From contig NZ_QKYK01000003.1 of NCBI RefSeq assembly GCF_003426815.1, forward strand, positions 310,001-374,000: a DNA stretch of 64,000 nucleotides. The letters run 5' to 3'. Origin of the DNA: Desertimonas flava (GTDB lineage Bacteria; Actinomycetota; Acidimicrobiia; Acidimicrobiales; Ilumatobacteraceae). Numbering within the stretch: the first letter of the stretch is position 1; the number at the start of each line of letters is the position of its first letter. The notes under the pieces are model-generated. The model did not search any database. It was not told the DNA's origin and was given only the letters and a program-made list of their open reading frames with translations. Positions 1 to 64,000 of this stretch are shown piece after piece. The translations under genes were made by a program, and so were the position numbers.

Positions 1-4
1 GTGG

Positions 5-508
5 GTGCACCCCGCCGTGCGGGTTCGGTGCTCGGCGATCGCTGGCGACGGGTTGTTCATCGACGAGGCAGTGCCCGCCGGCACGCCGTTGATCCGCTTC
101 GGTGGAACGGCAGTCACCACCGCCGAGCTTCACGAGCTCTTCGAGGACGCAGACGCCAACGGCACCTACGTCGACACGATCGCCATCGGGCCCGACCGTC
201 ACCTCGTACTTCGAGCAGGCTCGATCGCCCACTACGGGAACCACAGCTGCGACCCGACGATGTGGTTCGGCGCGCCATTGGAGCTCGTGGCCCGCGTCGA
301 CCTCGAACCCGGATCCGAGCTCACCAGCGACTACGGCGTGATCTCCGACGATGTCACCTTCGAGATGACGTGCCGATGTGGCGCAGCGGCGTGCAGGCAG
401 GTCATCACGGGTCGTGACTGGCAGCTCGAGCACCTCCAGCTCCTCCACAAAGAGCGCTGGCCAGCCGGCCTACAAGCTCGTATCGACGCCAGGCGAGCAT
501 CCGAATAG
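5..508 (+). CDS. SET-domain protein (possibly cut by the window edge)
   Basis: The 167-residue product has the C-terminal hallmarks of a SET protein: NHSCDPT near residue 78, then LTSDYG near 108, then a post-SET cysteine cluster C-x-C-x4-C near 122-129. SET domains transfer methyl groups from S-adenosylmethionine to protein lysines; small bacterial SET proteins are mostly uncharacterised. The GTG at position 5 is the first start in the window, but the frame is open to the edge, so the true start may lie upstream. The TAG stop falls inside the first box of repeat element A, as in a cassette. Confidence 0.75.
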   Translation: MHPAVRVRCSAIAGDGLFIDEAVPAGTPLIRFGGTAVTTAELHELFEDADANGTYVDTIAIGPDRHLVLRAGSIAHYGNHSCDPTMWFGAPLELVARVDLEPGSELTSDYGVISDDVTFEMTCRCGAAACRQVITGRDWQLEHLQLLHKERWPAGLQARIDARRASE

Positions 509-548
509 GACGACACCACGAGCACGGACCGGCGTCCGGTATCGCCGG
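499..548 (+). repeat. Cassette-boundary element, copy A
   Basis: First box ATCCGAATAGG at 499-509 contains the stop codon of the SET gene. The last box, GTCCGGTATCGCCGG at 534-548, starts 35 nt after the first. CCGGCG and CGCCGG flank the core and could form a small hairpin. A further partial box, GTCCGCTATCGC, follows at 558. Confidence 0.6.
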
Positions 549-637
549 ATCCCTACCGTCCGCTATCGCTGATTGGAAGCATCCTTGATTCGGCGATCGG
601 GCTACGCACCGCCGGCAGGTCGGCCAAACTGCCGTGC

Positions 638-1072
638 ATGAACGTTTCAGCGGCTGACATTGAGGTGGCGGTTGGCGAAGCGCTGCCTGGCAATGCCGCG
701 GCGCCCTGGCACGTGAGAGCGAGCCAACGCGACGACCGGGTGTGGGAGGTTGAGCTACGTCACGAAGCCTCCAACGGTCTGGTCATCGACACAGGCGTGA
801 GCGATCCCGCCGATGCGATCTCGCGGGCCATCGAGTTACTCGCCACCAACCGCGAGGTCGCTCGCATCGCACGAGCCCCGCATCTCCAGCACCCCGAGGC
901 CGTAGCCGGTGTCCGCACGCTCGTACAAGCCTTTGGCTGGTCCAGGACCGAGGTACGCGCCGTCGTCGGCCTGCTTATCGACGTCGCAGCGTTGAGCGAG
1001 GACGAAGCTGACTGGCTCCGAGACTGGTTCGGCGCAGACAAGCCGGCTCCACGCGCTTCGGAGATCATGTAG
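638..1072 (+). CDS. Hypothetical protein, 144 residues
   Basis: I do not recognise this protein. It is an acidic, soluble 144-residue product with no signal peptide or membrane segment. Residues about 85-130 look like an amphipathic helical hairpin rich in Ala, Val and Glu. The ATG at 638 follows repeat element A by about 90 bp and the gene ends 117 bp before element B, so it would be the only gene of its module. Reading-frame composition is normal for this genome. Function unknown. Confidence 0.55.
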   Translation: MNVSAADIEVAVGEALPGNAAAPWHVRASQRDDRVWEVELRHEASNGLVIDTGVSDPADAISRAIELLATNREVARIARAPHLQHPEAVAGVRTLVQAFGWSRTEVRAVVGLLIDVAALSEDEADWLRDWFGADKPAPRASEIM

Positions 1073-1188
1073 ATGAGCCGGCGCTCAGCGGACGCTCGAG
1101 GATGCACCGAGCGAAACCCCCCGCCCGAAGGAACTACATCCATATCGTCACGTGCAGCCGCCCGGACGTGCTTGCTAGGTATGGGAGT

Positions 1189-1239
1189 GTCCGATAACGC
1201 GTCTCCCACCAAGTGGACCCCGGCGTCCTGTACCGCCGG
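1189..1239 (+). repeat. Cassette-boundary element, copy B
   Basis: Box 1 GTCCGATAACGCG at 1189-1201; last box GTCCTGTACCGCCGG at 1225-1239, spacing exactly 36. A short hairpin (CCAC-CAA-GTGG) sits between them. It lies in the 309-bp gap 1073-1381, in which I see no gene. Confidence 0.65.
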
Positions 1240-1381
1240 CTGGATCCTCAGTCGGGACTGTCAGACGACCCCGAGCCACGTCAGGGAGCGGATCGATGTG
1301 GCGGACCGTCGACGGCCGACCGGTTGTATTGCCTGGATGAGGTGTCCGCTGGCCGGCAGCCCACCATCTCGAGTCGCCGGT

Positions 1382-2512
1382 CTAGGTCTCGACGATGCTG
1401 ATGGCGATCGGGCCGACGGCGAAGTCGCCTTCGGTGATGTTCACCGTGTCGGTGACCACGCTGTACACGGCGTACAGGTCGTAGTCGCCCGACGGAAGTG
1501 TGTGGCCGACCGACGGATCGCACGCCGCGGTCGGAACGCTCACTGTCCCGTCGAAGACCGCGCCCGGTTCGAGATCGACCGGGACCAGGTTCGAGGTGAG
1601 ACCGAAGTTGGCGTTCGGCACACCGACGACATCACTGGTCTCCGGGTCGGCCAGGTAGACCGACGGATGGCCGGATCCGAACGCGATCCGCTCCGACGTG
1701 GCATTGACGAACGGGACTCCGACGGTGGCGTGAACCCCGTGGGCGGCGGTGACGACAACCGGAACCGGTTCCGTCACGGCGTACGGGAGGTCAGGAGTCG
1801 TTGCCGGGAGGTCGGGGCAGACCGGCTCCGGGAGCGGGTCGGGCATCGGATACGGAAACGCCCCGAGCGACAGGTCGAGTTGGTCGCCGTAGTCGGTGTG
1901 AAGCATCTCGGCGGTCGCGTCATGGCCGGCGAGCACGTTGACGTCGACGCGGCCGTCCATGCCGTTCGGGCCGAACGCGTGCTCGAACTCGGCGAGTCGT
2001 GGCTGGACTTCCGCGACGATGGCCGCGCCCTCGCTCCTCGTCAGCCGGGCACGACACACCACCAGATGATCAGGGTCATCGACGAGATCGACGAGAGCCG
2101 CGCGGTGCTCGGCGAAGTTGGCCACGAACGCCGCGATCACCACCCTGCGACCGTCGTCGGTCCAGGTCATCCCTGCGCCGTGGAACTCCTCGCCCAGCGG
2201 GACGCCGTAGGTGTTGACCACACTCATCTCGCCCTCCAGCGTGATCTGTGGTGGCGCCTCGCTGGTCTCAGTTCCTTCGGGTGGGTCGATGCGCGTCGCG
2301 CACAGCGGTTCGTCGGCGTCGTCCGACGAACGTTCGATAGGAACGACCGACGAAGCGGGCGCGCCCGGCACCGTGGTCGACGTCGTCGTCGTTGCCGGAA
2401 CCGTCGGGTTCGGGGCCGACCCAACCCCGTCTGCAGACAGTCGCCCGACACCACCCAGCACTCCCACCAGCACCACCGCTGCCAACCCCGGTGCCCCGAA
2501 TCCCTTACCCAC
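1382..2512 (-). CDS. Secreted or membrane-anchored protein with Thr-rich linker
   Basis: Start chosen at GTG 2512, which gives a signal-like N-terminus (short basic start, then a hydrophobic stretch APGLAAVVLVGVLGGVG). A linker rich in Thr, Pro and Val follows (VPATTTTSTTVPGAP near residues 35-50), typical of exported actinobacterial proteins. The remaining 300 or so residues have beta-sandwich-like character (alternating Val/Thr) but no family I can name. An upstream in-frame ATG at 2641 would place the hydrophobic segment 50 residues in, which is less likely. Likely acts at the cell surface; function unknown. Confidence 0.6.
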   Translation of the reverse strand: MGKGFGAPGLAAVVLVGVLGGVGRLSADGVGSAPNPTVPATTTTSTTVPGAPASSVVPIERSSDDADEPLCATRIDPPEGTETSEAPPQITLEGEMSVVNTYGVPLGEEFHGAGMTWTDDGRRVVIAAFVANFAEHRAALVDLVDDPDHLVVCRARLTRSEGAAIVAEVQPRLAEFEHAFGPNGMDGRVDVNVLAGHDATAEMLHTDYGDQLDLSLGAFPYPMPDPLPEPVCPDLPATTPDLPYAVTEPVPVVVTAAHGVHATVGVPFVNATSERIAFGSGHPSVYLADPETSDVVGVPNANFGLTSNLVPVDLEPGAVFDGTVSVPTAACDPSVGHTLPSGDYDLYAVYSVVTDTVNITEGDFAVGPIAISIVET

Positions 2513-2610
2513 GTGCGTGACCGTAGCCCCGGGCCCCGACACACCGGCGTCGCGCTCAGGCAAGGCACGAGCGCCCCGTGGGTCGCCGCAGGCACCCGTG
2601 CGAGCGCACA

Positions 2611-2661
2611 GTCCGAGAACAACGTCCGAGAATCGCGGCATCCCGCGTCCTGTACCGCCGG
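2611..2661 (+). repeat. Cassette-boundary element, copy C
   Basis: Three clear boxes: GTCCGAGAAC at 2611, GTCCGAGAATCGCG at 2624 (offset 13) and GTCCTGTACCGCCGG at 2647-2661 (offset 36). It lies upstream of the leftward secreted-protein gene and 43 bp before the rightward DUF2071 gene. Confidence 0.65.
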
Positions 2662-2703
2662 TTCACGGGTGCTCTCGAGCCATCTCGAGGGCAGACTGCG
2701 TAG

Positions 2704-3450
2704 GTGATTGTGGTGCCGTCTCTCGCTGGTGTCATCGATCGCCGCCTGCTGGTCAACTTCGCCGTCGAGCCGGATGTCGCTGCTGAGTTTCTGCCAGCGC
2801 CGTTCGAACCGCAGCTTGTCGCAGGCCGGGCCGTCGCCGGCGTGTGCCTCATCCGACTCGCCAAGCTTCGGCCGCATGGGCTGCCCGGTTGGATCGGGCT
2901 GCGTTCGGAGAACGCCGCGCACCGTTTCGCCGTCGTACGCACGGACGAACCTGACAGCAGCGGAGTGTTCATACCGAGGCGGGACTCGAGTTCTCGCATC
3001 ACCACGTGGGTTGGCGGGCGACTGTTTCCTGGTGCTCATCACCGCGCCGACTTCACGGTGGCCTCGACCGCTGTGAGCGAGAAGGTCGCTTACCGGAGCC
3101 GCGACCGACGAGTCAGTGTCGAGGTGACGGGCTCCGTGGGCCGCACGCTGCCCGCGGGCTCGGTCTTCGACTCGCTGGAGATGTCGTCGACCTTCTTCGC
3201 GAACGGATGTCGAGGATGGTCGGCAACCGGCGATCCGGTTCGCTTCGACGGCCTTGAGCTGCGCACAGCCGAGTGGAAGGTGGAGCCCTTCGACGTCGAC
3301 CTGGTGCGCTCGTCGTTCTTCGACGACACGACCGTCTTTCCCGCCGGTTCGGTCCGGTTCGATCACGCACTGATCATGCGTGGGATCGCACACACATGGC
3401 ATCCAATCGAAACAGTCGACGCGGGCCCTCAGCTTGCGGCCGCTCGCTGA
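2704..3450 (+). CDS. DUF2071 family protein
   Basis: The 248-residue product resembles the DUF2071 (YqjF-type) family, which has an acetoacetate-decarboxylase-like fold. It begins with a tryptophan-poor version of the usual opening, then LLVNFAVEPDVAAEFLP near residue 15 and a conserved GVCLIRLAKLRP segment near 47. The biochemical role of the family is unknown. GTG at 2704 is the first start after repeat element C. The gene shares one inter-repeat module with the convergent DUF4375 gene. Confidence 0.7.
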   Translation: MIVVPSLAGVIDRRLLVNFAVEPDVAAEFLPAPFEPQLVAGRAVAGVCLIRLAKLRPHGLPGWIGLRSENAAHRFAVVRTDEPDSSGVFIPRRDSSSRITTWVGGRLFPGAHHRADFTVASTAVSEKVAYRSRDRRVSVEVTGSVGRTLPAGSVFDSLEMSSTFFANGCRGWSATGDPVRFDGLELRTAEWKVEPFDVDLVRSSFFDDTTVFPAGSVRFDHALIMRGIAHTWHPIETVDAGPQLAAAR

Positions 3451-3700
3451 GTCTGCACCGAGCCCAGGTGACAGCCGCCTCCAACGCCGGTTCTTCGAAG
3501 ACATTCATGACAGGTGTGGAGGAACAGCAGCTACGTACGATTGAGGTAGGAGGAGAGACAACCCGACGTCGCACGACGCAACCATCACCAGCCGGGACGA
3601 CGGTCGACGCGGAGATCATTGCCCGACGGCGTTGCCACCGTCGTTGACACCGCTCACTGATTTCCAGAGTTGCTCGTCGGGTGTCCCCACCCCGGTGGAG
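3451..3700. other. Intergenic, nothing recognised
   Basis: 250 bp between two convergent genes. I see no gene, no copy of the repeat element and no strong hairpin. Confidence 0.5.
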
Positions 3701-4099
3701 CTATGCGCCAGGGATGAGATCTCGCATGTGATCGTCAACCTCCACGGCTGCCTCGAGGTCGAAGTAGTTCTCGCTCAGCATGTCGAGCAACTCGAGGTCC
3801 GACGCGCTCAGGTCCTCGAGCGCAGCCATGCGAGCCTGACGCTCGGCGGGATAAGGATCGCCGAGCACGCGCATGGCGCGCTCGATGAGCGCGGAGCGCG
3901 TCGGCAAGCCCACTCGTCGGCTAGCGGCGACGGCGTCGGCCACGACATCGCCCGCACCGTTCAGAAACAGTTGATGGAACCCGCCGTTGTTGACCTCAGT
4001 CCTGAGCCAGCCGAACGCGTAGAGCGGCACCACCCCCTCATGTAGATCCGAAGGCTCGGATGCGGCCACTTGTTCCCAGCTCGCCCAAGGGTCAGCCAT
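3701..4099 (-). CDS. DUF4375 (DMP19-like) protein
   Basis: The 132-residue product carries the signature of this family, TEVNNGGFHQLFLNGAG near residues 33-50, followed by a helical C-terminal half ending in a leucine-rich DxLSENYFDLE segment. Members are small cytoplasmic proteins of unclear function, common in mobile and cassette DNA. ATG at 4099 (MADPWASWEQ) is preferred over an upstream ATG at 4135 because family similarity begins just after it; no clear ribosome-binding site is visible at either. Confidence 0.7.
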   Translation of the reverse strand: MADPWASWEQVAASEPSDLHEGVVPLYAFGWLRTEVNNGGFHQLFLNGAGDVVADAVAASRRVGLPTRSALIERAMRVLGDPYPAERQARMAALEDLSASDLELLDMLSENYFDLEAAVEVDDHMRDLIPGA

Positions 4100-4208
4100 T
4101 TGCACAGTTTCGCCGGCGTCGCTGGTTGCGAGCAATGTGACCGCGACGCCCGCCCTCCCATCGCATCACCACGGGGCGCGGCGCGCCCGATCCGATGCCA
4201 CCACGGGT

Positions 4209-4259
4209 GTCCGAGTAACGCGCCCGAACTCTCCGTCGTCCCTCGTCCTGTAACGCCGG
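4209..4259 (+). repeat. Cassette-boundary element, copy D
   Basis: Box 1 GTCCGAGTAACGCG at 4209-4222 and last box GTCCTGTAACGCCGG at 4245-4259, offset 36, with a weak middle box GCCCGAAC at 4222. The two outer boxes both contain GTAACGC, which shows most clearly that they are direct repeats. Confidence 0.65.
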
Positions 4260-4363
4260 TCCTACGTCGTTGCTTGAGGCCATGGCGCGGTGACTGTGGT
4301 ACTGGGGCCCACAGCGGTGCTCATTGCTTGCTCCGCTCGGCGGGCGCGACGGCGACGTGCGGG

Positions 4364-4777
4364 TTAGCGAGATGGCTCTGTTGCTTCGGTGAGGGATGCG
4401 AGGATCTGCCTTACTGCACGTGAGTTGAGAAGCTCCTGCACGAGGGCGTCTGTGATGGAGACGCAGTGGTCCCAGATGGCGTCGATGTCGAGATCGGGTG
4501 GCACCGTTTCGCCGGGCTTGGAGATGCCAGCGTTGTCGAGGCACTCCGATCCGGCGGAGACCAGCATGCGACGTGCTTCGCGGATGAGCTCGTCGGGATA
4601 CAGCTCGAATGGGTACGCGATCGACGTGTACGGCGCGTCGTCGAGCACGGTCGTGAGGGTCGCCTCGTCAACGCTTGCGAGATCGACGATCTCGCCGTTG
4701 ACGACGCCGAGTTCGTCGTCCTCGTCGCGTTGAATCGCGGGTTCCGCTACCGCAAGGCGAAGATCATCACCGAGCAA
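4364..4777 (-). CDS. Hypothetical protein, possibly 5'-truncated
   Basis: A 137-residue frame whose distal part (from GEIVDLASVDEATL onward) reads like a genuine helical protein; I do not recognise the family. Its proposed N-terminus overlaps, on the other strand, the coding end of another gene-like frame that reads to 4990. Two real genes are unlikely to overlap head-to-head this way, so the original 5' end may be lost. Start at ATG 4777 is uncertain. Confidence 0.4.
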   Translation of the reverse strand: MLGDDLRLAVAEPAIQRDEDDELGVVNGEIVDLASVDEATLTTVLDDAPYTSIAYPFELYPDELIREARRMLVSAGSECLDNAGISKPGETVPPDLDIDAIWDHCVSITDALVQELLNSRAVRQILASLTEATEPSR

Positions 4778-4990
4778 GACGACGGGACACGCGACCCCGA
4801 CTTCTTCGTCCTTCCAATGCCAATTGTCGCAGAGGTGGCAGAGACAGCTCCCCAGTGGGGCGCCTCAGCCAAGATCTACATGCGACGCAGCATCAAGAAC
4901 TGGGAGCAGTACCGCTCGGCCTGGGACCTCGTACTCGAGCACCTGAACACCACCGACGCTGGCACACCGTCCGATACCGCCGTCCGGTAA
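4730..4990 (+). pseudogene. 3' remnant of an unrecognised gene
   Basis: From about 4730 the + strand reads as convincing protein (FRYRKAKIITEQDDG, then KIYMRRSIKNWEQYR), yet the frame upstream of it is only the shadow of the leftward gene. The simplest reading is that this gene lost its 5' part. A TTG at 4730 is the only nearby in-frame start. The TAA stop lies inside repeat element E. Family not identified. Confidence 0.4.
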
Positions 4991-5020
4991 TCCTCGGCCC
5001 ACGATGCCAGCTACCGCCGG
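4969..5020 (+). repeat. Cassette-boundary element, copy E
   Basis: Boxes GTCCGATACCGCC at 4969, GTCCGGTAATCC at 4982 (offset 13) and GCCAGCTACCGCCGG at 5006-5020 (offset 37). The stop codon of the upstream remnant lies in the middle box. Confidence 0.55.
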
Positions 5021-5071
5021 GGTCTCCCCGTCGCGTCGCTCAGCGAGGGCTGATCGCGTAGCCTGCAGACG

Positions 5072-5260
5072 ATGGACGCCGCCGAGATCCGCACCGCCGT
5101 CGATGTCGAGCGACTCACACCCGATGAACGCCAGCGGCTCGTCAACGAGCGGTCCTCGACTGACCTGTCGGAGCTCCCCGAGAGCTTCGTCACGCGAGCC
5201 CGCGCCGACGGCCGACGCCTACTCGTTGAGCACGGCGTCATCGACGATTCGTCCCAGTGA
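5072..5260 (+). CDS. Small antitoxin-like protein
   Basis: A 62-residue, charged, largely helical protein (LTPDERQRLVNERSS near residues 15-29) directly upstream of, and overlapping by 4 bp (GTGA), a toxin-like gene. Size, charge and coupling fit the antitoxin of a type II toxin-antitoxin pair, which would neutralise the toxin by binding and usually represses its own promoter. I cannot assign a DNA-binding fold. ATG at 5072 follows repeat element E by 52 bp. Confidence 0.55.
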   Translation: MDAAEIRTAVDVERLTPDERQRLVNERSSTDLSELPESFVTRARADGRRLLVEHGVIDDSSQ

Positions 5261-5556
5261 CAGTCCGCCGGGTCGTCCGGGTCACCGCCAACTTCTTCGA
5301 TCAGCTCGACGCATACTTCGCAGCCGAGCGCGGACCGAACGGCGAGCCATCGGCGACTGACTTTCTCGTGCTCGAGCTGCCGGCGATCGTTGAGCGCTTT
5401 GCCACCGACTTCGATGCTCTGCCCGAGATCGTTGACGGGGTGTCGGCCGGCCGCATGCTGATCACAGCCGGGGTGCTGGTGCGGGCGATCGCTGTGTTTG
5501 GCATAGCGACGTCCGAAACGACGGTCGACCTGATCGGTGTCACGGTCGAGACCTGA
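5257..5556 (+). CDS. RelE/ParE-like toxin
   Basis: A 99-residue protein beginning VRRVVRVTANFFDQLDAYFA, matching the opening strand and helix of the RelE/ParE superfamily, with a closing strand pattern (LVRAIAVFGIATSETTVDLIGV). Toxins of this fold cleave mRNA on the ribosome or poison gyrase; which applies cannot be told here. GTG start overlaps the antitoxin stop. The TGA stop is 12 bp before repeat element F, so the pair fills one module. Confidence 0.55.
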   Translation: MTVRRVVRVTANFFDQLDAYFAAERGPNGEPSATDFLVLELPAIVERFATDFDALPEIVDGVSAGRMLITAGVLVRAIAVFGIATSETTVDLIGVTVET

Positions 5557-5568
5557 CGCCGGACGACC

Positions 5569-5619
5569 GTCTCATAACGGTGGCCGATAACCCGCACCCA
5601 ACGCGTCCGGTACCGCCGG
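5569..5619 (+). repeat. Cassette-boundary element, copy F
   Basis: Boxes GTCTCATAACGG at 5569, GGCCGATAACCC at 5582 (offset 13) and GTCCGGTACCGCCGG at 5605-5619 (offset 36), lying between the two toxin-antitoxin pairs. Confidence 0.65.
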
Positions 5620-5640
5620 CAGTCGGTCGCGAACACTTGC

Positions 5641-5657
5641 GGTGTCATACTGACACC
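5641..5657 (+). promoter_or_regulatory. Probable operator of the toxin-antitoxin pair
   Basis: A perfect 7-bp inverted repeat, GGTGTCA-TAC-TGACACC, lies 16 bp before the antitoxin ATG at 5673, with a further GGTGT half-site at 5664. Antitoxins commonly repress their own promoter through such a site. Confidence 0.6.
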
Positions 5658-5672
5658 ATTTTTGGTGTGGCG

Positions 5673-5870
5673 ATGACCTTGCGGTTGACCGATGACGAGC
5701 AGACGGCACTACGCGAACGTGCCGAAGCCGAAGGAATCTCGATGCAAGACGCCGCACGCCGCGCCGTGCGCGAGTTCGTCGCTCGCGGCGCCCATCGAGA
5801 TCGCGTCTCTGCCGCCGCCGACCGCGTCATCACCGCGCACCGCGACGCGCTCGATCGACTCGGCGAGTGA
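5673..5870 (+). CDS. Antitoxin, ribbon-helix-helix-like
   Basis: A 65-residue protein starting MTLRLTDDEQTALRERA; a short beta strand followed by two helices (AAEGISMQDAARRAVREFV-type pattern) fits a ribbon-helix-helix antitoxin. It sits directly upstream of a Doc-like toxin with a 4-bp overlap. An earlier in-frame start at 5580 would run through the repeat element and the palindromic operator, so the ATG at 5673 is chosen. Likely neutralises the toxin and represses the pair through the palindrome at 5641. Confidence 0.7.
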   Translation: MTLRLTDDEQTALRERAEAEGISMQDAARRAVREFVARGAHRDRVSAAADRVITAHRDALDRLGE

Positions 5871-6262
5871 CCGCACCGGTCGAGTACCTCGACCTCGACG
5901 ACGTGCTCGAACTTGCCGAACGAGTCCTCGGAACCCCGATCCCGATCCGCGACGTCGGACTGCTCGGATCTGCCATCGCTCGACCCCAGACCACCGTCGC
6001 AGGCCGTGACGCCTACCCGGACATCTGGACGAAAGCCGCCGCCCTGCTGCAGTCGATCGCCAACAACCACGCGCTGATCGACGGGAACCAGCGCCTCGGA
6101 TGGCTCGCCACGGCCGTCTTCTTCGAACTCAACGGCATCGACATCACCGACGCCGGCAACGACGACGTCTACGTCCTCGTCATCGACGTCGCGTCAGGCC
6201 CATCCAGCATCGCTGACATCGCCAACCGCCTGACACGACTCCTCCCGCAAGCACCCGAATAG
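5867..6262 (+). CDS. Doc/Fic-family toxin
   Basis: The 131-residue protein has the Doc layout, including an N-terminal YLDLDDVLELAERVLG segment and a Fic-type motif HALIDGNQRLGW near residues 66-77. Doc toxins phosphorylate elongation factor Tu and stall translation. Compared with the usual HxFx(D/A)NKR motif, Phe is Leu and Lys is Gln, while the catalytic His, Asp, Asn and Arg remain, so activity may be altered. The GTG start overlaps the antitoxin stop. The TAG stop lies in the first box of repeat element G. Confidence 0.75.
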   Translation: MTAPVEYLDLDDVLELAERVLGTPIPIRDVGLLGSAIARPQTTVAGRDAYPDIWTKAAALLQSIANNHALIDGNQRLGWLATAVFFELNGIDITDAGNDDVYVLVIDVASGPSSIADIANRLTRLLPQAPE

Positions 6263-6303
6263 CCCGTCCGATCCGTCCTTCACGTACTGCCGCATACCGC
6301 CGG
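6253..6303 (+). repeat. Cassette-boundary element, copy G (last of the array)
   Basis: Boxes ACCCGAATAG at 6253, which includes the stop of the Doc-like gene, GTCCGATCCGTCC at 6266 (offset 13) and GCCGCATACCGCCGG at 6289-6303 (offset 36). No further copy is seen to the right. Confidence 0.6.
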
Positions 6304-6719
6304 ATGTCAGTCGCACCGCGCGACGACGACCCGCCGGTCCCACCCGCGTCCTCAGTCGGCGATCAGGCGCGCTCACGCGGCCGTCGAGACGGGACTGGGC
6401 GGCGGTCGGAGTGCCGAACGAGGAGACCGGACGCACCGAATGCCGGCAGCTCCGCGCCCCGACCCGGCGTTCGGTGTTCGGAAGAGCGCCCGGCCAGTCG
6501 GGAAGGACTCCCCGACTCTCGGACTGGCGCGCTTCATCGTTGTCCCGGTGCCCCAGTGAACGTAGGTCGGCGACACACCCTCGAGCGGCCAGCGCGCGAC
6601 CGATCAGTCCGGCTGGCCCGCAGGCCCCCGACTCACGGCGACACGCATAAGGCGCTGGGGATGAAGTCGTCAAGGAGCGCGTCCTCGATCGGAGACAAGG
6701 CCGGGCGTCACGGCCGCGA
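6304..6719. other. 416-bp stretch without a supported gene
   Basis: All frames here give low-complexity Arg/Pro/Ser-rich translations typical of non-coding high-GC DNA. I see no promoter, repeat copy or recognisable gene remnant. It separates the cassette-like array from the DUF222 gene. Confidence 0.5.
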
Positions 6720-7811
6720 ATGACCTGGGCGGACGGCTGCATGGTGACGAGAAACTCTGTTACAGGGGTTGGTCATGCTGGGACCATGTTGTTGGAGGCG
6801 CCTTCGATCTCGACCGGTTCGACCGGCGAGGTCGCGGGTACCGACGTCATCGGTTCGGCCGGGGCGGGCGGCGTCGATGCGCGAGTCGCCGAGGTCGCCG
6901 CGCTGGTCGCCGAGTTCAGCTCGCAGCTCACCGAGTGGGAGCGTTTGGTCGACGAGGACGGCGCCCACCGCAGCAGGGAGACAGCTCACCGCAACCGCGA
7001 CGTCCGCTTCATCACGGTCGGAGCCACGGTGCTGTTGCGGGGCAGCTTTGCCGGCCTCCAGGCCGAGGCGTTGCAGACGACCTTCGCGGCGTTCGTCGAC
7101 GCCGAGTACCGCTTCGACGTCGAAGAGGCGCGAGAGCGCCTGGGACACGAGCACGTCACCCCGGGCGACCTCGCTCGCACCAACGGCCAACGCCGGGCCG
7201 AGGCGATGAAGAAGTTGTTCGAGGCTGCTGCGATCGCTCCGTTGAACGGTCGCGACATCGACCTGACGGTGAACATCATCATCGATCAGGCGACCTTCGA
7301 GCGGCAACTGCTCGACCTGCTCGACCCCCTGCACCTTCACCGCAACAGCGACGCCGACACCACCCTCGCACCCGACTGCCAAGCCGCCGTCGACACCCAC
7401 ACGATCCGACCGATGTGCCACACGTCGCGCGGCACCGACGTCGACCCGGTCGACGCCGTCGCCGCAGCACTGGTCGGACACGTCCGACGAGTCGTCGTCG
7501 GGGCGGCCGGCGTGATCATCGACCAAGGCCGCCGCAGCCGCCTCTACCGCGGCAACAGCCGCGAAGCCGCCTACCTCCAAGCCGCGGTCGCCGGCCAGTT
7601 CCGATGTATGTGGCCCGGTTGCGGGCATCTACCGAGGCAGATCGACCACGTCACTCCCTCGACCGAGGGCGGGCCCACCTCGCCACGCAACGCAGGCCCC
7701 ATGTGCGGGCGCCACAACCTCGTCAAGAACACCGGATTCACCACCCGCCGCGACACCCACGGGCACTGGCACGTCTACCGACCCGACGGCACCGAACTCG
7801 CCCGCGGCTGA
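6720..7811 (+). CDS. DUF222/HNH endonuclease-like protein, short N-terminus
   Basis: The C-terminal HNH motif is clear: CMWPGCGH, then IDHVTPSTEGGPT, then CGRHNLVK, at roughly residues 305-340. The preceding 200 residues match the DUF222 (13E12-type) domain, including the DLARTNGQRRAEAM segment. These proteins are abundant in actinobacteria and often behave as repetitive or mobile genes; a nuclease role is inferred from the HNH motif. At 341-363 residues it lacks about 80-100 N-terminal residues of typical members, so it may be truncated. Starts at 6720, 6741 and 6786 are all possible. Confidence 0.75.
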   Translation: MTWADGCMVTRNSVTGVGHAGTMLLEAPSISTGSTGEVAGTDVIGSAGAGGVDARVAEVAALVAEFSSQLTEWERLVDEDGAHRSRETAHRNRDVRFITVGATVLLRGSFAGLQAEALQTTFAAFVDAEYRFDVEEARERLGHEHVTPGDLARTNGQRRAEAMKKLFEAAAIAPLNGRDIDLTVNIIIDQATFERQLLDLLDPLHLHRNSDADTTLAPDCQAAVDTHTIRPMCHTSRGTDVDPVDAVAAALVGHVRRVVVGAAGVIIDQGRRSRLYRGNSREAAYLQAAVAGQFRCMWPGCGHLPRQIDHVTPSTEGGPTSPRNAGPMCGRHNLVKNTGFTTRRDTHGHWHVYRPDGTELARG

Positions 7812-7813
7812 GC

Positions 7814-8737
7814 TCACCGCCCGGCGGACCGGCCGTAGATGCGCTCCGCGTTGCCGAACGACACCAGCTCGGCCTCCGCCGGCGTCAACCCGCTCATCGC
7901 CTGCCGGAAGCCGTCGACGAGCCGCGAGTACGGCCCTTCCGTCTGGCCGATGTCGGTCCCGCACACGACGCGATCGGCACCGAACTCGTCGGCGAAGCGC
8001 CGAAGGAACTCGGCCGGATCGATCGAGTCGGCCACGAGGCAACCGAGGTTGATCCCGGTGAACTTGTAGTGGACGTTCGAGCACGAGCGCAGTTCGCGGA
8101 GCGCATCGGTGATGCCGAAGTCGTCGGTCGAGATGTAGGGCACGTACCCCGGCTCGGTGCGCTGCCGCCGGACGGACGCGATCGCCCCCTGACGGATGCC
8201 GAGATGATCGATGAGGATCGGCGTCTCCGGGAACTCCTCGGCCAGCAGCTTCAGGGCCGGCAGGTTGTAGCTCTGGTGCGGCTCGAACATGATCATCGCA
8301 ACGGCGATGCCGAGCTCGGCGGCCCGCTCCCACAGACGCATCACGCGGGGCGAGTTCAACCACCCCGTGTCGTCTGTGTCGAACGTCGGCCGGGAGAACC
8401 GGATCCCTCCGACCGACCGGGTCTCGACGAGCCGGCGCAACAGCTCGGGAGCGTCGGGATCGTGCGAGTCGAGCATGACGACCGGCACGAGCCGGTCGGG
8501 ATTCGTCGCCGCGGTGTCGAGGGCGTAGGAGTTGTCGGTCCCGTAGAAGAAGTACCGCTGCACGACGCACGCCTTGGCGACGTTCGTCTCGTCCATGGCG
8601 GCGAGAAGCTGCTCGCCGGTGAACGGCTCCACCTCGGCGCCCTGGTGCTCTTTGGCTGGTGGGTAGGCCTGACGGTCGTCCGAGAGGACGTGGGCATGCG
8701 TGTCGAAGATGGGCAGTGCGTGCGCGTGACCGGTCAC
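7814..8737 (-). CDS. Amidohydrolase (amidohydrolase-2 family)
   Basis: The 307-residue TIM-barrel protein begins with the metal-binding DTHAH motif (residues 12-16) and keeps later barrel signatures, PILIDHLG near 190 and VVCGTDIG near 270. The family includes metal-dependent hydrolases and decarboxylases, such as gamma-resorcylate and ACMS decarboxylases, so C-C bond hydrolysis or decarboxylation of an aromatic-derived acid is plausible. The GTG start at 8737 lies 7 nt after a TAGGAT -10 hexamer in the cluster operator, so the mRNA is probably leaderless. A paralogue lies at 16380. Confidence 0.8.
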   Translation of the reverse strand: MTGHAHALPIFDTHAHVLSDDRQAYPPAKEHQGAEVEPFTGEQLLAAMDETNVAKACVVQRYFFYGTDNSYALDTAATNPDRLVPVVMLDSHDPDAPELLRRLVETRSVGGIRFSRPTFDTDDTGWLNSPRVMRLWERAAELGIAVAMIMFEPHQSYNLPALKLLAEEFPETPILIDHLGIRQGAIASVRRQRTEPGYVPYISTDDFGITDALRELRSCSNVHYKFTGINLGCLVADSIDPAEFLRRFADEFGADRVVCGTDIGQTEGPYSRLVDGFRQAMSGLTPAEAELVSFGNAERIYGRSAGR

Positions 8738-8743
8738 GGCAGA

Positions 8744-8755
8744 ATCCTATGTGAT
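8744..8755 (-). promoter_or_regulatory. Cluster operator/promoter 1 (ATCCTATGTGAT)
   Basis: Variant of the shared 12-bp palindrome. On the - strand it ends in TAGGAT, followed 7 nt later by the GTG of the amidohydrolase gene. Confidence 0.6.
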
Positions 8756-8873
8756 GCTCAGGCCGCGACGGCGCGGGACAACCACGCCCTCTCCGAGACG
8801 CCCGTTCTGAAGCCCTCGGAGCTGGCGCGGCGCTCATTCAAACGAGCACGCGACCTTGAGACTGCACCACAGA

Positions 8874-8885
8874 ATCGCATATGAT
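8874..8885 (+). promoter_or_regulatory. Cluster operator/promoter 2 (ATCGCATATGAT)
   Basis: Variant palindrome with a perfect right half. TATGAT at 8880-8885 serves as -10 for the monooxygenase gene starting at 8895. Confidence 0.65.
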
Positions 8886-8894
8886 TGCTGCATC

Positions 8895-10820
8895 GTGTCC
8901 GACCCGTTCTCCGACGACGAGCTGACGGCGGCGATCGAGTCGGCCGATCCGGTCGCCCTTCGCGCCGCTCTCTGGATCCAGACGCAGTTGGCGTCGCTCA
9001 TCGCGATGCCCACGGGACGCCCCTCGGGGGTGACGCACCTGCTCCCACCGATCGAGCTGCTCGACGATCACGACGTGGCCCGCGTGCGGGCCGACGCGGC
9101 GGCGTTCCTGCGCGCCCATCTCGCCGGCGGCTCCGAGCCGCGAACGCCGCAGCGAGCGCAGATCGCCACCATCGTCGAGATGCTCACCGGCGACGCGCCG
9201 GCCGAGGCGACGCACGAGTTCTGGTGGGAGGAGTTCGCCGCCGAGCCGCTGAGCCGGCGAGCGGATCCGATCGACCGCGCCGACCTCGACGCGACATTTC
9301 CGGAGCTGCGTGTCGTCATCATCGGGTCGGGAATGGGAGGCATCAGCGCCGCAGTGATGCTCCAGGCAGCGGGCATCCCCTTCACGATCATCGAGAAGAA
9401 CGCCGCGCTCGGCGGCACGTGGCACTCCAACACGTATCCGGGCGTGCGCGTCGACGTGCCCAGCCGGGCCTACTCGTTCACGTTCGAGCCCGACTATCCG
9501 TGGCAGCACCACTTCGCCCCGCAGGAGGAGCTGCTGCACTACCTCGAGCACACGGTCGAGCGGCGGGACATCGGCCGGCACATCGTGTTCGGGACCGAGG
9601 TGACCAAGCTGACGTGGGCCGAGCACGATCGCTGCTGGGTGCTCGAGACGCGAAGGGCCGACGGGACCACCGGAGTCGAACGCGCCCAGTTCGTCGTGAG
9701 CGCCGTCGGGCTGTTCAGCAGGCCACGTGAGGCGAACTTCGAGGGTCTCGACTCGTTCCGCGGGATGGCCATGCACACCAGCGAGTGGGACCACTCCTGC
9801 GAGGTCACCGGCCGGCGGGTCGGCGTCGTCGGCACCGGCTCGAGCGGCATCCAGGTCGTCCGGCCACTCTCCGAGGTCGCCGCCCATCTCACGGTCTTCC
9901 AACGCACGGCCAACTGGCTCGGCCACGCCCCGCGCTACACCGAGCCGGTCGCCGAGAGTGAACGGTGGCTGATCGAGCGCTTCCCGTTCTACGTGCACTG
10001 CGTCCGCGTCATCCAGATCTACGCACGCGGCGACGCCCGCCAGAGCCTCATCGACGTCGACCCCGACTGGGACGACCCGGATTCGGTGAGCGCCCCCAAC
10101 GCCGCCCTCCGGACCCAGTTGCTCGAGTACCTCCGCACCGAGCTCGACGGGCACCCCGACCTGATCGAGCGCTGCACCCCCGCCTTCCCGGCCCTCGCCA
10201 AACGCCTGCCGATGGACAACGGTTGGTACCGCGCACTGCGCGAGGACCACGTCGCTCTCGAGACGCGCCACATCCGCCGCGTGGTGGCCGACGGTGTCGA
10301 GCTCGACGACGGCGACGTCGTGCCCCTCGACGTGCTCGTCCTCGCCACCGGGTTCCGCGCCACCGACTTCCTCTGGCCGATGGAGATCGTCGGCGTCGGC
10401 GGTGTCACACTGTCGGACGTGTGGGAGGCCGACGGGGCCCGGGCCTACCTGGGGATCATGGTGCCCGGCTTCCCGAACCTGTTCTGCTCCTACGGTCCCA
10501 ACACCAACCCCACCACCGGTGGGCCGTGCATGTGGGGCGAGTTCCAAGCGCGGTTCGTCGTCGAGGCGATCGGCGCGCTGGCGCGGTCCGGCCACCGCAG
10601 CATGGAGGTCCGGCGCGACGTGTTCGACGACTACAACGCCCGGCTCGACGAGGCGCTCAGCACCAAGGTCTGGCTGGACCCTCGCCAGACGTCGTACATC
10701 ACCAACGAGCACGGCCGCGTCACGACGAACGCGCCGTGGAAGACGCACCAGTACTGGCAATGGACCCGGCGCCCCGACCTCGACGAGTACATCCTCGACG
10801 GCACCACGGAGGAACGATGA
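8895..10820 (+). CDS. Baeyer-Villiger monooxygenase, 4-hydroxyacetophenone monooxygenase type
   Basis: Inserts an oxygen next to a ketone using FAD and NAD(P)H, giving an ester. Seen: an extra N-terminal domain of about 140 residues, FAD-binding GSGMGG near 143, the Baeyer-Villiger fingerprint FRGMAMHTSEWD near 287, NADP-binding GTGSSG near 313, and an ATGFRATDFLW segment near 485. At 641 residues, with this N-terminal extension, it matches 4-hydroxyacetophenone monooxygenases rather than shorter cyclohexanone types. GTG at 8895 is chosen for its distance to the -10. First gene of an operon with a lipocalin-like protein and an esterase, which could hydrolyse the ester. Paralogue at 14377-16308. 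Confidence 0.88.
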   Translation: MSDPFSDDELTAAIESADPVALRAALWIQTQLASLIAMPTGRPSGVTHLLPPIELLDDHDVARVRADAAAFLRAHLAGGSEPRTPQRAQIATIVEMLTGDAPAEATHEFWWEEFAAEPLSRRADPIDRADLDATFPELRVVIIGSGMGGISAAVMLQAAGIPFTIIEKNAALGGTWHSNTYPGVRVDVPSRAYSFTFEPDYPWQHHFAPQEELLHYLEHTVERRDIGRHIVFGTEVTKLTWAEHDRCWVLETRRADGTTGVERAQFVVSAVGLFSRPREANFEGLDSFRGMAMHTSEWDHSCEVTGRRVGVVGTGSSGIQVVRPLSEVAAHLTVFQRTANWLGHAPRYTEPVAESERWLIERFPFYVHCVRVIQIYARGDARQSLIDVDPDWDDPDSVSAPNAALRTQLLEYLRTELDGHPDLIERCTPAFPALAKRLPMDNGWYRALREDHVALETRHIRRVVADGVELDDGDVVPLDVLVLATGFRATDFLWPMEIVGVGGVTLSDVWEADGARAYLGIMVPGFPNLFCSYGPNTNPTTGGPCMWGEFQARFVVEAIGALARSGHRSMEVRRDVFDDYNARLDEALSTKVWLDPRQTSYITNEHGRVTTNAPWKTHQYWQWTRRPDLDEYILDGTTEER

Positions 10821-11236
10821 CCACCAGCCGACCACAACCGGACTGTCCCCTCATCGGGACGTGGAGCCTCGTCGGATGGCGCGACCTCGTCGACGAGCCG
10901 ACCAGCCCGGCGCCGGCGTGGCACGGCGTGACAGGCCAGATCATCTACACCGCCGACGGCACGATGTCGATGCAGATGTCCGAGCGGGACCGGGACCGAT
11001 TCGCCGGGACCGAACCAACGCTCACCGAGAAGGCCAGGGCGTTCAACGAATGCCACGCCTACAGCGGGACGTTCACCCATCGGGACGCGCGGGTGATCCA
11101 CCACGTCCGGCAATCGAACGCACCCAACTACATCGGCACCGACCAGATCCGGTTCGTCGACGTGGACGCATCGACCCTCGTGCTCACGAACGAGTCGCGG
11201 ACCCGCGCGTTGACGTGGGAGCGGGTGACGGCGTGA
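10817..11236 (+). CDS. Lipocalin-like domain protein
   Basis: A 139-residue beta-rich protein of the lipocalin-like family (PLIGTWSLVGW opening near residue 10, GQIIYTADGTMSMQMS near 42). Such proteins are thought to bind small hydrophobic ligands; no enzymatic residues are evident. The ATG overlaps the monooxygenase stop (ATGA) and its own stop overlaps the esterase start, so it is translationally coupled in a three-gene operon. A close paralogue lies at 13138. It may carry the ketone or ester intermediate (inference). Confidence 0.8.
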   Translation: MTTSRPQPDCPLIGTWSLVGWRDLVDEPTSPAPAWHGVTGQIIYTADGTMSMQMSERDRDRFAGTEPTLTEKARAFNECHAYSGTFTHRDARVIHHVRQSNAPNYIGTDQIRFVDVDASTLVLTNESRTRALTWERVTA

Positions 11237-12180
11237 CCTACACCTATGCCCCGGGCCTGGGAGAGGCCGCGGCCGCGTTCCCGCCCGCCGGCCTCGACGA
11301 CGTCTCTGCGGCACGCGCTCGGGTCGAGGCGTTGGCGGCGGGACGAGCCGACTCCACCGACTGGACCGGCGTCGTCGTCGAGGATCGCCGCGTCGAGGGT
11401 GACGGCGGGACACCGGTGAAGGTGGCGATCTTCCGGCCCACGGACTCCGTCGAACCGGTCCCGACGATGGTGTTCTTCCACGGCGGGGGGTTCGTGCTCG
11501 GCGACGAGCGCTCCAACGACCCCTTGCTCACGATGCTCGTACGGGAGCTGCAGATGGCCATCGTGTCCGTCGACTACCGCCTGGCGCCGGAGCATCCGTG
11601 CCCCGCCGCCCTCGAGGACGGACGAACCGTGCTGCGTTGGTGCGCCGCCAATGCTGCGTCGGAACGCTTCGACACCGGTCGGCTGGCGCTCGGCGGCCAG
11701 AGTGCGGGCGCGGCGATCGCCGCAGGAGTCGCCCTGGCCAACCGATCCAATGATCCCCCGCTGTCGTTCCTGTTCCTCGGTGAGCCGGTCCTCGACCCGC
11801 GTCTCGCCACGCCGAGCATGACTGCCATGGACGACACCCCCGTGTGGCGGCGGCGCGACGCCGAACTGAGCTGGCGGTACTACCTCGGAGACCACACGGT
11901 CGACGATCTCCCGCCCTACGCCTCCCCGGCGACCTGCGAGCTGGTGGATCACCTCCCGCCGACGTACATCACGGCCAACGAGGTCGATCCGCTCCGCGAC
12001 GAGGCCATCGACTTCGCCCGCCGCCTGCTCGGGCAGGGCGTGGCGGTCGAGTTCCACCTCTACCGCGGCGCGTTCCACGGCTCGATGTCCTTCGAGGCCC
12101 CGGTCTCGGTACGGGCCCGCGCCGACCTGATCGACGAGCTCAGGCGCGGACTGGTCGACGCCGGCATCTGCGGCTCCTGA
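11233..12180 (+). CDS. Alpha/beta hydrolase, hormone-sensitive-lipase family esterase
   Basis: The 315-residue protein has the oxyanion motif HGGGF near residue 80, the nucleophile elbow GQSAG near 155, and a C-terminal acid and histidine (EVDPLRDE near 252; AFHGS near 280). The HSL-type family hydrolyses carboxylic esters. Its coupling to the Baeyer-Villiger monooxygenase suggests it cleaves the ester made by that enzyme, as in hydroxyacetophenone catabolism. GTG start overlaps the previous stop. No signal peptide, so cytoplasmic. Confidence 0.85.
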   Translation: MTYTYAPGLGEAAAAFPPAGLDDVSAARARVEALAAGRADSTDWTGVVVEDRRVEGDGGTPVKVAIFRPTDSVEPVPTMVFFHGGGFVLGDERSNDPLLTMLVRELQMAIVSVDYRLAPEHPCPAALEDGRTVLRWCAANAASERFDTGRLALGGQSAGAAIAAGVALANRSNDPPLSFLFLGEPVLDPRLATPSMTAMDDTPVWRRRDAELSWRYYLGDHTVDDLPPYASPATCELVDHLPPTYITANEVDPLRDEAIDFARRLLGQGVAVEFHLYRGAFHGSMSFEAPVSVRARADLIDELRRGLVDAGICGS

Positions 12181-12214
12181 GCCCGGCGCCGGCCCCGATG
12201 AGCCGACCCGACAG

Positions 12215-12226
12215 ATCTGATACGAT
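12215..12226 (+). promoter_or_regulatory. Cluster operator/promoter 3 (ATCTGATACGAT)
   Basis: TACGAT at 12221-12226 acts as -10. The cupin ATG at 12233 is exactly 7 nt downstream, so the transcript is probably leaderless. The same 12 bases recur at 39058. Confidence 0.7.
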
Positions 12227-12232
12227 TTCGCG

Positions 12233-13141
12233 ATGCCGTACGACGCGTCCGATCCGCGCTCGAAGCTGTCCACCGGCGTCGCCGTCCCCGCCGGAACGCC
12301 TCGCGAGCCGACGTGTCGCGAGCTGCATCACGTCGCCGCCGACGAGGAGCACCCGAACGGGAGCCGCACGTGGTGGACGCGCAGCCAGGCGATGGTCATC
12401 GCCCACACCGAGGCGCAGGCGGGTGACGAGCTGTCGGTCGACACCGGTGGCGAGTACATGGTGGTCGTGGCCGAAGGGGCCGGCGTCGTGGTCGAGGACG
12501 GGTCCGACTCCGAGGACGTGAACGAGTTCGCCGTGGTCGTCATGCCGTCGGGGCCGTCGACGGTTCGGGTCACGGCTCCGGGCATCGTGCTTCGCATCTT
12601 CGGCGCACCGACGGTCCCCGACCTGGCGGCCCGCTGCGCGAACGCCGCCGACTACGAGATCGACGATCCCAACGTCGCACCCTGGGCGCCGTGGCCCGCC
12701 CCGCCGGCGGGCGAGCGAATTCGGGTCTACCGAGCCGCCGACCATCCCCTCGAAGAAGGTCGCAACGGCCGACTGTTCCGGTGCACGACGGTGATGATCA
12801 ACGCCTCGGACCCGCGGTCCGATCTGCGCGAGCCGAACAAGCTGTCGCCCCATCACCACGACGACTTCGAGCAGGTCTCGCTGCAGGTGGAAGGCGACTT
12901 CACCCATCACTTCCGCGTCGCGTGGACGCCCGATGCAACGACGTGGCGTGACGACGATCATCACGTGACGGAATCGCCGGCGACGGTCGTGATCCCCCCG
13001 CCGCTGATCCACACCAGCCAGCCCCATGGCACGCGCCGGCGCGTCTTCTTCGACGTGTTCGCGCCGCCCCGCATCGACTTCTCCGAGCAACCCGGATGGG
13101 TGCTCAACGCCGACGAGTACCCCATGCCGGCGAGCCGATGA
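12233..13141 (+). CDS. Two-cupin-domain protein
   Basis: The 302-residue product has two beta-barrel halves. The second carries a metal-ligand pattern, SPHHHDDFEQVSLQ near residue 202 with a later histidine in PPPLIHTSQPHG near 260; the first (about residues 50-120) lacks the histidines. Bicupins include dioxygenases and isomerases; no specific reaction can be assigned. Leaderless start next to operator 3. Its stop overlaps the start of the second lipocalin-like gene. Confidence 0.7.
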   Translation: MPYDASDPRSKLSTGVAVPAGTPREPTCRELHHVAADEEHPNGSRTWWTRSQAMVIAHTEAQAGDELSVDTGGEYMVVVAEGAGVVVEDGSDSEDVNEFAVVVMPSGPSTVRVTAPGIVLRIFGAPTVPDLAARCANAADYEIDDPNVAPWAPWPAPPAGERIRVYRAADHPLEEGRNGRLFRCTTVMINASDPRSDLREPNKLSPHHHDDFEQVSLQVEGDFTHHFRVAWTPDATTWRDDDHHVTESPATVVIPPPLIHTSQPHGTRRRVFFDVFAPPRIDFSEQPGWVLNADEYPMPASR

Positions 13142-13560
13142 GCGCCGCCGGCGAGCACTGCCCGCTCGTCGGCACCTGGCGGCTCGTTGCGTGGACGTCG
13201 CCGCTGGACGGCGACACCCCGACGGCTGGGTTCCCGGAGTGGGAACGCGCACAGGGCCAGCTCATCTACACCGAGCAGGGCACGATGTCGGTGCAGACGT
13301 CGACGCCGGAGCGTTCGAGGTTCGGCGACGAGGCGGTCTACGGCGGAACGCCCGAGGAGAAGGCGACGGCGTACGACGACTTCCGTGCCTGCTGCGGGAC
13401 ATACGACTTCACGGGTGAGCGCGTGGTCCATCACGTCGACCAATCGGTCGTTCCCGACGACATCGGATCCGACCAGACCCTACTGGTGAGGCTGGACGAC
13501 TCGATCCTCGTGCTGACCGACGAGCCGCGGAGCCGATCGGCCACCTGGGAGCGGATCTGA
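13138..13560 (+). CDS. Lipocalin-like domain protein, paralogue
   Basis: A 140-residue paralogue of the protein at 10817, with the same opening (CPLVGTWRLVAW) and GQLIYTEQGTMSVQTS segment. ATG overlaps the cupin stop. It is followed by a convergent SDR gene after 37 bp. Likely ligand-binding; no catalytic motif seen. Together with the two Baeyer-Villiger paralogues it shows that this part of the cluster arose by module duplication. Confidence 0.8.
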   Translation: MSAAGEHCPLVGTWRLVAWTSPLDGDTPTAGFPEWERAQGQLIYTEQGTMSVQTSTPERSRFGDEAVYGGTPEEKATAYDDFRACCGTYDFTGERVVHHVDQSVVPDDIGSDQTLLVRLDDSILVLTDEPRSRSATWERI

Positions 13561-13597
13561 CCTGACCACGCGATCGGCATCGTCGTGCGGAGCCTCG

Positions 13598-14377
13598 TCA
13601 GTCGCCGGCGCCGAGGTCGGGGCGGCGGAACGGCTCACCGTGGAAGTAGCCCACGTCGACGATCGCGCCGGAGATGGCGCGGGCCTCGTCCGACAGCAGG
13701 AAGGCGACGACCGCGGCGACGTCGTCCGCGCTGTTCAGGTCGCCGGTCACCGACGAACGGGCGGCGATCACGGCCTCGGCTCGTGGGTCTCTCACTCCTC
13801 GATTCATCGGCGTCCGCGTCGTTCCGGGCGCCACGACGTTGACCCGGATTCGGTCGCCACGGTGATCGAGCGCCATCGACATGGCCAGGCTGAACAGCGC
13901 CCCCTTCGACGTCGCGTAGGCGGCGTGGGCCTCCCCGCCGTAGCCGGACGCCGAGCCGATCACCACCAGTGATCCCCCTCCTGCCGCGACCATCGTGCCG
14001 AGCGCGGCGCGGCACGCGTAGAAGACCCCCGACAGATTGACGGCGATCGTCCGCTCCCACACCTCGGGCGCCGTCTCGGGCACGGCGCCGGTGGCGCGCG
14101 CCGCGGCACATGCCACGAGGCCACTCAGCGCCCCCCACCTGTCGGTCGCCCGGCCGACCAGCTCCTCGCTCGCCGCCGGTTCGGCGACGTCTCCCGAGAC
14201 GAGCAGGACGGAGTCCGCATCGAACTGGCGGCGGGCGTCGTCCATGAAGACGTCCTCGAGCCCGAGGATCGCCAGGCGGTGCCCCCGCTGGAGCAGGCGA
14301 TGCGCGATGGCCAAGCCGATGCCGGACGTCCCGCCGGTGATCGCAGTCAAGGGAGTCGAACCGTCGCTCACCGACAT
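13598..14377 (-). CDS. Short-chain dehydrogenase/reductase
   Basis: The 259-residue SDR has the cofactor motif GGTSGIG near residue 15, a catalytic Ser in VVIGSASGYGG near 137 and YATSK near 153. SDRs interconvert alcohols and ketones with NAD(P)H. It follows the second Baeyer-Villiger monooxygenase with an ATGA overlap, so it may make or reduce the ketone substrate. Cofactor preference is not obvious, and the substrate is unknown. Confidence 0.85.
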   Translation of the reverse strand: MSVSDGSTPLTAITGGTSGIGLAIAHRLLQRGHRLAILGLEDVFMDDARRQFDADSVLLVSGDVAEPAASEELVGRATDRWGALSGLVACAAARATGAVPETAPEVWERTIAVNLSGVFYACRAALGTMVAAGGGSLVVIGSASGYGGEAHAAYATSKGALFSLAMSMALDHRGDRIRVNVVAPGTTRTPMNRGVRDPRAEAVIAARSSVTGDLNSADDVAAVVAFLLSDEARAISGAIVDVGYFHGEPFRRPDLGAGD

Positions 14378-16308
14378 CACTGCCCCTCGTCGGCCCCGCC
14401 GCTTAGGTGGTAGTCGTCGAGCTCGGGACGGCGGGTCCAGCGCCAGTACTGGCGCGTCTGCCACGGCGCGTTCGTCACGACGCGGCCGTGATCGTTCACG
14501 AAGTACGACGTCTGGCGCGAGTCGAGCCAGACCTTCGTCGCCAGGTTCTCGTCGAGCAGCTCGTTGTAGGCCTCGAACACCTCGCGCCGCACGTCGATGC
14601 TGCGCCGGCCGGCGCGGGCGAGGGCGCCGATCGCCTCGGCGGCGAAGCGCGCTTGGAGCTCGCCCCACATGCACGGCCCGCCGGAGATCGGGTTGGTGTT
14701 CGGGCCGTACAGGCAGAACAGGTTGGGAAAGCGCGGGACCATGATGCCGAGATAGGCCCGGGGCCCGTCGGTCGACCACGCCTCGGAGAGGTCGACGCCG
14801 TCGACGCCGGTGACCGTCATCGGCCACAGGTACTCGGTCGTGCGGAAGCCGGTCGCCAGGACGAGCACGTCGAGCTCGACGACGTCGCCGCCTTCGAGCT
14901 CCACGCCGTCGGACACGACTCGTCGGATCGGGCGGGTCTCGAGGTCGACGTGGTCCTCGCGCAGCGCGGCGTACCAGCCGTTGTCCTTCGGCACCCGCCG
15001 GGCCATCGGCGGATACACGGGCGTGACCTTCTCGATGAGGTCGGGCCGGCCGGCCAGCTGCTCCTCGATGTACCTCACCATGGACTCACGGAGCGCGGCG
15101 TTGGTCTTGCTGACCGAATGCGGATCGTCCCAGTCCGGGTCGACGTCGTTGAACCCGACGCGAGCGTCCGTGTCACCGATGGAGTGCACCTGCATGATCC
15201 GCACGCAGTTGACGTAGTAGGGAAAGTTGGCGAGCATCCACAGCTCGTCGTCGGGGATCGGCGACGTGTAGTTGGCGAGTTGGCTGATCCAGTTGGCACT
15301 CCGCTGGAACACGGTGAGGCGGCTGGCGGCGTCGGCCAGCTCGCGCACGACCTGGACGCCGCTCGAGCCGGTGCCGACGACGCCGACGCGACGGCCCTTG
15401 ATGTCCACGGAGTGATCCCACTCACTCGTGTGCATCGCCGTACCTCGGAACGTGCCGAGGCCGTCGATGTCGGTCTGGCGGGGGCGGCTGAACAGGCCGA
15501 CGGCGCTCACCACGAAGTTGGCGTCGATCGTCGTCGTCGAACCATCCGCGCGGCGCACCGTGATGTGCCAGGTCTGGATATCGGCGTCCCATCGCAGGGC
15601 GCTGACCTCGGTCTCGAACTCGATGTGCTCGCGAAGTCCGCGCCGGTCGACGGCGTGCTGCAGGTACTCGAGCAACTCGTCCTGCGGCGCGAAGTAGTGG
15701 CGCCAGAGGTGGTCCGGCTCGAACGTGTACGAGTAGGCGCGGCTCGGCAGGTCGACACGGACCCCCGGGTAGGTGTTGGAGAACCAGGTGCCGCCGACGT
15801 CGGCGTTCTTCTCGAGGATCGTGAACGGGATCCCAACCGCCTGCAGCATCACGGCGGCGCTGATCCCGCCCATGCCTGACCCGATGATGACCACGTGGAG
15901 ATCGGGGAAGGTGCGGCGCAGCGCCGCCTCGTCGATCGGGTCCGGACGCCGCGACTGCTCGACCGCGGCGAGCTCCTCCCACCAGAACTCGTGGGTCTCC
16001 TCGGCGACGCGGTCGCCGGTCAGCAGCTCGACGATCGTCGGGACGTCCGCGGCGGTGGGGGTGCGGGGTGTCAGGTCACCGGCCTGGAGCGCTCGCATCA
16101 CCACCAGCGCCTCGGCCCTGACCCGTTCCACGTCGCTCGGCTCGCGCAACTCGAGCGGGGGTACGACGTGCGAGGTCATCGCGCCGGGACGGTGCGACGG
16201 CATCGCGGCCAGCGCTGGGGATCGCGTCTGGATCCACAGCGCCGCCCGCAGGGCGATCGGGTCGGCGGCGGCGATGGCGGACTCGAGGTCGACTTCGGCA
16301 ACGTCCAC
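14377..16308 (-). CDS. Baeyer-Villiger monooxygenase, second paralogue
   Basis: Paralogue of the 8895 enzyme: N-terminal domain, GSGMGG near 143, fingerprint FRGTAMHTSEWD near 288, GTGSSG near 314. Start GTG 16308 is chosen over ATG 16338 because it gives 643 residues, aligns with the paralogue (SAIAAADPIALRAALW against TAAIESADPVALRAALW), and has AGGAAGGG about 7 nt upstream. Expected to oxidise an aryl or alkyl ketone to an ester with NAD(P)H. Forms an operon with the following SDR and shares operator 4 with the divergent amidohydrolase. Confidence 0.88.
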   Translation of the reverse strand: MDVAEVDLESAIAAADPIALRAALWIQTRSPALAAMPSHRPGAMTSHVVPPLELREPSDVERVRAEALVVMRALQAGDLTPRTPTAADVPTIVELLTGDRVAEETHEFWWEELAAVEQSRRPDPIDEAALRRTFPDLHVVIIGSGMGGISAAVMLQAVGIPFTILEKNADVGGTWFSNTYPGVRVDLPSRAYSYTFEPDHLWRHYFAPQDELLEYLQHAVDRRGLREHIEFETEVSALRWDADIQTWHITVRRADGSTTTIDANFVVSAVGLFSRPRQTDIDGLGTFRGTAMHTSEWDHSVDIKGRRVGVVGTGSSGVQVVRELADAASRLTVFQRSANWISQLANYTSPIPDDELWMLANFPYYVNCVRIMQVHSIGDTDARVGFNDVDPDWDDPHSVSKTNAALRESMVRYIEEQLAGRPDLIEKVTPVYPPMARRVPKDNGWYAALREDHVDLETRPIRRVVSDGVELEGGDVVELDVLVLATGFRTTEYLWPMTVTGVDGVDLSEAWSTDGPRAYLGIMVPRFPNLFCLYGPNTNPISGGPCMWGELQARFAAEAIGALARAGRRSIDVRREVFEAYNELLDENLATKVWLDSRQTSYFVNDHGRVVTNAPWQTRQYWRWTRRPELDDYHLSGGADEGQ

Positions 16309-16360
16309 GAGGGGTCCCTTCCTGAGCGCGGTGAGCATCCGTCCGTGCTCGTCGGGTCAG

Positions 16361-16372
16361 ATCATATATGTT
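16361..16372. promoter_or_regulatory. Cluster operator 4, divergent (ATCATATATGTT)
   Basis: Shared by two divergent genes. Leftward, TATGAT serves the monooxygenase with a 53-nt leader. Rightward, TATGTT ends 8 nt before the amidohydrolase ATG at 16380, which would be leaderless. Confidence 0.7.
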
Positions 16373-16379
16373 CTGGCTC

Positions 16380-17237
16380 ATGACCCACCCCGTCATCGAC
16401 GCTCAGGCCCACCTCTACCGAGCCAACACGCCGGCCGAACCGTGGCCGAGCGATCCGTGGCGGCCGACACCGGCCGTGTCCGCCTTCACCGGCGAGCAGA
16501 TGCTCGAGGCGATGGACGACGCGGGCGTCGACCGGGCCGTGATCGTCCCGCCGATCTGGCAGCACGACGATCAGCGCGCCTCGTTCGAGACCGCCGCCCA
16601 GGCTCCCGATCGCTTCAAGATCATGGGCCGCTTCGATCCGTACGGGCCCGATGCCGCCACGCGGATCCATGGTTGGCTCGACCAACCGAACATGGTCGGG
16701 ATGCGCCTCGCCTTCCTCAAGTGGAACGACGGCGGGGTGCTCGTCGGCGACGTGCTCGACGATCGGTCGCTCGACTGGTTCTGGGCCGAGTGCGAGACCC
16801 AGGGTGTGCCCATCGCCTGCCTGACGCAGGCGAGCGTGGCAGGCCTGGGCCCGATCGCCGCACGCCACCCGCGCCTGCGACTGATCGTCGATCACCTCGC
16901 CAGCGTCGCCGGTGACACCGTCGGCGAATCGTTCGGGGCCCTCGACGATCTCCTCGCCCTCGCCGAGCTCCCCAACGTCTACGTGAAGGTGAGCGACGCC
17001 CCGAACCGCTCGAAGGAGCCGTACCCGTTCCGCGACGTCCACGACGTGGTCGCCAGGGTGCGCGACGCCTTCGGCGCCCAGCGCATGATGTGGGCCGTCG
17101 ACATCACCCAGATCGGCGATCTCCGCTATGTCGACTGCCTGCGCCTCTGGCAGGAGGGCATCCCGTTCCTCAGCGACGAGGAGCGGGAGTGGATCCTCGG
17201 CGGCACCGCCGCCGAGGTCCTCTCCTGGCCGGCCTGA
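16380..17237 (+). CDS. Amidohydrolase (amidohydrolase-2 family), paralogue
   Basis: A 285-residue metal-dependent TIM-barrel hydrolase with the opening VIDAQAHLY; the usual H-x-H is Q-x-H here, an odd change. Barrel motifs include LRLIVDHLA near 165 and a late WAVDITQIG near 240. Related to the protein at 7814 and expected to act on a carboxylated ring-cleavage or lactone-like intermediate. ATG at 16380 is preferred over 16368 because 16368 lies inside the -10. The loss of the first metal-ligand histidine makes catalytic activity uncertain. Confidence 0.75.
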   Translation: MTHPVIDAQAHLYRANTPAEPWPSDPWRPTPAVSAFTGEQMLEAMDDAGVDRAVIVPPIWQHDDQRASFETAAQAPDRFKIMGRFDPYGPDAATRIHGWLDQPNMVGMRLAFLKWNDGGVLVGDVLDDRSLDWFWAECETQGVPIACLTQASVAGLGPIAARHPRLRLIVDHLASVAGDTVGESFGALDDLLALAELPNVYVKVSDAPNRSKEPYPFRDVHDVVARVRDAFGAQRMMWAVDITQIGDLRYVDCLRLWQEGIPFLSDEEREWILGGTAAEVLSWPA

Positions 17238-17245
17238 CCTCGCCG

Positions 17246-17271
17246 CTGACCGGCCTGACCTCGCCGGTCAG
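17246..17271. terminator. Bidirectional hairpin between convergent genes
   Basis: Perfect 9-bp stem CTGACCGGC / GCCGGTCAG with an 8-nt loop, placed between two convergent stop codons. No T-run, as is common in high-GC genomes. Confidence 0.6.
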
Positions 17272-17276
17272 GCGGC

Positions 17277-18866
17277 TCACTCGTAGCCGATCTCGGCCCA
17301 GATCGGATACGTCCCGAGGTTGACGGGCACCGGCGCGATGAGGCCGTCGGCATAGCCGAGCGTGATCACCACCCGCGTGATGAAGATCATCGGCATCTCC
17401 TCGACCAGCTCGCGCTGCACGACGTCCCACACCGCCTTCTGCTCCTCGATCGACTCGGCGGCGAACAGTCCTGACAGGGCCGCCGTGACGTCCTCGTTCT
17501 CCCACTCCGAGTAGTTCTCCCCGGCGCCCGGAGCGACGTAGTCGTACAGCAACGGGACGGCGGCCGTGAAGCAGACGCACGACGCGGTCGCCTGGAAGTC
17601 GTGGGCGACCTGCGTCGCGGCGACGTAGTCGTTCTGCGTCCGGACGTCCGGCGTCATCGTGACGTTGTCGTAGACTCCGAGCTCGGCGAGCAGGGCGTTC
17701 ACCACGTCGGCCTGCGTCGCGCTGTCGTTGGTCGTGTACGTGAACTCCACCGGCTTGCCCTCGGCGGCGAGCTCGTCGAACAGTCGCTGGGCCTCCTCCG
17801 GATCGTGCTCGGGCCACGTGTACTCGGCGTTGTAGAAGGGTGACTCCTCGGGGAACAACCCGGTCGACAGCGGCGAGCCCGGATTGATGGCCCCGCCGAT
17901 CACCGATCGGTCGAGCGCGATCGCCAGGGCCCGGCGCGCCCGCACGTCGTCGAACGGCGGGATCTGGGTGTTGAGGCTGATCGTGTTGGCGCCACCGGGC
18001 GTCGTCACCACCGCGTTCGCCGTCTCGCGCAGCTCCTCGGTCTGGCGGCCACCGAAGACGACGGCCATCTGTGCCGCCCCGGACGTCACCGCCGACACGC
18101 GCTGCTGGTCGTCGGGCACGTGCTGGAAGATCAGCTCGTCGAGATACGGCTGACCCGGCTTGAAGTCCTCGAAGTACGGGTTGCGTTCGAGCACGATGCG
18201 CTGGCCCGGATCCCACTCGACGACCATGAAGGGACCCGCCCCGACGGGGTTCGTGCCCGGCTCCTCACCGGCGTCGAGCGACTCCTGGATCGCGGTCGGC
18301 GAGCCGACCGCCGCGAAGTTGGCGACGACGGCAGCATCCCAGAGCCGGTTGGGCTCGGGCAACGTCACCTCGAGCGTCAGCTCGTCGATCACTTCCATCT
18401 CGAGCCCCTCGGCAGCCGGCTGGAACCGCGACCCGGTCGCCGGATCCGCCGAGCGGGCGATGTTGTACCTGATCGCCTCGGCGTCGAGTGGTGTGCCGTC
18501 GCTGAACTTGATGTCCGGGTGGAGGCGCATCGTCCAGACCGAGGCGTCCTCGTTGGGCTCGAGCGACTCGAGGAAGTAGAGCACGACGGCGCCGGTGGTC
18601 GGCTCGACGTAGGCGAGGTTGCCGAAGATCGCCGACGCCACGGTGGAGACACCGTAGGAGAACGAGACCCGGTCGAGGCTCGGGTCGAAGGCGAGCGGCG
18701 GACCGTTGAGCGCAACGGTCACACTGCCGCCCTGTCGCTCCGGCGGGCTGCTCGCCGCGGCGTCGCCGACCACGTACGTGCCGGCGACCATCGCGGCAGT
18801 CGCGAATATCGCCGCCCCTCGACGACGCCGGACGTGGGTCCGGGAAGGGATCAGTGTTCGGGACAT
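17277..18866 (-). CDS. ABC-transporter substrate-binding protein, peptide/nickel (SBP_bac_5) family
   Basis: The 529-residue exported binding protein starts at ATG 18866, with AGGAGG 9 nt upstream. Its signal peptide has an Arg-rich start and the core GAAIFATAAMVAGTYVVG. The family pattern includes SVTVALNGPPLAFDP near 47, DIKFSDGTPLDAEAIRYN near 122 and NPVGAGPFMVVEW near 205. The family captures oligopeptides or other solutes for import, often outside peptides in catabolic clusters. No lipobox cysteine is visible, and no permease or ATPase gene lies nearby, so its transporter partner is elsewhere or it acts alone. Confidence 0.85.
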   Translation of the reverse strand: MSRTLIPSRTHVRRRRGAAIFATAAMVAGTYVVGDAAASSPPERQGGSVTVALNGPPLAFDPSLDRVSFSYGVSTVASAIFGNLAYVEPTTGAVVLYFLESLEPNEDASVWTMRLHPDIKFSDGTPLDAEAIRYNIARSADPATGSRFQPAAEGLEMEVIDELTLEVTLPEPNRLWDAAVVANFAAVGSPTAIQESLDAGEEPGTNPVGAGPFMVVEWDPGQRIVLERNPYFEDFKPGQPYLDELIFQHVPDDQQRVSAVTSGAAQMAVVFGGRQTEELRETANAVVTTPGGANTISLNTQIPPFDDVRARRALAIALDRSVIGGAINPGSPLSTGLFPEESPFYNAEYTWPEHDPEEAQRLFDELAAEGKPVEFTYTTNDSATQADVVNALLAELGVYDNVTMTPDVRTQNDYVAATQVAHDFQATASCVCFTAAVPLLYDYVAPGAGENYSEWENEDVTAALSGLFAAESIEEQKAVWDVVQRELVEEMPMIFITRVVITLGYADGLIAPVPVNLGTYPIWAEIGYE

Positions 18867-18937
18867 GGCGATGTTGCCTCCTGTGGCCCGCGTTCTCGAC
18901 AGCCGTCCACGCACGACGGCCACCCCGCGATCGAACG

Positions 18938-18949
18938 ATCATATATGAT
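18938..18949 (-). promoter_or_regulatory. Cluster operator 5 (ATCATATATGAT, perfect palindrome)
   Basis: Perfect 12-bp palindrome 72 nt upstream of the binding-protein start. The leftward TATGAT would give a leader of about 65 nt carrying a strong ribosome-binding site. Confidence 0.75.
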
Positions 18950-19002
18950 TATCTGCACGTCGCAAGTACCGGAGCGCCAGCCCACCGGACGACGGATCGG
19001 TG

Positions 19003-19911
19003 TTAGGGCAGCGCCGCACCGGCGACAATCGTGGGCATCACCTGGACCGTTGTCGACGTGGTCAGGAACAGCGTGCGGAGGTCGGAGCCGCCCCACACCA
19101 GGCTGCCGCATATCTCCGGCGTCTCGATGCGCCCGATTCGCTCACCCGCCGGCGTGATGACCCAGACGCCACCCGGTCCCGACGTCCAGACGTTGCCGAG
19201 AGCGTCGCACTCCATGCCGTCGACGTTGCCCTCGGCCCGCTCTCCCGATCCGATCTTGTCGAGCAGCACGCGGCCGTTGCTCAGCGCGCCGTCGGGCGCG
19301 ACATCGAAGACCTTGACCTCGCCGCGCGGCGAATCGTTGACGTACAGCAGCGACTCGTCGGGCGAGAAGCACAGGCCGTTGGGCTGGTCGAACTCACCCG
19401 GGTCGACGACGAGCTCGACGTCACCGCCGCCCGGGGGGACCCGGTACACGCCCTTGAAGTCGCGCACGAACTCCCGCTTGCATCCGATCCAGTCGTTCCA
19501 CCGGCCGTAGTCGGGATCGGTGAAGTAGATGCTGCCGTCGCTCGAACGCACGACCACGTCGTTCGGGCTGTTCAGGTAAACGCCCTCGTAGTGGAAGGCG
19601 ACGAGCGAGCGACGCCCCTCGCGGTCGAACCGGGCGAGACAGCTGGTCACCTGCTCGCACACGAGCAGGTTGCCCTCCAGATCGAAGGCCAGCCCGTTGC
19701 CCTTGAACGTCGGCCAGGCGACCCGCACCATGCCCTCGCCGGGGGTCCACCGCCAGCGGGCCTCGCCCGGGATGTCGCTGAACAGGAGTGCCTGTTCGCG
19801 CACGTCCCACACGGGGCCCTCGCTGAACTCGTAGCCGGAGCCGATCTCGGTCATCGTGGCTCCGGGATCGACGAGCTCGGCGAACTCCGGCGAGTCGACG
19901 ACGACGGTCAT
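19003..19911 (-). CDS. SMP-30/gluconolactonase-like protein
   Basis: The 302-residue six-bladed propeller protein shows the family signature EFSEGPVWD near 29 (metal Glu), NSPNDVVV near 115, SIYFTDPDYG near 127, FDQPNGLCFSPDES near 178 and a late NVDGMECDALGNVW near 228. The family hydrolyses lactones, often those produced by Baeyer-Villiger or ring-opening steps, with a divalent metal. ATG 19911 has AGGGA about 10 nt upstream. Expected to be cytoplasmic, since no signal peptide is seen. Confidence 0.85.
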   Translation of the reverse strand: MTVVVDSPEFAELVDPGATMTEIGSGYEFSEGPVWDVREQALLFSDIPGEARWRWTPGEGMVRVAWPTFKGNGLAFDLEGNLLVCEQVTSCLARFDREGRRSLVAFHYEGVYLNSPNDVVVRSSDGSIYFTDPDYGRWNDWIGCKREFVRDFKGVYRVPPGGGDVELVVDPGEFDQPNGLCFSPDESLLYVNDSPRGEVKVFDVAPDGALSNGRVLLDKIGSGERAEGNVDGMECDALGNVWTSGPGGVWVITPAGERIGRIETPEICGSLVWGGSDLRTLFLTTSTTVQVMPTIVAGAALP

Positions 19912-19937
19912 GGTCGGGCATCCCTGGTCACACGATC

Positions 19938-19949
19938 ATCGTATACGAA
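19938..19949 (-). promoter_or_regulatory. Cluster operator 6 (ATCGTATACGAA)
   Basis: Palindromic core TCGTATACGA. The leftward TACGAT is placed 27 nt before the lactonase ATG. Confidence 0.65.
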
Positions 19950-19980
19950 CTGTCCAGTTCCTCGTGAACCCGGAACGGCG

Positions 19981-20913
19981 TCACGGACGGATGCCCGAGG
20001 ACTCGGCGTCGCCGAACGCTGTCAATGCCGGGGCCAGCCGGCGGAGCACCTCGATCGCGGCGTGATCCGGCCCGTCGAGCAGGGGCCGGATCCCGGTGAC
20101 CGGTTGGATGCACACGTGGTCGGCCCCGGCGTCGAGGTACTCGCGCACGCGCTGCGCGATGGCCTCCTCGTCGCCCCAGGCGACCAGAGCGTCGACCAGC
20201 GCGTCCGACCCGGCGCCCTCGAGATCGTCGTCGTCCCAGCCGAGCCAACGCAACGCCCTCACGTAGTTGGGCGCCGAGAGATAGAACGAGCCCGTGTGCG
20301 AGCGGGCCAACCGGCGGGCCTCGGTGGCGTCGGGTTCGAGCACCACGGCGAGCTCGGGAGCGAGCAGCTTCCCCGGTCCGAGCAGGGAGCGGGCCCGGCG
20401 CACGTGTTCCACCGTCACGAAGTAGGGATGGGCGCCGTCAGAGGCGTCGCGTGCCAGTCCGAGCATGCGTGGGCCGAGCGCGGCGAGCACCACGGTCGGA
20501 GCGACGTCGGGATCGGGCGATCCGAGCGTGGCGCCGCGCATGGCGGCCAGATACTCGCGGAGCCGCGACAGCGGGCGTTCGTACCGCGCCCCGCGCGCCT
20601 CCACCGCCGGCGCGTGGCTGACACCCAATCCTGCGACGAAACGACCGGGGAATGCTTCGCTCACCGTGCGGATGGCCGACGCCGTGGTGAGCGGGTCGCG
20701 GCCCCAGATCGACGCGATCCCCGTGGCGATCACGAGCGTCGAGGTCGACGCGAGCAGGGTCGTCGCCCGCGTGAACGCCTCCTTGCCGCCCGGCGCTTCG
20801 CCGAACCACATGGCGGCGTACCCCAGAGATTCGACCTCGGCGGCGAACGCTCGGTCGACGTCGGCCGGCGGCCCGAACCCGCCCTGCCACACCCCGACCG
20901 TTCCGATGTTCAC
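19981..20913 (-). CDS. Luciferase-like (LLM) oxidoreductase, probably F420-dependent
   Basis: The 310-residue barrel protein opens VNIGTVGVWQGGFGPP, then LGYAAMWFGEAPGGKEAF near 30, with ATGIASIWGRDP near 65 and GRFVAGLGVSH near 90. In actinobacteria this pattern usually indicates an F420-dependent oxidoreductase, but flavin cannot be excluded. GTG 20913 begins 8 nt after a TACGAT -10 and so would be leaderless. Substrate unknown; it probably reduces or oxidises an intermediate of the catabolic pathway. Confidence 0.78.
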   Translation of the reverse strand: MNIGTVGVWQGGFGPPADVDRAFAAEVESLGYAAMWFGEAPGGKEAFTRATTLLASTSTLVIATGIASIWGRDPLTTASAIRTVSEAFPGRFVAGLGVSHAPAVEARGARYERPLSRLREYLAAMRGATLGSPDPDVAPTVVLAALGPRMLGLARDASDGAHPYFVTVEHVRRARSLLGPGKLLAPELAVVLEPDATEARRLARSHTGSFYLSAPNYVRALRWLGWDDDDLEGAGSDALVDALVAWGDEEAIAQRVREYLDAGADHVCIQPVTGIRPLLDGPDHAAIEVLRRLAPALTAFGDAESSGIRP

Positions 20914-20920
20914 CGCGGTA

Positions 20921-20932
20921 ATCGTATATGAC
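20921..20932. promoter_or_regulatory. Cluster operator 7, divergent (ATCGTATATGAC)
   Basis: Leftward TACGAT gives a leaderless start for the LLM oxidoreductase. Rightward TATGAC would drive the EthD-like/SnoaL operon with an 89-nt leader. Confidence 0.65.
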
Positions 20933-21020
20933 TTGGTTGCGTCGCGGTGCCCCGGTCGGGCAGACTGGGCGCCGTGGGCGCACCCGATCGACTCCGCTCG
21001 CGCCACAAGGGGGACAACAC

Positions 21021-21395
21021 GTGACTCGATACGTCCATCTCGTCTTCAGCGACCCGCCGGCGGGCGTCTCCGACGACGAGTACAACGCGTGGTACGACGA
21101 GCACGTGAAAGAGATCCTCTCTGTGGACGGTTGGGTCTCCGCCACCCGGTACCGGGTCGAGGGCGTGGTCAGTGCCGACACCACCGGCGGCTACCGCTAC
21201 CTCTCCCAGTACGAGCTCGACCGCCCTCCTGCCGAGGCGATCGCCAACCTCGAAGCCAGCGGGATGGGCAACAAGCGCGCCTACGCCGAGAACAAGCCCG
21301 ACGGCGACGCCCTGCCTGTCCCCGACTGGTTCGCCGACATCCGCTTCGCCTCGTGGAACCTCGAACAGGTCAGCGAGACGTCCAGCGTCGCCTGA
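21021..21395 (+). CDS. EthD-like dimeric alpha/beta-barrel protein
   Basis: A 124-residue protein opening VTRYVHLVFSDPPAGVSDDE, then YNAWYDEHVKEIL near 22 and a C-terminal VPDWFADIRFASWNLE. The YxxWYxxHxxE(I/N) pattern is that of the EthD/dimeric alpha-beta barrel superfamily, whose members act as small accessory or isomerase-like proteins. GTG 21021 follows AAGGGGGA by about 6 nt. First of two adjacent paralogues; a double-length relative is at 61795. Confidence 0.7.
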   Translation: MTRYVHLVFSDPPAGVSDDEYNAWYDEHVKEILSVDGWVSATRYRVEGVVSADTTGGYRYLSQYELDRPPAEAIANLEASGMGNKRAYAENKPDGDALPVPDWFADIRFASWNLEQVSETSSVA

Positions 21396-21459
21396 CCGGC
21401 GCCCGACCCTTCCGTTCGCCCACCCGACACGACCGGCGCCAGCCGGACGAGGAGCAGCC

Positions 21460-21798
21460 ATGATCAACAACGTCTACCTCGTCTTCAGCGAGAAGCCAGA
21501 CCACATCAGCCACGACGACTACCACGCCTGGTACGCCAAGCACGCCCAGGAGAACATCCAGAGCCCGGGCTTCGTGAGCGCGCAGCGCTACCGAGTCCGC
21601 GAGACCAAGGGCGGCCCGGACGCAGTCGAACAGCACCTGAGCATCTACGAGCACGAAGGCTCGGTGTCGAGGTGGCGAACCGATCTCGACGCACGCATCG
21701 CCCGCGGCGAGCTCGACATCCCGGACTGGTTCTCCCAGATCAAGTTCCGTAGCTGGACGTGCGAGCCCACCGGCCCCCTGCTCCTCCCCCAGCGCTGA
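21460..21798 (+). CDS. EthD-like dimeric alpha/beta-barrel protein, tandem paralogue
   Basis: A 112-residue protein with the same layout as its neighbour: INNVYLVFSEKPDHISHDD, YHAWYAKHAQENI near 23 and a closing IPDWFSQIKFRSWTCE. ATG at 21460 follows GAGGAG by 6-7 nt. The two genes are 64 bp apart and probably cotranscribed with the downstream tandem SnoaL gene. They may form a heterodimer (inference). Confidence 0.7.
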   Translation: MINNVYLVFSEKPDHISHDDYHAWYAKHAQENIQSPGFVSAQRYRVRETKGGPDAVEQHLSIYEHEGSVSRWRTDLDARIARGELDIPDWFSQIKFRSWTCEPTGPLLLPQR

Positions 21799-21804
21799 GA
21801 CGCC

Positions 21805-22743
21805 GTGAACGACGACAAGTCCACCACCCTCTCGCTCCAGGAGCTCAGCGACCACGAGGAGATCCGCCGGATCTTCGTGGAGTACGCCCGCCACCTCGAC
21901 GCCGGCGACCACGCCGGTTACGCCAGCCTCTTCGCCAGCGACGGCGTGATGGCCGCCGAGATCGGCGACGCCGTGGGGCCGGCGGCGATCGAGGCTGCGC
22001 TCGACGCCGCCCTCTCCCCCGCCACCCGCGCCACCTTCCCGCCCGCGGTGCACGTGATGAACAATCAGAGCATCGACGTCGACGGCGACAACGCCACGAC
22101 CGAGGTGCTGTGGATCTACCTCACCACCGACGACGACGGCGCGCCCACCGTTCTCCAGGCCGGCCGCTACACCGACACGCTCGTGCGCGAGAACGGTCGC
22201 TGGAAGCTCGCCCGGCACGACATCACGCGGCTGATGGGCCGCTCGCCCCGGACCCCGGCATCGGAGACGCGCCTCGACCGCCTCGAGGCCCGGCTCCGCG
22301 TGGTCGAGGACCGCGAGGCGATCTGGCGGCTCTTCCAGGCCTACAAGCATCATCTCGACCAACGCGACTTCAAGGCCTACTCCGAGTTGTTCACCGACGA
22401 CGCTGTGTGGGTGGGCAATCTCGGCCGGGCCACCGGCCCGGCCGAGATCGAAGCGCTCCTCGTGCGCACGCTCGAGGTGTTCCCCAGCGACCGCGAGCGG
22501 ACGCACCACCTCGTGCTCAACCCGCAGATCGACGTCGACGGCGACACGGCGACGGCGACGACGAACTGGGCGTACGTGAGCCACGGCGAGAACGACGCAC
22601 CACTGTTCGAGATGCTCGGCCACTACGTCGACCGCCTGGTGCGCACCAACGCGGGGTGGCGCTTCCGGCGCCGCGAGGCCTATAGCGACGTGCCCTACAT
22701 CTCGCTCGACGGGATCATCGAGCCGGCGGAGCCGACGGACTGA
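21805..22743 (+). CDS. Tandem SnoaL-like protein (two NTF2-fold domains)
   Basis: The 312-residue protein holds two copies of a SnoaL/NTF2-like domain. Domain 1 spans about 10-145 (IRRIFVEYARHLDAGDHAGY, then NNQSIDVDGDNATTE). Domain 2 spans about 165-300 (IWRLFQAYKHHLDQRDFKAY, then NPQIDVDGDTATATTNW). The fold supports isomerases, dehydratases and ring-hydroxylating-dioxygenase beta subunits; a small-molecule isomerase or hydratase is likely. GTG start lies 6 bp after the previous stop. Its 3' end overlaps the convergent MmgE/PrpD gene by 29 bp. Confidence 0.75.
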   Translation: MNDDKSTTLSLQELSDHEEIRRIFVEYARHLDAGDHAGYASLFASDGVMAAEIGDAVGPAAIEAALDAALSPATRATFPPAVHVMNNQSIDVDGDNATTEVLWIYLTTDDDGAPTVLQAGRYTDTLVRENGRWKLARHDITRLMGRSPRTPASETRLDRLEARLRVVEDREAIWRLFQAYKHHLDQRDFKAYSELFTDDAVWVGNLGRATGPAEIEALLVRTLEVFPSDRERTHHLVLNPQIDVDGDTATATTNWAYVSHGENDAPLFEMLGHYVDRLVRTNAGWRFRRREAYSDVPYISLDGIIEPAEPTD

Positions 22744-24142
22744 TCAGCAGCGCGGCCAGATCCCTGGCGTCGGCGACTGCGTCGAGGTCGGCGACCGCGT
22801 CGACGAGGGCGGCGATCCGGTCCGCGCCGAGCGGCCACGCGGCGTAGGCCATGCAGTCGTCGACGCGAGCCCGGTACTCGGCCTCGGTGAGACCGTTGCC
22901 GGGATAGCCGGGCGCCACGTCGTAGCTCCTGCGGACCTGGCGACCGTCGGTCGTCAGCAGCTCGAAGTCCACCGAGCTGTGGCCGCGGCGGTCCATCGAG
23001 GGGTCGGCGAGGACGTCGACGCGGTTCATCAGGGGGACCAACCCGGGGTCGAGCACGAGCTCGGGCCGGAAGTGCTCGAGCGTCGCGGCCCGCCGCGTGA
23101 TCGCGTTGGCCACGCAGTACTTGACGCTGAACTGGGCGCTCACGCGCGGGTTGTCGCCAGGAACGAACTCGTTGCCGACCAGGCGGTGCGAGTACGGCGG
23201 GAGGCGGACCTCGACGTGCTCGACGTCGTCGCCCTGGAGGTCGAGCTCGGCCGTGACGTCGAGGGCCTGCTGCGTGACGCCCTGGGTGACGCCGCAGCTG
23301 GGGAACCGCTTGAACATGAAGTGCGTCGAGCGCCACTCCGAGCCGAGATCGGCGACGAACGCGTCAGGGGGGCACAGGTCCCGGGCGTAGAGGTGCGTGA
23401 AGCTGTAGGGCCCGGTGAGGAAGTTGACGGGGCCGGTGATGCCCCGCACGGCCATCTGGGCACAGTCGAGCCCGGCCTGGGCGACGATCCCTTGCTGCAC
23501 GCGCACCGCCAGCGAACCGTCGATGTTGCTCTGGAAGCTCCCGCCGCAGCGGTTGAACCCGAGGGCGAGCGCCTGGCGCGTCTGCGCCCGTGACAAGCCC
23601 ATCACCCGGCTCGCCGCGGCGACGGCGCCGAACACGGCCGCGATCCCCGTCGGGTCGAACCCGGCGTACATCTCCTCGGTGAGGTTGAATCGCGCCCCGA
23701 CCTCGGCACCAACGGCCACCGCGGCGAGGAACGTCGAGCCGGTGCAGCCGCCGGCGAGCTCGGCGGCGGCGAGCGCGGCCGGCACGACCGACGAGCCGAT
23801 GTGGGCGCCCGGCGCGATCGCGTCGCAGAAGTCGAGGGCGCGGCACGCCGTGCCGTTGAGCAGGGCGATCGACGTGGCCGGAAGTCGGTCACCGAACACG
23901 ATCGCCGTCGCCTCGGGCCGGCCGCCGCGTTCGACGAGCAGCGAGCGCAGCTCGCCGACGCCCTCTTCGCCGGCACCGGCCACGCCCGTGGCCAGCGTCG
24001 ACAGGAGGACCCGCCGGGCGACATCGAGCGCGTCCGGCGCCACGTCGTCGACCGTCGTCACGACGACGAACTCGGCCAGCCGTTCCTCAGGGCCGATCTC
24101 GGTCGCCGTCGATCCTGCGGTGGCCGGTGCGCTCGTCGTCAC
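22715..24142 (-). CDS. MmgE/PrpD family protein
   Basis: The 475-residue protein shows the family pattern: an all-helical N-terminal half with LLNGTACRALDFCDAIA near 110 and HIGSSVVPAALA near 128, then KRFPSCGVTQGVTQQALD near 285 and FSVKYCVANAI near 340. The family includes 2-methylcitrate dehydratase and cis-aconitate decarboxylase, so a dehydration or decarboxylation of a tricarboxylate-like intermediate is likely. The GTG start overlaps the DhaL stop. Last gene of a five-gene leftward operon starting at 27153. Confidence 0.85.
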   Translation of the reverse strand: MTTSAPATAGSTATEIGPEERLAEFVVVTTVDDVAPDALDVARRVLLSTLATGVAGAGEEGVGELRSLLVERGGRPEATAIVFGDRLPATSIALLNGTACRALDFCDAIAPGAHIGSSVVPAALAAAELAGGCTGSTFLAAVAVGAEVGARFNLTEEMYAGFDPTGIAAVFGAVAAASRVMGLSRAQTRQALALGFNRCGGSFQSNIDGSLAVRVQQGIVAQAGLDCAQMAVRGITGPVNFLTGPYSFTHLYARDLCPPDAFVADLGSEWRSTHFMFKRFPSCGVTQGVTQQALDVTAELDLQGDDVEHVEVRLPPYSHRLVGNEFVPGDNPRVSAQFSVKYCVANAITRRAATLEHFRPELVLDPGLVPLMNRVDVLADPSMDRRGHSSVDFELLTTDGRQVRRSYDVAPGYPGNGLTEAEYRARVDDCMAYAAWPLGADRIAALVDAVADLDAVADARDLAALLISPSAPPAR

Positions 24143-24807
24143 GACGTCGTCCTCCGATCGGCGAGCACGTCGTGGAGACCCGTGTCGTCTCCGGCGACTC
24201 CGGTCGAAATGACCGCCCACGCCGCAGCTCCGGCATCGACGATTCCCCTCGCCCGGTCCCCCACCCAACCGGCACGGCCCACACGCGGGACCATCTCGGC
24301 GGTCGCGAGCGCGCCGTCGACGGCGCCGGCGGCCATGGCCCGCAACGCCGCCTCGGCGCCGTCGGCCTCGGCCTCGCGCGTCCGGTCGCGCGCCGCCACG
24401 ACGGCGTCGAGCACCGTTCGATCCCCGGGTCCCACCTCGCCGCGGCGGGCCACGCCGTCGGCAACCGATTCGAGCAGCGTGACGACATCGGTCCCGCCCA
24501 GCTCGGCACAGTCGGCGAGGGCGGCGCCGGCGTCGCGCAGCGCCATCCCGATCAGCGTGCCGAACGTCGACGGCGCCACCCGGCCGAGGACGGTGCCCGT
24601 CTGACGGAGGTCGGCGCCGATCGTGGTCACCTCGGTCCCGGAGAGGGCGTCGACCACGGCGGCGAAACCGATCGACAGGCTCTCGCCGATGTCACCGTCG
24701 CCCGCCTTGGCGTCGAGGGCGTTGAGCGCCTGCCGGCTCGCCTCGATCGCCGGGGCGACGCCGAGGAGGCGCTGCCTGAACGCGGTCGCCGGGAGGGTGG
24801 CGTTCAC
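24139..24807 (-). CDS. DhaL-type kinase subunit
   Basis: The 222-residue protein has the nucleotide-binding Asp cluster LDAKAGDGDIG near residues 34-44, as in DhaL (the ADP/ATP-binding subunit of dihydroxyacetone kinase), followed by the helical-barrel pattern GTLIGMALRDAGAALA near 83. No DhaM phosphotransfer partner is nearby, so it probably uses ATP. GTG 24807 overlaps the DhaK stop; an ATG at 24819 is an alternative. Paired with a divergent DhaK, so the substrate may be a ketose other than dihydroxyacetone. Confidence 0.8.
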   Translation of the reverse strand: MNATLPATAFRQRLLGVAPAIEASRQALNALDAKAGDGDIGESLSIGFAAVVDALSGTEVTTIGADLRQTGTVLGRVAPSTFGTLIGMALRDAGAALADCAELGGTDVVTLLESVADGVARRGEVGPGDRTVLDAVVAARDRTREAEADGAEAALRAMAAGAVDGALATAEMVPRVGRAGWVGDRARGIVDAGAAAWAVISTGVAGDDTGLHDVLADRRTTS

Positions 24808-25796
24808 CCCGCCAACCATGCGGTTGTCGCGGCGAGCAACGCCGACAGCTCGTCGTCGAGGTGGAGGACGCTGATCGACGCCCCCGCCATCTCCAGCGAC
24901 GCCGCGTGCTCGCCGACCACGACATCCGCCACGGCGACCCCGGCCTTCGTCAGCCAGTGGTGGACCCGCCGGTAGACGATGTAGAGCTCCTCCATGGGCG
25001 TCGCCCCGAGACCGTTGATCAAGACGGCGGCCGGCGCTCCGGCCGGCATCGCCAGCTCGTCGAGCAGGGGCGGCATCAACTCGTCGACCACGTCGTCCGC
25101 CCGCTGCAACGGCCCCCTGCGCACACCGGGCTCACCGTGGATGCCCGTGCCGATCTCCATCTCGCCGGCGGCCAGCTCGAAGTTCGGCGTGCCGACGCCT
25201 GGCAGGATGGGTGCCGCGAGGGCGACGCCCACGCTCCTCGTGCGGTCGACGGCGCGCCGGGTCACCGATGCCGCCGTGGCCAGATCGTCGCCGCGGCGCA
25301 CGGCGGCGGCGGCAACGGCGTAGGCGAACCAGATCCCGGCGATGCCTCGCCGCCGCGCCCGCTCGTCGACCGGCGCCGACAAGATGTCGTCGTTGACGCG
25401 CACCGTCTCGACCTCGATGTCCTCGTCACCGGCCAGCTCGGCGGCCGCCTCGAAGTTGAGCTTGTCGCCGCCGTAGTTGCCGTACACGTACAGCACGCCC
25501 CGACCGGCGTCGACAGCCCGCGTGACCGCGAGCATCACGTCGGTGCTCGGCGACGCGAACATGTTGCCGACGGCGCACCCGTCGGCGAACCCGGTCGCCA
25601 CGTAGCCGACGAACAGCGGGAGGTGACCGAACCCACCTCCCGTGGCGACAGCGACGCGCGGTTGCGGCGGCGGGCCGCGCCGCACGACGGCTCGCGGCTC
25701 ACCGTCGACCTGTCGCACGCGGGCCGCGTGGGCGAGGACGAAGCCCTCTAGCGCCTCGTCCACGAAGTCGTCGGGGTCGTTCAGCAACTTCTGCAT
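24804..25796 (-). CDS. DhaK-type sugar/ketose kinase subunit
   Basis: The 330-residue protein opens MQKLLNDPDDFVDEALEG, as in DhaK, and retains the substrate-linking histidine in GTGIHGEPG near 218 and the Asp in YGNYGGDKLNF near 108. The usual GGGSGHEPxH loop is replaced by GGGFGHLPLF, which changes residues lining the pocket. It is therefore probably a kinase for another small ketose, such as an erythrulose- or apiose-derived compound; this is inference. It lies 9 bp after the HIBDH-like gene in the operon from 27153. Confidence 0.8.
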   Translation of the reverse strand: MQKLLNDPDDFVDEALEGFVLAHAARVRQVDGEPRAVVRRGPPPQPRVAVATGGGFGHLPLFVGYVATGFADGCAVGNMFASPSTDVMLAVTRAVDAGRGVLYVYGNYGGDKLNFEAAAELAGDEDIEVETVRVNDDILSAPVDERARRRGIAGIWFAYAVAAAAVRRGDDLATAASVTRRAVDRTRSVGVALAAPILPGVGTPNFELAAGEMEIGTGIHGEPGVRRGPLQRADDVVDELMPPLLDELAMPAGAPAAVLINGLGATPMEELYIVYRRVHHWLTKAGVAVADVVVGEHAASLEMAGASISVLHLDDELSALLAATTAWLAG

Positions 25797-25805
25797 CTCG
25801 GGTCC

Positions 25806-26747
25806 TCACTTCGCCGTGTCATGGACGGCGCCGTCGTGTGCCGTGTCCCGGCACGATCGCGCCCAGCGCGCGATCTCCGTGTGGTCGGCGCCCGGGGGTA
25901 GGGCCGCTGCGGCCTCGCCCCACAGGTCGACGGCGAGGCGGGCGAGGCGGGCGTCCACACCACCCGCCTCCGCCAGGCCCAGGGCGATGCGCATGTCCTT
26001 GACCATCAGGTCGAGGCTGAACCCGGAATCGAACGTGCCGGGCAGCACGAAGTTGGGCCACTTGTTCTCGGTCGATCCGCTCCGCCCGCTCGAGGTGTTC
26101 ACGACGTCGAGCACCTTCTCCAGGTCGAGCCCGAAGGCCTCGGCGGCCAGCAGCGCCTCGCTCGAGGCGAGCAGGTGCGACGCCGACATCAGGTTGTTGA
26201 GCGCCTTGACGGCATGCCCTGCGCCGTGGCCGCCGACGTGCACGATGCGTGACCCCAGATGGTCGAGCGTCGGGCGTACCCGACCGAGCACCTCGACGGG
26301 CCCGCCCACCATGATCGTGAGGGTGCCGGCGACGGCAGCCTTCACGCCGCCCGACACCGGGGCGTCGAGGAGCTCGACGCCCCGGCCGGCGGCGGCTTCG
26401 GCGAGGGCCTTCGTCCGCTGCGGCTCCGACGAGCTCATGTCCACGATCACGTCACCCCCGGCGAGCCCCGACAGCAGCCCGCCGTCCAGCACGACCTGCT
26501 CGACGATCGCCGAGTTCGGCAGCATGAGGATCACGACGCCGGCCCTCTCGGCGACGCCGACGACCGAGTCGTGGGCGGTCACCGCACCCAGCGGGACGAG
26601 CCGTTCGGCGGCGGCGCGGTCGACATCGTGGACGTGCAGCGAGAGCCCGGCGACGGCGAGCCGCTCGCTCATCACCGAGCCCATCTTCCCGAGACCGACG
26701 ACCCCCACGCTGCGGTCGCGCTCGGCCGGATCGGCCGCGTCAGACAT
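25806..26747 (-). CDS. 3-hydroxyisobutyrate-dehydrogenase-like oxidoreductase
   Basis: The 313-residue beta-hydroxyacid dehydrogenase has the NAD-binding GLGKMG near 18, the substrate signature DAPVSGGV near 127 and the catalytic Lys in HAVKALNN near 183. The family oxidises 3-hydroxy acids (hydroxyisobutyrate, tartronate semialdehyde, threonate). Its start overlaps the previous gene's stop by 8 bp. One of three paralogues in the window (others at 36901 and 59615). With a DhaKL kinase next door, it may act on a sugar-acid branch. Confidence 0.85.
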   Translation of the reverse strand: MSDAADPAERDRSVGVVGLGKMGSVMSERLAVAGLSLHVHDVDRAAAERLVPLGAVTAHDSVVGVAERAGVVILMLPNSAIVEQVVLDGGLLSGLAGGDVIVDMSSSEPQRTKALAEAAAGRGVELLDAPVSGGVKAAVAGTLTIMVGGPVEVLGRVRPTLDHLGSRIVHVGGHGAGHAVKALNNLMSASHLLASSEALLAAEAFGLDLEKVLDVVNTSSGRSGSTENKWPNFVLPGTFDSGFSLDLMVKDMRIALGLAEAGGVDARLARLAVDLWGEAAAALPPGADHTEIARWARSCRDTAHDGAVHDTAK

Positions 26748-27153
26748 CGGCGCCGAGCTCGTCGAGCACGCGCTCGGCGGTCCGGAACGACTCGAGCGCC
26801 GCCGGCGCGCCGCAGTACACGGCCGTCTGCAGGAGGACCTCGCGGATCTCCTCGCGGGTGCACCCGTTCCGGACGGCGCCGCGGACGTGGACGCCGAACT
26901 CGTGCATGCGGTTCATCGCCGTGAGGATGCCGAGGTTGATGAGGCTGCGGGTCCGGCGATCGAGGCCGTCACGTGTCCAGATGCGACCCCAGCAGTACTC
27001 CGTCACCAGCTCCTGCAGCGGCATCGCGTACTCGGTGGCATTCGCCATCGAGCGCTCGACGTGGTCGTCCCCCAGAACGGCTCGGCGCACCGCCATGCCG
27101 GCCTCGAGGGCGGGATTGGCCGCCTCCCGATCGATGTTGTCGCTCGTGGTCAT
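26740..27153 (-). CDS. Carboxymuconolactone decarboxylase family protein
   Basis: The 137-residue AhpD-like protein has the CMD core YCWGRIWTRDGLDRRTRSLI near 53, HEFGVHVRGAVRNG near 84 and VYCGAPAALE near 112. Members with this layout decarboxylate gamma-carboxymuconolactone (PcaC-type) or are simple peroxidase-like proteins; without a CxxC motif the decarboxylase-like role is favoured. ATG has GAGGGGA 7 nt upstream. First gene of the operon to 22715; a close paralogue lies at 60636. Confidence 0.8.
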   Translation of the reverse strand: MTTSDNIDREAANPALEAGMAVRRAVLGDDHVERSMANATEYAMPLQELVTEYCWGRIWTRDGLDRRTRSLINLGILTAMNRMHEFGVHVRGAVRNGCTREEIREVLLQTAVYCGAPAALESFRTAERVLDELGADV

Positions 27154-27190
27154 GTCGTAGTCCCCTCATCCGGCGCCGATTGGCGAGCCG

Positions 27191-27202
27191 ATCATATACG
27201 AT
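27191..27202 (-). promoter_or_regulatory. Cluster operator 8 (ATCATATACGAT)
   Basis: Near-perfect palindrome. Leftward TATGAT lies 38 nt before the ATG of the carboxymuconolactone decarboxylase operon (five genes to 22715). Confidence 0.75.
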
Positions 27203-27220
27203 CGCCGAACGATCGTCAGA

Positions 27221-27934
27221 TCAGGCGAGGGTTTCGGGGACGACGTCCCCGTGGAGGCCACCGCCGATGCGCTCCTCCAGCGAGTGCATCGTGCGCAGGC
27301 GGTGGTCGCGGGCGAACTGCTCGATCTTGACGATCGACGCGCCGATCTCGATCAGCCGCAACAGCTCCTCGTGCTCATCGACGCTGCTCAGCGCCCGCTC
27401 GGGTACGAACGTGAAGGCGGAGCGACGCGTGGTGCCGAGGAGCGACCACTCACGCTCGACGATCTTGGCGAGATGGACGTTCGGGCAGCGGTCGAAGAGC
27501 ACGCGATGGAACTGATGGTTGCGCTTGGTGAACTCGATCGGATCGAGCGCCTCGACCGTGCGGCGCAGTCCGTCGTTGATGCGGCGGGCCTTGGCGAGGT
27601 CGGTCGGGCGGATGTTCGGCACGGCCAGCGCCGTTGCCGCGCTCTCGAGGATCGCCAACGTCTCCGCCGTCTCGGGGTAGCGAGCGAGGTCGACGTTGGC
27701 CACGGCAGCACCGACGTTCCTGGTATAGGAGATGTACCCCTCGGCCTCCAGGCGCCTGATCGCCTCGCGCACGGGGACGACGCTGATGCCGATGTCACGG
27801 GCGATCTGCTCGATGACGAGACGCGACCCGGGCGGGAACGAACCGTCGAGGATCTTGCCACGGACGTGCGCGTACGCCTGATCGGTCTTCGACACCGGGG
27901 TCCCGGGGGTCGACGCGTCCTTCGCTGCAGCCAC
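27221..27934 (-). CDS. GntR-family regulator, FCD type (candidate cluster repressor)
   Basis: The protein of about 237 residues has an N-terminal winged helix-turn-helix (LVIEQIARDIGISVVPVREA, then RRLEAEGYI, at about residues 40-70) and a C-terminal FCD ligand-binding domain with metal-type histidines (HQFHRVLF near 142, EHEELLRLIE near 188). Such proteins usually repress until an aromatic or organic acid binds. The cluster palindrome lies over its own start; GTG 27934, rather than ATG 27946 or 27943, is 8 nt after the -10, as in its leaderless neighbours. Self-repression is likely. Confidence 0.85.
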   Translation of the reverse strand: MAAAKDASTPGTPVSKTDQAYAHVRGKILDGSFPPGSRLVIEQIARDIGISVVPVREAIRRLEAEGYISYTRNVGAAVANVDLARYPETAETLAILESAATALAVPNIRPTDLAKARRINDGLRRTVEALDPIEFTKRNHQFHRVLFDRCPNVHLAKIVEREWSLLGTTRRSAFTFVPERALSSVDEHEELLRLIEIGASIVKIEQFARDHRLRTMHSLEERIGGGLHGDVVPETLA

Positions 27935-27941
27935 CCGAGCC

Positions 27942-27953
27942 ATCATATAGGAT
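27942..27953 (-). promoter_or_regulatory. Cluster operator 9, over the GntR start (ATCATATAGGAT)
   Basis: Leftward reading gives TATGAT, which overlaps two upstream ATG codons of the GntR gene. The -10 would therefore remove those starts from the transcript and favour GTG 27934. Confidence 0.7.
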
Positions 27954-27996
27954 CAACTCAGCTCAGGCGGCAGACTCCCCGCTGCCACCGATCCGG

Positions 27997-29424
27997 CTAC
28001 CAGTCGGCGGCGACGAAGCGAGTCTCACAGAACTCGTAGATGCCCTCAGCACCCCCCTCTCGTCCGAGCCCGGACTGCTTCATGCCGCCGAACGGCGCGC
28101 TCGGATCGGACATGAATCCCCGGTTGAGACCGACCATGCCGACCTGCAGCCGCTCGGCGATGTTGAGCCCGCGGGCGAGATCCTGCCCGTAGATGTAGGC
28201 GGCGAGGCCCATCTCCGTGGCATTGGCCCACGCCACCGCGTCGTCATCGTCGTCGAAGCAGACGATCGGCGCCACCGGCCCGAAGAGCTCCCCGTCGAGG
28301 ATCTCGGCGCCGCTCTCGACGCCCGCGATCACCGTCGGCTCGAAGAAGAACCCCGGCCGCGACGCCGGCGAACCGCCCGTCACCACCTTGGCGCCGCTCG
28401 CGACGGCCGCCTCGACGGTTCGGTGCAGCCGGTCGACTGCGGCCGCCGAGATCACGGGCCCGCATCCGACGCCCGGTTCGACACCCGCCCCCACGACCAC
28501 CGCGGACATCTCGGTGGCGAGGCGATCGGTGAATTCGTCGGCCACCGCCCGGTGGACATAGAAGCGATTGGCCGCGACGCACGTCTGCCCGGTGTGCCGC
28601 ATCTTCGCCACCATGGCCCCGGCCACGGCGGCCTCGACGTCGGCGTCGGCGAGCACGATGAACGGGGCGTTCCCGCCCAGTTCGAGTGTCGACTTCAGCA
28701 CCCGCTGGGCGCTCTTGGCCTGCAGCGCCCGCCCGACGGCCGTCGACCCCGTGAACGAGAACATCCGTGTCGCCGGGTGCCCGATGGCGGCGTCGAACCA
28801 CGGCCCGGGCTCGTTCGTCGGCACGACGTTGACCAGACCCGGCGGCACGCCGGCATCGGTGAGCAGCTCGGCGATGAACAACGCCGTGAGCGGCGTCTCG
28901 GCCGCCGGCTTGATGACGGTGGCATTCCCGGCTCCCAGCGCCGGAGCGACCTTGCGGGTGATCATCGCGGCGGGGAAGTTCCAGGGCGTCACCATGACCA
29001 CGACACCGACGGGTGGATGGGAGACCAGCACACGACTGGCGCCCGACGGCGTCGAGGACAGGCGACCGGAGATGCGCACCGATTCCTCGGCGTTCCACCG
29101 GAGGAACTCGGCGGCGTAGTCGATCTCCCCGCGCGCCTCCGCCAAGGGCTTGCCCTGCTCCGCAGTGATGATCGCGGCCAACGCGTCGGCCCGCTCGTTC
29201 ATCAGGCGCCAGCTCTCACGAAGGATCTCGGACCGCTCGCGTGCCGGGCGCCGCGCCCACTCGGGCTGCGCCGCCGCCGCCGCGTCGACGGCAGCGGTCG
29301 CATCCTCGGGCGTCCCCGACGCCACGTCGGCGATCGTCTCGCCGGTGGCCGGGTCGAGCACCCCGATCGTCGCGCCGCCACCGCCGTCACGCCAGGTGCC
29401 GTCGACGAACAACTGTGTCCTCAC
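27997..29424 (-). CDS. Aldehyde dehydrogenase, succinate-semialdehyde-dehydrogenase-like
   Basis: The 475-residue enzyme has VTPWNFPAAM near 145, FSFTGSTAVG near 220, the catalytic Glu in LELGGNAPF near 245 and Cys in TGQTCVAANR near 280. These sequences fit the SSADH/GabD branch, and HpaI-type cleavage in this cluster would yield succinate semialdehyde, so oxidation to succinate with NAD(P)+ is a good prediction. The GTG start overlaps the P450 stop. It is the last gene before the convergently placed GntR promoter. Confidence 0.82.
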   Translation of the reverse strand: MRTQLFVDGTWRDGGGGATIGVLDPATGETIADVASGTPEDATAAVDAAAAAQPEWARRPARERSEILRESWRLMNERADALAAIITAEQGKPLAEARGEIDYAAEFLRWNAEESVRISGRLSSTPSGASRVLVSHPPVGVVVMVTPWNFPAAMITRKVAPALGAGNATVIKPAAETPLTALFIAELLTDAGVPPGLVNVVPTNEPGPWFDAAIGHPATRMFSFTGSTAVGRALQAKSAQRVLKSTLELGGNAPFIVLADADVEAAVAGAMVAKMRHTGQTCVAANRFYVHRAVADEFTDRLATEMSAVVVGAGVEPGVGCGPVISAAAVDRLHRTVEAAVASGAKVVTGGSPASRPGFFFEPTVIAGVESGAEILDGELFGPVAPIVCFDDDDDAVAWANATEMGLAAYIYGQDLARGLNIAERLQVGMVGLNRGFMSDPSAPFGGMKQSGLGREGGAEGIYEFCETRFVAADW

Positions 29425-30701
29425 GAGGAGCCTCCGCCGAGTCGGACGGGCAGCTCCATCGGCCCGCGGTGCGACGTGTTCGGGGAGAAGTGGTACGTCG
29501 TCGGGACGAGCTCGAGGTCCGGGAGTCGCTGCGTCAAGATCTCGAGGAAGACCCGCAGTTCGAGCCGAGCCAGCGGTGCACCGAGGCAGTAGTGGGCGCC
29601 GAAGCCGAACGACAGATGGTTGCGGGCATTGGCACGATCGAGATCGAGCACGTCACCGTCCGGGAAGTGCCCCTCGTCGTGGTTGGCCGAGCCGAGCAAC
29701 ACGAGGAGGCGCGAGCCCGCCGGCACGGAGACTCCCGACAGCTCCACGTCGACCCGGGCCAGACGCCGCCACGCGACGACGCTGCAGTCGTAGCGGATCA
29801 GCTCCTCGACAGCGTTGGGGATCTCGTCCGGCCGCTCGACGAGTCGGCCCCACGCGCCCGGCGTCGAGAGCAACGCCCGCACCGCCAGGCCGGACTGGTT
29901 CGTCGTCGTCTCGTGACCGGCCATCAACAACCCGAACAGGGTCTGGGCGACGCGGCCCCGATCGAAGTCCTCGGGCCGCTCGATCTCGATGCGCCGGAGC
30001 AGCTCGCTCGTGTAGTCCTCGCCCGGGTCCTCCTGCAGCCGGTCGACGAGATCGAAGCAGTACTGGAGGTAGGCCACGAACTCGGGCAGTTCGCTGCGCA
30101 CTTCGGCCGGCGAGAGCTGGCCCCAGGTGAGCAACGCCCGGCCGGCCGACCAGCGCTTGACCCGTTCGATGTCCGCATCGGGGATCCCGAGGAAGACGAA
30201 CAACACCTCGGCGGGGACGTCGCACAGCATCGCGTCGACGAGGTCGACGACCTCGCCACGCCGGAGCCGCTGCTCCACCCGATCGACCGCGGCCGTCGCC
30301 AGCCGGGTCACGTGTGGCTCGAGCCAGCTGATGCGGCGCGGGTTGAACGCGTCGCGCAGGAAGCCCCGCACCATGGTGTGTGACGGCGCATCGTTGTTGG
30401 ACAGGTTGGGCCGCAGCCCGAATCGGTGACTCTCGAACCACTCGACGGCATCGGCCGGCCACGGGCACACGGGATCTTGAACGTTCGCCGCGGAGAACGC
30501 GTCGACGTCGCGCAGGACCCGCTTCACGTCGTCGTACCGGGACACCACCCAGTGATCGATCTCGGCGCTGTAGAAGACCGGCTCGTCGAGCCTCGCTCGC
30601 GCGAAGAACGGATACGGGTCGTCGAGATAGGGCGGCCGGAACGGATCGAACTCACTGCCCAGTCCCGTCACCGGGCATCCGGCCGGGGCGTGCGATGACA
30701 T
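29421..30701 (-). CDS. Cytochrome P450
   Basis: The 426-residue P450 has the I-helix AGHETTTNQ near 262 (acid-alcohol pair E-T), a K-helix EELIR near 305 and the heme-binding loop FGFGAHYCLGAPLA near 370. Expected to be a soluble monooxygenase needing ferredoxin and reductase; a possible ferredoxin and reductase lie at 55529 and 50831. ATG 30701 or GTG 30707 may be used. Operon with the following aldehyde dehydrogenase. A half-site ATCATG at 30728 lies upstream. Confidence 0.87.
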   Translation of the reverse strand: MSSHAPAGCPVTGLGSEFDPFRPPYLDDPYPFFARARLDEPVFYSAEIDHWVVSRYDDVKRVLRDVDAFSAANVQDPVCPWPADAVEWFESHRFGLRPNLSNNDAPSHTMVRGFLRDAFNPRRISWLEPHVTRLATAAVDRVEQRLRRGEVVDLVDAMLCDVPAEVLFVFLGIPDADIERVKRWSAGRALLTWGQLSPAEVRSELPEFVAYLQYCFDLVDRLQEDPGEDYTSELLRRIEIERPEDFDRGRVAQTLFGLLMAGHETTTNQSGLAVRALLSTPGAWGRLVERPDEIPNAVEELIRYDCSVVAWRRLARVDVELSGVSVPAGSRLLVLLGSANHDEGHFPDGDVLDLDRANARNHLSFGFGAHYCLGAPLARLELRVFLEILTQRLPDLELVPTTYHFSPNTSHRGPMELPVRLGGGSS

Positions 30702-30727
30702 GACCACGAGGATGACGACGGGCCAAG

Positions 30728-30733
30728 ATCATG
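30728..30733 (-). promoter_or_regulatory. Possible half-operator upstream of the P450 (ATCATG)
   Basis: Left half of the cluster palindrome in the P450/LysR intergenic region. The right half is absent (TAAAGC), so it may be chance. Confidence 0.25.
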
Positions 30734-30773
30734 TAAAGCGTGAGTTAGTGAGGTCGTGGATTAAGGTGGGCTT

Positions 30774-31718
30774 GTGTCCACCTCGGTCACACTCCGGCAG
30801 CTCGAGTACTTCGTGGTCACGGCGCGTGCCGGCACGATGGCCGCCGCGGCCGCGTCGCTCCACGTGTCGGCGACCGCCGTCTCACTCGGCATCGCCCAGC
30901 TCGAACGCACGCTCGGGACGCAACTCCTGTTGCGCACCCGACATCAGGCGCTGGCCCTCACCGGGCCCGGACGCGAACTGCTCGCCGATGCCGTGAGCAT
31001 CGTCGCCGACGCCGAGAAGATGGAGGCGCGGCTTCGCGAGCAGGCCGCCGGCCTGCACGGCACCGTGTACACCGGGTGCTTCGGGACGTTGGCGCCCTTC
31101 GTCGTGCCGCGATGGGTCACCGAGTTGCAGCAGCGGCACCCCGATCTGCGCGTGGAGGTCCACGAGGACTCCGCCGACGAGCTGCAGCGGGCCGTGCTCG
31201 ACGGCCGCAGCGAGCTCGCCGTCCTCTACGGCATCGATCTGCGCAGCGGCCTCGACTCGGTCACGGTCTCGGAGGCCCATCCCTACGTCGTGCTCCCCGT
31301 CGACCATCGGCTGGCGAACCGCCGATCGATCCGGCTTCGCGAAGTCGCCAAGGAGCCGATGATCCTCCTCGAGTCGCCGCCCAGCCGGCACCACATCTCG
31401 TCGCTCCTCCAGGCGGCCGGCATCGAGCCGCGCGTCGAGCGCATCACCCACAGCTTCGAGACGCTCCGATCGTTCGTCGCCAGGGGGCACGGATGGGGCA
31501 TCCTCGTCCAGCGCCCGGCGTCGAACACCAGCTACGAGGGCCTGCCGCTCGCCACGGTCGCCATCTCCGACCCGGTCGCTGCCGCACCGGTGGTGGCGGC
31601 CTACGCGCAGGGCGTGCGCCGCTCCCGCCGGGCCGAGGTCTGCATCGACGCCCTGCGCACCGTGCTGCAGAGCGACGAGACGCCCCACCTGGCACAACCG
31701 GCGACTGATCATATATGA
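30774..31718 (+). CDS. LysR-family regulator
   Basis: The 314-residue regulator has the N-terminal helix-turn-helix (TLRQLEYFVVTARAGTMAAAA, cited here in two parts: TLRQLEYFVVT and AGTMAAAAASLHVS) and a substrate-binding domain from about 90 (YTGCFGTLAPFVVPRWVTEL). LysR proteins usually activate a divergent gene on binding a pathway intermediate; the divergent gene here is the P450 at 30701. GTG 30774 is followed by a clean frame. Related to the second LysR at 57225. Confidence 0.87.
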   Translation: MSTSVTLRQLEYFVVTARAGTMAAAAASLHVSATAVSLGIAQLERTLGTQLLLRTRHQALALTGPGRELLADAVSIVADAEKMEARLREQAAGLHGTVYTGCFGTLAPFVVPRWVTELQQRHPDLRVEVHEDSADELQRAVLDGRSELAVLYGIDLRSGLDSVTVSEAHPYVVLPVDHRLANRRSIRLREVAKEPMILLESPPSRHHISSLLQAAGIEPRVERITHSFETLRSFVARGHGWGILVQRPASNTSYEGLPLATVAISDPVAAAPVVAAYAQGVRRSRRAEVCIDALRTVLQSDETPHLAQPATDHI

Positions 31719-31719
31719 T
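31708..31719 (+). promoter_or_regulatory. Cluster operator 10, perfect palindrome, homoprotocatechuate operon
   Basis: ATCATATATGAT with flanking G and C (14-bp perfect palindrome 31707-31720). TATGAT at 31714-31719 acts as -10 and the GTG at 31726 is exactly 7 nt on. It also overlaps the stop of the LysR gene. Confidence 0.85.
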
Positions 31720-31725
31720 CATCTC

Positions 31726-33213
31726 GTGGCTGCGCCGATCCCCTCACCGACGAAGATCATCGCGCTCCACCTCGGGTACCGCAGCCGGGCCGCCGAGCGC
31801 GGCCGGGTTCCGGACCATCCCTCGTACTTCCTGAAGCCCGTCTCCTCGATCGCCGCGTCGGGGGCTCCCGTGCTCCGCCCCACCGGTTGCGAGCTGCTCG
31901 CCTTCGAGGGCGAGGTCGCCCTGGTGATCGGCACGCGTGCCCGGCGGGTGTCACCGGACCGCGGCTGGGCCCACGTCGGATGGGTGACGGCGGCGAACGA
32001 CCTCGGCGTGTACGACCTGCGCTACGCCGACCGGGGCTCGAACCTCCGGTCCAAGGGAGCCGACGGCTTCACCCCGCTCGGCCCCGAGTACCTCCCCGCC
32101 GACGGTCTCGATCCGACTGAGCTGGAGCTGACGACGTGGGTGAACGGAGCCGTCGCCCAGCACGCGATCCTCGGCGACGAGTTGCTGTTCGACCTCGGCT
32201 ACCTCGTCGCCGATCTCTCCCGCCTGGTGACCCTCGAGCCGGGCGACGTCGTGCTGACCGGAACTCCGACCGGCTCGACCGTCGTGCAGCCGGGCGACGT
32301 CGTCGAGGTCGAGGTCCGCGCCGGGGAGCGCTCGACGGGGCGGCTCTGCACACCCATCGAGCAGTCGCCGAACGAGCTCGCCGACTGGGGTGCGATGCCG
32401 GCGCCGACCGAACAGGACCGACGCGACGCCTTTGGCACCGGCGGCGACGCCGGGACGACACCCGCACCGGCGCCCACGCTCGAGGAACGCCTCGTCGAGC
32501 GCTACGGGGAGGCGGTCGCGGCCGGTCTTCGAACGGTCAGCACCGCGACGCTGACGTCCCAGCTCATGAAGCGCCGCCTCAACGGCTGCATGCTCGGCGA
32601 GCTCCATCCGACCCATCCCGAGGCCCGGCTGGTCGGCTTCGCCAGGACGCTGCGGTACCTCCCGCACCGCGAGGACCTCTTCGCCTCCCGGGGCGGCGGG
32701 TTCAACGCCCAGAAGCGAGCGGTCGAGGCCGTCCAACCGGGCGACGTCCTCGTCGTCTCGGCCCGTGGCGAGCGCAACGCCGGCACGATCGGCGACATCC
32801 TGGTCCAGCGGGCCATCGTGCGCGGCGCATCCGGCATCGTCACCGACGGCGGCGTCCGCGACGCTGCGGCGGTGGCCGGGCTCGACATCGCGGTGTACTT
32901 CGCGTCGAGCCACCCCGCTCCACTGGGGCGTCACCACGTGGCCTGGGACCTCGACATCGCCGTCGACTGTGCCGGGAGCCTCGTGGAGCCAGGAGACCTG
33001 CTGGTCGGGGACGGCGACGGCGTCGTGGTCCTTCCCGACCACGTCGTCGTCGAGGTCGTCGAGGCGGCCATCGCTCAAGAGCGCGAGGAGCGGTTCATCC
33101 TCGACCGGGTGCTCGCCGGCGAATCGGTCGACGGGCTGTACCCCATGAACGCCGAGTGGCGGGCCCGCTACGAGGCGTCCGACGATTCGTCCGGGACCGC
33201 CCCACCCGCGTGA
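31726..33213 (+). CDS. Fumarylacetoacetate-hydrolase/RraA fusion
   Basis: The 495-residue protein joins two enzymes. Residues about 1-215 are a fumarylacetoacetate-hydrolase domain (metal Glu in CELLAFEGEVALVIG near 55, VYDLRYADRG near 95, DVVLTGTPTG near 180), the type that decarboxylates or isomerises homoprotocatechuate intermediates (HpaG-like). Residues about 250-480 are an RraA-like domain (LGELHPTHPEARLVG near 290, GIVTDGGVRDAAAV near 365), whose relatives are pyruvate aldolases. The fusion would link decarboxylation to aldol cleavage. Leaderless GTG at 31726, first gene of the hpa-like operon. Confidence 0.85.
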   Translation: MAAPIPSPTKIIALHLGYRSRAAERGRVPDHPSYFLKPVSSIAASGAPVLRPTGCELLAFEGEVALVIGTRARRVSPDRGWAHVGWVTAANDLGVYDLRYADRGSNLRSKGADGFTPLGPEYLPADGLDPTELELTTWVNGAVAQHAILGDELLFDLGYLVADLSRLVTLEPGDVVLTGTPTGSTVVQPGDVVEVEVRAGERSTGRLCTPIEQSPNELADWGAMPAPTEQDRRDAFGTGGDAGTTPAPAPTLEERLVERYGEAVAAGLRTVSTATLTSQLMKRRLNGCMLGELHPTHPEARLVGFARTLRYLPHREDLFASRGGGFNAQKRAVEAVQPGDVLVVSARGERNAGTIGDILVQRAIVRGASGIVTDGGVRDAAAVAGLDIAVYFASSHPAPLGRHHVAWDLDIAVDCAGSLVEPGDLLVGDGDGVVVLPDHVVVEVVEAAIAQEREERFILDRVLAGESVDGLYPMNAEWRARYEASDDSSGTAPPA

Positions 33214-33282
33214 CCGACTCGCCGTGCAGCGCCCGGTCCCCAACCATTTCCATCCATCCGCCCGCAACCCACGAAGGCAGCA

Positions 33283-34290
33283 GTGAAGTTTCGATCCAAC
33301 CCAGCACTCGTCCGAGGATCGATCGCCCCGGTGGTCACCCCGTTCACCGCCAACGGCGATCTCGACGACTCGAGTCTTCGTTCGCTCGTCCGGTGGCAGC
33401 TCGAGTCTGGCTCACATGGCATCTCGATCGGCGGGTCGACGGGTGAGCCGAGCTCGCAGAGCGTGGCGGAGCGGATCGCCGCGATGCGCATCGTGGCCGA
33501 GGAGACCGCCGATCGGGTGCCCTTCGTCCCCGGCACAGGATCGGCGAAGCTGGACGAGACCTTGGAGATGACCGAGGCGGCGATGAAGCTCGGTGCCGAC
33601 ATCGCCCTGGTCATCACGCCGTACTACTCCCGCCCGACGCAGGACGGGCTGTTCGCCTGGTACTCGGAGATCGCCGCGACGTTCCCCGACATGCCGATCG
33701 TGCTCTACAACGTGCCGATCCGCACGGCGGTCGACGTCGCTCCCGAGACCGTCGCCCGGCTGCGCCGGGCACATCCCAACATCGTCGGCATCAAGGAGAC
33801 GACCAAGGACTTCGAGCACTACTCGCAGACCTTCCGCCGCTGCGGCTCCGACCTGCTCATGTGGTCCGGGATCGAGCTGCTCTGCCTGCCGTTGCTGGCG
33901 ATCGGCGGGATCGGATTCGTCAGCGCGGTGGCCAACATCGCACCGCGCGCCGTCGCCGACATGTACCAGAGCTGGGTCGACGGTGACACCGAACGAGCCG
34001 TCGAGCTGCACTATGCCCTGCATCCGCTCGTCGACCTGCTGTTCGTCGAGACGAACCCGGCACCGATCAAGCGGGTGCTCGAGCGGTCCGGCATCATCGC
34101 GTCGGGCTACGTACGACCACCGCTGATACCGGTCACCGACAAGGGCCAGCGACCCATCGAGGACCTGCTCGTCGAGGGTCTGCCGGCGCTCGACGGTCCG
34201 CCGGCCGAGCTCGCCCGGCGCCTCTCCCATGCCGACCCTGGCCGCGTGGGACCCACGCCCGTCGGCGCCAACGGGACGGCGTCGGCATGA
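33283..34290 (+). CDS. DapA-like pyruvate lyase
   Basis: The 335-residue TIM-barrel enzyme has the DapA-family GSTGEPSS near 50, YNVPIRT near 145 and Schiff-base lysine GIKETTKD near 170. In this operon it probably cleaves or condenses a pyruvate-bearing acid rather than making dihydrodipicolinate, either as an alternative to HpaI or as a dehydratase acting on a sugar-acid-like substrate. The ATG is 69 bp after the fusion gene. The ALDH start overlaps its stop (ATGA). Confidence 0.82.
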   Translation: MKFRSNPALVRGSIAPVVTPFTANGDLDDSSLRSLVRWQLESGSHGISIGGSTGEPSSQSVAERIAAMRIVAEETADRVPFVPGTGSAKLDETLEMTEAAMKLGADIALVITPYYSRPTQDGLFAWYSEIAATFPDMPIVLYNVPIRTAVDVAPETVARLRRAHPNIVGIKETTKDFEHYSQTFRRCGSDLLMWSGIELLCLPLLAIGGIGFVSAVANIAPRAVADMYQSWVDGDTERAVELHYALHPLVDLLFVETNPAPIKRVLERSGIIASGYVRPPLIPVTDKGQRPIEDLLVEGLPALDGPPAELARRLSHADPGRVGPTPVGANGTASA

Positions 34291-35798
34291 CCGAGACCTC
34301 CACTCGCGTGGCCGGTGTGGACCGACCGCTCCCCACACGGATCGACCACTACATCGGCGGAGCGCACGTCGAGAGCGTCGACGGCTCGACCGTGCCGGTC
34401 GACGACCCGGTCACGAACTCGCACTATGCCGACCTGGCGACGGGAGGGGCGGCCGACATCGACCGCGCGGTCGCGGCCGCGACGGACGCCTTCGCCGCGT
34501 GGGCCGGGATGTCGGCCCGCCACCGGTCGAACCTGCTGATCCGCATCGCCGATGCGATCGAGCGGCTCGCCGACGTGATCGCCGCCTTCGAGTCGTTCGA
34601 CACCGGCCTCCCGATCAGCCAATCGCGCGGCCTCGCCGCGCGCTCGGCCGAGAACTTCCGGTACTTCGCCGAGGTGTGCGGCGCGATCCACGAAGACGCC
34701 TACCGGTCGGCGAACCAGTTCGGCTACGTCGTGCGGCGACCCAAGGGCGTCGCCGGGCTGATCACCCCGTGGAACGCGCCGTTCATGCTCGCGACCTGGA
34801 AGATGGCGCCCTGCCTCGCCGCCGGCTGCACGGTCGTGTTGAAGCCGGCCGAGCTGACGCCGCTCACGGCGAGCCTCTTCCCGGAGATCGTGGAGGAGGC
34901 CGGGCTGCCCCCCGGCGTGTTCAACATGGTCCACGGGCTCGGCGAGGAGGCCGGCGCCGCCCTGGTGGCCCATGCCGACGTCCCCGTCATCTCGTTCACC
35001 GGCGAGACGACGACCGGCATGACCATCATGTCGTCGGCCGCGGCCCACCTGAAAGGGCTGTCGATGGAGCTCGGCGGCAAGTCGCCCTGCGTCGTGTTCG
35101 CCGACGCCGAGATCGACAAGGCGCTCGACAGCGCGCTGTTCGGCGTCTTCTCGCTCAACGGGGAACGGTGCACAGCCGGCTCGCGTGTGCTCGTCGAGCG
35201 ATCGATCTACGACGAGTTCGTGCGTGCGATGGCCGAGCGTGCGGCGTCGATCCGCATCGGTCATCCGTCAGAGGCCGGCACCGAGGTCGGCGCGCTCGTG
35301 TCGACCGAGCACTACGAGCGGGTGCTGTCGTACGTCGCGGCCGGCGTCGACGAGGGTGCCCGTCTCGTCGCCGGAGGCGCCCGCCCCGAGCATCTGCCGA
35401 CCGGCAACTACCTCGCTCCGACCGTGTTCGCCGACGTCACGCCGTCGATGCGGATCTTCCGCGAGGAGATCTTCGGACCCGTCGTCTGTGTCACGCCGTT
35501 CGACGACGAGGCCGACGCGATCAGGCTGGCCAACGACACCCGCTACGGGCTCGCCGCCTACGTCTGGACGACGAACCTGCGGCGGGGACACCGCGTGGCG
35601 CACCAGATCGAGTCAGGCATGGTCTGGCTCAACTCGCACAACGTCCGCGACCTGCGCACGCCGTTCGGCGGCGTGAAACAGAGCGGACTCGGCCGCGAGG
35701 GCGGCCAGCACAGTCTCGATTTCTACACCGACCTGAGCATCGTGCACGTCGCGCTGCAGGACGCCCACGTTCCCCGATTCGGAGTCTCCGATGAGTGA
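34287..35798 (+). CDS. hpaE: 5-carboxymethyl-2-hydroxymuconate semialdehyde dehydrogenase-like (HpaE)
   Basis: The 503-residue aldehyde dehydrogenase has LITPWNAPFMLATWKMAPCL near 155, SFTGETTTG near 235, the Glu in MELGGKSPC near 258 and Cys in NGERCTAGSR near 293. The late segment NVRDLRTPFGGVKQSGLG near 455 is characteristic of the homoprotocatechuate branch. Expected reaction: oxidation of the ring-cleavage semialdehyde made by HpaD to the dicarboxylic acid with NAD+. It overlaps the DapA-like gene by 4 bp and HpaD by 8 bp. Confidence 0.85.
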   Translation: MTETSTRVAGVDRPLPTRIDHYIGGAHVESVDGSTVPVDDPVTNSHYADLATGGAADIDRAVAAATDAFAAWAGMSARHRSNLLIRIADAIERLADVIAAFESFDTGLPISQSRGLAARSAENFRYFAEVCGAIHEDAYRSANQFGYVVRRPKGVAGLITPWNAPFMLATWKMAPCLAAGCTVVLKPAELTPLTASLFPEIVEEAGLPPGVFNMVHGLGEEAGAALVAHADVPVISFTGETTTGMTIMSSAAAHLKGLSMELGGKSPCVVFADAEIDKALDSALFGVFSLNGERCTAGSRVLVERSIYDEFVRAMAERAASIRIGHPSEAGTEVGALVSTEHYERVLSYVAAGVDEGARLVAGGARPEHLPTGNYLAPTVFADVTPSMRIFREEIFGPVVCVTPFDDEADAIRLANDTRYGLAAYVWTTNLRRGHRVAHQIESGMVWLNSHNVRDLRTPFGGVKQSGLGREGGQHSLDFYTDLSIVHVALQDAHVPRFGVSDE

Positions 35799-36783
35799 CA
35801 CCCCCAACATCGTTCGCGCCGCGTACGTCGAGTTGATCAGCACCGATCTCGAACGGGCCAAGTGGTTCTGGGTCGACATGCTCGGCTTCGTCCTCACCGC
35901 CGAGGATCCCGACGCCCTCTATCTGCGCGGCTACGAGGAGGCCAACCACCACAGTCTCGTGCTCCGCCGGGGCGACGCACCGGCGGCCGCGTGCATCTCG
36001 TTCCGTGTGTGGGCTCCCGAGGACCTCGACGTGGCGAGCGCGTGGTACGGAGAGCGCGGCTGTCGGGTGGAACGACGCCCGGCCGGTGCGACGCGCGGGA
36101 TCGGCGAGGCGATCCGCGTCGAGGATCCGCTCGGGTTCACGGTCGAGTACTTCCACGCGACCGACCGGGTCGAGCGACTGCTGCAGCGGTACGACGTCCA
36201 TCGCGGGGCGGGCATCGCCCGCATCGATCACTTCAACATCTGCGTCGACGACCCGGCGGCGGCCCACGACTTCTACGGATCTCTCGGATTCCGCTGCTCG
36301 GAGACGATCGAAGGCAACGATCGCATGTACGCGGCGTGGATGCATCGCAAGCCGAGCGTGCACGACATCGCCCTCACGGGTGGCGCCAGCCCGCGCCTCC
36401 ACCACGTCGGCTGGTTCGCGCCCGAGCAGCACCACATCACCCGTCTCTGCGACACGTTCGGGGCGATCGGCGAGCAGGCTCACATCGAGCGCGGGCCGGG
36501 TCGACACGGGGTGTCCAACGCCTTCTACGTGTACCTGCGCGACCACGACGGGCATCGCATCGAGGTGTACACGAGCGACTACTTCACCGGCGATCCCGAC
36601 CACGAGACGCTCCGCTGGGACGTCAACGACGTGCGCCGACGCGACTTCTGGGGTGCCGCGGTCGTGCCCAGCTGGTACGCCGAAGCCACCGACGTGCTCG
36701 ACCTCGACGGCAAGGTGGTGGCGACGCGCTCCGTCGACGAGTCGACGTCGGAGGCGCGGGTCGGAGCCGACGGCTTCCGCTGA
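35791..36783 (+). CDS. hpaD: Homoprotocatechuate (3,4-dihydroxyphenylacetate) 2,3-dioxygenase
   Basis: The 330-residue VOC-fold extradiol dioxygenase closely resembles known actinobacterial enzymes (MndD/HPCD type): IVRAAYVEL at the start, MYAAWMHRKPSVHDIALTGG, IERGPGRHGVSNAFYVYL and VVPSWYAEATDVLDLDG. The three metal ligands of the family are present: His in RIDHFN near 145, His in RLHHVGW near 205, Glu in RIEVYT near 257. It opens the ring of homoprotocatechuate to a hydroxymuconate semialdehyde using O2 and Fe(II) or Mn(II). Last gene of the operon from 31726. Confidence 0.92.
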   Translation: MSDTPNIVRAAYVELISTDLERAKWFWVDMLGFVLTAEDPDALYLRGYEEANHHSLVLRRGDAPAAACISFRVWAPEDLDVASAWYGERGCRVERRPAGATRGIGEAIRVEDPLGFTVEYFHATDRVERLLQRYDVHRGAGIARIDHFNICVDDPAAAHDFYGSLGFRCSETIEGNDRMYAAWMHRKPSVHDIALTGGASPRLHHVGWFAPEQHHITRLCDTFGAIGEQAHIERGPGRHGVSNAFYVYLRDHDGHRIEVYTSDYFTGDPDHETLRWDVNDVRRRDFWGAAVVPSWYAEATDVLDLDGKVVATRSVDESTSEARVGADGFR

Positions 36784-36857
36784 GATCGCCGCCGGGGACG
36801 CCCAATCCCCGTCGTTCACCCGAAACCCGATTCTCAGCCGTCCCCGGTCGCGATCTC
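36782..36857. terminator. Long inverted repeat between convergent genes
   Basis: Arms 36782-36800 (starts GAGATCGC, ends CCGGGGACG) and 36839-36857 pair over 19 bp with 2 mismatches around a 38-nt loop. It begins inside the hpaD stop codon and is followed by the convergent HIBDH-like gene, so it probably terminates both. Confidence 0.6.
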
Positions 36858-36900
36858 GCGACGGCGGCGGTACAAGAATCGCCCCCCGGCCAGCGGACCT

Positions 36901-37773
36901 TCAGGGCTGCTGCAGGAGCCGCACGAGGGAGCTGGTGTCCCAGCGCCTGCCGCCGGCCGCCTCGACGCGCTGGTAGAGCTGGTCGACCAGCGCCGTGAGG
37001 GGCATGGCCGCTCCGATGCGTCGAGCTTCCCCGAGGCAGATGGCGAGGTCCTTGCGCATCCATTCGACGGCGAACCCGAACTCGAACTCGCCGCGCGCCA
37101 TGGTCGTGGCGCGGTTGTCCATCTGCCAGCTCTGCGCCGCGCCCTTGCCGATCACGTCGATGACCGCATCCACGTCGAGACCGGCCCGAGCGGCGAAGTT
37201 CACCGCCTCGGAGAGCCCCTGCAAGACGCCGGCGATGCAGATCTGATTGACCATCTTCGTCAGCTGGCCCGATCCGGCCGGACCGAGCCGCTCGCACTTC
37301 TGGGCGTAGGCGCCGATCACCTCCCGCGCCGACTCGAACGTGGCGACGTCATCGGCGCCGCACATCACCGTGAGCCGGCCGTTCTCCGCGCCGGCCTGCC
37401 CACCCGACACGGGCGCGTCGACGAACCCCACACCGCACGAAGCGGCTGCGGCGGCCACCTCTCGCGCCACACCAGCAGAGGCGGTGGTGTGGTCGACGAG
37501 CACCGAGCCGGCCGACATCGCGCCGAGCGCCCCGTCGTCGCCGAGGATCACCTCGCGCACGTCGTCGTCGTTGCCCACGCAGACCATCACGAACGCCGCG
37601 TCCTTGGCGGCGGCCGCCGGCGTCGGGGCCGAACGGTTGCCGTGACGAGCCACCCACTCGTCGGCCTTCGACGTCGAGCGGTTGTACACCGTGACACGGT
37701 GCCCGGCCTCGGCCAGATGGCGCGCCATGGGCGCACCCATGACGCCGAGTCCCACGAATGCGATGTCTGCCAT
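36901..37773 (-). CDS. 3-hydroxyisobutyrate-dehydrogenase-like oxidoreductase, second paralogue
   Basis: The 290-residue enzyme begins MADIAFVGLGVMGAPM with NAD-binding GLGVMG, then DAPVSGGQAG near 118 and catalytic Lys in QLTKMVNQ near 170. ATG 37773, preceded by GGGGAGA, is chosen; longer upstream starts would read through the operator. Expected to oxidise a 3-hydroxy acid intermediate. It shares operator 11 with the divergent CoA transferase and converges on hpaD. Confidence 0.84.
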   Translation of the reverse strand: MADIAFVGLGVMGAPMARHLAEAGHRVTVYNRSTSKADEWVARHGNRSAPTPAAAAKDAAFVMVCVGNDDDVREVILGDDGALGAMSAGSVLVDHTTASAGVAREVAAAAASCGVGFVDAPVSGGQAGAENGRLTVMCGADDVATFESAREVIGAYAQKCERLGPAGSGQLTKMVNQICIAGVLQGLSEAVNFAARAGLDVDAVIDVIGKGAAQSWQMDNRATTMARGEFEFGFAVEWMRKDLAICLGEARRIGAAMPLTALVDQLYQRVEAAGGRRWDTSSLVRLLQQP

Positions 37774-37828
37774 GTCTCCCCACGCTCCCTCGTCCGATGC
37801 TGCGGTTCCCGAGTCACCAATCGCGAAA

Positions 37829-37840
37829 ACCATATATGAT
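37829..37840. promoter_or_regulatory. Cluster operator 11, divergent (ACCATATATGAT)
   Basis: Single mismatch to the consensus. Rightward TATGAT gives a 58-nt leader before the CoA-transferase ATG; leftward TATGGT gives a 56-nt leader before the HIBDH-like ATG. Confidence 0.7.
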
Positions 37841-37897
37841 CTGGTCGCACGGATGCGACCGGCCGACGGCCGGATCATCCGCGAGAAGGAGAATCGC

Positions 37898-39154
37898 ATG
37901 GACACCGCAGGTGCGCTGCACGGCATCCGCGTCATCGGGGTGGAGCACTTCATCTCGGCGCCGTTCTGCACGCAGATCCTGGCCGATCAGGGGGCCGACG
38001 TCATCAAGGTAGAGCCGCCGGCAGCCGAGCAACGCAACGGCTACTTCCACACGCTCAACCGCAACAAGCGCAGCGTCGTGCTCGACCTCAAGGCCGAGTC
38101 CGGCCGCGAGGCGTTGCGCGCGCTCGCCGCCACCGCCGACGTGCTCGTCACCAACTTCGCGGCCGACGTGCCCACCCGACTCGGCTTCGGCTACGAGGAC
38201 CTCGCCGCTGTCAATCCGCGGCTCGTCTACGTCCACGTGACCGGCTTCGGCCAGAACAGCCCGTACCGGTCCCGTCCAGCGTTCGACGGCGTGATCCAGG
38301 CGATGTCGGGCATGATGCACCTCACCGGCGAGCCCGACGGCCCGCCGATGCTCTCGGGGCTGTTCATCCCCGACCACCTCACCGGCCTCTACGCGGCCCT
38401 GGCGACGTCGTTCGCCCTCCAGCGCAGGGAAGCCACCGGGACCGGCTCGTTCGTCGACCTGGCCATGCTCGACTGCCTGATGTCGTTCCTCGCCGGTTCG
38501 TTCCACGAGGTCCTCCAGCACGGCATCCGGCCCGAACGCATCGGTAGCCGGGTCCGCGGGTCCTTCGCCAGCACGTACCGCGCCGCCGACGGCTACGTCT
38601 ACCTCGCACCCCTCACCGCGCGGATGTGGGAGGCGGTGAGCCGGGTCGTCGGCCAGCCGTGGTTCCTCGAGCACTTCTCGACCACGTCGGGCGGCGTCGA
38701 CACCCGCCTCGATCCGGAGACTCGGCCGCGCCTCGACGGGGCGATCGAGTCGTGGACCTCGGGTCAGAGCGTCGCCGACGTCGTGCGGCTGATGAGCGAG
38801 GCCGGCGTCGCCGCCAGCCCGATCCTCGCCGTGGAGGATCTCCCCGACGACCCGCACGTCGTGGCCCGGCGCATGATCCGGACCGTGCCGCACCGGGGTC
38901 GCGGCCACGGCGGCAGCACGCCGGACGTCGTCTACGTCGCCGGTTCCCCCATCCCGGTGACCGAGTCGACGTTCTCCGTCGGGCCGCCGGTCGCCGGCGA
39001 GCACACCGCCGAGATCCTCGCCGAGCTCGGGCTCTCGCCAGTCGAGGTGACAGACATATCTGATACGATTCCGCGACCAATCGGTGACGACCTCGGGGAG
39101 GCAGGCATGAACGAACGCTCGGTACCAGAGGCGGTCGACGGGAGCGGCCGATGA
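37898..39154 (+). CDS. CoA transferase, family III (CaiB/BaiF)
   Basis: The 418-residue protein opens LHGIRVIGVEHFISAPFCTQ, with DVIKVEPP near 33 and NRNKRSVVLDLKAESG near 52. The catalytic Asp lies in VDLAMLDCLMS near 188. Family III enzymes move CoA between organic acids, activating a carboxylate for beta-oxidation-like steps without ATP. ATG 37898 has GAAGGAG 8 nt upstream. First gene of a rightward operon that runs through 42883, each gene overlapping the next. Confidence 0.85.
   Translation: MDTAGALHGIRVIGVEHFISAPFCTQILADQGADVIKVEPPAAEQRNGYFHTLNRNKRSVVLDLKAESGREALRALAATADVLVTNFAADVPTRLGFGYEDLAAVNPRLVYVHVTGFGQNSPYRSRPAFDGVIQAMSGMMHLTGEPDGPPMLSGLFIPDHLTGLYAALATSFALQRREATGTGSFVDLAMLDCLMSFLAGSFHEVLQHGIRPERIGSRVRGSFASTYRAADGYVYLAPLTARMWEAVSRVVGQPWFLEHFSTTSGGVDTRLDPETRPRLDGAIESWTSGQSVADVVRLMSEAGVAASPILAVEDLPDDPHVVARRMIRTVPHRGRGHGGSTPDVVYVAGSPIPVTESTFSVGPPVAGEHTAEILAELGLSPVEVTDISDTIPRPIGDDLGEAGMNERSVPEAVDGSGR
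39058..39069 (+). promoter_or_regulatory. Cluster operator 12, inside a coding sequence (ATCTGATACGAT)
   Basis: Lies within the 3' end of the CoA transferase and is identical to operator 3. It would allow separate transcription of the genes from 39151 onward, with TACGAT as -10. Confidence 0.6.
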
Positions 39155-39732
39155 GCGATCGGTCATCGTTCCCGCCGAAGTTCTGGGCGTCCGAGCAGGG
39201 GCTGATCGACCTCCAGCCGCTCGGTGCCGTCGCGCCGTCGGCCGACCGGGTCCTCGATCGGCTGCTGATCCAAGAGACGTTCGCCCGCTTCGGCATCGCC
39301 CACGACGAGAACCGGGTCGACGTGATCCTGTCGCTGCTCACCGAGGACGTCTCGTTCGAGTTCTCCACCGGTTCGGCCGCGCCGCAGCTGGTCATCACCG
39401 GTCGGGACGCCGTCCGCGACCAGCTGGTTCCACGAGTGCCGCTCCTCTACGGGCAGCGGCGCCACTGCATCACCAACGTCGTCATCGATCGCCTCGACGA
39501 GACCGAGGCGACCGCCATCGCCTACGGCGTCGTCCCGAGGGCCGCCGACGGGTTCGTGATGCAGGCGACGGTCATCTACCGCGGCGACCTCCGCAAGGAA
39601 GGCGACGGGTTCTGGCGGTTCCGCCGGTTCTTCATCGGCGTCGACGACTACGCGGGAGAAGGCCCCGGCACCGAGGGTGATCCACCCATCCGCGACCGGC
39701 CGGTCGTCGGCACGGGGACGACCGCGCCGTGA
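39151..39732 (+). CDS. SnoaL-like NTF2-fold protein
   Basis: The 193-residue protein has an NTF2-type core: LLIQETFARFGIAHDENRVDV near 40 (helix; long run cited in parts as LLIQETFARF and HDENRVDVIL), VSFEFSTG near 66 and RRHCITNVVIDRLDE near 103. The fold fits a dehydratase, isomerase or dioxygenase small subunit. A basic, proline-rich tail of about 25 residues follows the core. Start overlaps the CoA-transferase stop. Specific substrate unknown. Confidence 0.7.
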   Translation: MSDRSSFPPKFWASEQGLIDLQPLGAVAPSADRVLDRLLIQETFARFGIAHDENRVDVILSLLTEDVSFEFSTGSAAPQLVITGRDAVRDQLVPRVPLLYGQRRHCITNVVIDRLDETEATAIAYGVVPRAADGFVMQATVIYRGDLRKEGDGFWRFRRFFIGVDDYAGEGPGTEGDPPIRDRPVVGTGTTAP

Positions 39733-40499
39733 GCCTGCCCACCAGTGAGTTCGCCGACCTCGTCGTCGGATCGACCATCGTCGGGGCCGCCCACCGGGGC
39801 GTCGAGCGCAGCGACTCCCCCCTCGGACCGGGCGGCGACCTGCTCGGCGGCGTCGTGCCGTGCCGCGGGGCCCGGCTGACCGACCTCGTGTGGCGCCAGC
39901 CCACGCTGGCCGCCCCCAACGCGACCGCCCGGCTGACGATGACGATCACCCGCTGGCGGGCCGAGTCCGCGGCCGGGCGCGTCCACGGCGCCCTCCGTCT
40001 CGTGGGCGCCGCCGACGAGTTGCTCGCCTCGGGCGAGTCCAAGTGGGAGGTGCCGGGAGCCCAGGGCACCGCCACACCGGAACGGATCGCCTGGGATGTC
40101 GGCTCGCTGGCCTGGGGCCGGCGCATCGCCGACGAGCTCGGCAAGGACCCGGCGTTCGCCTCGACCACGGCGACATTCGACGGCACGATCGGCATCGCCT
40201 CCGGGGACGACGAGATCCACCTGCGGATCTACCGCGGTGCCATCATCGAGGTGGCCCCGAAGGCGCTCGCCGGTTCGACGTTCACGGTGTGGGCGTCCGA
40301 ACTGACCTGGGTCGAGATGCTCCAGAGCCCCCGGCTCGACTACGTACGTCGTGCGTCGTCACGGCAATTCACCACTCGCGGCAACTCGTTCGAGTACCTC
40401 CGGATGTTCAAGGCCTTGATGCTCCTCGTGGAACAAGCCAGGGCGAACGTCGCGGAGCAGATCGTTGCGACGAACGCGACGGAGGTCGACGATGCATGA
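39729..40499 (+). CDS. Unrecognised protein, possibly hotdog-plus-SCP2-like
   Basis: I do not recognise the 256-residue product with confidence. Residues about 40-120 (LVWRQPTLAAPNATARLTM) resemble the strand pattern of a hotdog hydratase or thioesterase. Residues about 145-175 (TFDGTIGIASGDDEIHLRI) resemble an SCP2-like lipid-binding strand. The end is helical. The GTG start overlaps the previous stop and the gene sits in the CoA-transferase operon, so a role with an acyl-CoA is plausible. Confidence 0.5.
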   Translation: MSLPTSEFADLVVGSTIVGAAHRGVERSDSPLGPGGDLLGGVVPCRGARLTDLVWRQPTLAAPNATARLTMTITRWRAESAAGRVHGALRLVGAADELLASGESKWEVPGAQGTATPERIAWDVGSLAWGRRIADELGKDPAFASTTATFDGTIGIASGDDEIHLRIYRGAIIEVAPKALAGSTFTVWASELTWVEMLQSPRLDYVRRASSRQFTTRGNSFEYLRMFKALMLLVEQARANVAEQIVATNATEVDDA

Positions 40500-41304
40500 G
40501 GCCCACTACTTCCGGCTCGACGGACGGCTGGGGTTCGCCGAGGTCTTCGGCACCACCGGTCCGCCCGTGCTCTGCGTCCACACGGCCGGCCAGAGCGGGG
40601 TCCAGTTCCGCTACGCCGCGCCGCAGATCGCCGCCCTCGGCTACCGCGCCGTCGTCGTCGACCTTCCCGGCCACGGGCGATCGGAGCCGGCGATCGACGG
40701 TCCCGTCTCCGATCTGCGGGTGTACGGCGACTGGTGCACCCGCGTGCTCGACCTGCTCGACATGCAGGACCCGTACCTCCTCGGTTGCTCGATCGGCGGC
40801 ACGATCGTCATGGAGATGGTGACGAGCGCGCGCCGGCCGATCGTCGGGGCGATCGCCATGGCGGCCGCCGACGCCGTCGCGATGGGGCATGCCACCCCGC
40901 GACCGCTGCGCCTCGAGGACTCGGGATCACCGAGCATCCGCGACCGCAGCTACTACGGCGGGCTCGAGTCGTGTGGGAGCTCCGTGAGCGACGAGCGACG
41001 CGAGATCGTCGCCCTGATGCACTGCCGCGAAGACTGGAACGTGACGTTCGCCGACGGCACGGGCATGGCCGCCCTCAAGCTCTGGAACGAACTGGCCAGG
41101 ATCACCTGCCCGATGGTGGTCGTCGCCGGCAAGGACGATCCGTTCTCGCCCTGGGAGAAGGTGCGCGACACCGCGGCGCGGATTCCCGGCGCCCACTTCG
41201 AGCTGCTCGAGGGCATCGGCCACTACCCGATGGAGGACATCGAGGACTTCGGTCCCTACTTCGCCCGGTGGGTCAGCATGCTCGGCGCCGTGCCCGCCCG
41301 ATGA
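40492..41304 (+). CDS. Alpha/beta hydrolase
   Basis: The 270-residue hydrolase has PVLCVHTAGQSG near 28, the nucleophile Ser in LGCSIGGTI near 100, Asp in VVAGKDDPFSP near 212 and His in EGIGHYPMED near 242. This fold and size fit a C-C bond hydrolase of the MhpC type or an esterase, but GCSIGG is unusual (Cys-Ser-Ile). ATG lies 8 bp before the previous stop. In the operon it may act on a CoA-derived or ring-opened intermediate. Confidence 0.82.
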   Translation: MHEAHYFRLDGRLGFAEVFGTTGPPVLCVHTAGQSGVQFRYAAPQIAALGYRAVVVDLPGHGRSEPAIDGPVSDLRVYGDWCTRVLDLLDMQDPYLLGCSIGGTIVMEMVTSARRPIVGAIAMAAADAVAMGHATPRPLRLEDSGSPSIRDRSYYGGLESCGSSVSDERREIVALMHCREDWNVTFADGTGMAALKLWNELARITCPMVVVAGKDDPFSPWEKVRDTAARIPGAHFELLEGIGHYPMEDIEDFGPYFARWVSMLGAVPAR

Positions 41305-42464
41305 CGATCCGCGGCCACGCCCACATCGCCGGCGTCTACGAGCACCCCGGCCGCAAGCTCCCCGACCGGTCGGTCGCCGAGCTCCACGCCGAGGTCGCCC
41401 TCCACGCCCTCGCTGACGCCGGGCTGACGTTGCGCGACGTCGACGCCTACTACTGCGACTCGTCGGCGCCAGGCTCGGGACCGCTGTCGATGGTGGAGTA
41501 CCTGGGTCTCGACGCCGGCGTCGCGGTGAGCAGCGAGATCGGCGGCGCGACCTACCTCTCGCAGGTGGCCCACGCGGCCGCAGCGATGGCCACCGGACAG
41601 TGCCGCGTCGCGTTGATCACGATGGCCGACCGTGCCGCGAGCCGGTGGTCCACGGTTCGGCCCCGGACGGCGCCCGGTCCCGAGGCACCGTTCGAGGAGC
41701 AGTGGGGGATCACCCACACCGTGCACAACTACGCGATGGTGGCCATGCGCCACATGTACGAGTTCGGCACGACGAGCGAGCAACTGGCCGAGGTGAAGGT
41801 CACGGCGTCACGTCACGCCCAGCACAACCCGCATGCCGCGCTCCCCGACCTGGTCACGGTCGACGACGTGCTCGCCTCGCCCATCGTGAGCTCGCCCCTG
41901 CATCGTCTCGACTGCTGCATGAACACCGACGGCGGCGGGGCGGTCGTCCTGGTCAACGACGACATCGCGCGAAGCCTGCCGCGATCGACGGTCGCCGTGC
42001 TCGGCCACGGCGAAGCGCACAAGAACGCGCAGCGCGGGCGCGCCGACCTGAGCTTCGCCCCTGCGGCCTGGTCCGGCCCCCGCGCCTTCGAGTCGGCGGG
42101 CGTGACACCCGCCGACATCGACTACGCCTCCGTGTACGACTCGTTCACGATCACCGTGATCACGACGCTCGAGGATCTCGGCTTCTGCGCCAAGGGCGAG
42201 GGCGGCCCGTTCGTGATGGACGGCGGATTGCTCGCTCCCCACGGACGACTCCCCCTCAACACCGACGGGGGCGGGCTGTGCAACAACCACCCCGGCGGCC
42301 GCGGCGGCATGCCGAGGATGATCGAGGCGGTCCGCCAACTCCGCGGCGAGGCCACTCCGGCCGTGCAGGTGCCCAACTGCGAGCTGGCGCTCGTCCATGG
42401 CACCGGCGGTCGGCTGGGCACCCGCAGCTCGGGGGCGACACTCGTGCTCGGACGGGCGTCATGA
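41301..42464 (+). CDS. Thiolase-superfamily protein paired with DUF35 (possible retro-aldolase)
   Basis: The 387-residue thiolase-fold protein lacks the usual catalytic Cys: the region reads SEIGGATYLSQVAHAAAAM near 78 instead of C-A/S-S-G. A histidine-containing loop LCNNHPGGRGGM near 330 remains. In SCP-x-like families, Cys-less members paired with DUF35 partners act as retro-aldolases on beta-hydroxyacyl-CoAs (Ltp2-ChsH2 type). The next gene is such a DUF35 partner, so aldol cleavage of a side chain is a good hypothesis. Confidence 0.82.
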   Translation: MTIRGHAHIAGVYEHPGRKLPDRSVAELHAEVALHALADAGLTLRDVDAYYCDSSAPGSGPLSMVEYLGLDAGVAVSSEIGGATYLSQVAHAAAAMATGQCRVALITMADRAASRWSTVRPRTAPGPEAPFEEQWGITHTVHNYAMVAMRHMYEFGTTSEQLAEVKVTASRHAQHNPHAALPDLVTVDDVLASPIVSSPLHRLDCCMNTDGGGAVVLVNDDIARSLPRSTVAVLGHGEAHKNAQRGRADLSFAPAAWSGPRAFESAGVTPADIDYASVYDSFTITVITTLEDLGFCAKGEGGPFVMDGGLLAPHGRLPLNTDGGGLCNNHPGGRGGMPRMIEAVRQLRGEATPAVQVPNCELALVHGTGGRLGTRSSGATLVLGRAS

Positions 42465-42883
42465 CCGGACGTGAGTTGCCGACACCCGACCCGGTCGTCG
42501 GCGACGAGGAAGCCGAGTTCTGGCAGGCGCTGGGCGAGGGACGGTTCCTGCTGCGCCGGTGCCAGCAGTGTGGCGACGTACCGTGGTATCCGCGGCCGTT
42601 CTGTCCCGCCTGCGGATCCCGCGACGTCCCTTGGTTCGAGGCCAGCGGAACGGGGACGGTGTACTCGTTCACGATCGCCGCCAAGGCGGGCCCGCCCTTC
42701 GACGCCGCCGTGCCGTACGTCATCGCCTACATCGAGCTCGACGAGGGCCCGCGCATCATCTCCAACGTGGTCGGGTGTCCCCCCGAGCAGGTGCACATCG
42801 GCCAGCGGGTCGAGGTGCGCTACGTCCCCCGCGTCGACGGTCCACCGCTGTACCGCTTCGCCCCCGTCGATGCCGCCCGCTGA
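42461..42883 (+). CDS. DUF35 OB-fold/zinc-ribbon partner of the thiolase-like protein
   Basis: The 140-residue protein has a zinc ribbon with CQQCG near 34 and CPACGSRD near 50, then an OB-fold (VYSFTIAAKAG, then YIELDEGPRIISNV near 93). DUF35 proteins bind acyl-CoA and partner with thiolase-like enzymes. The ATG overlaps the thiolase-like stop (ATGA). It ends the operon. A second pair is at 44278/44693 on the other strand. Confidence 0.85.
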   Translation: MTGRELPTPDPVVGDEEAEFWQALGEGRFLLRRCQQCGDVPWYPRPFCPACGSRDVPWFEASGTGTVYSFTIAAKAGPPFDAAVPYVIAYIELDEGPRIISNVVGCPPEQVHIGQRVEVRYVPRVDGPPLYRFAPVDAAR

Positions 42884-42910
42884 GCGGGCCGGTGCCATCG
42901 CTCGACGAGC

Positions 42911-43675
42911 TCAGCCCTCGTGGTCGGCGGCACGGACGTGCGCCGTCATCTGCTCGCCACACCACTCGAGGAGATCGGACACGGCGGCGGCACGATGGCT
43001 CTCGCGGAGGAACGCCATGGCGGACTCGACCACGTCCCGGCCGTGTGGCTCGAACCTCGCCAACAGCTCGGCGGCGGCCGCGGCGGTGCTGCCCGCCGGG
43101 GCGAGCGAGGTGACGAGGCCGGACGCGAGCGCCTCGTCGGCGCCGAACTGGCGAGCCGACAGTGCCCACTCCGTCACCGTGCCGGCCGCGACACGCGGGA
43201 GGAGCGAGGCGACGACGCCGAAGGGGAAGTAGCCGAGCGTCGCCTCGGGAAGCCAGAAGCGGGCCTCCGCCGAGCTGACGACGTAGGCCGCCGAGCCGAG
43301 GATCGCCAGGCCCATGCCGACGGCCCAGCCCTCCACGGCGACGACGATCGGGATCGGGCAGGCGGCCAGGGCGGCGAGCATGACGGCCGACGGCGCCTCC
43401 GACCACGTCCACGACTCGTCGACGGCCGGGCTCGGTTCCGAAAGGTCGGCCCCCGAGCAGAACGCCGGACCCTCGGCGCTGAGGACGATGCCGAGACAGT
43501 CACGCTCCCCACCGAAGCGTTCGACGGCCGCGGTCACCTCCGCGCTCATCCGGGAGTCGATGGCGTTGCGCTTCTCGGGCCGGCACAGCCGGACGTGCCC
43601 GAGCGCGCCCTGCCGCCACGACTCGACCGGGTGCGGTGAGAGCGCGTCGCGTCCGTCGGCGACGGCGTCGGTCAT
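42911..43675 (-). CDS. Enoyl-CoA hydratase/isomerase family protein
   Basis: The 254-residue crotonase-fold protein has CRPEKRNAIDSRMS near 31, the oxyanion loop AFCSGADLS near 71 and VEGWAVGMGLAI near 113. The usual catalytic glutamates may be shifted (LPEATLGYFPFG near 142 retains one). Expected to hydrate or isomerise an enoyl-CoA. The start overlaps the cupin stop by 4 bp. Confidence 0.85.
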   Translation of the reverse strand: MTDAVADGRDALSPHPVESWRQGALGHVRLCRPEKRNAIDSRMSAEVTAAVERFGGERDCLGIVLSAEGPAFCSGADLSEPSPAVDESWTWSEAPSAVMLAALAACPIPIVVAVEGWAVGMGLAILGSAAYVVSSAEARFWLPEATLGYFPFGVVASLLPRVAAGTVTEWALSARQFGADEALASGLVTSLAPAGSTAAAAAELLARFEPHGRDVVESAMAFLRESHRAAAVSDLLEWCGEQMTAHVRAADHEG

Positions 43676-44121
43676 CCCTCCGCGTTCCGGCCGGCCACGC
43701 GGTCGCTCATGAGGTCGAGCGTGACCTGCTTCAGCGGCTCGTGATCGACGCGATCCTTGGTGATGTCGGCCCCAGGGCCGAGGGCCGACGCCTCGAACTG
43801 GAGCAACTCCAACGGCACGTCGCCACTCGACTCGAACCAGTACGGGTATCCGCGAGGAATGAGGACCCCTTCGTACCGGCCGAGATCGGCGATCACCTCG
43901 TCTCCGGTCGTGTAGAAGCGGACGCGTCCCTCGAGGACGAACCAGTAGCCGTCGAGGTGGGAGTGCGAGTGCAGGTTGTTCTCACCACCTCGGTCGACGA
44001 GCTGCACGGCGCCGATGCTGATGTCGGTGCGACCGAGCACCACGAGACGCTTGGCCCGTCCGCCCAGATCCGGTCGCTCGTACGAGAACACCGTGGGCTC
44101 GGTCTTGGCGGCTTGACTCAT
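43672..44121 (-). CDS. Small cupin protein
   Basis: The 149-residue cupin has the metal-ligand motif NLHSHSHLDGYWFVLEG near 49-65, a Gly-rich turn and a second motif GVLIPRGYPYWFESSG near 85. Small cupins of this kind are dioxygenases, isomerases or ligand-binding proteins. The ATG has GAGGAG about 11 nt upstream. Promoter is operator 13; it leads the leftward pair with enoyl-CoA hydratase. Confidence 0.78.
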   Translation of the reverse strand: MSQAAKTEPTVFSYERPDLGGRAKRLVVLGRTDISIGAVQLVDRGGENNLHSHSHLDGYWFVLEGRVRFYTTGDEVIADLGRYEGVLIPRGYPYWFESSGDVPLELLQFEASALGPGADITKDRVDHEPLKQVTLDLMSDRVAGRNAEG

Positions 44122-44173
44122 GGCGGCACGACTCCTCGGTGGACAGCGCGATCCGAACGCGCCGGTTGGCTAG

Positions 44174-44185
44174 ATCGTATATGAT
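44174..44185 (-). promoter_or_regulatory. Cluster operator 13 (ATCGTATATGAT)
   Basis: Within the 14-bp palindrome-like stretch 44173-44186. Leftward TACGAT precedes the cupin ATG by 53 nt. Confidence 0.75.
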
Positions 44186-44277
44186 CAGGCCTACAGGATC
44201 AACAGCCCGGATTCGGGCCCGATATGGACCTCAACCGACCCGTCCCCGAACCAGGAGACGGTCAACCCGGGTGCGGC

Positions 44278-44691
44278 CTAGTGGAGGGTCCAGCGCGGGA
44301 TCGTGATCTCGTCGGTGATGCGCTCGAACGACACCACGACCGGCGCACCGACCCGCAGCCGATCATCGGGATCGGCGACACGTGCGGTGATCCGCGGCCC
44401 GCCGTCGAGGTCGACCACCGCGATCGAGTACGGCACATCCGCGGCGAAGGCCCGGTGCAACGCACGGTGATAGGTCGCGTAGCTCCAGACGACCCCGGTC
44501 GTGGCCGCCGCGATCCACGTGGCCTCGCGCGACCGGCAGTCGGGGCAGCCGACGAGCGGGGGCCAGCGTAGGGCCCCGCAGCCGTCGCAGCGCTGGACGA
44601 CCAAGCGCCCCTCGCGAGCGGCGGACCAGAACGGTGCCGCCACCGGATCGTCGACGTCGGGAAGCAGCTGCGGCTCGTTGTCGTCGCTCAT
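44278..44691 (-). CDS. DUF35 OB-fold/zinc-ribbon protein, second copy
   Basis: The 137-residue protein has CDGCGALRW near 36 and CPDCRSRE near 49 as zinc ribbon, then GVVWSYATYHRALH and SIAVVDLDGGPRITARV in the OB-fold. It partners the preceding thiolase-like protein. ATG 44691 begins 1 nt after the thiolase stop; ATG 44700 is also possible. The end of the operon starting at 49258. Confidence 0.82.
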   Translation of the reverse strand: MSDDNEPQLLPDVDDPVAAPFWSAAREGRLVVQRCDGCGALRWPPLVGCPDCRSREATWIAAATTGVVWSYATYHRALHRAFAADVPYSIAVVDLDGGPRITARVADPDDRLRVGAPVVVSFERITDEITIPRWTLH

Positions 44692-44692
44692 C

Positions 44693-45829
44693 TCAAGCAT
44701 CCCTGGAGTTGGAGAGGATCGAGCACGCCGCCTTCGAGAAGGCCTGGCTCGAGCAGTACATCGCCATCCCGACGCCGCGCACCTGGCGCTCGCCCGCCTC
44801 GCCGCGCAGCTGGCGGACGGCCTCGACGAGGTGCATCCAGCCCCACGCATAGCTCTCCGACAGCTGGCCGCCGTTGGTGTTGAGCGGCACGTCGCCACCC
44901 GGACGAGTGTGGCCCTCGGCGAGGAACGGTCCACCCTCACCGATGCCGCAGAAGCCGTAGTACTCGAGCATCTGCAGGCTCCACACCGCCGTCGGATCCT
45001 GGATGTAGAGCACGTCGATGTCGGCCGGGCCGAGGCCGGTCGCGGACCACACCGACGACGCCGCGTCGCGCAACCACGGGCGGAGCAGGTTGTCGGGTGT
45101 GTGGTCGCCGCGGATGCCCGACTGCTCGGCCATGCCGATCACGTAGGCCGGCGTCCGTCGCAGACCGGCGGCCCGGTCGGCGCTCGTGACCACGAGGGCC
45201 ACTCCCCCGTCGGAGATCATCGTCACGTCCGGGCGGCGCAGCGGCTCCACGAGGTATGGCATGGCCAGATAGTCGTCCATCGTCAGCGGGTCGCGGAAGA
45301 TGGCGTTGGGGTTCTTCGCCGCCCACTCCCGCTGCCCCACTGCGAGCCAGCCGAACTGCTCGTCGGTCGTCCCGTAGAGGTGCCGATGACGCTGCAGGGC
45401 GAGGGCCGCCGGACCGGCGATGTGCACCAGCCCCGAGGCCGTCGCCAGGTCGGTCGTCCTCGTGACCGGGGCGCCGAAGTCGACCTTCGCCGACCGGGCG
45501 TTGGCGCCGTAGCAGAGCACGATCGTCGAGGCCATGCCGGTCACGATCGCCTGCACCGCGAGGTGGAGCGAGAAGTTGCAGGTGCCGTAGTCGAGGCACT
45601 GCGAGTACCGCGGGTTGATGCCGAGCAGCGGCCCGACCGCGACATCGTTGCCGAGCCCCTGCACCGACTTGCACGCGATCAGCCCGTCGACGTCGGCCAG
45701 CGTGAGGCCGGCGTCGGCCAGGGCCAGCTCGATGGCGTCGACCGAGAGCTCCTCCACCGAGCGCCCTGGGAGCTCGCCTTGCGGGGTGTGGCCGATCCCG
45801 ACCACCGCCACCTTGCCCCGGATGCTCAT
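44693..45829 (-). CDS. Thiolase-superfamily protein, second copy
   Basis: The 378-residue paralogue of the protein at 41301 begins SIRGKVAVVGIGHTPQGE. Around the expected nucleophile it reads LDYGTCNFSLHLAVQAI near 80, so a cysteine is present, unlike the first copy. The C-terminal NTNGGQLSESYAWGWMHL near 325 replaces the His loop with a Ser-Glu-Ser form. It may be a true thiolase or an aldolase variant. Paired with the DUF35 gene; ATG overlaps the SDR stop. Confidence 0.8.
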   Translation of the reverse strand: MSIRGKVAVVGIGHTPQGELPGRSVEELSVDAIELALADAGLTLADVDGLIACKSVQGLGNDVAVGPLLGINPRYSQCLDYGTCNFSLHLAVQAIVTGMASTIVLCYGANARSAKVDFGAPVTRTTDLATASGLVHIAGPAALALQRHRHLYGTTDEQFGWLAVGQREWAAKNPNAIFRDPLTMDDYLAMPYLVEPLRRPDVTMISDGGVALVVTSADRAAGLRRTPAYVIGMAEQSGIRGDHTPDNLLRPWLRDAASSVWSATGLGPADIDVLYIQDPTAVWSLQMLEYYGFCGIGEGGPFLAEGHTRPGGDVPLNTNGGQLSESYAWGWMHLVEAVRQLRGEAGERQVRGVGMAMYCSSQAFSKAACSILSNSRDA

Positions 45830-46650
45830 CGCGCCGCCGACGTGAGAGCCACGCCACCGTCCACGGCCAGCACCTGGCCGGTGATGAACCGGGCTCGCTC
45901 CGAGAGCAGGAACCGCACGGCGTTGGCCGTGTCCCACGACGTTCCCTCGATGCCGAGCAGCGACGCCGTGCGCCGGCGCTCGCGCTGTTCGGCGGTCATG
46001 CTGCGGCCGAGCGGGGACGATGTGAACACTGGTCCGATCACGACGCAGTTGACCCGGATCCCGTCGCGCCCGTGGGCGACCGCCATCGCTTTCGTCAACG
46101 AGATCACCGCTCCTTTCGTCGTCGCGTACGGCGCCTCGTCGATGGGACGAAGAGCGCGCATCGAGCTGATGTTGACGATCGCCCCACCACCAGCCGTCCG
46201 GCACATCGCCGGGATGGCGTGCCGGCTCATCGACACCATGCTCTCGACGTTGACCTGCCAGCTCTGGGTCCACGCCTCGGTCGGAGCGGACACCACGCTG
46301 CCCGTGAACGGGATCCCGACGTTGTTGTCGAGCAGGTCGAGGCGCCCGTAGGCGTCGATCGCCGCATGGACGACCCGGGCACAGTCGTCGTCGTCGGCCA
46401 CGTCGGCTGCCACCGCGATCGCCGAGCCGCCGTCGGCCTCGATCATCTCGGCCGTGCGCTCGGCCGGTCCGGACCTCCGGCCGACGCAGACCACGGCGGC
46501 GCCGGCGCGCCCGAGCAGGATCGCCGCAGCCCGTCCGTTCGTCAGTCCGTCGTCGTCCCCGCTCGCACCGGTGACGATCGCCACCTTGCCGTCGAGGGCC
46601 TCGCCGGGGTCAACCGGCTCCGCGGCGTCGAGCGCCACCGGATCGTTCAT
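45826..46650 (-). CDS. Short-chain dehydrogenase/reductase
   Basis: The 274-residue SDR has a modified cofactor motif TGASGDDDGLTNGRA near 28 (extra acidic residues in the loop), NNVGIPFTG near 108, a catalytic Ser in NISSM near 160 and YATTKGAV near 173. Fits the oxidoreductase class that handles beta-hydroxyacyl-CoA or diols. It precedes the thiolase-like gene with an ATGA overlap, consistent with a beta-oxidation-like order. Confidence 0.84.
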   Translation of the reverse strand: MNDPVALDAAEPVDPGEALDGKVAIVTGASGDDDGLTNGRAAAILLGRAGAAVVCVGRRSGPAERTAEMIEADGGSAIAVAADVADDDDCARVVHAAIDAYGRLDLLDNNVGIPFTGSVVSAPTEAWTQSWQVNVESMVSMSRHAIPAMCRTAGGGAIVNISSMRALRPIDEAPYATTKGAVISLTKAMAVAHGRDGIRVNCVVIGPVFTSSPLGRSMTAEQRERRRTASLLGIEGTSWDTANAVRFLLSERARFITGQVLAVDGGVALTSAAR

Positions 46651-46681
46651 GATGTGCTCCTGTCGCGGGAACGCCCGCTGG

Positions 46682-49258
46682 TCAGATGACGTGCTCCTCG
46701 GCGAGCCGGGCGATCTCCCGCTTGGAGAAGCCGAGCAGCTCGCCGTACACGAACTCGTTGTCTTCGCCGTAGATCGGCGCGCCGCGGTCGGGGACGCCGC
46801 CGATGTCGGCCGGCGTGGTCTCGAGCTTCACCGGGACGGCGGCGACCGGCCACCGGCCGATCTTCGTTCCCGTCACCTCCGTCAGCCACTCGAGGTGGGC
46901 GAGCTGCGGGTCCGACTCACACCGATCGGCCGCGGTCTGGCACACACCGGCGGGGACGCCGGCGCGCTGCAGGCGTTCCATCAGGTCGTAGCGCTCGTGC
47001 TGTTCGGTCCATGCGGTGACGAGGGCGTCGAGGACGTCTTGGGCCTCGACTCGGGCGGCGAGCGTGGAGAACCGGTCGTCGGCCAACCACTCCGGCCGAT
47101 CGGCGACGGAGGCGAGCGCTTCCCATTGGTCGTCGTCGCCGCATGCGATGGCGATCCACTCGTCGGTGCCGGCACAGCGGTAGATCCCGTGCGGCGCGGC
47201 CGGCTTGTTCGGCGAGCGGTTGCCGGTCCGCTGCGACGCCCGCCCGTTGGCGGTCCAGTCGAGGATCGACGTGCCGCTCGTGAAGATGCCGCTCTCGGTC
47301 TGAGACGCGTCGATCCACTGGCCCTCGCCCGTGCGCTGGCGGTGCACCAACGCGGACAGGATCGCGGTCGCGAAGCTGTAGGCGCCGATCCAGTCGAGGT
47401 ACGAGTAGCCCCATCCGGCCGGCATCGCCGGACTCGGGAGTCCCGACATCTCCGAGACGCCCGAGAAGGCGGCCGCGATCGGGCCGACGGCGCGCAAGCG
47501 GCCGTACGTCCCGTGGGCCCCCATGCCCGACTGCTGGGCGTAGATGATGTCGGGCTTGATCTCCTTGAGCGCCTCGTAGCCCAGCCCCCACCGATCCATC
47601 ACTCCGGGCGAGAACCCCTCGGCGACGACGTCGGACATGGCCACCAGACGGCGAGCGATCGCCAGACCTTCGGGGTGACGGACGTTGAGCGAGATGCCGA
47701 GCTTGCCGGCGTTCTTGTTGTTGAACTGACCGCCCATGTCGGCGTCGTCCACCCCCGGCAGCGGGGCGGTGGCGACCTCGCGAGCACGGCGGCCGCCGAC
47801 CGGCGCCATCGCACCCATGCGGGTGTCGGGGTGCGCGGCCCACTCCACCTTGATGCACTCGGCGCCGAACGCGGACAGGAAGCGCGTGCCTCCCGCCGAC
47901 GCGAGGAACCACGAGAAGTCGAGGATGCGGATGCCGTCGAGCGCGAACGGGCGCCCGTACCGGGAGCGGCGGGGGCCCGACGACGCGGCTGAGACGTCGG
48001 TCGGCGTCGGCCGTTGACGGACGGCATCCGATCGTGAGGCGAGCACGGCGTCCGTGTCCTCGCCGAGCAAGGGAGCCCGGCGACCGATCCGCCAGGACGT
48101 CGCCGTCGACAGCCACTTGCTCGTGACGTACGTGAAGGACCGCCCGAGCTCGGGGTGCTCCACCTCGGCGAACGTCTGGCGCGCCATCCAGTGGGGATCG
48201 GTGACGTTCTCCTCGGGCCGCCGGAGCGGCGAGCAGAACACTCCCGCGTCCTGCGCCTCGTTCCACGGGAACTCGGCGTAGGTGAACTTGCGCACCAACC
48301 GGGCGACGACGTCCATCAGGCGCGCGGCCACCTCGGCGTCGAGGCCGCCGCTGCCCGGGATCTGGCGCGCCGATTCGGTCGTGTCCTCCTCGACCGTCAG
48401 CGGTGATGACATGCCGTGTCGCTCGACGAACCCGGCGAGCGCCGCCCGGTCGCGGCCGCCCATGAGCATCGTCAGGATCCAGCGGCCGTCCTTGGTCTGC
48501 TGGATCGTCGGCGAGGTCGAGACCGTCTCGTTGGCGTGCCGGCACGTCTGGCGCAACAGCGGCAGCCGGCGCATCACCCAGTTCATGAGGTCGAGCTCGG
48601 TGTTCTTGGCCACCGCCTCGTGGACGGCGCACGAGAGCGCCTGACCCTGTCCGGTTCGCCCTCGGTGGAAGAGGGCGGCGAGCACCCCCATGACGACCTG
48701 TTCGCCGGCGATGTGGTAGGCGTGCCACATCTGCGGAGCGATCGGCGGGAGGTCGTATGTCCCGTCGGGACGGGGGTCGTAGCCGCAGTTCATGGTGACC
48801 CCACCGAGCGCGAGGTGGACGAGATCGGACCCCCTGAAGTCGGCCCACGGGCCGTCGTCGCCGAACGGGGTCACCCGGGCGACGACGAGCTGGGGATGCC
48901 TCCGCCCGAGGGTGTCGCGGCCGAACCCGCGGGCGTCGAGGTGGCCGCGATCGGTGGCGTCCAAGAGCACGTCGGCGCCGGCCAGCAGGTCGTCCAGGAC
49001 GGCGATACCCGCGGGATCGTCGAGGTCGCACACCACGGAGCGCTTGCCCCGGTTGTAGTGCCAGAAGTGCAGCGACCGTTCGGGGCCCGGTTCGTCGGCG
49101 TAGAACGGGCCGATCCGGCGCGTGGGATTGCCCTGCGGCGGCTCGACCTTGATGACGTCCGCGCCCAGGCCGGCCAGCAGCAACCCGGCGTATTCGGCAC
49201 GCTCGTCGGCGATCTCGATGACCCTGATGCCGTCGAGTGCGGCCTGCGATGTGCTCAC
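46682..49258 (-). CDS. Tandem family III CoA transferase (two fused domains)
   Basis: The 858-residue protein holds two CaiB/BaiF domains, about residues 1-400 (LDGIRVIEIADERAEYAGLL, DVIKVEPP near 34) and about 440-840 (LDGIRILDFSWFLASAGGTR, ECIKVEW near 475). At the place where the family carries catalytic Asp, each domain appears to have Glu (SCAVHEAVAK and DASQTESGIF). It may be an active CoA transferase with a Glu nucleophile or a two-domain pseudo-symmetric form. GTG start, GAGGA 10 nt upstream. Leads the operon with SDR and thiolase/DUF35. Confidence 0.84.
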   Translation of the reverse strand: MSTSQAALDGIRVIEIADERAEYAGLLLAGLGADVIKVEPPQGNPTRRIGPFYADEPGPERSLHFWHYNRGKRSVVCDLDDPAGIAVLDDLLAGADVLLDATDRGHLDARGFGRDTLGRRHPQLVVARVTPFGDDGPWADFRGSDLVHLALGGVTMNCGYDPRPDGTYDLPPIAPQMWHAYHIAGEQVVMGVLAALFHRGRTGQGQALSCAVHEAVAKNTELDLMNWVMRRLPLLRQTCRHANETVSTSPTIQQTKDGRWILTMLMGGRDRAALAGFVERHGMSSPLTVEEDTTESARQIPGSGGLDAEVAARLMDVVARLVRKFTYAEFPWNEAQDAGVFCSPLRRPEENVTDPHWMARQTFAEVEHPELGRSFTYVTSKWLSTATSWRIGRRAPLLGEDTDAVLASRSDAVRQRPTPTDVSAASSGPRRSRYGRPFALDGIRILDFSWFLASAGGTRFLSAFGAECIKVEWAAHPDTRMGAMAPVGGRRAREVATAPLPGVDDADMGGQFNNKNAGKLGISLNVRHPEGLAIARRLVAMSDVVAEGFSPGVMDRWGLGYEALKEIKPDIIYAQQSGMGAHGTYGRLRAVGPIAAAFSGVSEMSGLPSPAMPAGWGYSYLDWIGAYSFATAILSALVHRQRTGEGQWIDASQTESGIFTSGTSILDWTANGRASQRTGNRSPNKPAAPHGIYRCAGTDEWIAIACGDDDQWEALASVADRPEWLADDRFSTLAARVEAQDVLDALVTAWTEQHERYDLMERLQRAGVPAGVCQTAADRCESDPQLAHLEWLTEVTGTKIGRWPVAAVPVKLETTPADIGGVPDRGAPIYGEDNEFVYGELLGFSKREIARLAEEHVI

Positions 49259-49315
49259 CCTGTTCGTTCCTCGGTCCGGATCCCGCGGCGCCCTGTGCGC
49301 CAGCGTGTCGTGATT

Positions 49316-49327
49316 ATCATATACGAT
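49316..49327 (-). promoter_or_regulatory. Cluster operator 14 (ATCATATACGAT)
   Basis: Leftward TATGAT lies 58 nt before the GTG of the tandem CoA transferase. Downstream of the end of the ALDH gene at 49372. Confidence 0.75.
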
Positions 49328-49371
49328 CTGTCACTGATCGGACAGGGAGCGCCGATGCCCGGTCGCACCGA

Positions 49372-50817
49372 CTACACCCCGACCCACACCGCCTTCACCT
49401 GCGTGTAGGCGTCGATGGCGTAGTGCCCCATCTCCTTGCCCCAGCCGCTGGCCTTGTACCCACCCCAGGCGGCGGCCGGGTCGAGGATCGGCGGCAGGTT
49501 CACGTACACGGAGCCGGCCTTGATCTGGGCCGCCATCCGGTGAGCGGTGGCGAGATCCTTGGTCCAGACCGAGGCGGCCAGGCCGTACTCGGTGTCGTTG
49601 GCGTGCGACGCCAGCTCCTCGGGATCGTCGTACGCGATCACCGGCATCACCGGCCCGAAGATCTCCTTCGTGGCGATCTCCATCCCGTGGGTCACGTTCG
49701 TCAACACGGTCGGCTCGAAGAAGTTGCCGCCCGACAGGGCACCGCCTGCCCGGCCGCCACCGGTCACGACCTCGGCGCCGTCGGTCACGGCGTTGCGCAC
49801 GAGACCGTCGATCCGCTGGAGCTCGTGCTCGGAGACGACCGGACCGAGCGTGCTCTCCGGCTCGATGCCGGGTCCGAGCCGCATCTCCCCCACCCCGGCC
49901 GACACCTTGGTCACGAACTCGTCGACGCGCCGCCGATCGACGTACAGGCGGCTGTAGGCGGCGCAGACCTGGCCGCTGTTGAAGAACGAACCGACGAGAT
50001 TGCCGCCCACGGCGGCGTCGATGTCGGCGTCGTACGTGACGATGCTCGGCGCCTTGCCGCCGAGCTCGAGCGTCACGCGCTTGAGGTTGCCGGCACTGGC
50101 GGCGATGATCTCCCGCCCGACCGAGGTCGACCCGGTGAACGACACCTTGTCGACACCCGGATGGTTCGTGAGCATCCGGCCGACCTCGGGTCCGCCGGTC
50201 AGGAAGTTGACGACACCGGCGGGGACGCCCGCCTGCTCACAGATCTGCGCCAGTCGATAGGTGGTGAGCGGTGTCTGTTCGGCGGGCTTGATGATGACCG
50301 AGTTCCCGCAGGCGAGGGCCGGGGCGAGCTTGAAGGCGGCGATCATCAACGGGAAGTTCCAGGGCGTGATCAGGGCGCACACGCCGACCGGCTCGCGGAG
50401 CGTGTAGTGGAACGTGCCCGGGATCGACAGCGGCGCCGTCGTCCCCTCGATCTTGGTGACCCACCCGGCGAAGTAGCGGAATTGCTCGGCCGTGCCGGGA
50501 ACGTTGATCCCGCGCGCCACGCCGATGAGTTGCCCCTGGTCCCGCGTCTCCATCTCGGCGAGCTCGTCGGCGTACTCGTCGATCAGCTCGGCGATGCGCC
50601 ACAGCAGCTTGGCCCGATCGCTCGGCGGCATGTCGCGCCACGCCGGATCGTCGAGGGCCGCTCTCGCCGCCTCGACCGCCGTGTCGACCTCGGCCCTCCC
50701 CGCTTCGGGCACCACTCCCAGCACCTCGCCGGTCGCCGGATCGGTGGTCTTGAACTCCCCGCCGGAACCCGACGTCAGCCACTCGCCTCCGACGTACAAC
50801 TGCGGTCGAACATCCAT
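49372..50817 (-). CDS. Aldehyde dehydrogenase
   Basis: The 481-residue enzyme has LITPWNFPLMIAAFKLAPAL near 155, KVSFTGSTSVG near 228, Glu in LELGGKAPS near 250 and Cys in SGQVCAAYSR near 283. The ALDH1-like pattern (WGGYKASGWGKEMG near 450) suggests a broad aldehyde or vanillin/benzaldehyde-type substrate. ATG 50817 has GGAG 7 nt upstream. Operator 15 drives it from within the 3' end of the upstream reductase gene. Confidence 0.85.
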   Translation of the reverse strand: MDVRPQLYVGGEWLTSGSGGEFKTTDPATGEVLGVVPEAGRAEVDTAVEAARAALDDPAWRDMPPSDRAKLLWRIAELIDEYADELAEMETRDQGQLIGVARGINVPGTAEQFRYFAGWVTKIEGTTAPLSIPGTFHYTLREPVGVCALITPWNFPLMIAAFKLAPALACGNSVIIKPAEQTPLTTYRLAQICEQAGVPAGVVNFLTGGPEVGRMLTNHPGVDKVSFTGSTSVGREIIAASAGNLKRVTLELGGKAPSIVTYDADIDAAVGGNLVGSFFNSGQVCAAYSRLYVDRRRVDEFVTKVSAGVGEMRLGPGIEPESTLGPVVSEHELQRIDGLVRNAVTDGAEVVTGGGRAGGALSGGNFFEPTVLTNVTHGMEIATKEIFGPVMPVIAYDDPEELASHANDTEYGLAASVWTKDLATAHRMAAQIKAGSVYVNLPPILDPAAAWGGYKASGWGKEMGHYAIDAYTQVKAVWVGV

Positions 50818-50830
50818 CACAGACTCCGTT

Positions 50831-52075
50831 TCATCGAGATCCCCGGGATCCGTCGAGACCGGCGCGTTCGGGCCGACGGGTGAGAAGATCGTATACCATT
50901 TTGCGGTCGACGGAAACCGACCCGCGGTCGCCGAGGAGACGGCGGGCCCGCACGTGGTCCCGGGGACGATTGACGGTCTCGACGCACACGAGGTCGTCGC
51001 CCCGGAAGCGGAGGGCCGTGATCTGCCCCGGTGTGTCGACGTGAGCGACCACGTCGTCCTCACGCCCGGCGATCCCGGCGATCTGCAACATCGAGGCCCC
51101 CTGCTCGCTCCAGAACCACAGCGGCGACGACCTCACCCGATCGTCCCCCGTGATCGAGCGGGCCGCGGTCCTCGCGGTGGCGACCGCGCTCGCCACCGAC
51201 TCGATGCGATGCGATCGACCGTCGGCGTGCCGCACCCGGGCACAATCTCCGACGGCGAAGATCGACGGGTCGGACGTGCGCATCGAGGGGTCGACGAGGA
51301 TCCCGTCGTCGACGGCCAAGCCCGCCGACGCGGCGAGGTCGGTTCGCGGCTGTGCCCCGACGGCCACGAGCACGAGATCGGCGGGCACCCGCCGGCCCGC
51401 CGCCGTCGTCACGCCGACGAGGGTGTCACGGCGCCGGACGATCTCACTCACCGAGTCGTCGAGGACGAGATCGGTACCGGACTGCACATGGGCACGCTCG
51501 AGTACCGCGGCCACGGGCGCCGACACCGCGCTGGCCAGCAGTCGTGGGGCGACCTCGATCACCGTGACGGCGACGCCCCGGGCGCGTGCCGCGGCGGCGA
51601 ACTCCAGGCCGAGGAAGCCCCCGCCGACGACCGCCAGCGAACGTGCCGAGGCGAGCGCGTGCCAGAGCCGGCACGCGTCGGAGTACGAACGCAGCTCGTG
51701 GACGCGGGCACCGTCGGCTCCGGGAACGGCCGGCCGGCGCGCGCTCGACCCGAGGGCGAGCACCAGCCGCTCGTAGTCCAGGTGCCCACCGGAGGCGAGG
51801 AGCACGCGGCGATGGGGACGGTCGATCCGGAGGACCCGTTCGCCACTCGCACGGTGCACGGCCCTGCTGGTGTAGAACGATGCCGGACGCAACGGGAGCA
51901 TCGTCGCGTCACCCGCTCGCTGCGGATGCTTGGACAACGGAGGGCGCTGGTAGGGCAGCTCGACCTCCTCGCCGACGAGATGGATCTCGCCCTCGTAGCC
52001 GCCGTCCCGCAACGACGCCGCCACCTCCACGCCGGCGTGCCCCGACCCGACGATGACCGTCCGCTCAACCGCCAT
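50831..52075 (-). CDS. Ferredoxin reductase-like flavoprotein
   Basis: The 414-residue NAD(P)/FAD protein has VIVGSGHAGVEVAASLRD near 6 (FAD), VVGGGFLGLEFAAAA near 145 (NAD(P)) and SIFAVGDCARV near 272, as in rubredoxin/ferredoxin reductases of P450 systems. It would pass electrons from NAD(P)H to the 2Fe-2S ferredoxin at 55529 and then to a P450. ATG 52075 overlaps the hydrolase stop by 11 bp. It ends an eight-gene operon from 57045. Confidence 0.85.
   Translation of the reverse strand: MAVERTVIVGSGHAGVEVAASLRDGGYEGEIHLVGEEVELPYQRPPLSKHPQRAGDATMLPLRPASFYTSRAVHRASGERVLRIDRPHRRVLLASGGHLDYERLVLALGSSARRPAVPGADGARVHELRSYSDACRLWHALASARSLAVVGGGFLGLEFAAAARARGVAVTVIEVAPRLLASAVSAPVAAVLERAHVQSGTDLVLDDSVSEIVRRRDTLVGVTTAAGRRVPADLVLVAVGAQPRTDLAASAGLAVDDGILVDPSMRTSDPSIFAVGDCARVRHADGRSHRIESVASAVATARTAARSITGDDRVRSSPLWFWSEQGASMLQIAGIAGREDDVVAHVDTPGQITALRFRGDDLVCVETVNRPRDHVRARRLLGDRGSVSVDRKMVYDLLTRRPERAGLDGSRGSR
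50888..50899 (-). promoter_or_regulatory. Cluster operator 15, inside a coding sequence (ATCGTATACCAT)
   Basis: Lies within the 3' part of the reductase frame that ends at 50831. Leftward TACGAT gives a 71-nt leader for the aldehyde dehydrogenase. Confidence 0.65.
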
Positions 52076-52892
52076 CGACACGTGCTGCTGCGGCGCCGCC
52101 GACGTGGCCCAGCACCGCCTCGTTGAACGCGTCCGGCCGCTCCATCGACACGAGGTGCCCGGCACCAGGGATCTCGACGAGCGACGCGCCGGGCAGGCGT
52201 GCGGCGAGGAGATGGGCGATCTCGCGGTATCCGTCGATGTCCAGCGTTCCCGACACCACGAGGGCCGGTGTCTCGATCGACGCGATCGCGTCGACGAGAT
52301 CGGGCAGCGGTCGGCTGGCGGGGCCGTCACCCCATTGCAGCCCGGCGAACGCGCCGACCATCCGCTCGAGGGCGCCGCGGACCTCGGATGACGCTCGCGC
52401 CGGCGCGAACAGCGGATGATGGAGCCAGAAGAGTCGTGCCGCCTCGATGCCCTCGGCCCGGGCGACGGCGGCCGCGGCGTCGGGAGGGCGTTCACCCCGC
52501 CACTGCAAGCCGGGGAGGCCCGGCGACGCCAGCACGAGCGAGCGCACGCGGCCGGGCGCCCGGGCGGCCGCGGCCAGCGCGACGTTGGCGCCGAGCGAGA
52601 GGCCGACGACGTGAGCGCGCCGTACATCGAGGGCGTCGAGCAGCGCGAGCAGGTCGTCGGCGTGGTCGAAGCCGGGGTGCGGCGGGGTCGAACGCCCGAA
52701 CCCGCGCAGGTCGTAGGCGATCGTCGGATGCCGCTCGGCCAGCGTGGCGATCTGGGGCGCCCACATCGAACGATCCAGCGAGAAGCCGTGGATCAGCACG
52801 ACCGGATCGAGGTCGGGCGCCGTCGGACCGGAACGCTCGCACCAGAGCGCGCCCTGGCCGACGGGCACGGCTCGGTCTCCGGGTACCGCCAT
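52065..52892 (-). CDS. Alpha/beta hydrolase
   Basis: The 275-residue hydrolase has VVLIHGFSLDRSMWAPQ near 32, nucleophile Ser in VVGLSLGANVAL near 95, an Asp in VVSGTLDIDG near 215 and His in PGAGHLVSME near 245. It resembles meta-cleavage product hydrolases (MhpC/BphD type), which act after extradiol ring cleavage. It lies directly downstream of LigAB-like and FAH-like genes, fitting that role. The start shares one base with the previous stop (TGATG). Confidence 0.84.
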   Translation of the reverse strand: MAVPGDRAVPVGQGALWCERSGPTAPDLDPVVLIHGFSLDRSMWAPQIATLAERHPTIAYDLRGFGRSTPPHPGFDHADDLLALLDALDVRRAHVVGLSLGANVALAAAARAPGRVRSLVLASPGLPGLQWRGERPPDAAAAVARAEGIEAARLFWLHHPLFAPARASSEVRGALERMVGAFAGLQWGDGPASRPLPDLVDAIASIETPALVVSGTLDIDGYREIAHLLAARLPGASLVEIPGAGHLVSMERPDAFNEAVLGHVGGAAAARVDGG

Positions 52893-53332
52893 CACGTCGG
52901 GACCGCCGGCGGAGCCAGCGCCGGATCGCTGAACACGCCCGAGATGCGGCGCCGTTGCAGCAGCAGGCCGCCGGTGGGCCCGATCTCGAACCGATCGTCG
53001 AAGTCGGCCACCAACGACACGCCGACCGTGCAGTGTGGTGCCGGACCGTTGGCCGCGTAGCACGTCCACACGCTGGTCGCCGTGACGACCCCGTCGCCGA
53101 GATGGTCACCGAGTCGCAGCGAGCTCCAGACGTGGCGGGTCGTGCGCACCGCCGTGGCCCTGGCCGTGAACCAGGCCGACAGCTCGGCCGCGCCGCGGAG
53201 GACGACCCGGCCGTTGTCGTACTCGGCATCGTCGCCGAACAGCGTCATCAGCCCGGCGACATCGCCGTGGTCGAGCGACCAGGCGAACGCGGCGTGATGC
53301 GCTTCGACGGTGCACCGCAGGCAGGCGCTCAT
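52892..53332 (-). CDS. SnoaL-like NTF2-fold protein
   Basis: The 146-residue protein has VEAHHAAFAWSLDHGDVAGL near 9 and LFGDDAEYDNGRVVLRG near 31, then VWSSLRLGDHLGDGVV near 68, the SnoaL-type isomerase or dehydratase layout. It sits between the FAH-like gene and the hydrolase in the ring-cleavage operon. A tautomerase-like or hydratase role is plausible. The ATG overlaps the FAH stop. Confidence 0.75.
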   Translation of the reverse strand: MSACLRCTVEAHHAAFAWSLDHGDVAGLMTLFGDDAEYDNGRVVLRGAAELSAWFTARATAVRTTRHVWSSLRLGDHLGDGVVTATSVWTCYAANGPAPHCTVGVSLVADFDDRFEIGPTGGLLLQRRRISGVFSDPALAPPAVPT

Positions 53333-54288
53333 CCCGCTGCTCGCCCGTTGGCCAACGGCGGTGACCCGGCGTCGATCGTGGCGACCTCGCTGGTCAGCGT
53401 GCCGATGCCTTCGATCGACACCTCGATCGGGCCGCCCGTGGCCGTGAGGTCGATGTTCTGGACGGCCCGGCCGCCGCCGGCCGACGCCTTCAGCGCGGTG
53501 CCCATGGCGATGATGTCTCCCGGCTCCAGCGTCATGTACTCGGAGATGAACGCCACAACCTCGGGAACCTTGTTGCGCAGGTTCGCCGTCGAGTCCTCGG
53601 TCACCGTATGCCCCCGGTGGCGGCAGCTGATCGTCAGGGCGTGCGGGTCGGCGATCTCGTCGCGCGTGACGATCCAGGGCCCGATCGGGCAGAAGCCGTC
53701 CGTCCCCTTGTACCGACCGGGGTAGCTCACCCAGGTGTCGACGTATCGCACCTCGTCCGGCGACGCTCCCGGGTGGATCGCCCGATAGTGGAACGTGTCC
53801 TCGCCACGCATCGCCGGCGCCGTGAGGTCGTTGACGATCGTGTAGCCGAAGACGTGCTCGCCGGCCGCCGTCGCCGCGATCTGGCGACCAGCGGAGCCGA
53901 TCACCACCGCCAGCTCGGGTTCGGGATGGACGCGCCCGTACGCGGTCCTCAGCTCGATCGTGCGGCGGTGCCCGAGGAGCGCAGTGGCCGGCTTGATGAA
54001 CGTCGCCGGATGCTCGGGCCCGCTCATGATGCGGTCCTTGTTCGCGCTGTTGTTCAGCGCCAGGCACACGATCTTCCCCGGCCGCGGGATCGGAGGCAAC
54101 CAGTCGAGCTCCTCCGGCGGGTACGTCGGCGCCGTCTCCGCACGCGCCTCGATCACCGGTCGCAGCCCGGTCCAGTCGGCGATCGCCGCGGCCACGGTGA
54201 GGTCGTCGTCGTCGATGACGGCCACCGCATCGCCTTTCGAGATCGCCAGACGCGGCACGCCCCCGCGCTCGACGGTGCCAAGCTTCAT
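53329..54288 (-). CDS. Fumarylacetoacetate-hydrolase family protein
   Basis: The 319-residue enzyme has KIVCLALNNSANKDR near 72, metal-binding Glu in RVHPEPELAVVIG near 118, VNDLTAPAMRGED near 152 and DIIAMGTALK near 255. The family hydrolyses fumarylacetoacetate or decarboxylates and isomerises meta-cleavage products. Here it follows the LigAB-like dioxygenase. ATG start; 16 bp from the LigB-like stop. Confidence 0.84.
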   Translation of the reverse strand: MKLGTVERGGVPRLAISKGDAVAVIDDDDLTVAAAIADWTGLRPVIEARAETAPTYPPEELDWLPPIPRPGKIVCLALNNSANKDRIMSGPEHPATFIKPATALLGHRRTIELRTAYGRVHPEPELAVVIGSAGRQIAATAAGEHVFGYTIVNDLTAPAMRGEDTFHYRAIHPGASPDEVRYVDTWVSYPGRYKGTDGFCPIGPWIVTRDEIADPHALTISCRHRGHTVTEDSTANLRNKVPEVVAFISEYMTLEPGDIIAMGTALKASAGGGRAVQNIDLTATGGPIEVSIEGIGTLTSEVATIDAGSPPLANGRAAG

Positions 54289-54304
54289 CGGTCGCCCGCC
54301 ACGA

Positions 54305-55144
54305 TCACGGCTCCACCATCAAGAGCGCACCACAGCCGGTGATGAACGGGAACGTCTGGAACCGGTACGCCGCCGTCGCCGAGGCCGACAGCGCGGCGCG
54401 CATCGCGAACCACAGAGACAGCTCGGCGGCTTCGGTCCCACCGACGCGCATGTACTCGGTGACGGGGATCTTCATCAGGTCCTCCAATCCGTCGGGGAGT
54501 CGATCGAGGAACCATCGGTCGAGGCCCTCGTTGGCGATGCCGAAGCGGCCGCCGCTGATCTGGTGCGACATGCCACCGGTCGCCACGACCACGACCCGCT
54601 CGGCGCGAGAGGCCGACTCGACGGCCGACCGGATGGCGACTCCGAGCTGGCGGATGCGGTTGGCGGTCGGCAGCGGAGCGCGGACCATGTTGACGGCGAT
54701 CGGCGTGATCGGCGTCGGCCACGGCACGTCCATCACATACGGCAGCCACGAGTAGATGCCGTGGTCGACGTGGAGATCGTGGCAGATGGTCAGGTCGAAC
54801 TCGCTCGCCACGAGGGATTCGGCAAGGTGGATCCCCCACTCCGGGTCACCGTCGAGGTCGGGCAGCGGCCGCCGCCCCCACCCCTCGTCGGCCTGGGGGA
54901 ACGTGTCACCGATGCCGATCGCGATCGTCGGGAGGTTGTCGAGGTCGAAGTGGTTGAGGTGGTCGTTGTAGACGACGACGAGATGGTCGGCGGACAGCCC
55001 GGCGAGCAGCTCGCGGAGCCGACGCGTCCCGTCGAACCAGGGTTGCCAGCGTGGCGTGAACTCCCCCGTGCGGCGGTAGGCGTCGTGCTCGACACCCATC
55101 GACGGGGTGTGCGAGATGCCGAGACCTCCGACGACCGTCGCCAT
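54305..55144 (-). CDS. LigB-like class III extradiol dioxygenase, catalytic subunit
   Basis: The 279-residue protein has the LigB signature GGLGISHTPSMG near 6 (first metal His), YNDHLNHFDLDNLPTIAIG near 58 (second His) and VVVATGGMSHQISGGRFG near 185. With the small LigA-like gene upstream it forms the two-subunit class III extradiol dioxygenase, as in protocatechuate 4,5-dioxygenase. It opens a catechol ring using Fe(II) and O2. The start shares one base with the LigA stop. Confidence 0.86.
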   Translation of the reverse strand: MATVVGGLGISHTPSMGVEHDAYRRTGEFTPRWQPWFDGTRRLRELLAGLSADHLVVVYNDHLNHFDLDNLPTIAIGIGDTFPQADEGWGRRPLPDLDGDPEWGIHLAESLVASEFDLTICHDLHVDHGIYSWLPYVMDVPWPTPITPIAVNMVRAPLPTANRIRQLGVAIRSAVESASRAERVVVVATGGMSHQISGGRFGIANEGLDRWFLDRLPDGLEDLMKIPVTEYMRVGGTEAAELSLWFAMRAALSASATAAYRFQTFPFITGCGALLMVEP

Positions 55145-55521
55145 CAGCGCTGCCCGTCGGGGAGACCGTCGACCCAACGCGGGCAGGCGGCGCGCAACTC
55201 GTCGCGGCTGCAGCCGACCGTGTGGGCACCGACGTCCCACAGGTCCTCGCCCACCGTGGCCGCCAGCTTGAGGATCGCCTGCAGGTGGCCGCCCGCCCGC
55301 AGCAACCCGGTCCAGTCCCGCTCCCGGACGAGGTCGCATTCGTGGTCGGTCAACGAGGCGGCACGCATCGCGGCCGCGTCGTCGGCGAGGAACGCCGCCC
55401 GCGCCTCTGGATCGCGCAGGCCGAGTGCGAAGCGGTTGAGCCGCCGGCCGTCGAACGCGCGTCGCGCCGTGAACTCGAACGTGCCCGGTTCGCCGAGATC
55501 GAACGCCGGTGCCGGGATCAC
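55144..55521 (-). CDS. LigA-like subunit of extradiol dioxygenase
   Basis: The 125-residue protein has NRFALGLRDPEARAAFLADD near 30 and LVRERDWTGLLRAGGHLQ near 62, with CPRWVDGLP near the end, matching LigA (alpha subunit) of protocatechuate 4,5-dioxygenase. It would cap the active site of the LigB-like subunit. GTG 55521 is chosen because upstream codons are GTC. 7 bp after the ferredoxin stop. Confidence 0.84.
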   Translation of the reverse strand: MIPAPAFDLGEPGTFEFTARRAFDGRRLNRFALGLRDPEARAAFLADDAAAMRAASLTDHECDLVRERDWTGLLRAGGHLQAILKLAATVGEDLWDVGAHTVGCSRDELRAACPRWVDGLPDGQR

Positions 55522-55528
55522 CGCGACC

Positions 55529-55852
55529 TCACGTCTGCCGCGACGGGACGACGACCGTGGCCCCGTCGAGCGCGGCGGTGACCGGGACCTGACAGCTGAG
55601 CCGGCTCGTGGATCGACGCGGCTCGGCCGTGCAGTCGAGCAGTTCGTCCTCGGACTCCGACATCGGAACGAGACCCACCAGCGCCTCGTCGGCGAAGTAC
55701 ACGTGACACGTGGCGCACATGAGCGAGCCGCCGCACTCGGCCACGATGCCGTCGACGCCGTTGGTGACCCCACCCATCATGACGCTGGTGCCGGCAGCCA
55801 CCTCGACGGTGACGACCGTCTGGTCGGGTTGGACGTAGCGAACGGACGGCAT
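55529..55852 (-). CDS. 2Fe-2S ferredoxin (P450-type)
   Basis: The 107-residue ferredoxin has the Cys cluster ECGGSLMCATCHVYF near 39-53 and a fourth Cys in SCQVPV near 86, as in putidaredoxin-type carriers. It would shuttle electrons from the reductase at 50831 to the P450 at 55858. The ATG lies 5 bp after the P450 stop. Confidence 0.87.
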   Translation of the reverse strand: MPSVRYVQPDQTVVTVEVAAGTSVMMGGVTNGVDGIVAECGGSLMCATCHVYFADEALVGLVPMSESEDELLDCTAEPRRSTSRLSCQVPVTAALDGATVVVPSRQT

Positions 55853-55857
55853 CGTGG

Positions 55858-57045
55858 TCAGCTCGGCGTCCAGACGACCGGCAGCGTCAGGAGACCGCGG
55901 AAGACCCAGCCACCGAGGCGGACCTCGCCGTGGGGGGACACGGCGAGGTCCGCGATCCGGTGGAAGAGGGTGGGCAGGGCGACCTGCGCGACCTGCGCCC
56001 GGGCCACCCATGTTCCGAGGCAGAAGTGAGGGCCGCCGCCGAAGGCGACGTGCGGCCGGGACGGTCGGAAGATGTCGAACTCGTCCGGACGCTCGAACAC
56101 GGACTCGTCCCGGTTCGCCGAGCCGACGCAGATGCCGAGCTTCGAGCCGGGCTCCAGCGTGACCCCGCCCAGCTCCACCCGTTGCGCGACCTGCCGGGGG
56201 TACATCCCGATCGGGGCGACCCAGCGGATGGCCTCCTCGAACACCGATCGCCACAGCGACGGATCCGACACGACCGCGTCGCGTGTCGCCGGGTTCGTCA
56301 ACACCGCCCAGATCGCCACGGACATCGAGTCGCGTGGCTCGTTGAGGCCGCCGCCGATGAAGACCTTGACGTTGGCCCGGATCTGCTCGATGTCGAGGGG
56401 ATCAGGAGCGTGGATCATCGCCGAGATCACCGATTCGTCGGGCGTTCGGGAGACCCGGGCGACAGTGTCGGCGACGGCGGCGTCGATCTCGTCGCCGGCC
56501 CGCCGCGCCCGTTCCCACACCTCCGGATCGTCGGCATAGTTGCCGCCCCCGTCCATCATCGCCTGCGACCAGCGCTGCATGTCGATGTCGGAGACGCCGT
56601 CCAGTCCGAGCACCATCGCCAGGTTGCGGGCAGCCAGCGGTCCGCAGAACTCGTCGAACAGGTCGGCCTCACCGCGATCGACGAACGAGTCGATCAACTC
56701 GTTGGCGTTCGCTTCGAACTTCGGTCGCCAGTGGGCCTCGACGATCCGGGGACGTAACGGGGGCTCGGCCGCCGCGCGCTCACGGCGATGGGCGTCGCCG
56801 TCCTTGCGGAGCAGCGTGTGCCCCATCACCCTGGTCATGAGGGATCCGTCCTCGGCCGCGCTGAAGATCTCCGGCTGCTTCTCGAGGGCGGTGATGTCCT
56901 GATGACGAGTCACGAGGTATCGGCCCGCAACGGGAACCCAGGCGACCGGCGCGATCTCCCGCAACGTCCGGTAGATCGGGTACGGATCGGCGTAGAGGTC
57001 GGTGAGCGAGATCGAGTCGGCGAAGTCGCCGTGCGCCGTCCCCAT
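55858..57045 (-). CDS. Cytochrome P450, non-standard I-helix
   Basis: The 395-residue P450 has the heme loop FGGGPHFCLGTWVARAQ near 338, but the I-helix reads GGGLNEPRDS near 233 instead of the AGxET acid-alcohol pair, which may alter proton delivery or catalysis. ATG 57045 has a GGAG about 8 nt upstream. It leads an operon with ferredoxin, LigAB-like dioxygenase, FAH, SnoaL, hydrolase and reductase. An O-demethylase for a methoxy-aromatic, preparing the ring for LigAB, is a plausible role (inference). Confidence 0.85.
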   Translation of the reverse strand: MGTAHGDFADSISLTDLYADPYPIYRTLREIAPVAWVPVAGRYLVTRHQDITALEKQPEIFSAAEDGSLMTRVMGHTLLRKDGDAHRRERAAAEPPLRPRIVEAHWRPKFEANANELIDSFVDRGEADLFDEFCGPLAARNLAMVLGLDGVSDIDMQRWSQAMMDGGGNYADDPEVWERARRAGDEIDAAVADTVARVSRTPDESVISAMIHAPDPLDIEQIRANVKVFIGGGLNEPRDSMSVAIWAVLTNPATRDAVVSDPSLWRSVFEEAIRWVAPIGMYPRQVAQRVELGGVTLEPGSKLGICVGSANRDESVFERPDEFDIFRPSRPHVAFGGGPHFCLGTWVARAQVAQVALPTLFHRIADLAVSPHGEVRLGGWVFRGLLTLPVVWTPS

Positions 57046-57135
57046 TGAGCCCTCTCCCGTCACTTCCTCCACCTACCTTCGGCGTGATGGTAAGAGCAGG
57101 TCGTCGATGCATCAACAATGAAATCCAGTGGATAA

Positions 57136-57154
57136 ACATTTGATGACCAAATGT
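57136..57154 (+). promoter_or_regulatory. Palindrome in the P450/LysR intergenic region
   Basis: ACATTTG-ATGAC-CAAATGT, a 7-bp perfect inverted repeat with 5-nt spacer, typical of a LysR operator. A second inverted repeat, GACGCG / CGCGTC with a 7-nt spacer, follows at 57155-57173. Confidence 0.6.
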
Positions 57155-57224
57155 GACGCGTCCAATACGCGTCAATCGTCGGAGGATCAGGTTCTGGTCG
57201 CGCCCGGACTACCGTGATCGACTC

Positions 57225-58154
57225 GTGAGCGAGATCCACTACACGCTGCGTCAGCTGCAGTATTTCGTCGCGGTCGCCGAGACCGGGACGATGAGCGGCG
57301 CGGCAGCGCTCTGCCACGTGTCGCAGCCCGGCCTGTCGCTCGCCATCTCCCAACTCGAGCGCAGCCTCGGCGTCAAGCTGCTCGTCCGCAACCGGGCGAA
57401 GGGCGCAACGCTCACCCCCGCCGGAGATCGCCTGCTCACCGACGCCAAGGCGCTCCTCTCGCAGGCCGAGGGACTCCAGGAGCAGGCCGACCTCGAGGGC
57501 GGTGGGCTCACCGGCCGGCTCGCCGTCGGGTGCTACGCGACGCTCGCCCCGCTCCTGATCCCGGCCTTGTTGACCGGGTTCGAGCAGGTGTGTCCAGGCG
57601 TCACGCTGGAGTTCACCGAGAACCCCCAGCCTGAACTGCAGCAAGCGCTTCGGGAGGGGGCGATCGAGGTCGCCTTCCTCTACGACCACCAACTCGGCGC
57701 CGACCTCGACCACGTCGTGGTCGATCGGGTCGTGCCGTACGTCCTGCTGCCGGCGGACCATCGCTTCGCCGGCGACGACGAGGTGCAGCTCGAGTCCCTG
57801 TCGAGCGAGCCGATGATCCTGTTCGACGTCCCGCCGAGCCGGCAGAACTGGCAACGCATGGTGAGTGCCGTCGGGGTGGAGCCGCTGGTCGGCCACACGA
57901 CCCAGAACTTCGAGCTGGCGCGCAGTCTCGTGGGTCGCGGTCTCGGCTACGCGCTGCTGCTCCAGCGACCGCCGATCGAGTGGACGTACGAGGGCCGCCG
58001 GGTGGTCGCCAAGCCGATCGCCGAGCAGATGCCGACCATCGACATCGTGCTCGCCCACGCCGTCGGCACCCAGTTGACGGCGCGTGCCCGGCGCTTCACC
58101 GAGTTCACGATCGCCACGCTCAGCGCGCGAGCCGAGCTCGATCCGACCGGCTGA
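57225..58154 (+). CDS. LysR-family regulator, second copy
   Basis: The 309-residue regulator opens TLRQLQYFVAVAETGTMSGA and AALCHVSQPGLSLAISQL, then has a substrate-binding domain from about 90 (LAVGCYATLAPLLIPALL). It is divergent from the P450/LigAB operon and should control it through the palindromes between them, sensing a ring-cleavage intermediate. GTG 57225 is chosen; longer frames read through the operators. Related to the LysR at 30774. Its 3' end overlaps the convergent gene at 58120. Confidence 0.87.
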   Translation: MSEIHYTLRQLQYFVAVAETGTMSGAAALCHVSQPGLSLAISQLERSLGVKLLVRNRAKGATLTPAGDRLLTDAKALLSQAEGLQEQADLEGGGLTGRLAVGCYATLAPLLIPALLTGFEQVCPGVTLEFTENPQPELQQALREGAIEVAFLYDHQLGADLDHVVVDRVVPYVLLPADHRFAGDDEVQLESLSSEPMILFDVPPSRQNWQRMVSAVGVEPLVGHTTQNFELARSLVGRGLGYALLLQRPPIEWTYEGRRVVAKPIAEQMPTIDIVLAHAVGTQLTARARRFTEFTIATLSARAELDPTG

Positions 58155-58797
58155 CGCCGTCGACGAGGGGGTTCTCCGGCGCGAAGACCTCGAGCGCCAG
58201 CGCGAGCATCGAGTAGTAGCCGACCAGCCACGTGAGCTCGGCCAACCCCTCCTCGCCCAGCAGGGTGAGGGCGGCGTGGAACCGGGCATCGTCGAGGCGG
58301 CGCTCACGTGTGAGCACCCGGGCCAGGGCGACCAGTTCCTGGTCGAACGCGTCCAGCGCGGCCGGTCGCCGACCAGAGAGGAGGTCGTCGAGCACGTCGT
58401 CGGCGATGCCCTCGGCGATCGCCGCGCGCTCGTGGGCCCACCATTCGAAGGCCGAGCCGAGCTCGCCGGCGACGGTCATCACGACCAGCTCGCGGCGACG
58501 CGCGTCGAGCGAGGTGCCGAACCGCAGTGCCACCCCGAGGGCCTGGACGGCGTCGCCGACCTCCGGCGAAGCGAGCATCACACGGAACGGGCCGAGCAGC
58601 CGGCCGGCGTCGTCGACGATGGGCACCGTGCCGACCCCGGCCCGGCACCCGCCCGCGATGGCGTCGTGAAGCCGGCGCGCCGGTGCGTCGAGTTGGTCAG
58701 GGGCGAGGAGGGTCAGGCGCGCCGCCGGCCAGGGCGGCGGGGCCGGCCGACCCGACGATGCGGACGATGCGGACGATGCGGACGATGCGGACGCCAT
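58120..58797 (-). CDS. Carboxymuconolactone decarboxylase/AhpD-like protein
   Basis: The 225-residue protein has LGVALRFGTSLDARRREL near 88, VAGELGSAFEWWAHERAA near 112 and a late LGEEGLAELTWLVGYY near 178, the CMD/AhpD fold. No CxxC pair is visible, so peroxidase activity is unlikely. The N-terminus is low-complexity Ser/Ala, encoded by tandem GACGATGCG units, so the start (58797, or 58821) is uncertain. Role unknown. Confidence 0.7.
   Translation of the reverse strand: MASASSASSASSASSGRPAPPPWPAARLTLLAPDQLDAPARRLHDAIAGGCRAGVGTVPIVDDAGRLLGPFRVMLASPEVGDAVQALGVALRFGTSLDARRRELVVMTVAGELGSAFEWWAHERAAIAEGIADDVLDDLLSGRRPAALDAFDQELVALARVLTRERRLDDARFHAALTLLGEEGLAELTWLVGYYSMLALALEVFAPENPLVDGVSRSDRARLAR
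58758..58793. repeat. 9-bp tandem repeat, about four units of GACGATGCG
   Basis: Unit GACGATGCG repeats four times in a row near the 5' end of the leftward CMD-like gene. Length variation would add or remove Ser/Ser/Ala residues without shifting the frame. Confidence 0.6.
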
Positions 58798-59100
58798 CGG
58801 GCCCATTCGTAGCAGACGCACCCTTTCTTCCGTTCATAAGAGTCTCCTGCCGCGCACGAAAGAAATAGTTTGTTGACGCTCATTTGGAGGGCTACCTACG
58901 ATTCCGTCGTGGTCCGTTGAATTTCGGGATCGCGAAATGATCGTGTCAGATTGGTGGCGCGACCTTCTGGGGGTACTTCAGCTGCGACGGCGACTGGATC
59001 AGTCGCGTGCGCATCGTCCCCGGTGCGTGATCGATGACCCAGGCACGGACAGCGAGAGGAGCACCGGATTGGAACAGAGCCTGACCCCAGGGATCTCGAA

Positions 59101-59590
59101 GGTGACGCGGCGGACGAGCCGTGGCGGGTCCCGCACGCGACGTCACTCGTGGCACCTCGAACTGACGACCGACCCCGCCAACGTACAGGAGGCCGTGGCC
59201 ATCCTCGAGGGCGCGGCCGCGGCCCTCGCCGCCCCGCTGTTCACCACCGACGACATCGCCGAGGTCCGCGCCGTCAACCACCAGATGGCCGCCGAGCTGG
59301 GCGCCCACGACTACGAGGGCGCTGTGGAATCGGCCGCTCGGTTCCACGCTGTGTTCCGCCGGAAGTGTCCCAACCAGCACCTGCTGGCGCTGTTGCGCGA
59401 CGAATCGAGATCGCTCGAGCCTCGCAGCGCGTCCGAGGTCGCCTGCGCCCCCGGCGCGACCGTGGAGGCGCACGAACAGCTCGTCGCGTTGATCGAGGCG
59501 GGTGCGGGGTCGCGGGCGATCGAGCGTCACGTCCGCGAGCACTGCGGCACCGGCGACCTGTGCATGATCCGCCGGCCCGGCGACGGCTGA
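59101..59590 (+). pseudogene. GntR FCD-domain remnant without DNA-binding domain
   Basis: From about 59155 the frame reads as an FCD ligand-binding domain (VAILEGAAAALAAPLF, then HQMAAELGAHDYEGAVESAARFHAVF cited in parts: HQMAAELGAHDY and ESAARFHAVF, then EAHEQLVALIEAG). The winged helix-turn-helix that precedes it in full GntR proteins is missing; upstream sequence is Arg/Ser-rich and not convincing protein. It is probably a broken regulator gene rather than a working repressor. Related to the regulators at 27221 and 62476. Confidence 0.6.
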
Positions 59591-59614
59591 CGGTCACCTC
59601 GCCGCCGCATCGTC

Positions 59615-60574
59615 ATGACCTCCCAACCTGACGCCGGTATCCCTCGCCCACCCGACTCCGGCGCTCCCCGTGCGGCTGCCGACCTGCGGGTCGGTTTCGT
59701 CGGACTCGGCCGCATGGGCTGGCCGATGGCCCACAACCTCGCCGCCGCCGGCGTCCGCCTCACCGTGCGTGACAGCGACGACAGCGTCCAACAGCGCTTC
59801 CTCGACGACCACGGCGGCCGCGGGGCATCGTCACCCGCCGACTTCGCCGACGCCGACGTGGTGATCACGATGCTCCCCGACGGGAGCGTCGTTCGCCACG
59901 TGCTGCTCGAGTGGGAGGGCGGCATCGCCGGCGCCATGGCCGCCGGATCGCTCGTGGTCGACATGAGCTCGTCGGCGCCGACCGACACCCTCGAGCTGGC
60001 GGCGACCCTCGCCGCCCGGTCGATCGGTGTCGTCGACGCACCCGTCTCGGGCGGCCTGGTCCGGGCGACCGACGGCACGTTGTCGATCATGGTGGGCGGC
60101 GACGACGACGCGATCGCCCGGGCCGTCCCGCTCCTCGACGTGCTGGGCGATCCGGCGCGGCGGTTCGCGTGTGGAGGGCTGGCCAGCGGCCACGCGATGA
60201 AGGCGCTGAACAACTTCGTCGGCGCCGCCAACTACGCGGCCACCGCCGAGGCGCTCGCCATCGGTCGGGCCTTCGGACTCGCGTCGAAGACGATGGTCGA
60301 GACCATCAACGCCTCGACGGGCAGAAGCTTCGAGAGCGAGGTGGTGCTCGAACACCACGTGGTCAACGGGGCATACGCGACGGGCTTCGGGCTCGGCCTG
60401 CTCGCCAAGGACGTCGCCATCGCCGCGTCACTCGCCGAGCGTGTCGAGGTCGACGCCCCGACCGCCGAGTTGATGCACGCGAGGTGGCGCGACGCCGAGA
60501 GCAGGCTGGGCGGAGCGCGCGACCACTCTGAGGCCCACCAGGCGTGGTGGGACATCGAGCTGACGGCCGGCTGA
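59615..60574 (+). CDS. 3-hydroxyisobutyrate-dehydrogenase-like oxidoreductase, third paralogue
   Basis: The 319-residue enzyme has VGFVGLGRMGWPMAH near 26, DAPVSGGLVRATDG near 141 and catalytic Lys in HAMKALNNFVG near 196. Most similar in layout to the paralogue at 25806, including EIARWARS-like C-terminal HSEAHQAWWD. The ATG is 24 bp after the FCD remnant. Likely oxidises a 3-hydroxy acid. Followed by a carboxymuconolactone-decarboxylase gene, repeating the pair seen at 25806/26740. Confidence 0.84.
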   Translation: MTSQPDAGIPRPPDSGAPRAAADLRVGFVGLGRMGWPMAHNLAAAGVRLTVRDSDDSVQQRFLDDHGGRGASSPADFADADVVITMLPDGSVVRHVLLEWEGGIAGAMAAGSLVVDMSSSAPTDTLELAATLAARSIGVVDAPVSGGLVRATDGTLSIMVGGDDDAIARAVPLLDVLGDPARRFACGGLASGHAMKALNNFVGAANYAATAEALAIGRAFGLASKTMVETINASTGRSFESEVVLEHHVVNGAYATGFGLGLLAKDVAIAASLAERVEVDAPTAELMHARWRDAESRLGGARDHSEAHQAWWDIELTAG

Positions 60575-60635
60575 CGCCTCGACGTGACCGCCGCCGCCCA
60601 CGACGCGACATCCAGCGAGACAGGGGAAACCATCG

Positions 60636-61049
60636 ATGATCCGTGATGACGAGTACGACCGCGGCCTCGGAGTGCGCCGCGAGATCTTCGGCAGTGCCGG
60701 CGCCGAGCAGCAGACCGAGTCGACGACCGAGCTCACCGACAAGATGCAGGAGATCGTGACCCGGTGGTGCTTCGGCGACATCTGGACACGCGACGACGAA
60801 CTCTCGAGACGGCACCGCAGCCTCATCACGGTGGCCATGCTCGTCGCGTTGGGGCGTCCCCACGAGCTCAACATCCACATCCGCGGCGCCCTCGCCAACG
60901 GCGTGACGGAGCGTGAGCTGCGGGAGGTCTGCCTCCACGCCGTGCTCTACTGCGGCATCCCGTCCGCCAACGAAGGCCTCCGGGTGCTCGAAGCGGTCCT
61001 CCGCGACCGGGACCCCGAGTCGCCGTTGCTCCAGCCCGCCGCCCCCTGA
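60636..61049 (+). CDS. Carboxymuconolactone decarboxylase family protein, paralogue
   Basis: The 137-residue protein has RWCFGDIWTRDDELSRRHRS near 43, HELNIHIRGALANG near 78 and VLYCGIPSANEG near 106, closely matching the protein at 26740. It lies 61 bp downstream of the third HIBDH-like gene, so the HIBDH-CMD pair is duplicated in the cluster. A role as a decarboxylase of a lactone or carboxymuconate-like intermediate is inferred. Confidence 0.82.
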   Translation: MIRDDEYDRGLGVRREIFGSAGAEQQTESTTELTDKMQEIVTRWCFGDIWTRDDELSRRHRSLITVAMLVALGRPHELNIHIRGALANGVTERELREVCLHAVLYCGIPSANEGLRVLEAVLRDRDPESPLLQPAAP

Positions 61050-61077
61050 CCGCCGCCGCACCCGTGGGCGGCGTCAG
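61046..61077. terminator. Hairpin between convergent stop codons
   Basis: Stem CTGAC-C-GCCGCC / GGCGGC-GTCAG with a 1-nt bulge and a loop of about 9 nt. It includes both convergent stop codons and is likely a bidirectional terminator. Confidence 0.55.
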
Positions 61078-61769
61078 TACCCGGCGAGGCGACAGAGGTC
61101 GTCGACCTCGACGGCGACGAGATCGGCGGCCGAGCGCCCGGTGCGCTCGATCGCCCGGTCCGCGAGGTGGGCACCGACCTTGTAGCCGACGTGACGCCGG
61201 CCGGACGGGTGATCGAAGAACCACTCGAAGTAGTCGCCGTCGCCGAGAGCGATCAGCTCGTCGGTCCACTCCTCCACCGGCTCGCCGGGAGCGGCAAGCA
61301 ACCGCGGTCGCCCCGGACAGAGGTCGTGCTCGAAACGGGAGGCGAGGCCTTCCTCGACGGCGATCTGCACCATCCGCCGCGTCCGGGCGGGCACCAGCAG
61401 TGACCGTTCGACGGCGTTCTCCGGTCCGACCGGGTGGGGCTTCGTCGCCGAGATCAACTGGGCGCGCACGGCGTGATGGGTCTCGTGCACGAACGACGCG
61501 CGCAGGTGCTCGTCGACGATCTCCAATGGCGATCGCACGCCGCGCGGGTGGACGACCCAGTCGAGCCAGTAGGGCGTGACCAGTCGCCCCATCTCCTCCG
61601 TGTGCACGTTCGTGCGCTCGTCGTAGCGGACGGTCACGAGATATCTCGGTGACAGCGCAGGGAGATGAGTCACCACGTCGTCGTGAGCCGTGGCGAGGAC
61701 AGCGAGCACCCGGTCGCGTACCGCGTCGGGAATCTGGTCGTCGTCGGTGGGTAGGAACTCGATCTGCAC
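61074..61769 (-). CDS. DUF2268-like putative zinc metalloprotease
   Basis: The protein of about 231 residues contains HETHH within RASFVHETHHAVRAQL (HExxH zinc motif) and a C-terminal WTDELIALGDGDYFEWFF, as in the DUF2268 putative zinc-protease family. No export signal is visible. GTG 61769 is one candidate start, without a clear ribosome-binding site; the true start may lie nearby. It follows the EthD-like gene in the operon from operator 16, so a housekeeping rather than a catabolic role is possible. Confidence 0.6.
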   Translation of the reverse strand: MQIEFLPTDDDQIPDAVRDRVLAVLATAHDDVVTHLPALSPRYLVTVRYDERTNVHTEEMGRLVTPYWLDWVVHPRGVRSPLEIVDEHLRASFVHETHHAVRAQLISATKPHPVGPENAVERSLLVPARTRRMVQIAVEEGLASRFEHDLCPGRPRLLAAPGEPVEEWTDELIALGDGDYFEWFFDHPSGRRHVGYKVGAHLADRAIERTGRSAADLVAVEVDDLCRLAGY

Positions 61770-61794
61770 GAGGGTCAGCCCGTCGGGCAGACGT

Positions 61795-62397
61795 TCAGGG
61801 GGTCTTTCCGGGACCGAGTGCGACGGCCCGGAGGACCACGACGTCACCGGGCACACCGGTGGCGTCGGGCGGCGCGTCACCGACGATCAGGCTCGCCATG
61901 GTGGCGGTGGACGGCGGTGCGGCCTCGTCCACGGTGGACGGGACGATCCGGTAGAGCACCTCGCGCCCTGGCGTCGGCCCGGCCCCGACGTGTTGGCGGT
62001 ACCACCCGCCGAGCGCCTCGTCCGCGACGGCGCCCGAATCGGCCATGACCATGATCAACGAGTCGGGCAGGGCATCGAGCTCGTCCTCGTCGAGGGGGTA
62101 GAACGCCCACGACGACCTCGGCAGCGGGAACCACGACGGATGGACGATCTCGCCGGCGCTGACCGCCCCGCGCACGACCATGTTGGTCGCCTCAGGGTCC
62201 CCGTCGATGCGATAGAAGCTGGCGAAGGGGTAGTTGGCCGGGGCCGCGCTCCCCTCCACCGCCTCGATCGAGTACCGGCGCGCCTCGAGGAAGCCATCGT
62301 GAGCCAGGATCTCGTCGAGGTGATCGTCGTACCAGCGATGGAACTCGCTCTCCTCGACGGTGTCGGGCGGCCCCGAGAACACCGCGCGAAAGCTCAT
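61795..62397 (-). CDS. EthD-like dimeric alpha/beta-barrel protein, double-length
   Basis: The 200-residue protein has a first domain with EFHRWYDDHLDEILAHDGFL near 18, like the short proteins at 21021 and 21460, and a second part with WYRQHVGAGPTPGREVLYRI near 128, so it appears to be a fused pair. Such barrels act as isomerases or ligand-binding proteins. ATG 62397 has GAGCAGG 8 nt upstream. A 6-codon frame in its leader overlaps this start. Confidence 0.7.
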   Translation of the reverse strand: MSFRAVFSGPPDTVEESEFHRWYDDHLDEILAHDGFLEARRYSIEAVEGSAAPANYPFASFYRIDGDPEATNMVVRGAVSAGEIVHPSWFPLPRSSWAFYPLDEDELDALPDSLIMVMADSGAVADEALGGWYRQHVGAGPTPGREVLYRIVPSTVDEAAPPSTATMASLIVGDAPPDATGVPGDVVVLRAVALGPGKTP

Positions 62398-62414
62398 CGG
62401 TCGAACCTGCTCAT
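62394..62414 (-). CDS. Possible leaderless 6-codon leader ORF
   Basis: An ATG at 62414 lies 7 nt after the -10 of operator 16. It reads MSRFDR, and its TGA overlaps the ATG of the downstream EthD-like gene (ATGA). It may be fortuitous, because the same bases provide a GAGCAGG ribosome-binding site. Confidence 0.3.
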   Translation of the reverse strand: MSRFDR

Positions 62415-62420
62415 GCCAGG

Positions 62421-62432
62421 ATCGTATAGGAT
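62421..62432 (-). promoter_or_regulatory. Cluster operator 16 (ATCGTATAGGAT)
   Basis: Leftward TACGAT precedes the EthD-like start by 24 nt. Single-base asymmetry in the right half. Confidence 0.7.
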
Positions 62433-62475
62433 CTTGGCACGGCGTTCAAGCGGCCGGCGTCTCGCCGACGGCGAC

Positions 62476-63165
62476 TCAGTCGTGCGAACCGGTGGCGGCG
62501 CGCAGGGACGCCGCGGAGCGCTCGAGGTGGGCTCGGGCGAAGTCCTCGATGTCGGCCTCGGAGGCTCCCGACGAGATCATCTCGACGAGCCGGACGTGAT
62601 CGGCGATGTCCTGGCGGCCACCGCTGGCGCCGAAGCCGAGAATCGACGTGCGCACCCGGCGCAGCCGGGCCCGCTCCTTGGTGATCACGTCGACGAGGTG
62701 GGCGTTGGGGCACGGCTGGATGAGCACCGCGTGCAGCGCGTCGTGAGCGACGGCATATCCCTGCCCGTCGAGGCGGTCGAGCGCCTGCGCCATCGCCTCG
62801 TTGTACGCTTCGACCTCCCGGAGGTCGCTGGCGGTCAGCCTCGAGGCGGCCTGGCCGGTGGCCGCGCCCTCCAGCACCGCCATCGTCTCGATCGCCTGGA
62901 CGTACGACTCGGCGTCGACCGCGATGACGGTCGCGCCGACGTTCTGCTGGAAGTGGACGTAGCCCTCGGCTTCGAGCCGGCGGATGGCCTCCCTCACCGG
63001 GAGGGTGCTGACCTCGAGATCGCGGGCGATCCGGTCGAGCACCAGGCGGCTCCCGGGCGCGTAGGTCCCGTCGAGGATGCTGGCAAGGATCCGGTCGTAC
63101 GCGAAGTCCGTCTTCGAGGCCTGCCGCGTGCTGGCCGGGGCTGGAGAGACCTTGGACGCACTCAT
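62476..63165 (-). CDS. GntR-family regulator, FCD type, second copy
   Basis: The 229-residue regulator has a winged helix-turn-helix (LVLDRIARDLEVSTLPVREA then RRLEAEGYV at about residues 42-70) and an FCD domain with HDALHAVLI near 142 and DHVRLVEMI near 190. Close in layout to the regulator at 27221 and a second candidate for the shared operator. ATG 63165 has AGGAGG about 9 nt upstream. Its promoter region carries only a partial palindrome. Confidence 0.85.
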   Translation of the reverse strand: MSASKVSPAPASTRQASKTDFAYDRILASILDGTYAPGSRLVLDRIARDLEVSTLPVREAIRRLEAEGYVHFQQNVGATVIAVDAESYVQAIETMAVLEGAATGQAASRLTASDLREVEAYNEAMAQALDRLDGQGYAVAHDALHAVLIQPCPNAHLVDVITKERARLRRVRTSILGFGASGGRQDIADHVRLVEMISSGASEADIEDFARAHLERSAASLRAATGSHD

Positions 63166-63210
63166 GACCGCATTCCTCCTGCAAGACAGCCCGGACGCTG
63201 ACCGACCGAG

Positions 63211-63233
63211 TCGATCTTCATATCATATCGACG
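63211..63233. promoter_or_regulatory. Degenerate operator upstream of the second GntR gene
   Basis: A perfect left half ATCATA at 63222-63227 (TATGAT leftward) but a poor right half (TCGACG). Outer TCGAT and ATCGA repeats flank it. May be a weak auto-regulatory site. Confidence 0.35.
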
Positions 63234-63254
63234 AGTCGGGACATCTGCAGGGAA

Positions 63255-64000
63255 TCAGCCGTGCAGTCGCGCGATCGCGTCGCTCCCGAGCGCCGACACC
63301 GCCGCTGCGAAGATCGACGTGTCGTTGCTCACCATCACGAACGAGAAGCCACGCTCGGCAGCCGCCACCGCCCCGGCCACGTCGCCCACGGCCGTCCCGC
63401 ACGGCAGGCCGCGCGCCCGGGTCGCGGCGATCAGCCGGTCGGTCAACTCGCTGATCTCTGGGTCGTCGGCCGAACGCCCCGACGACACGGTGAGGTCCCC
63501 CATCCCGAGGAACACGGCGTCCAATCCGTCGACCTCGAGAAAGCGCTCGTGGTCGCGGAGCGCGCCGATGTCCTCGATCTGCACGCCCCTCACGATGTCG
63601 GTCCCCGTCGCCAGGTATCCCGAGAGCCCGGCGAGCCCCCACCGCCCGGCGCGGGCGGTCACGCCCAGCCCGCGCCGCCCGGCGGGGGCGAACGTCATCC
63701 CGGCAACCGCCGCCTCGGCCTCTTCGACCGTGGACACCTGGGGCACGAGGATCCCGTCGGCCCCCGAGTCCAGCAGCCGCTGGTAGAGGCTGCCCGACCG
63801 GTCGGCGACCCTGATCAGGGCGGCCATCCCCAGGGCCTGGGCGCCGAAGACGAGCTGGTACACCGTCTCGAGTCCGAGCGGGCTGTGCTCCATGTCGATG
63901 ACCACGAATTCGAAGCCGGCATCGGCGATCAGCTCCAAGGTCTCCAACGTGGGGAGCTTCACCCACGTGCCGAGGGTCGGTTCGGCCGGGCCGCGCAGCC
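63255..64000 (-). CDS. hpaI: HpaI/HpcH-type aldolase (continues past the window)
   Basis: The product opens, with its 5' end outside the window, as PTLGTWVKLPTLETLELIAD, then VVIDMEHSPLGLET near 30 and LVPQVSTVEEAEAAVAG near 85, the HpaI family signature. It cleaves 2-hydroxy-hept-2-ene-1,7-dioate-type acids to pyruvate and succinate semialdehyde, the final step after HpaD/HpaE. The semialdehyde would feed the dehydrogenase at 27997. The open frame to the window edge shows it is partial. Confidence 0.87.
   Translation of the reverse strand, partial: LRGPAEPTLGTWVKLPTLETLELIADAGFEFVVIDMEHSPLGLETVYQLVFGAQALGMAALIRVADRSGSLYQRLLDSGADGILVPQVSTVEEAEAAVAGMTFAPAGRRGLGVTARAGRWGLAGLSGYLATGTDIVRGVQIEDIGALRDHERFLEVDGLDAVFLGMGDLTVSSGRSADDPEISELTDRLIAATRARGLPCGTAVGDVAGAVAAAERGFSFVMVSNDTSIFAAAVSALGSDAIARLHG

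Follow-up and report, generated by a model that had tools for sequence, protein, structure and literature searches.

A Desertimonas flava operon that may couple P450 O-demethylation to LigAB-type ring cleavage of methoxylated aromatic acids

The closest characterized relative of the cytochrome P450 considered here, CYP1232A24, demethylates homovanillate in papaverine degradation and makes 3,4-dihydroxyphenylacetate; its host degrades papaverine, and to our knowledge it has not been linked to LigAB. It acts on phenylacetates, whereas the syringate pathway of Pseudomonas sp. NGC7 uses a benzoate. Among other P450s, GcoA relies on a reductase made of one polypeptide, SyoA works as a peroxygenase, and VirH2 of Agrobacterium belongs to the vir regulon of Ti plasmids and, as far as we know, is not coupled to LigAB. 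VirH proteins demethylate ferulate (PMC4285021). The NGC7 pathway comprises VanA1B1, MgaAB, MgaC, MgaD, and GalDBC, of which MgaC is an alpha/beta hydrolase, whose mutant accumulates PDC, and MgaD is a pfam13577 protein (PMC12314914). The same paper, in whose main text the word P450 is absent, summarizes syringate pathways with 4-oxalomesaconate hydratase and aldolase steps in common. In open-access PMC text we found no paper for CYP1232A24 or CYP1232 and none on the operon described below (under the topics 3-O-methylgallate, papaverine, P450 with syringate and extradiol, homovanillate, MgaAB, and LigAB with P450 in actinobacteria); excerpts of PMC9867520, on a Rhodococcus vanillate demethylase, and PMC11530827, on PbdA, likewise contain nothing on it.

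We analyzed a 64,000-nucleotide stretch of the Desertimonas flava genome (contig NZ_QKYK01000003.1, positions 310,001 to 374,000), hereafter the window, in which the original prediction had placed eight genes in a row opposite a LysR gene. Gene calls and Pfam assignments (the best family per gene, all above curated cut-offs) recover all eight on the minus strand and in that order: a CYP1232A24-like P450 (55858..57072; PF00067, 59 bits); a 2Fe-2S ferredoxin, its likely electron donor (55529..55852; Fer2, 25.6 bits); the LigA-like alpha subunit of a class III (LigAB-type) extradiol dioxygenase (55144..55521; PF07746, 75 bits); its LigB-like catalytic subunit (54305..55144; PF02900, 160 bits); an FAH-family protein (53329..54288; FAA_hydrolase, 158 bits); a SnoaL_4/NTF2-like protein, a candidate tautomerase that is MgaD-like in kind (52892..53332; PF13577, 33 bits); an alpha/beta hydrolase, a candidate methylesterase that is MgaC-like in kind (52065..52892; Abhydrolase_1, 102 bits); and a ferredoxin reductase (50831..52075; Pyr_redox_2, 220 bits, and Reductase_C, 63.5 bits). 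The P450 has two candidate starts, ATG 57045 or GTG 57072. With the chosen starts, the junctions from the P450 to the reductase are +5, +7, -1, +16, -4, -1, and -11 nt, so the genes, described earlier as mostly overlapping, do so at four of seven junctions, the other three being short gaps. The unit continues past 50831, the end first given, into an aldehyde dehydrogenase gene, possibly of an upper pathway (49372..50817, minus strand; ATG 50817), which starts 13 nt downstream of the reductase. After a further 113 nt come, on the same strand and down to 44278, a fused double CoA-transferase of family III (46682..49258), an SDR oxidoreductase (45826..46650), a thiolase-fold, lipid-transfer-protein-like protein (44693..45829), and a ChsH2-like (DUF35) OB-fold partner (44278..44700). 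The LysR-type regulator (57225..58154, plus strand) diverges from the P450 gene across 152 nt, as counted with these starts. A CMD-family gene behind it (58120..58626, minus strand) probably belongs to the operon too, given homologues in or beside the operon at four other loci (L012, L014, L033, and L034). HIBADH-like and PcaC-like CMD genes follow (59714..61049, plus strand). A promoter scan returned 0 sites, and four terminator-like sites, against a shuffle mean of 2.5, are not informative.

The LigA/LigB pair is of the class III LigAB type, belonging to the same family as LigAB (1B4U) and DesB (3WKU) and sharing their Fe-site and catalytic His columns. The aligned His, His, and Glu columns, which we take to be the Fe ligands of LigB, are conserved together with the catalytic His in 15/15 members of the operon LigB's clade. 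Among these residues, His124 and His192 of DesB are described in PMC3962378. The operon LigB falls in a clade separate from both the protocatechuate (LigB) and gallate (DesB) enzymes, with support of 100/100 in the final tree, built without L005 and L026, and does not reach the NCBIfam cut-offs of LigB or DesB proper. In the first tree, which included these two, the long-branched L005 grouped with the module with respect to the branch supported at 100/100; tblastn found no match there for L003 or L004. We rejected identity as a protocatechuate 4,5-dioxygenase: the genome carries another LigB, of protocatechuate type, on contig C67, which pairs with 1B4U at 100/98, as the operon LigB does not. 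Gallate dioxygenase was likewise rejected, the column of DesB Glu377' being Leu in 15/15 clade members. The column of LigA Phe103 of the protocatechuate enzyme is also Leu in 15/15; beyond the clade, two of four rows share this Leu. Among the residues that contact the carboxylate in DesB, Thr13 and Thr267 are retained (with Ser at Thr13 in 2/15), but Tyr391' is Gly in 15/15. LigA Phe103 is said to correspond to DesB Glu377 (PMC3962378), whereas our sequence alignment puts it on Asn387; because of this disagreement, the Glu377'/Phe103 loop columns are weak evidence.

The operon had also been considered a second ring-cleavage route beside HpaD. The two are indeed separate: a homoprotocatechuate meta-pathway block at 31726..36783 (plus strand; FAH-RraA fusion, HpaI/DapA-like, HpaE, HpaD) has both HpaD (383.2 against a cut-off of 321.4) and HpaE (692.8 against 638.35) above their curated cut-offs at 34 to 37 kb of the window, which makes HpaD a distinct nearby ring-cleavage enzyme. 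With the protocatechuate-type LigB on C67, though, the operon is not merely the second route.

Of the remaining module proteins, the alpha/beta hydrolase retains its Ser-Asp-His triad in 13/13 full-length proteins (the partial one of L021 was excluded from the alignment) and scores best with PcaD-like lactonase models, albeit below cut-offs (PcaD, 115 bits, versus the C-C hydrolase HsaD, 56 bits). In the FAH-family protein, E123, E125, and D154, presumably the metal site, are invariant in 11/11 proteins and likewise across 14 module proteins in a second alignment, for which the rows of L015 and L020 were cut to 330 residues. The columns that we take, from FAHD1, to be the His-Glu catalytic dyad are lost in 14/14: the first is never His, and the second is Arg (12) or Lys (2). 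Although its two best fold matches are maleylpyruvate hydrolase (Z 33.2) and YisK (Z 33.0), an acylpyruvate hydrolase role was rejected on the loss of the dyad; MhpD matches at Z 16.3.

The P450 carries its haem Cys in the motif FGGGPHFCLG and is encoded in one operon with a ferredoxin and a reductase (Fer2, Reductase_C). Its best PDB sequence match is CYP1232A24 of Arthrobacter (PDB 6G71; 419 bits), followed by SyoA (210), the P450 9IA1 (197), and GcoA (179). CYP1232A24 also tops the fold comparison (Z 43.1, 45% identity over 380 aligned residues) and shares the motif GGGLNEPRD, seen in the operon protein as GGGLNEPRDS. An identity of at least 40% conventionally places two P450s in one CYP family, and the operon protein at 45% is thus within the threshold for CYP1232. 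The next 19 fold matches comprise two proteins only, the aryl-ether demethylases GcoA (as variants) and SyoA, at 28-30% identity, and a plasmid gene annotated virH2 is 38.7% identical. By these comparisons the P450 belongs with the O-demethylases, CYP1232A24 nearest and then SyoA and GcoA, and is a candidate O-demethylase by family. A second P450 of the window (29421-30671) was set aside as a partner at 26% identity.

LigA, LigB, FAH, SnoaL, and the alpha/beta hydrolase are conserved as a module across distantly related bacteria, beyond what chance would give. In the LigB clade (n = 15, window included), LigA lies near LigB in 15/15, FAH and SnoaL each in 14/15, and a full-length hydrolase in 13/15, plus one partial; gene order and strand differ in L013 and L021. 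L023 has LigA and LigB only. FAH, SnoaL, and the hydrolase have no match in any of seven control loci (L024-L030) with LigB relatives outside the clade, one of which, L026, is a 9-kb contig ending at LigB; tblastn of these gave one weak Rieske match and three P450 matches of ~30%. Candidate O-demethylases of three types accompany the module: a P450 in the window, L012, L033, and L034; a VanA-type Rieske protein in L019 and L033; and, in L015 and L016, one of LigM type, which in L015 scores 469.6 bits against LigM and 49.6 against the next family. Eight of the 15 loci have none of the types sought within the flanks examined. Two Rhodococcus plasmids (L033 and L034) bear the same gene set, slightly reordered, with the reductase and CMD genes placed differently; there, as in L012, the P450 again has a LysR gene in its neighborhood. 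Genes for acyl-CoA synthetase, SDR, and MaoC proteins occur within 15 kb in L033, as does one for a CoA-transferase subunit in L034. In Phytohabitans, ~41 kb of window-related genes travel together, including homologues of the CoA-transferase (72% identity), the thiolase-like protein (81%), the HpaD block, and the HIBADH-like and PcaC-like CMD genes; homologues of the latter pair also lie close to the module at L015 and L016, and of the PcaC-like gene at L021. A LigB match was found at 1e-20 in 2 of 61 near genomes and at 1e-60 in 3 of 396 genomes of the phylum (own genome included in both); none from the other genomes fell in the module's LigB clade, where set in the tree.

Compared by description only, four module parts (LigA-like, LigB-like, hydrolase, and SnoaL) match MgaA-D in kind, and in NGC7, as here, these gene kinds cluster with an O-demethylase, a candidate by family in the operon. 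The differences are that VanAB serves in NGC7 and a P450 chain here, that FAH, not in the described NGC7 pathway, is a module part here and comes with CMD, and that a LysR gene adjoins here, versus the GntR repressor VanR2 over the NGC7 Up operon (PMC12314914). GalD, GalB, and GalC of the 4-oxalomesaconate route are absent from the operon by Pfam or NCBIfam, and the LigK-like matches that other parts of the genome give fall short of the model cut-off. By analogy, this one gene cluster appears to be a P450-driven version of the recently described Pseudomonas pathway. On balance, the sequence comparisons lead us to favor, with some reserve, a catabolic unit acting on a methoxylated 4-hydroxyaryl acid of plant or lignin origin. 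Together with its ferredoxin and reductase, the P450 would remove one methyl, leaving two adjacent hydroxyls beside the remaining methoxy group; the LigAB-type dioxygenase would cut next to the methoxy carbon, so that the product would be a methyl ester; the hydrolase would split this ester, releasing methanol; the SnoaL-like protein might tautomerize the resulting acid; and the FAH-family protein, as a decarboxylase or tautomerase rather than a hydrolase, might lead it to central metabolism. What the sequences themselves show is the content, order, and conservation of the genes, the families of their products, and the conserved metal-site and catalytic columns; we infer the syringate-like or homosyringate-like nature of the substrate and the FAH step, as we do every reaction and the order of the late ones. 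The methoxylated catechols and protocatechuate analogues suggested earlier are accordingly better extended to acids of these two kinds. The earlier proposal of P450 O-demethylation with ring opening by the same operon is thereby favored, given the kinship of the P450, the other O-demethylase types at the module, and the Mga analogy.

Several points count against this reading: the eight loci in whose flanks none of the O-demethylase types sought was found, the FAH protein missing from the described NGC7 pathway, the Gly in place of Tyr391', the phenylacetates used by the P450 relative as opposed to the benzoate of NGC7, and the adjoining aldehyde dehydrogenase, which fits an aldehyde product equally. 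This dehydrogenase would suit a route, to our minds unlikely, in which complete demethylation by the P450 yields a catechol (e.g., homovanillate to homoprotocatechuate), LigAB forms a semialdehyde that the dehydrogenase oxidizes, and the hydrolase opens a lactone, as its preference for PcaD-like models would allow. The product of CYP1232A24 and the nearby HpaD and HpaE point the same way, but these two enzymes could already serve homoprotocatechuate. Aldehyde dehydrogenase family matches do occur in the flanks of 5 of 12 genomic loci (L013, L015, L016, L019, and L020), at least 3.5 kb from LigB; yet in Phytohabitans the nearest homologue (68%) is grouped with the genes for the CoA-transferase and for the thiolase-like and ChsH2-like proteins, ~13 kb from LigB, and none adjoins the module in the other loci examined.

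LigAB-type enzymes also pair with C-C hydrolases, as in carbazole degradation, and an alkyl- or acyl-substituted catechol could be cleaved to a ketone, with the hydrolase MhpC/CarC-like and the FAH protein, whose fold is related to that of MhpD, a hydratase. The proximity of the P450 to aryl-ether demethylases, the LigM-type genes of L015 and L016, which would have no place in such a route, and the low HsaD score leave this improbable. There is a similarly slim chance that the substrate of the P450 is a larger plant product (an alkaloid or lignan), the module taking a fragment after the CoA-transferase, SDR, thiolase-like, and ChsH2-like proteins shorten a side chain; the Phytohabitans island and the papaverine-degrading host of CYP1232A24 would agree with this, but within 15 kb on the Rhodococcus plasmids neither the CoA-transferase of the window nor its thiolase-like or ChsH2-like protein has a homologue. 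Returning to the methoxylated-acid reading, a bolder version, which we hold to be possible though doubtful, is that of a complete, P450-driven syringyl-acid route, plasmid-borne in Rhodococcus, in which the de-esterified, tautomerized product would be decarboxylated by the dyad-less FAH and CMD proteins, bypassing 4-oxalomesaconate hydratase and aldolase, while the aldehyde dehydrogenase, CoA-transferase, SDR, thiolase-like, and ChsH2-like proteins of this genome would supply it with acids derived from a longer side chain.

In lignin bioconversion, the doubly methoxylated syringyl units are a hard part, with O-demethylation often a bottleneck; a natural operon combining a P450 demethylase and its redox partners with a ring- and ester-cleaving module, present on Rhodococcus plasmids, could help engineering. 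If the favored reading is true, a probable role could be assigned to LigA- and LigB-type proteins whose current annotation is hypothetical or protocatechuate 3,4-dioxygenase.

The operon lies on the minus strand of the window, where the eight genes that the original prediction placed at 50831-57045 were recovered in the same order, namely, P450, 2Fe-2S ferredoxin, LigA-like, LigB-like, FAH-family, SnoaL-like, alpha/beta hydrolase, and ferredoxin reductase, each with a Pfam match above the curated cutoff. The seven junctions measure +5, +7, -1, +16, -4, -1, and -11 nt, and the LysR gene said to lie opposite is indeed divergent from the P450 gene, with a CMD-family gene on the minus strand beyond it. 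The predicted end at 50831 proved too early: an aldehyde dehydrogenase gene starts 13 nt past the reductase (ATG at 50817). Past a further 113-nt gap come genes for a fused double CoA-transferase, an SDR, a thiolase-fold protein, and a ChsH2-like OB-fold protein, with gaps of 31, -4, and -8 nt.

Among proteins of known structure, the best sequence match to the operon P450 is CYP1232A24 (6G71; 419 bits), followed by SyoA (210 bits), the P450 9IA1 (197 bits), and GcoA (179 bits). CYP1232A24 reportedly converts homovanillate to 3,4-dihydroxyphenylacetate in papaverine breakdown. Fold comparison of the predicted model (mean pLDDT 76.9) with 6G71 gives a Z of 43.1 (rmsd 2.3 over 380 residues, 45% identity); the 19 rows after it are variants of GcoA (17) and SyoA (2) and thus represent only two proteins, both crystallized with methoxyphenols. 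The motif GGGLNEPRDS, which replaces the acid-alcohol pair usual in the I-helix of P450s, is shared with CYP1232A24 and recurs as GGG(L/I)NEPRD in close relatives. At 1e-40, relatives of this P450 occur in 188 plasmid records; among the matches listed, one is annotated as virH2 (38.7% identity).

A LigB scan of a genome collection covering 84,980 species, sensitive to close relatives only, returned 19 loci. Twelve of these (56-70% identity), the top two of 140 plasmid records, and the window form a clade of 15 (support 100/100) that the tree separates from LigB, DesB, and PCA-type enzymes and that spans Actinomycetota and several groups of Pseudomonadota. The clade is rare in the sampled genomes of the phylum: D. 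flava aside, no member was detected among 395 at 1e-60, and two other genomes with a LigB match at that threshold fall outside the clade. Elsewhere in D. flava, one contig (C67) has a PCA-type LigB and a LigK-like match, and another (C28) has three consecutive RraA/LigK-like matches (one with an internal TAG) adjoining a LigB relative.

Near the clade LigB, LigA is found at all 15 loci, FAH and SnoaL at 14 each, and a full-length hydrolase at 13, with a partial one at one more. The last three had no match in any of seven control loci, whose LigB relatives fall outside the clade; one of these loci is a short contig ending at LigB. Module order and strand differ in L013 and L021; in the latter, from a gammaproteobacterial MAG (L021:11130-13328), LigA and SnoaL lie on the opposite strand and the hydrolase match is partial only. 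In two betaproteobacteria (L013:12658-13515 and L019:611-1249), nearby genes of the Asp/Glu racemase family possibly encode a cis-trans isomerase belonging to this pathway.

The Fe-site and catalytic His columns of LigB are intact in 15/15 clade members. DesB is described as contacting the carboxylate through Thr13, Thr267, Tyr391', and Tyr412' and gallate through Glu377' (PMC3962378). In the clade, the Thr13 column holds Thr (13/15) or Ser (2/15), and the Thr267 column holds Thr throughout (15/15); the Tyr391' column is Gly in all 15, Tyr412' lies beyond the alignment limits, and the Glu377' column, in a loop of uncertain alignment, is Leu in all 15. If the loop is aligned correctly, this would fit an aryl acid that lacks a free third hydroxyl.

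Candidate O-demethylases of three unrelated kinds lie near the module at 7 of the 15 clade loci; none was detected within the flanks examined at the other 8. CYP1232-like P450s occur in the window, Phytohabitans flavus (L012), and two Rhodococcus plasmids (L033 and L034), VanA-type Rieske genes at L019 (two) and L033, and a LigM-type gene at L015 (469.6 bits to the vanillate/3-O-methylgallate demethylase LigM versus 49.6 for the next family), with 95% identical kin at L016. Among the seven control loci, one has a weak Rieske match and three have a P450 match of about 30%. Both Rhodococcus plasmids read LysR, P450, ferredoxin, reductase, LigA, LigB, FAH, NTF2, CMD, and hydrolase, whereas in the window the reductase comes last and the CMD gene lies beyond LysR. 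In Agrobacterium leguminum, LysR, P450, ferredoxin, and reductase genes adjoin branched-chain-type ABC transporter genes, and neither LigA nor LigB is annotated in the 17 kb examined. Thus, the ring-cleavage module and the demethylase cassette seem to be separable units that were brought together.

Four kinds of component are common to the operon and the Mga syringate pathway of Pseudomonas sp. NGC7, but the demethylase in front of them is a different one. In NGC7, VanA1B1 is described as demethylating syringate to 3-O-methylgallate, which the LigAB-like MgaAB opens to CHMOD, a methyl ester; the alpha/beta hydrolase MgaC is held to cleave this ester (an mgaC mutant accumulates PDC), the SnoaL-like MgaD (pfam13577) is a predicted tautomerase, and GalD, GalB, and GalC carry out the last steps (PMC12314914). 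With purified Novosphingobium enzymes, the LigAB product of 3-O-methylgallate is likewise given as CHMOD (PMC8091115). Given these shared parts, the best role for the operon hydrolase, whose Ser-Asp-His triad is present in 13/13 aligned proteins, would be cleavage of the ester of the ring-cleavage product. The FAH protein has the metal triad and lacks the His-Glu dyad (absent in 14/14), and it would hence be expected to catalyze decarboxylation or tautomerization, not hydrolysis. Its predicted model is poorly placed around the dyad stretch (pLDDT 57, residues 81-90), and this step is the least certain of the pathway. None of GalD, GalB, and GalC was found among the operon genes, and LigK-like matches elsewhere in the genome all fall under that model's cutoff. 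The operon would encode a P450-driven form of a known kind of pathway, with a putative FAH and CMD step; no description of it appeared among the open-access papers that our search listed.

In P. flavus, about 41 kb holds relatives of both the HpaD/HpaE and the LigAB blocks: HpaD, a first P450 with ferredoxin and reductase, LysR, and CMD; a second P450 with LigA, LigB, FAH, SnoaL, and hydrolase; DhaKL, HpaI-like, GntR, FAH-RraA, ALDH, PcaC-like, and HIBADH; and ChsH2-like, thiolase-like, SDR (by eye), CoA-transferase, and HpaE. By this comparison, much of the window between 22 and 62 kb would appear to be one catabolic island. In Phytohabitans (L031/L032 and L012:1003-2138), the homologue of HpaD and the first ferredoxin reductase each align over two neighboring frames, pointing to frameshifts or errors in the sequence. 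More catabolic blocks lie at 22715-36783 and 37853-42883 of the window, partly present in the Phytohabitans island, with DhaK/DhaL-like kinase, HIBADH, GntR, ALDH, and a PcaC-like CMD (153.0 bits, just below its cutoff of 155.7), a second, distant P450 (29421-30671), and, on the plus strand, a second CoA-transferase, thiolase-like, and DUF35-like set (by eye). Two FAD-dependent FMO-like monooxygenases (641 and 653 aa; 8895-10820 and 14377-16338) lie in opposite orientations near an alpha/beta hydrolase gene and a pair of similar short genes (the one scanned has a lipocalin-like domain), possible Baeyer-Villiger type blocks.

As to the substrate, two pointers disagree: the NGC7 parallel favors syringate, whereas the reported activity of CYP1232A24 and the neighboring HpaD/HpaE block favor phenylacetates. 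Within the island, singly methoxylated acids may be the substrates of the homoprotocatechuate branch and doubly methoxylated ones those of the LigAB branch.
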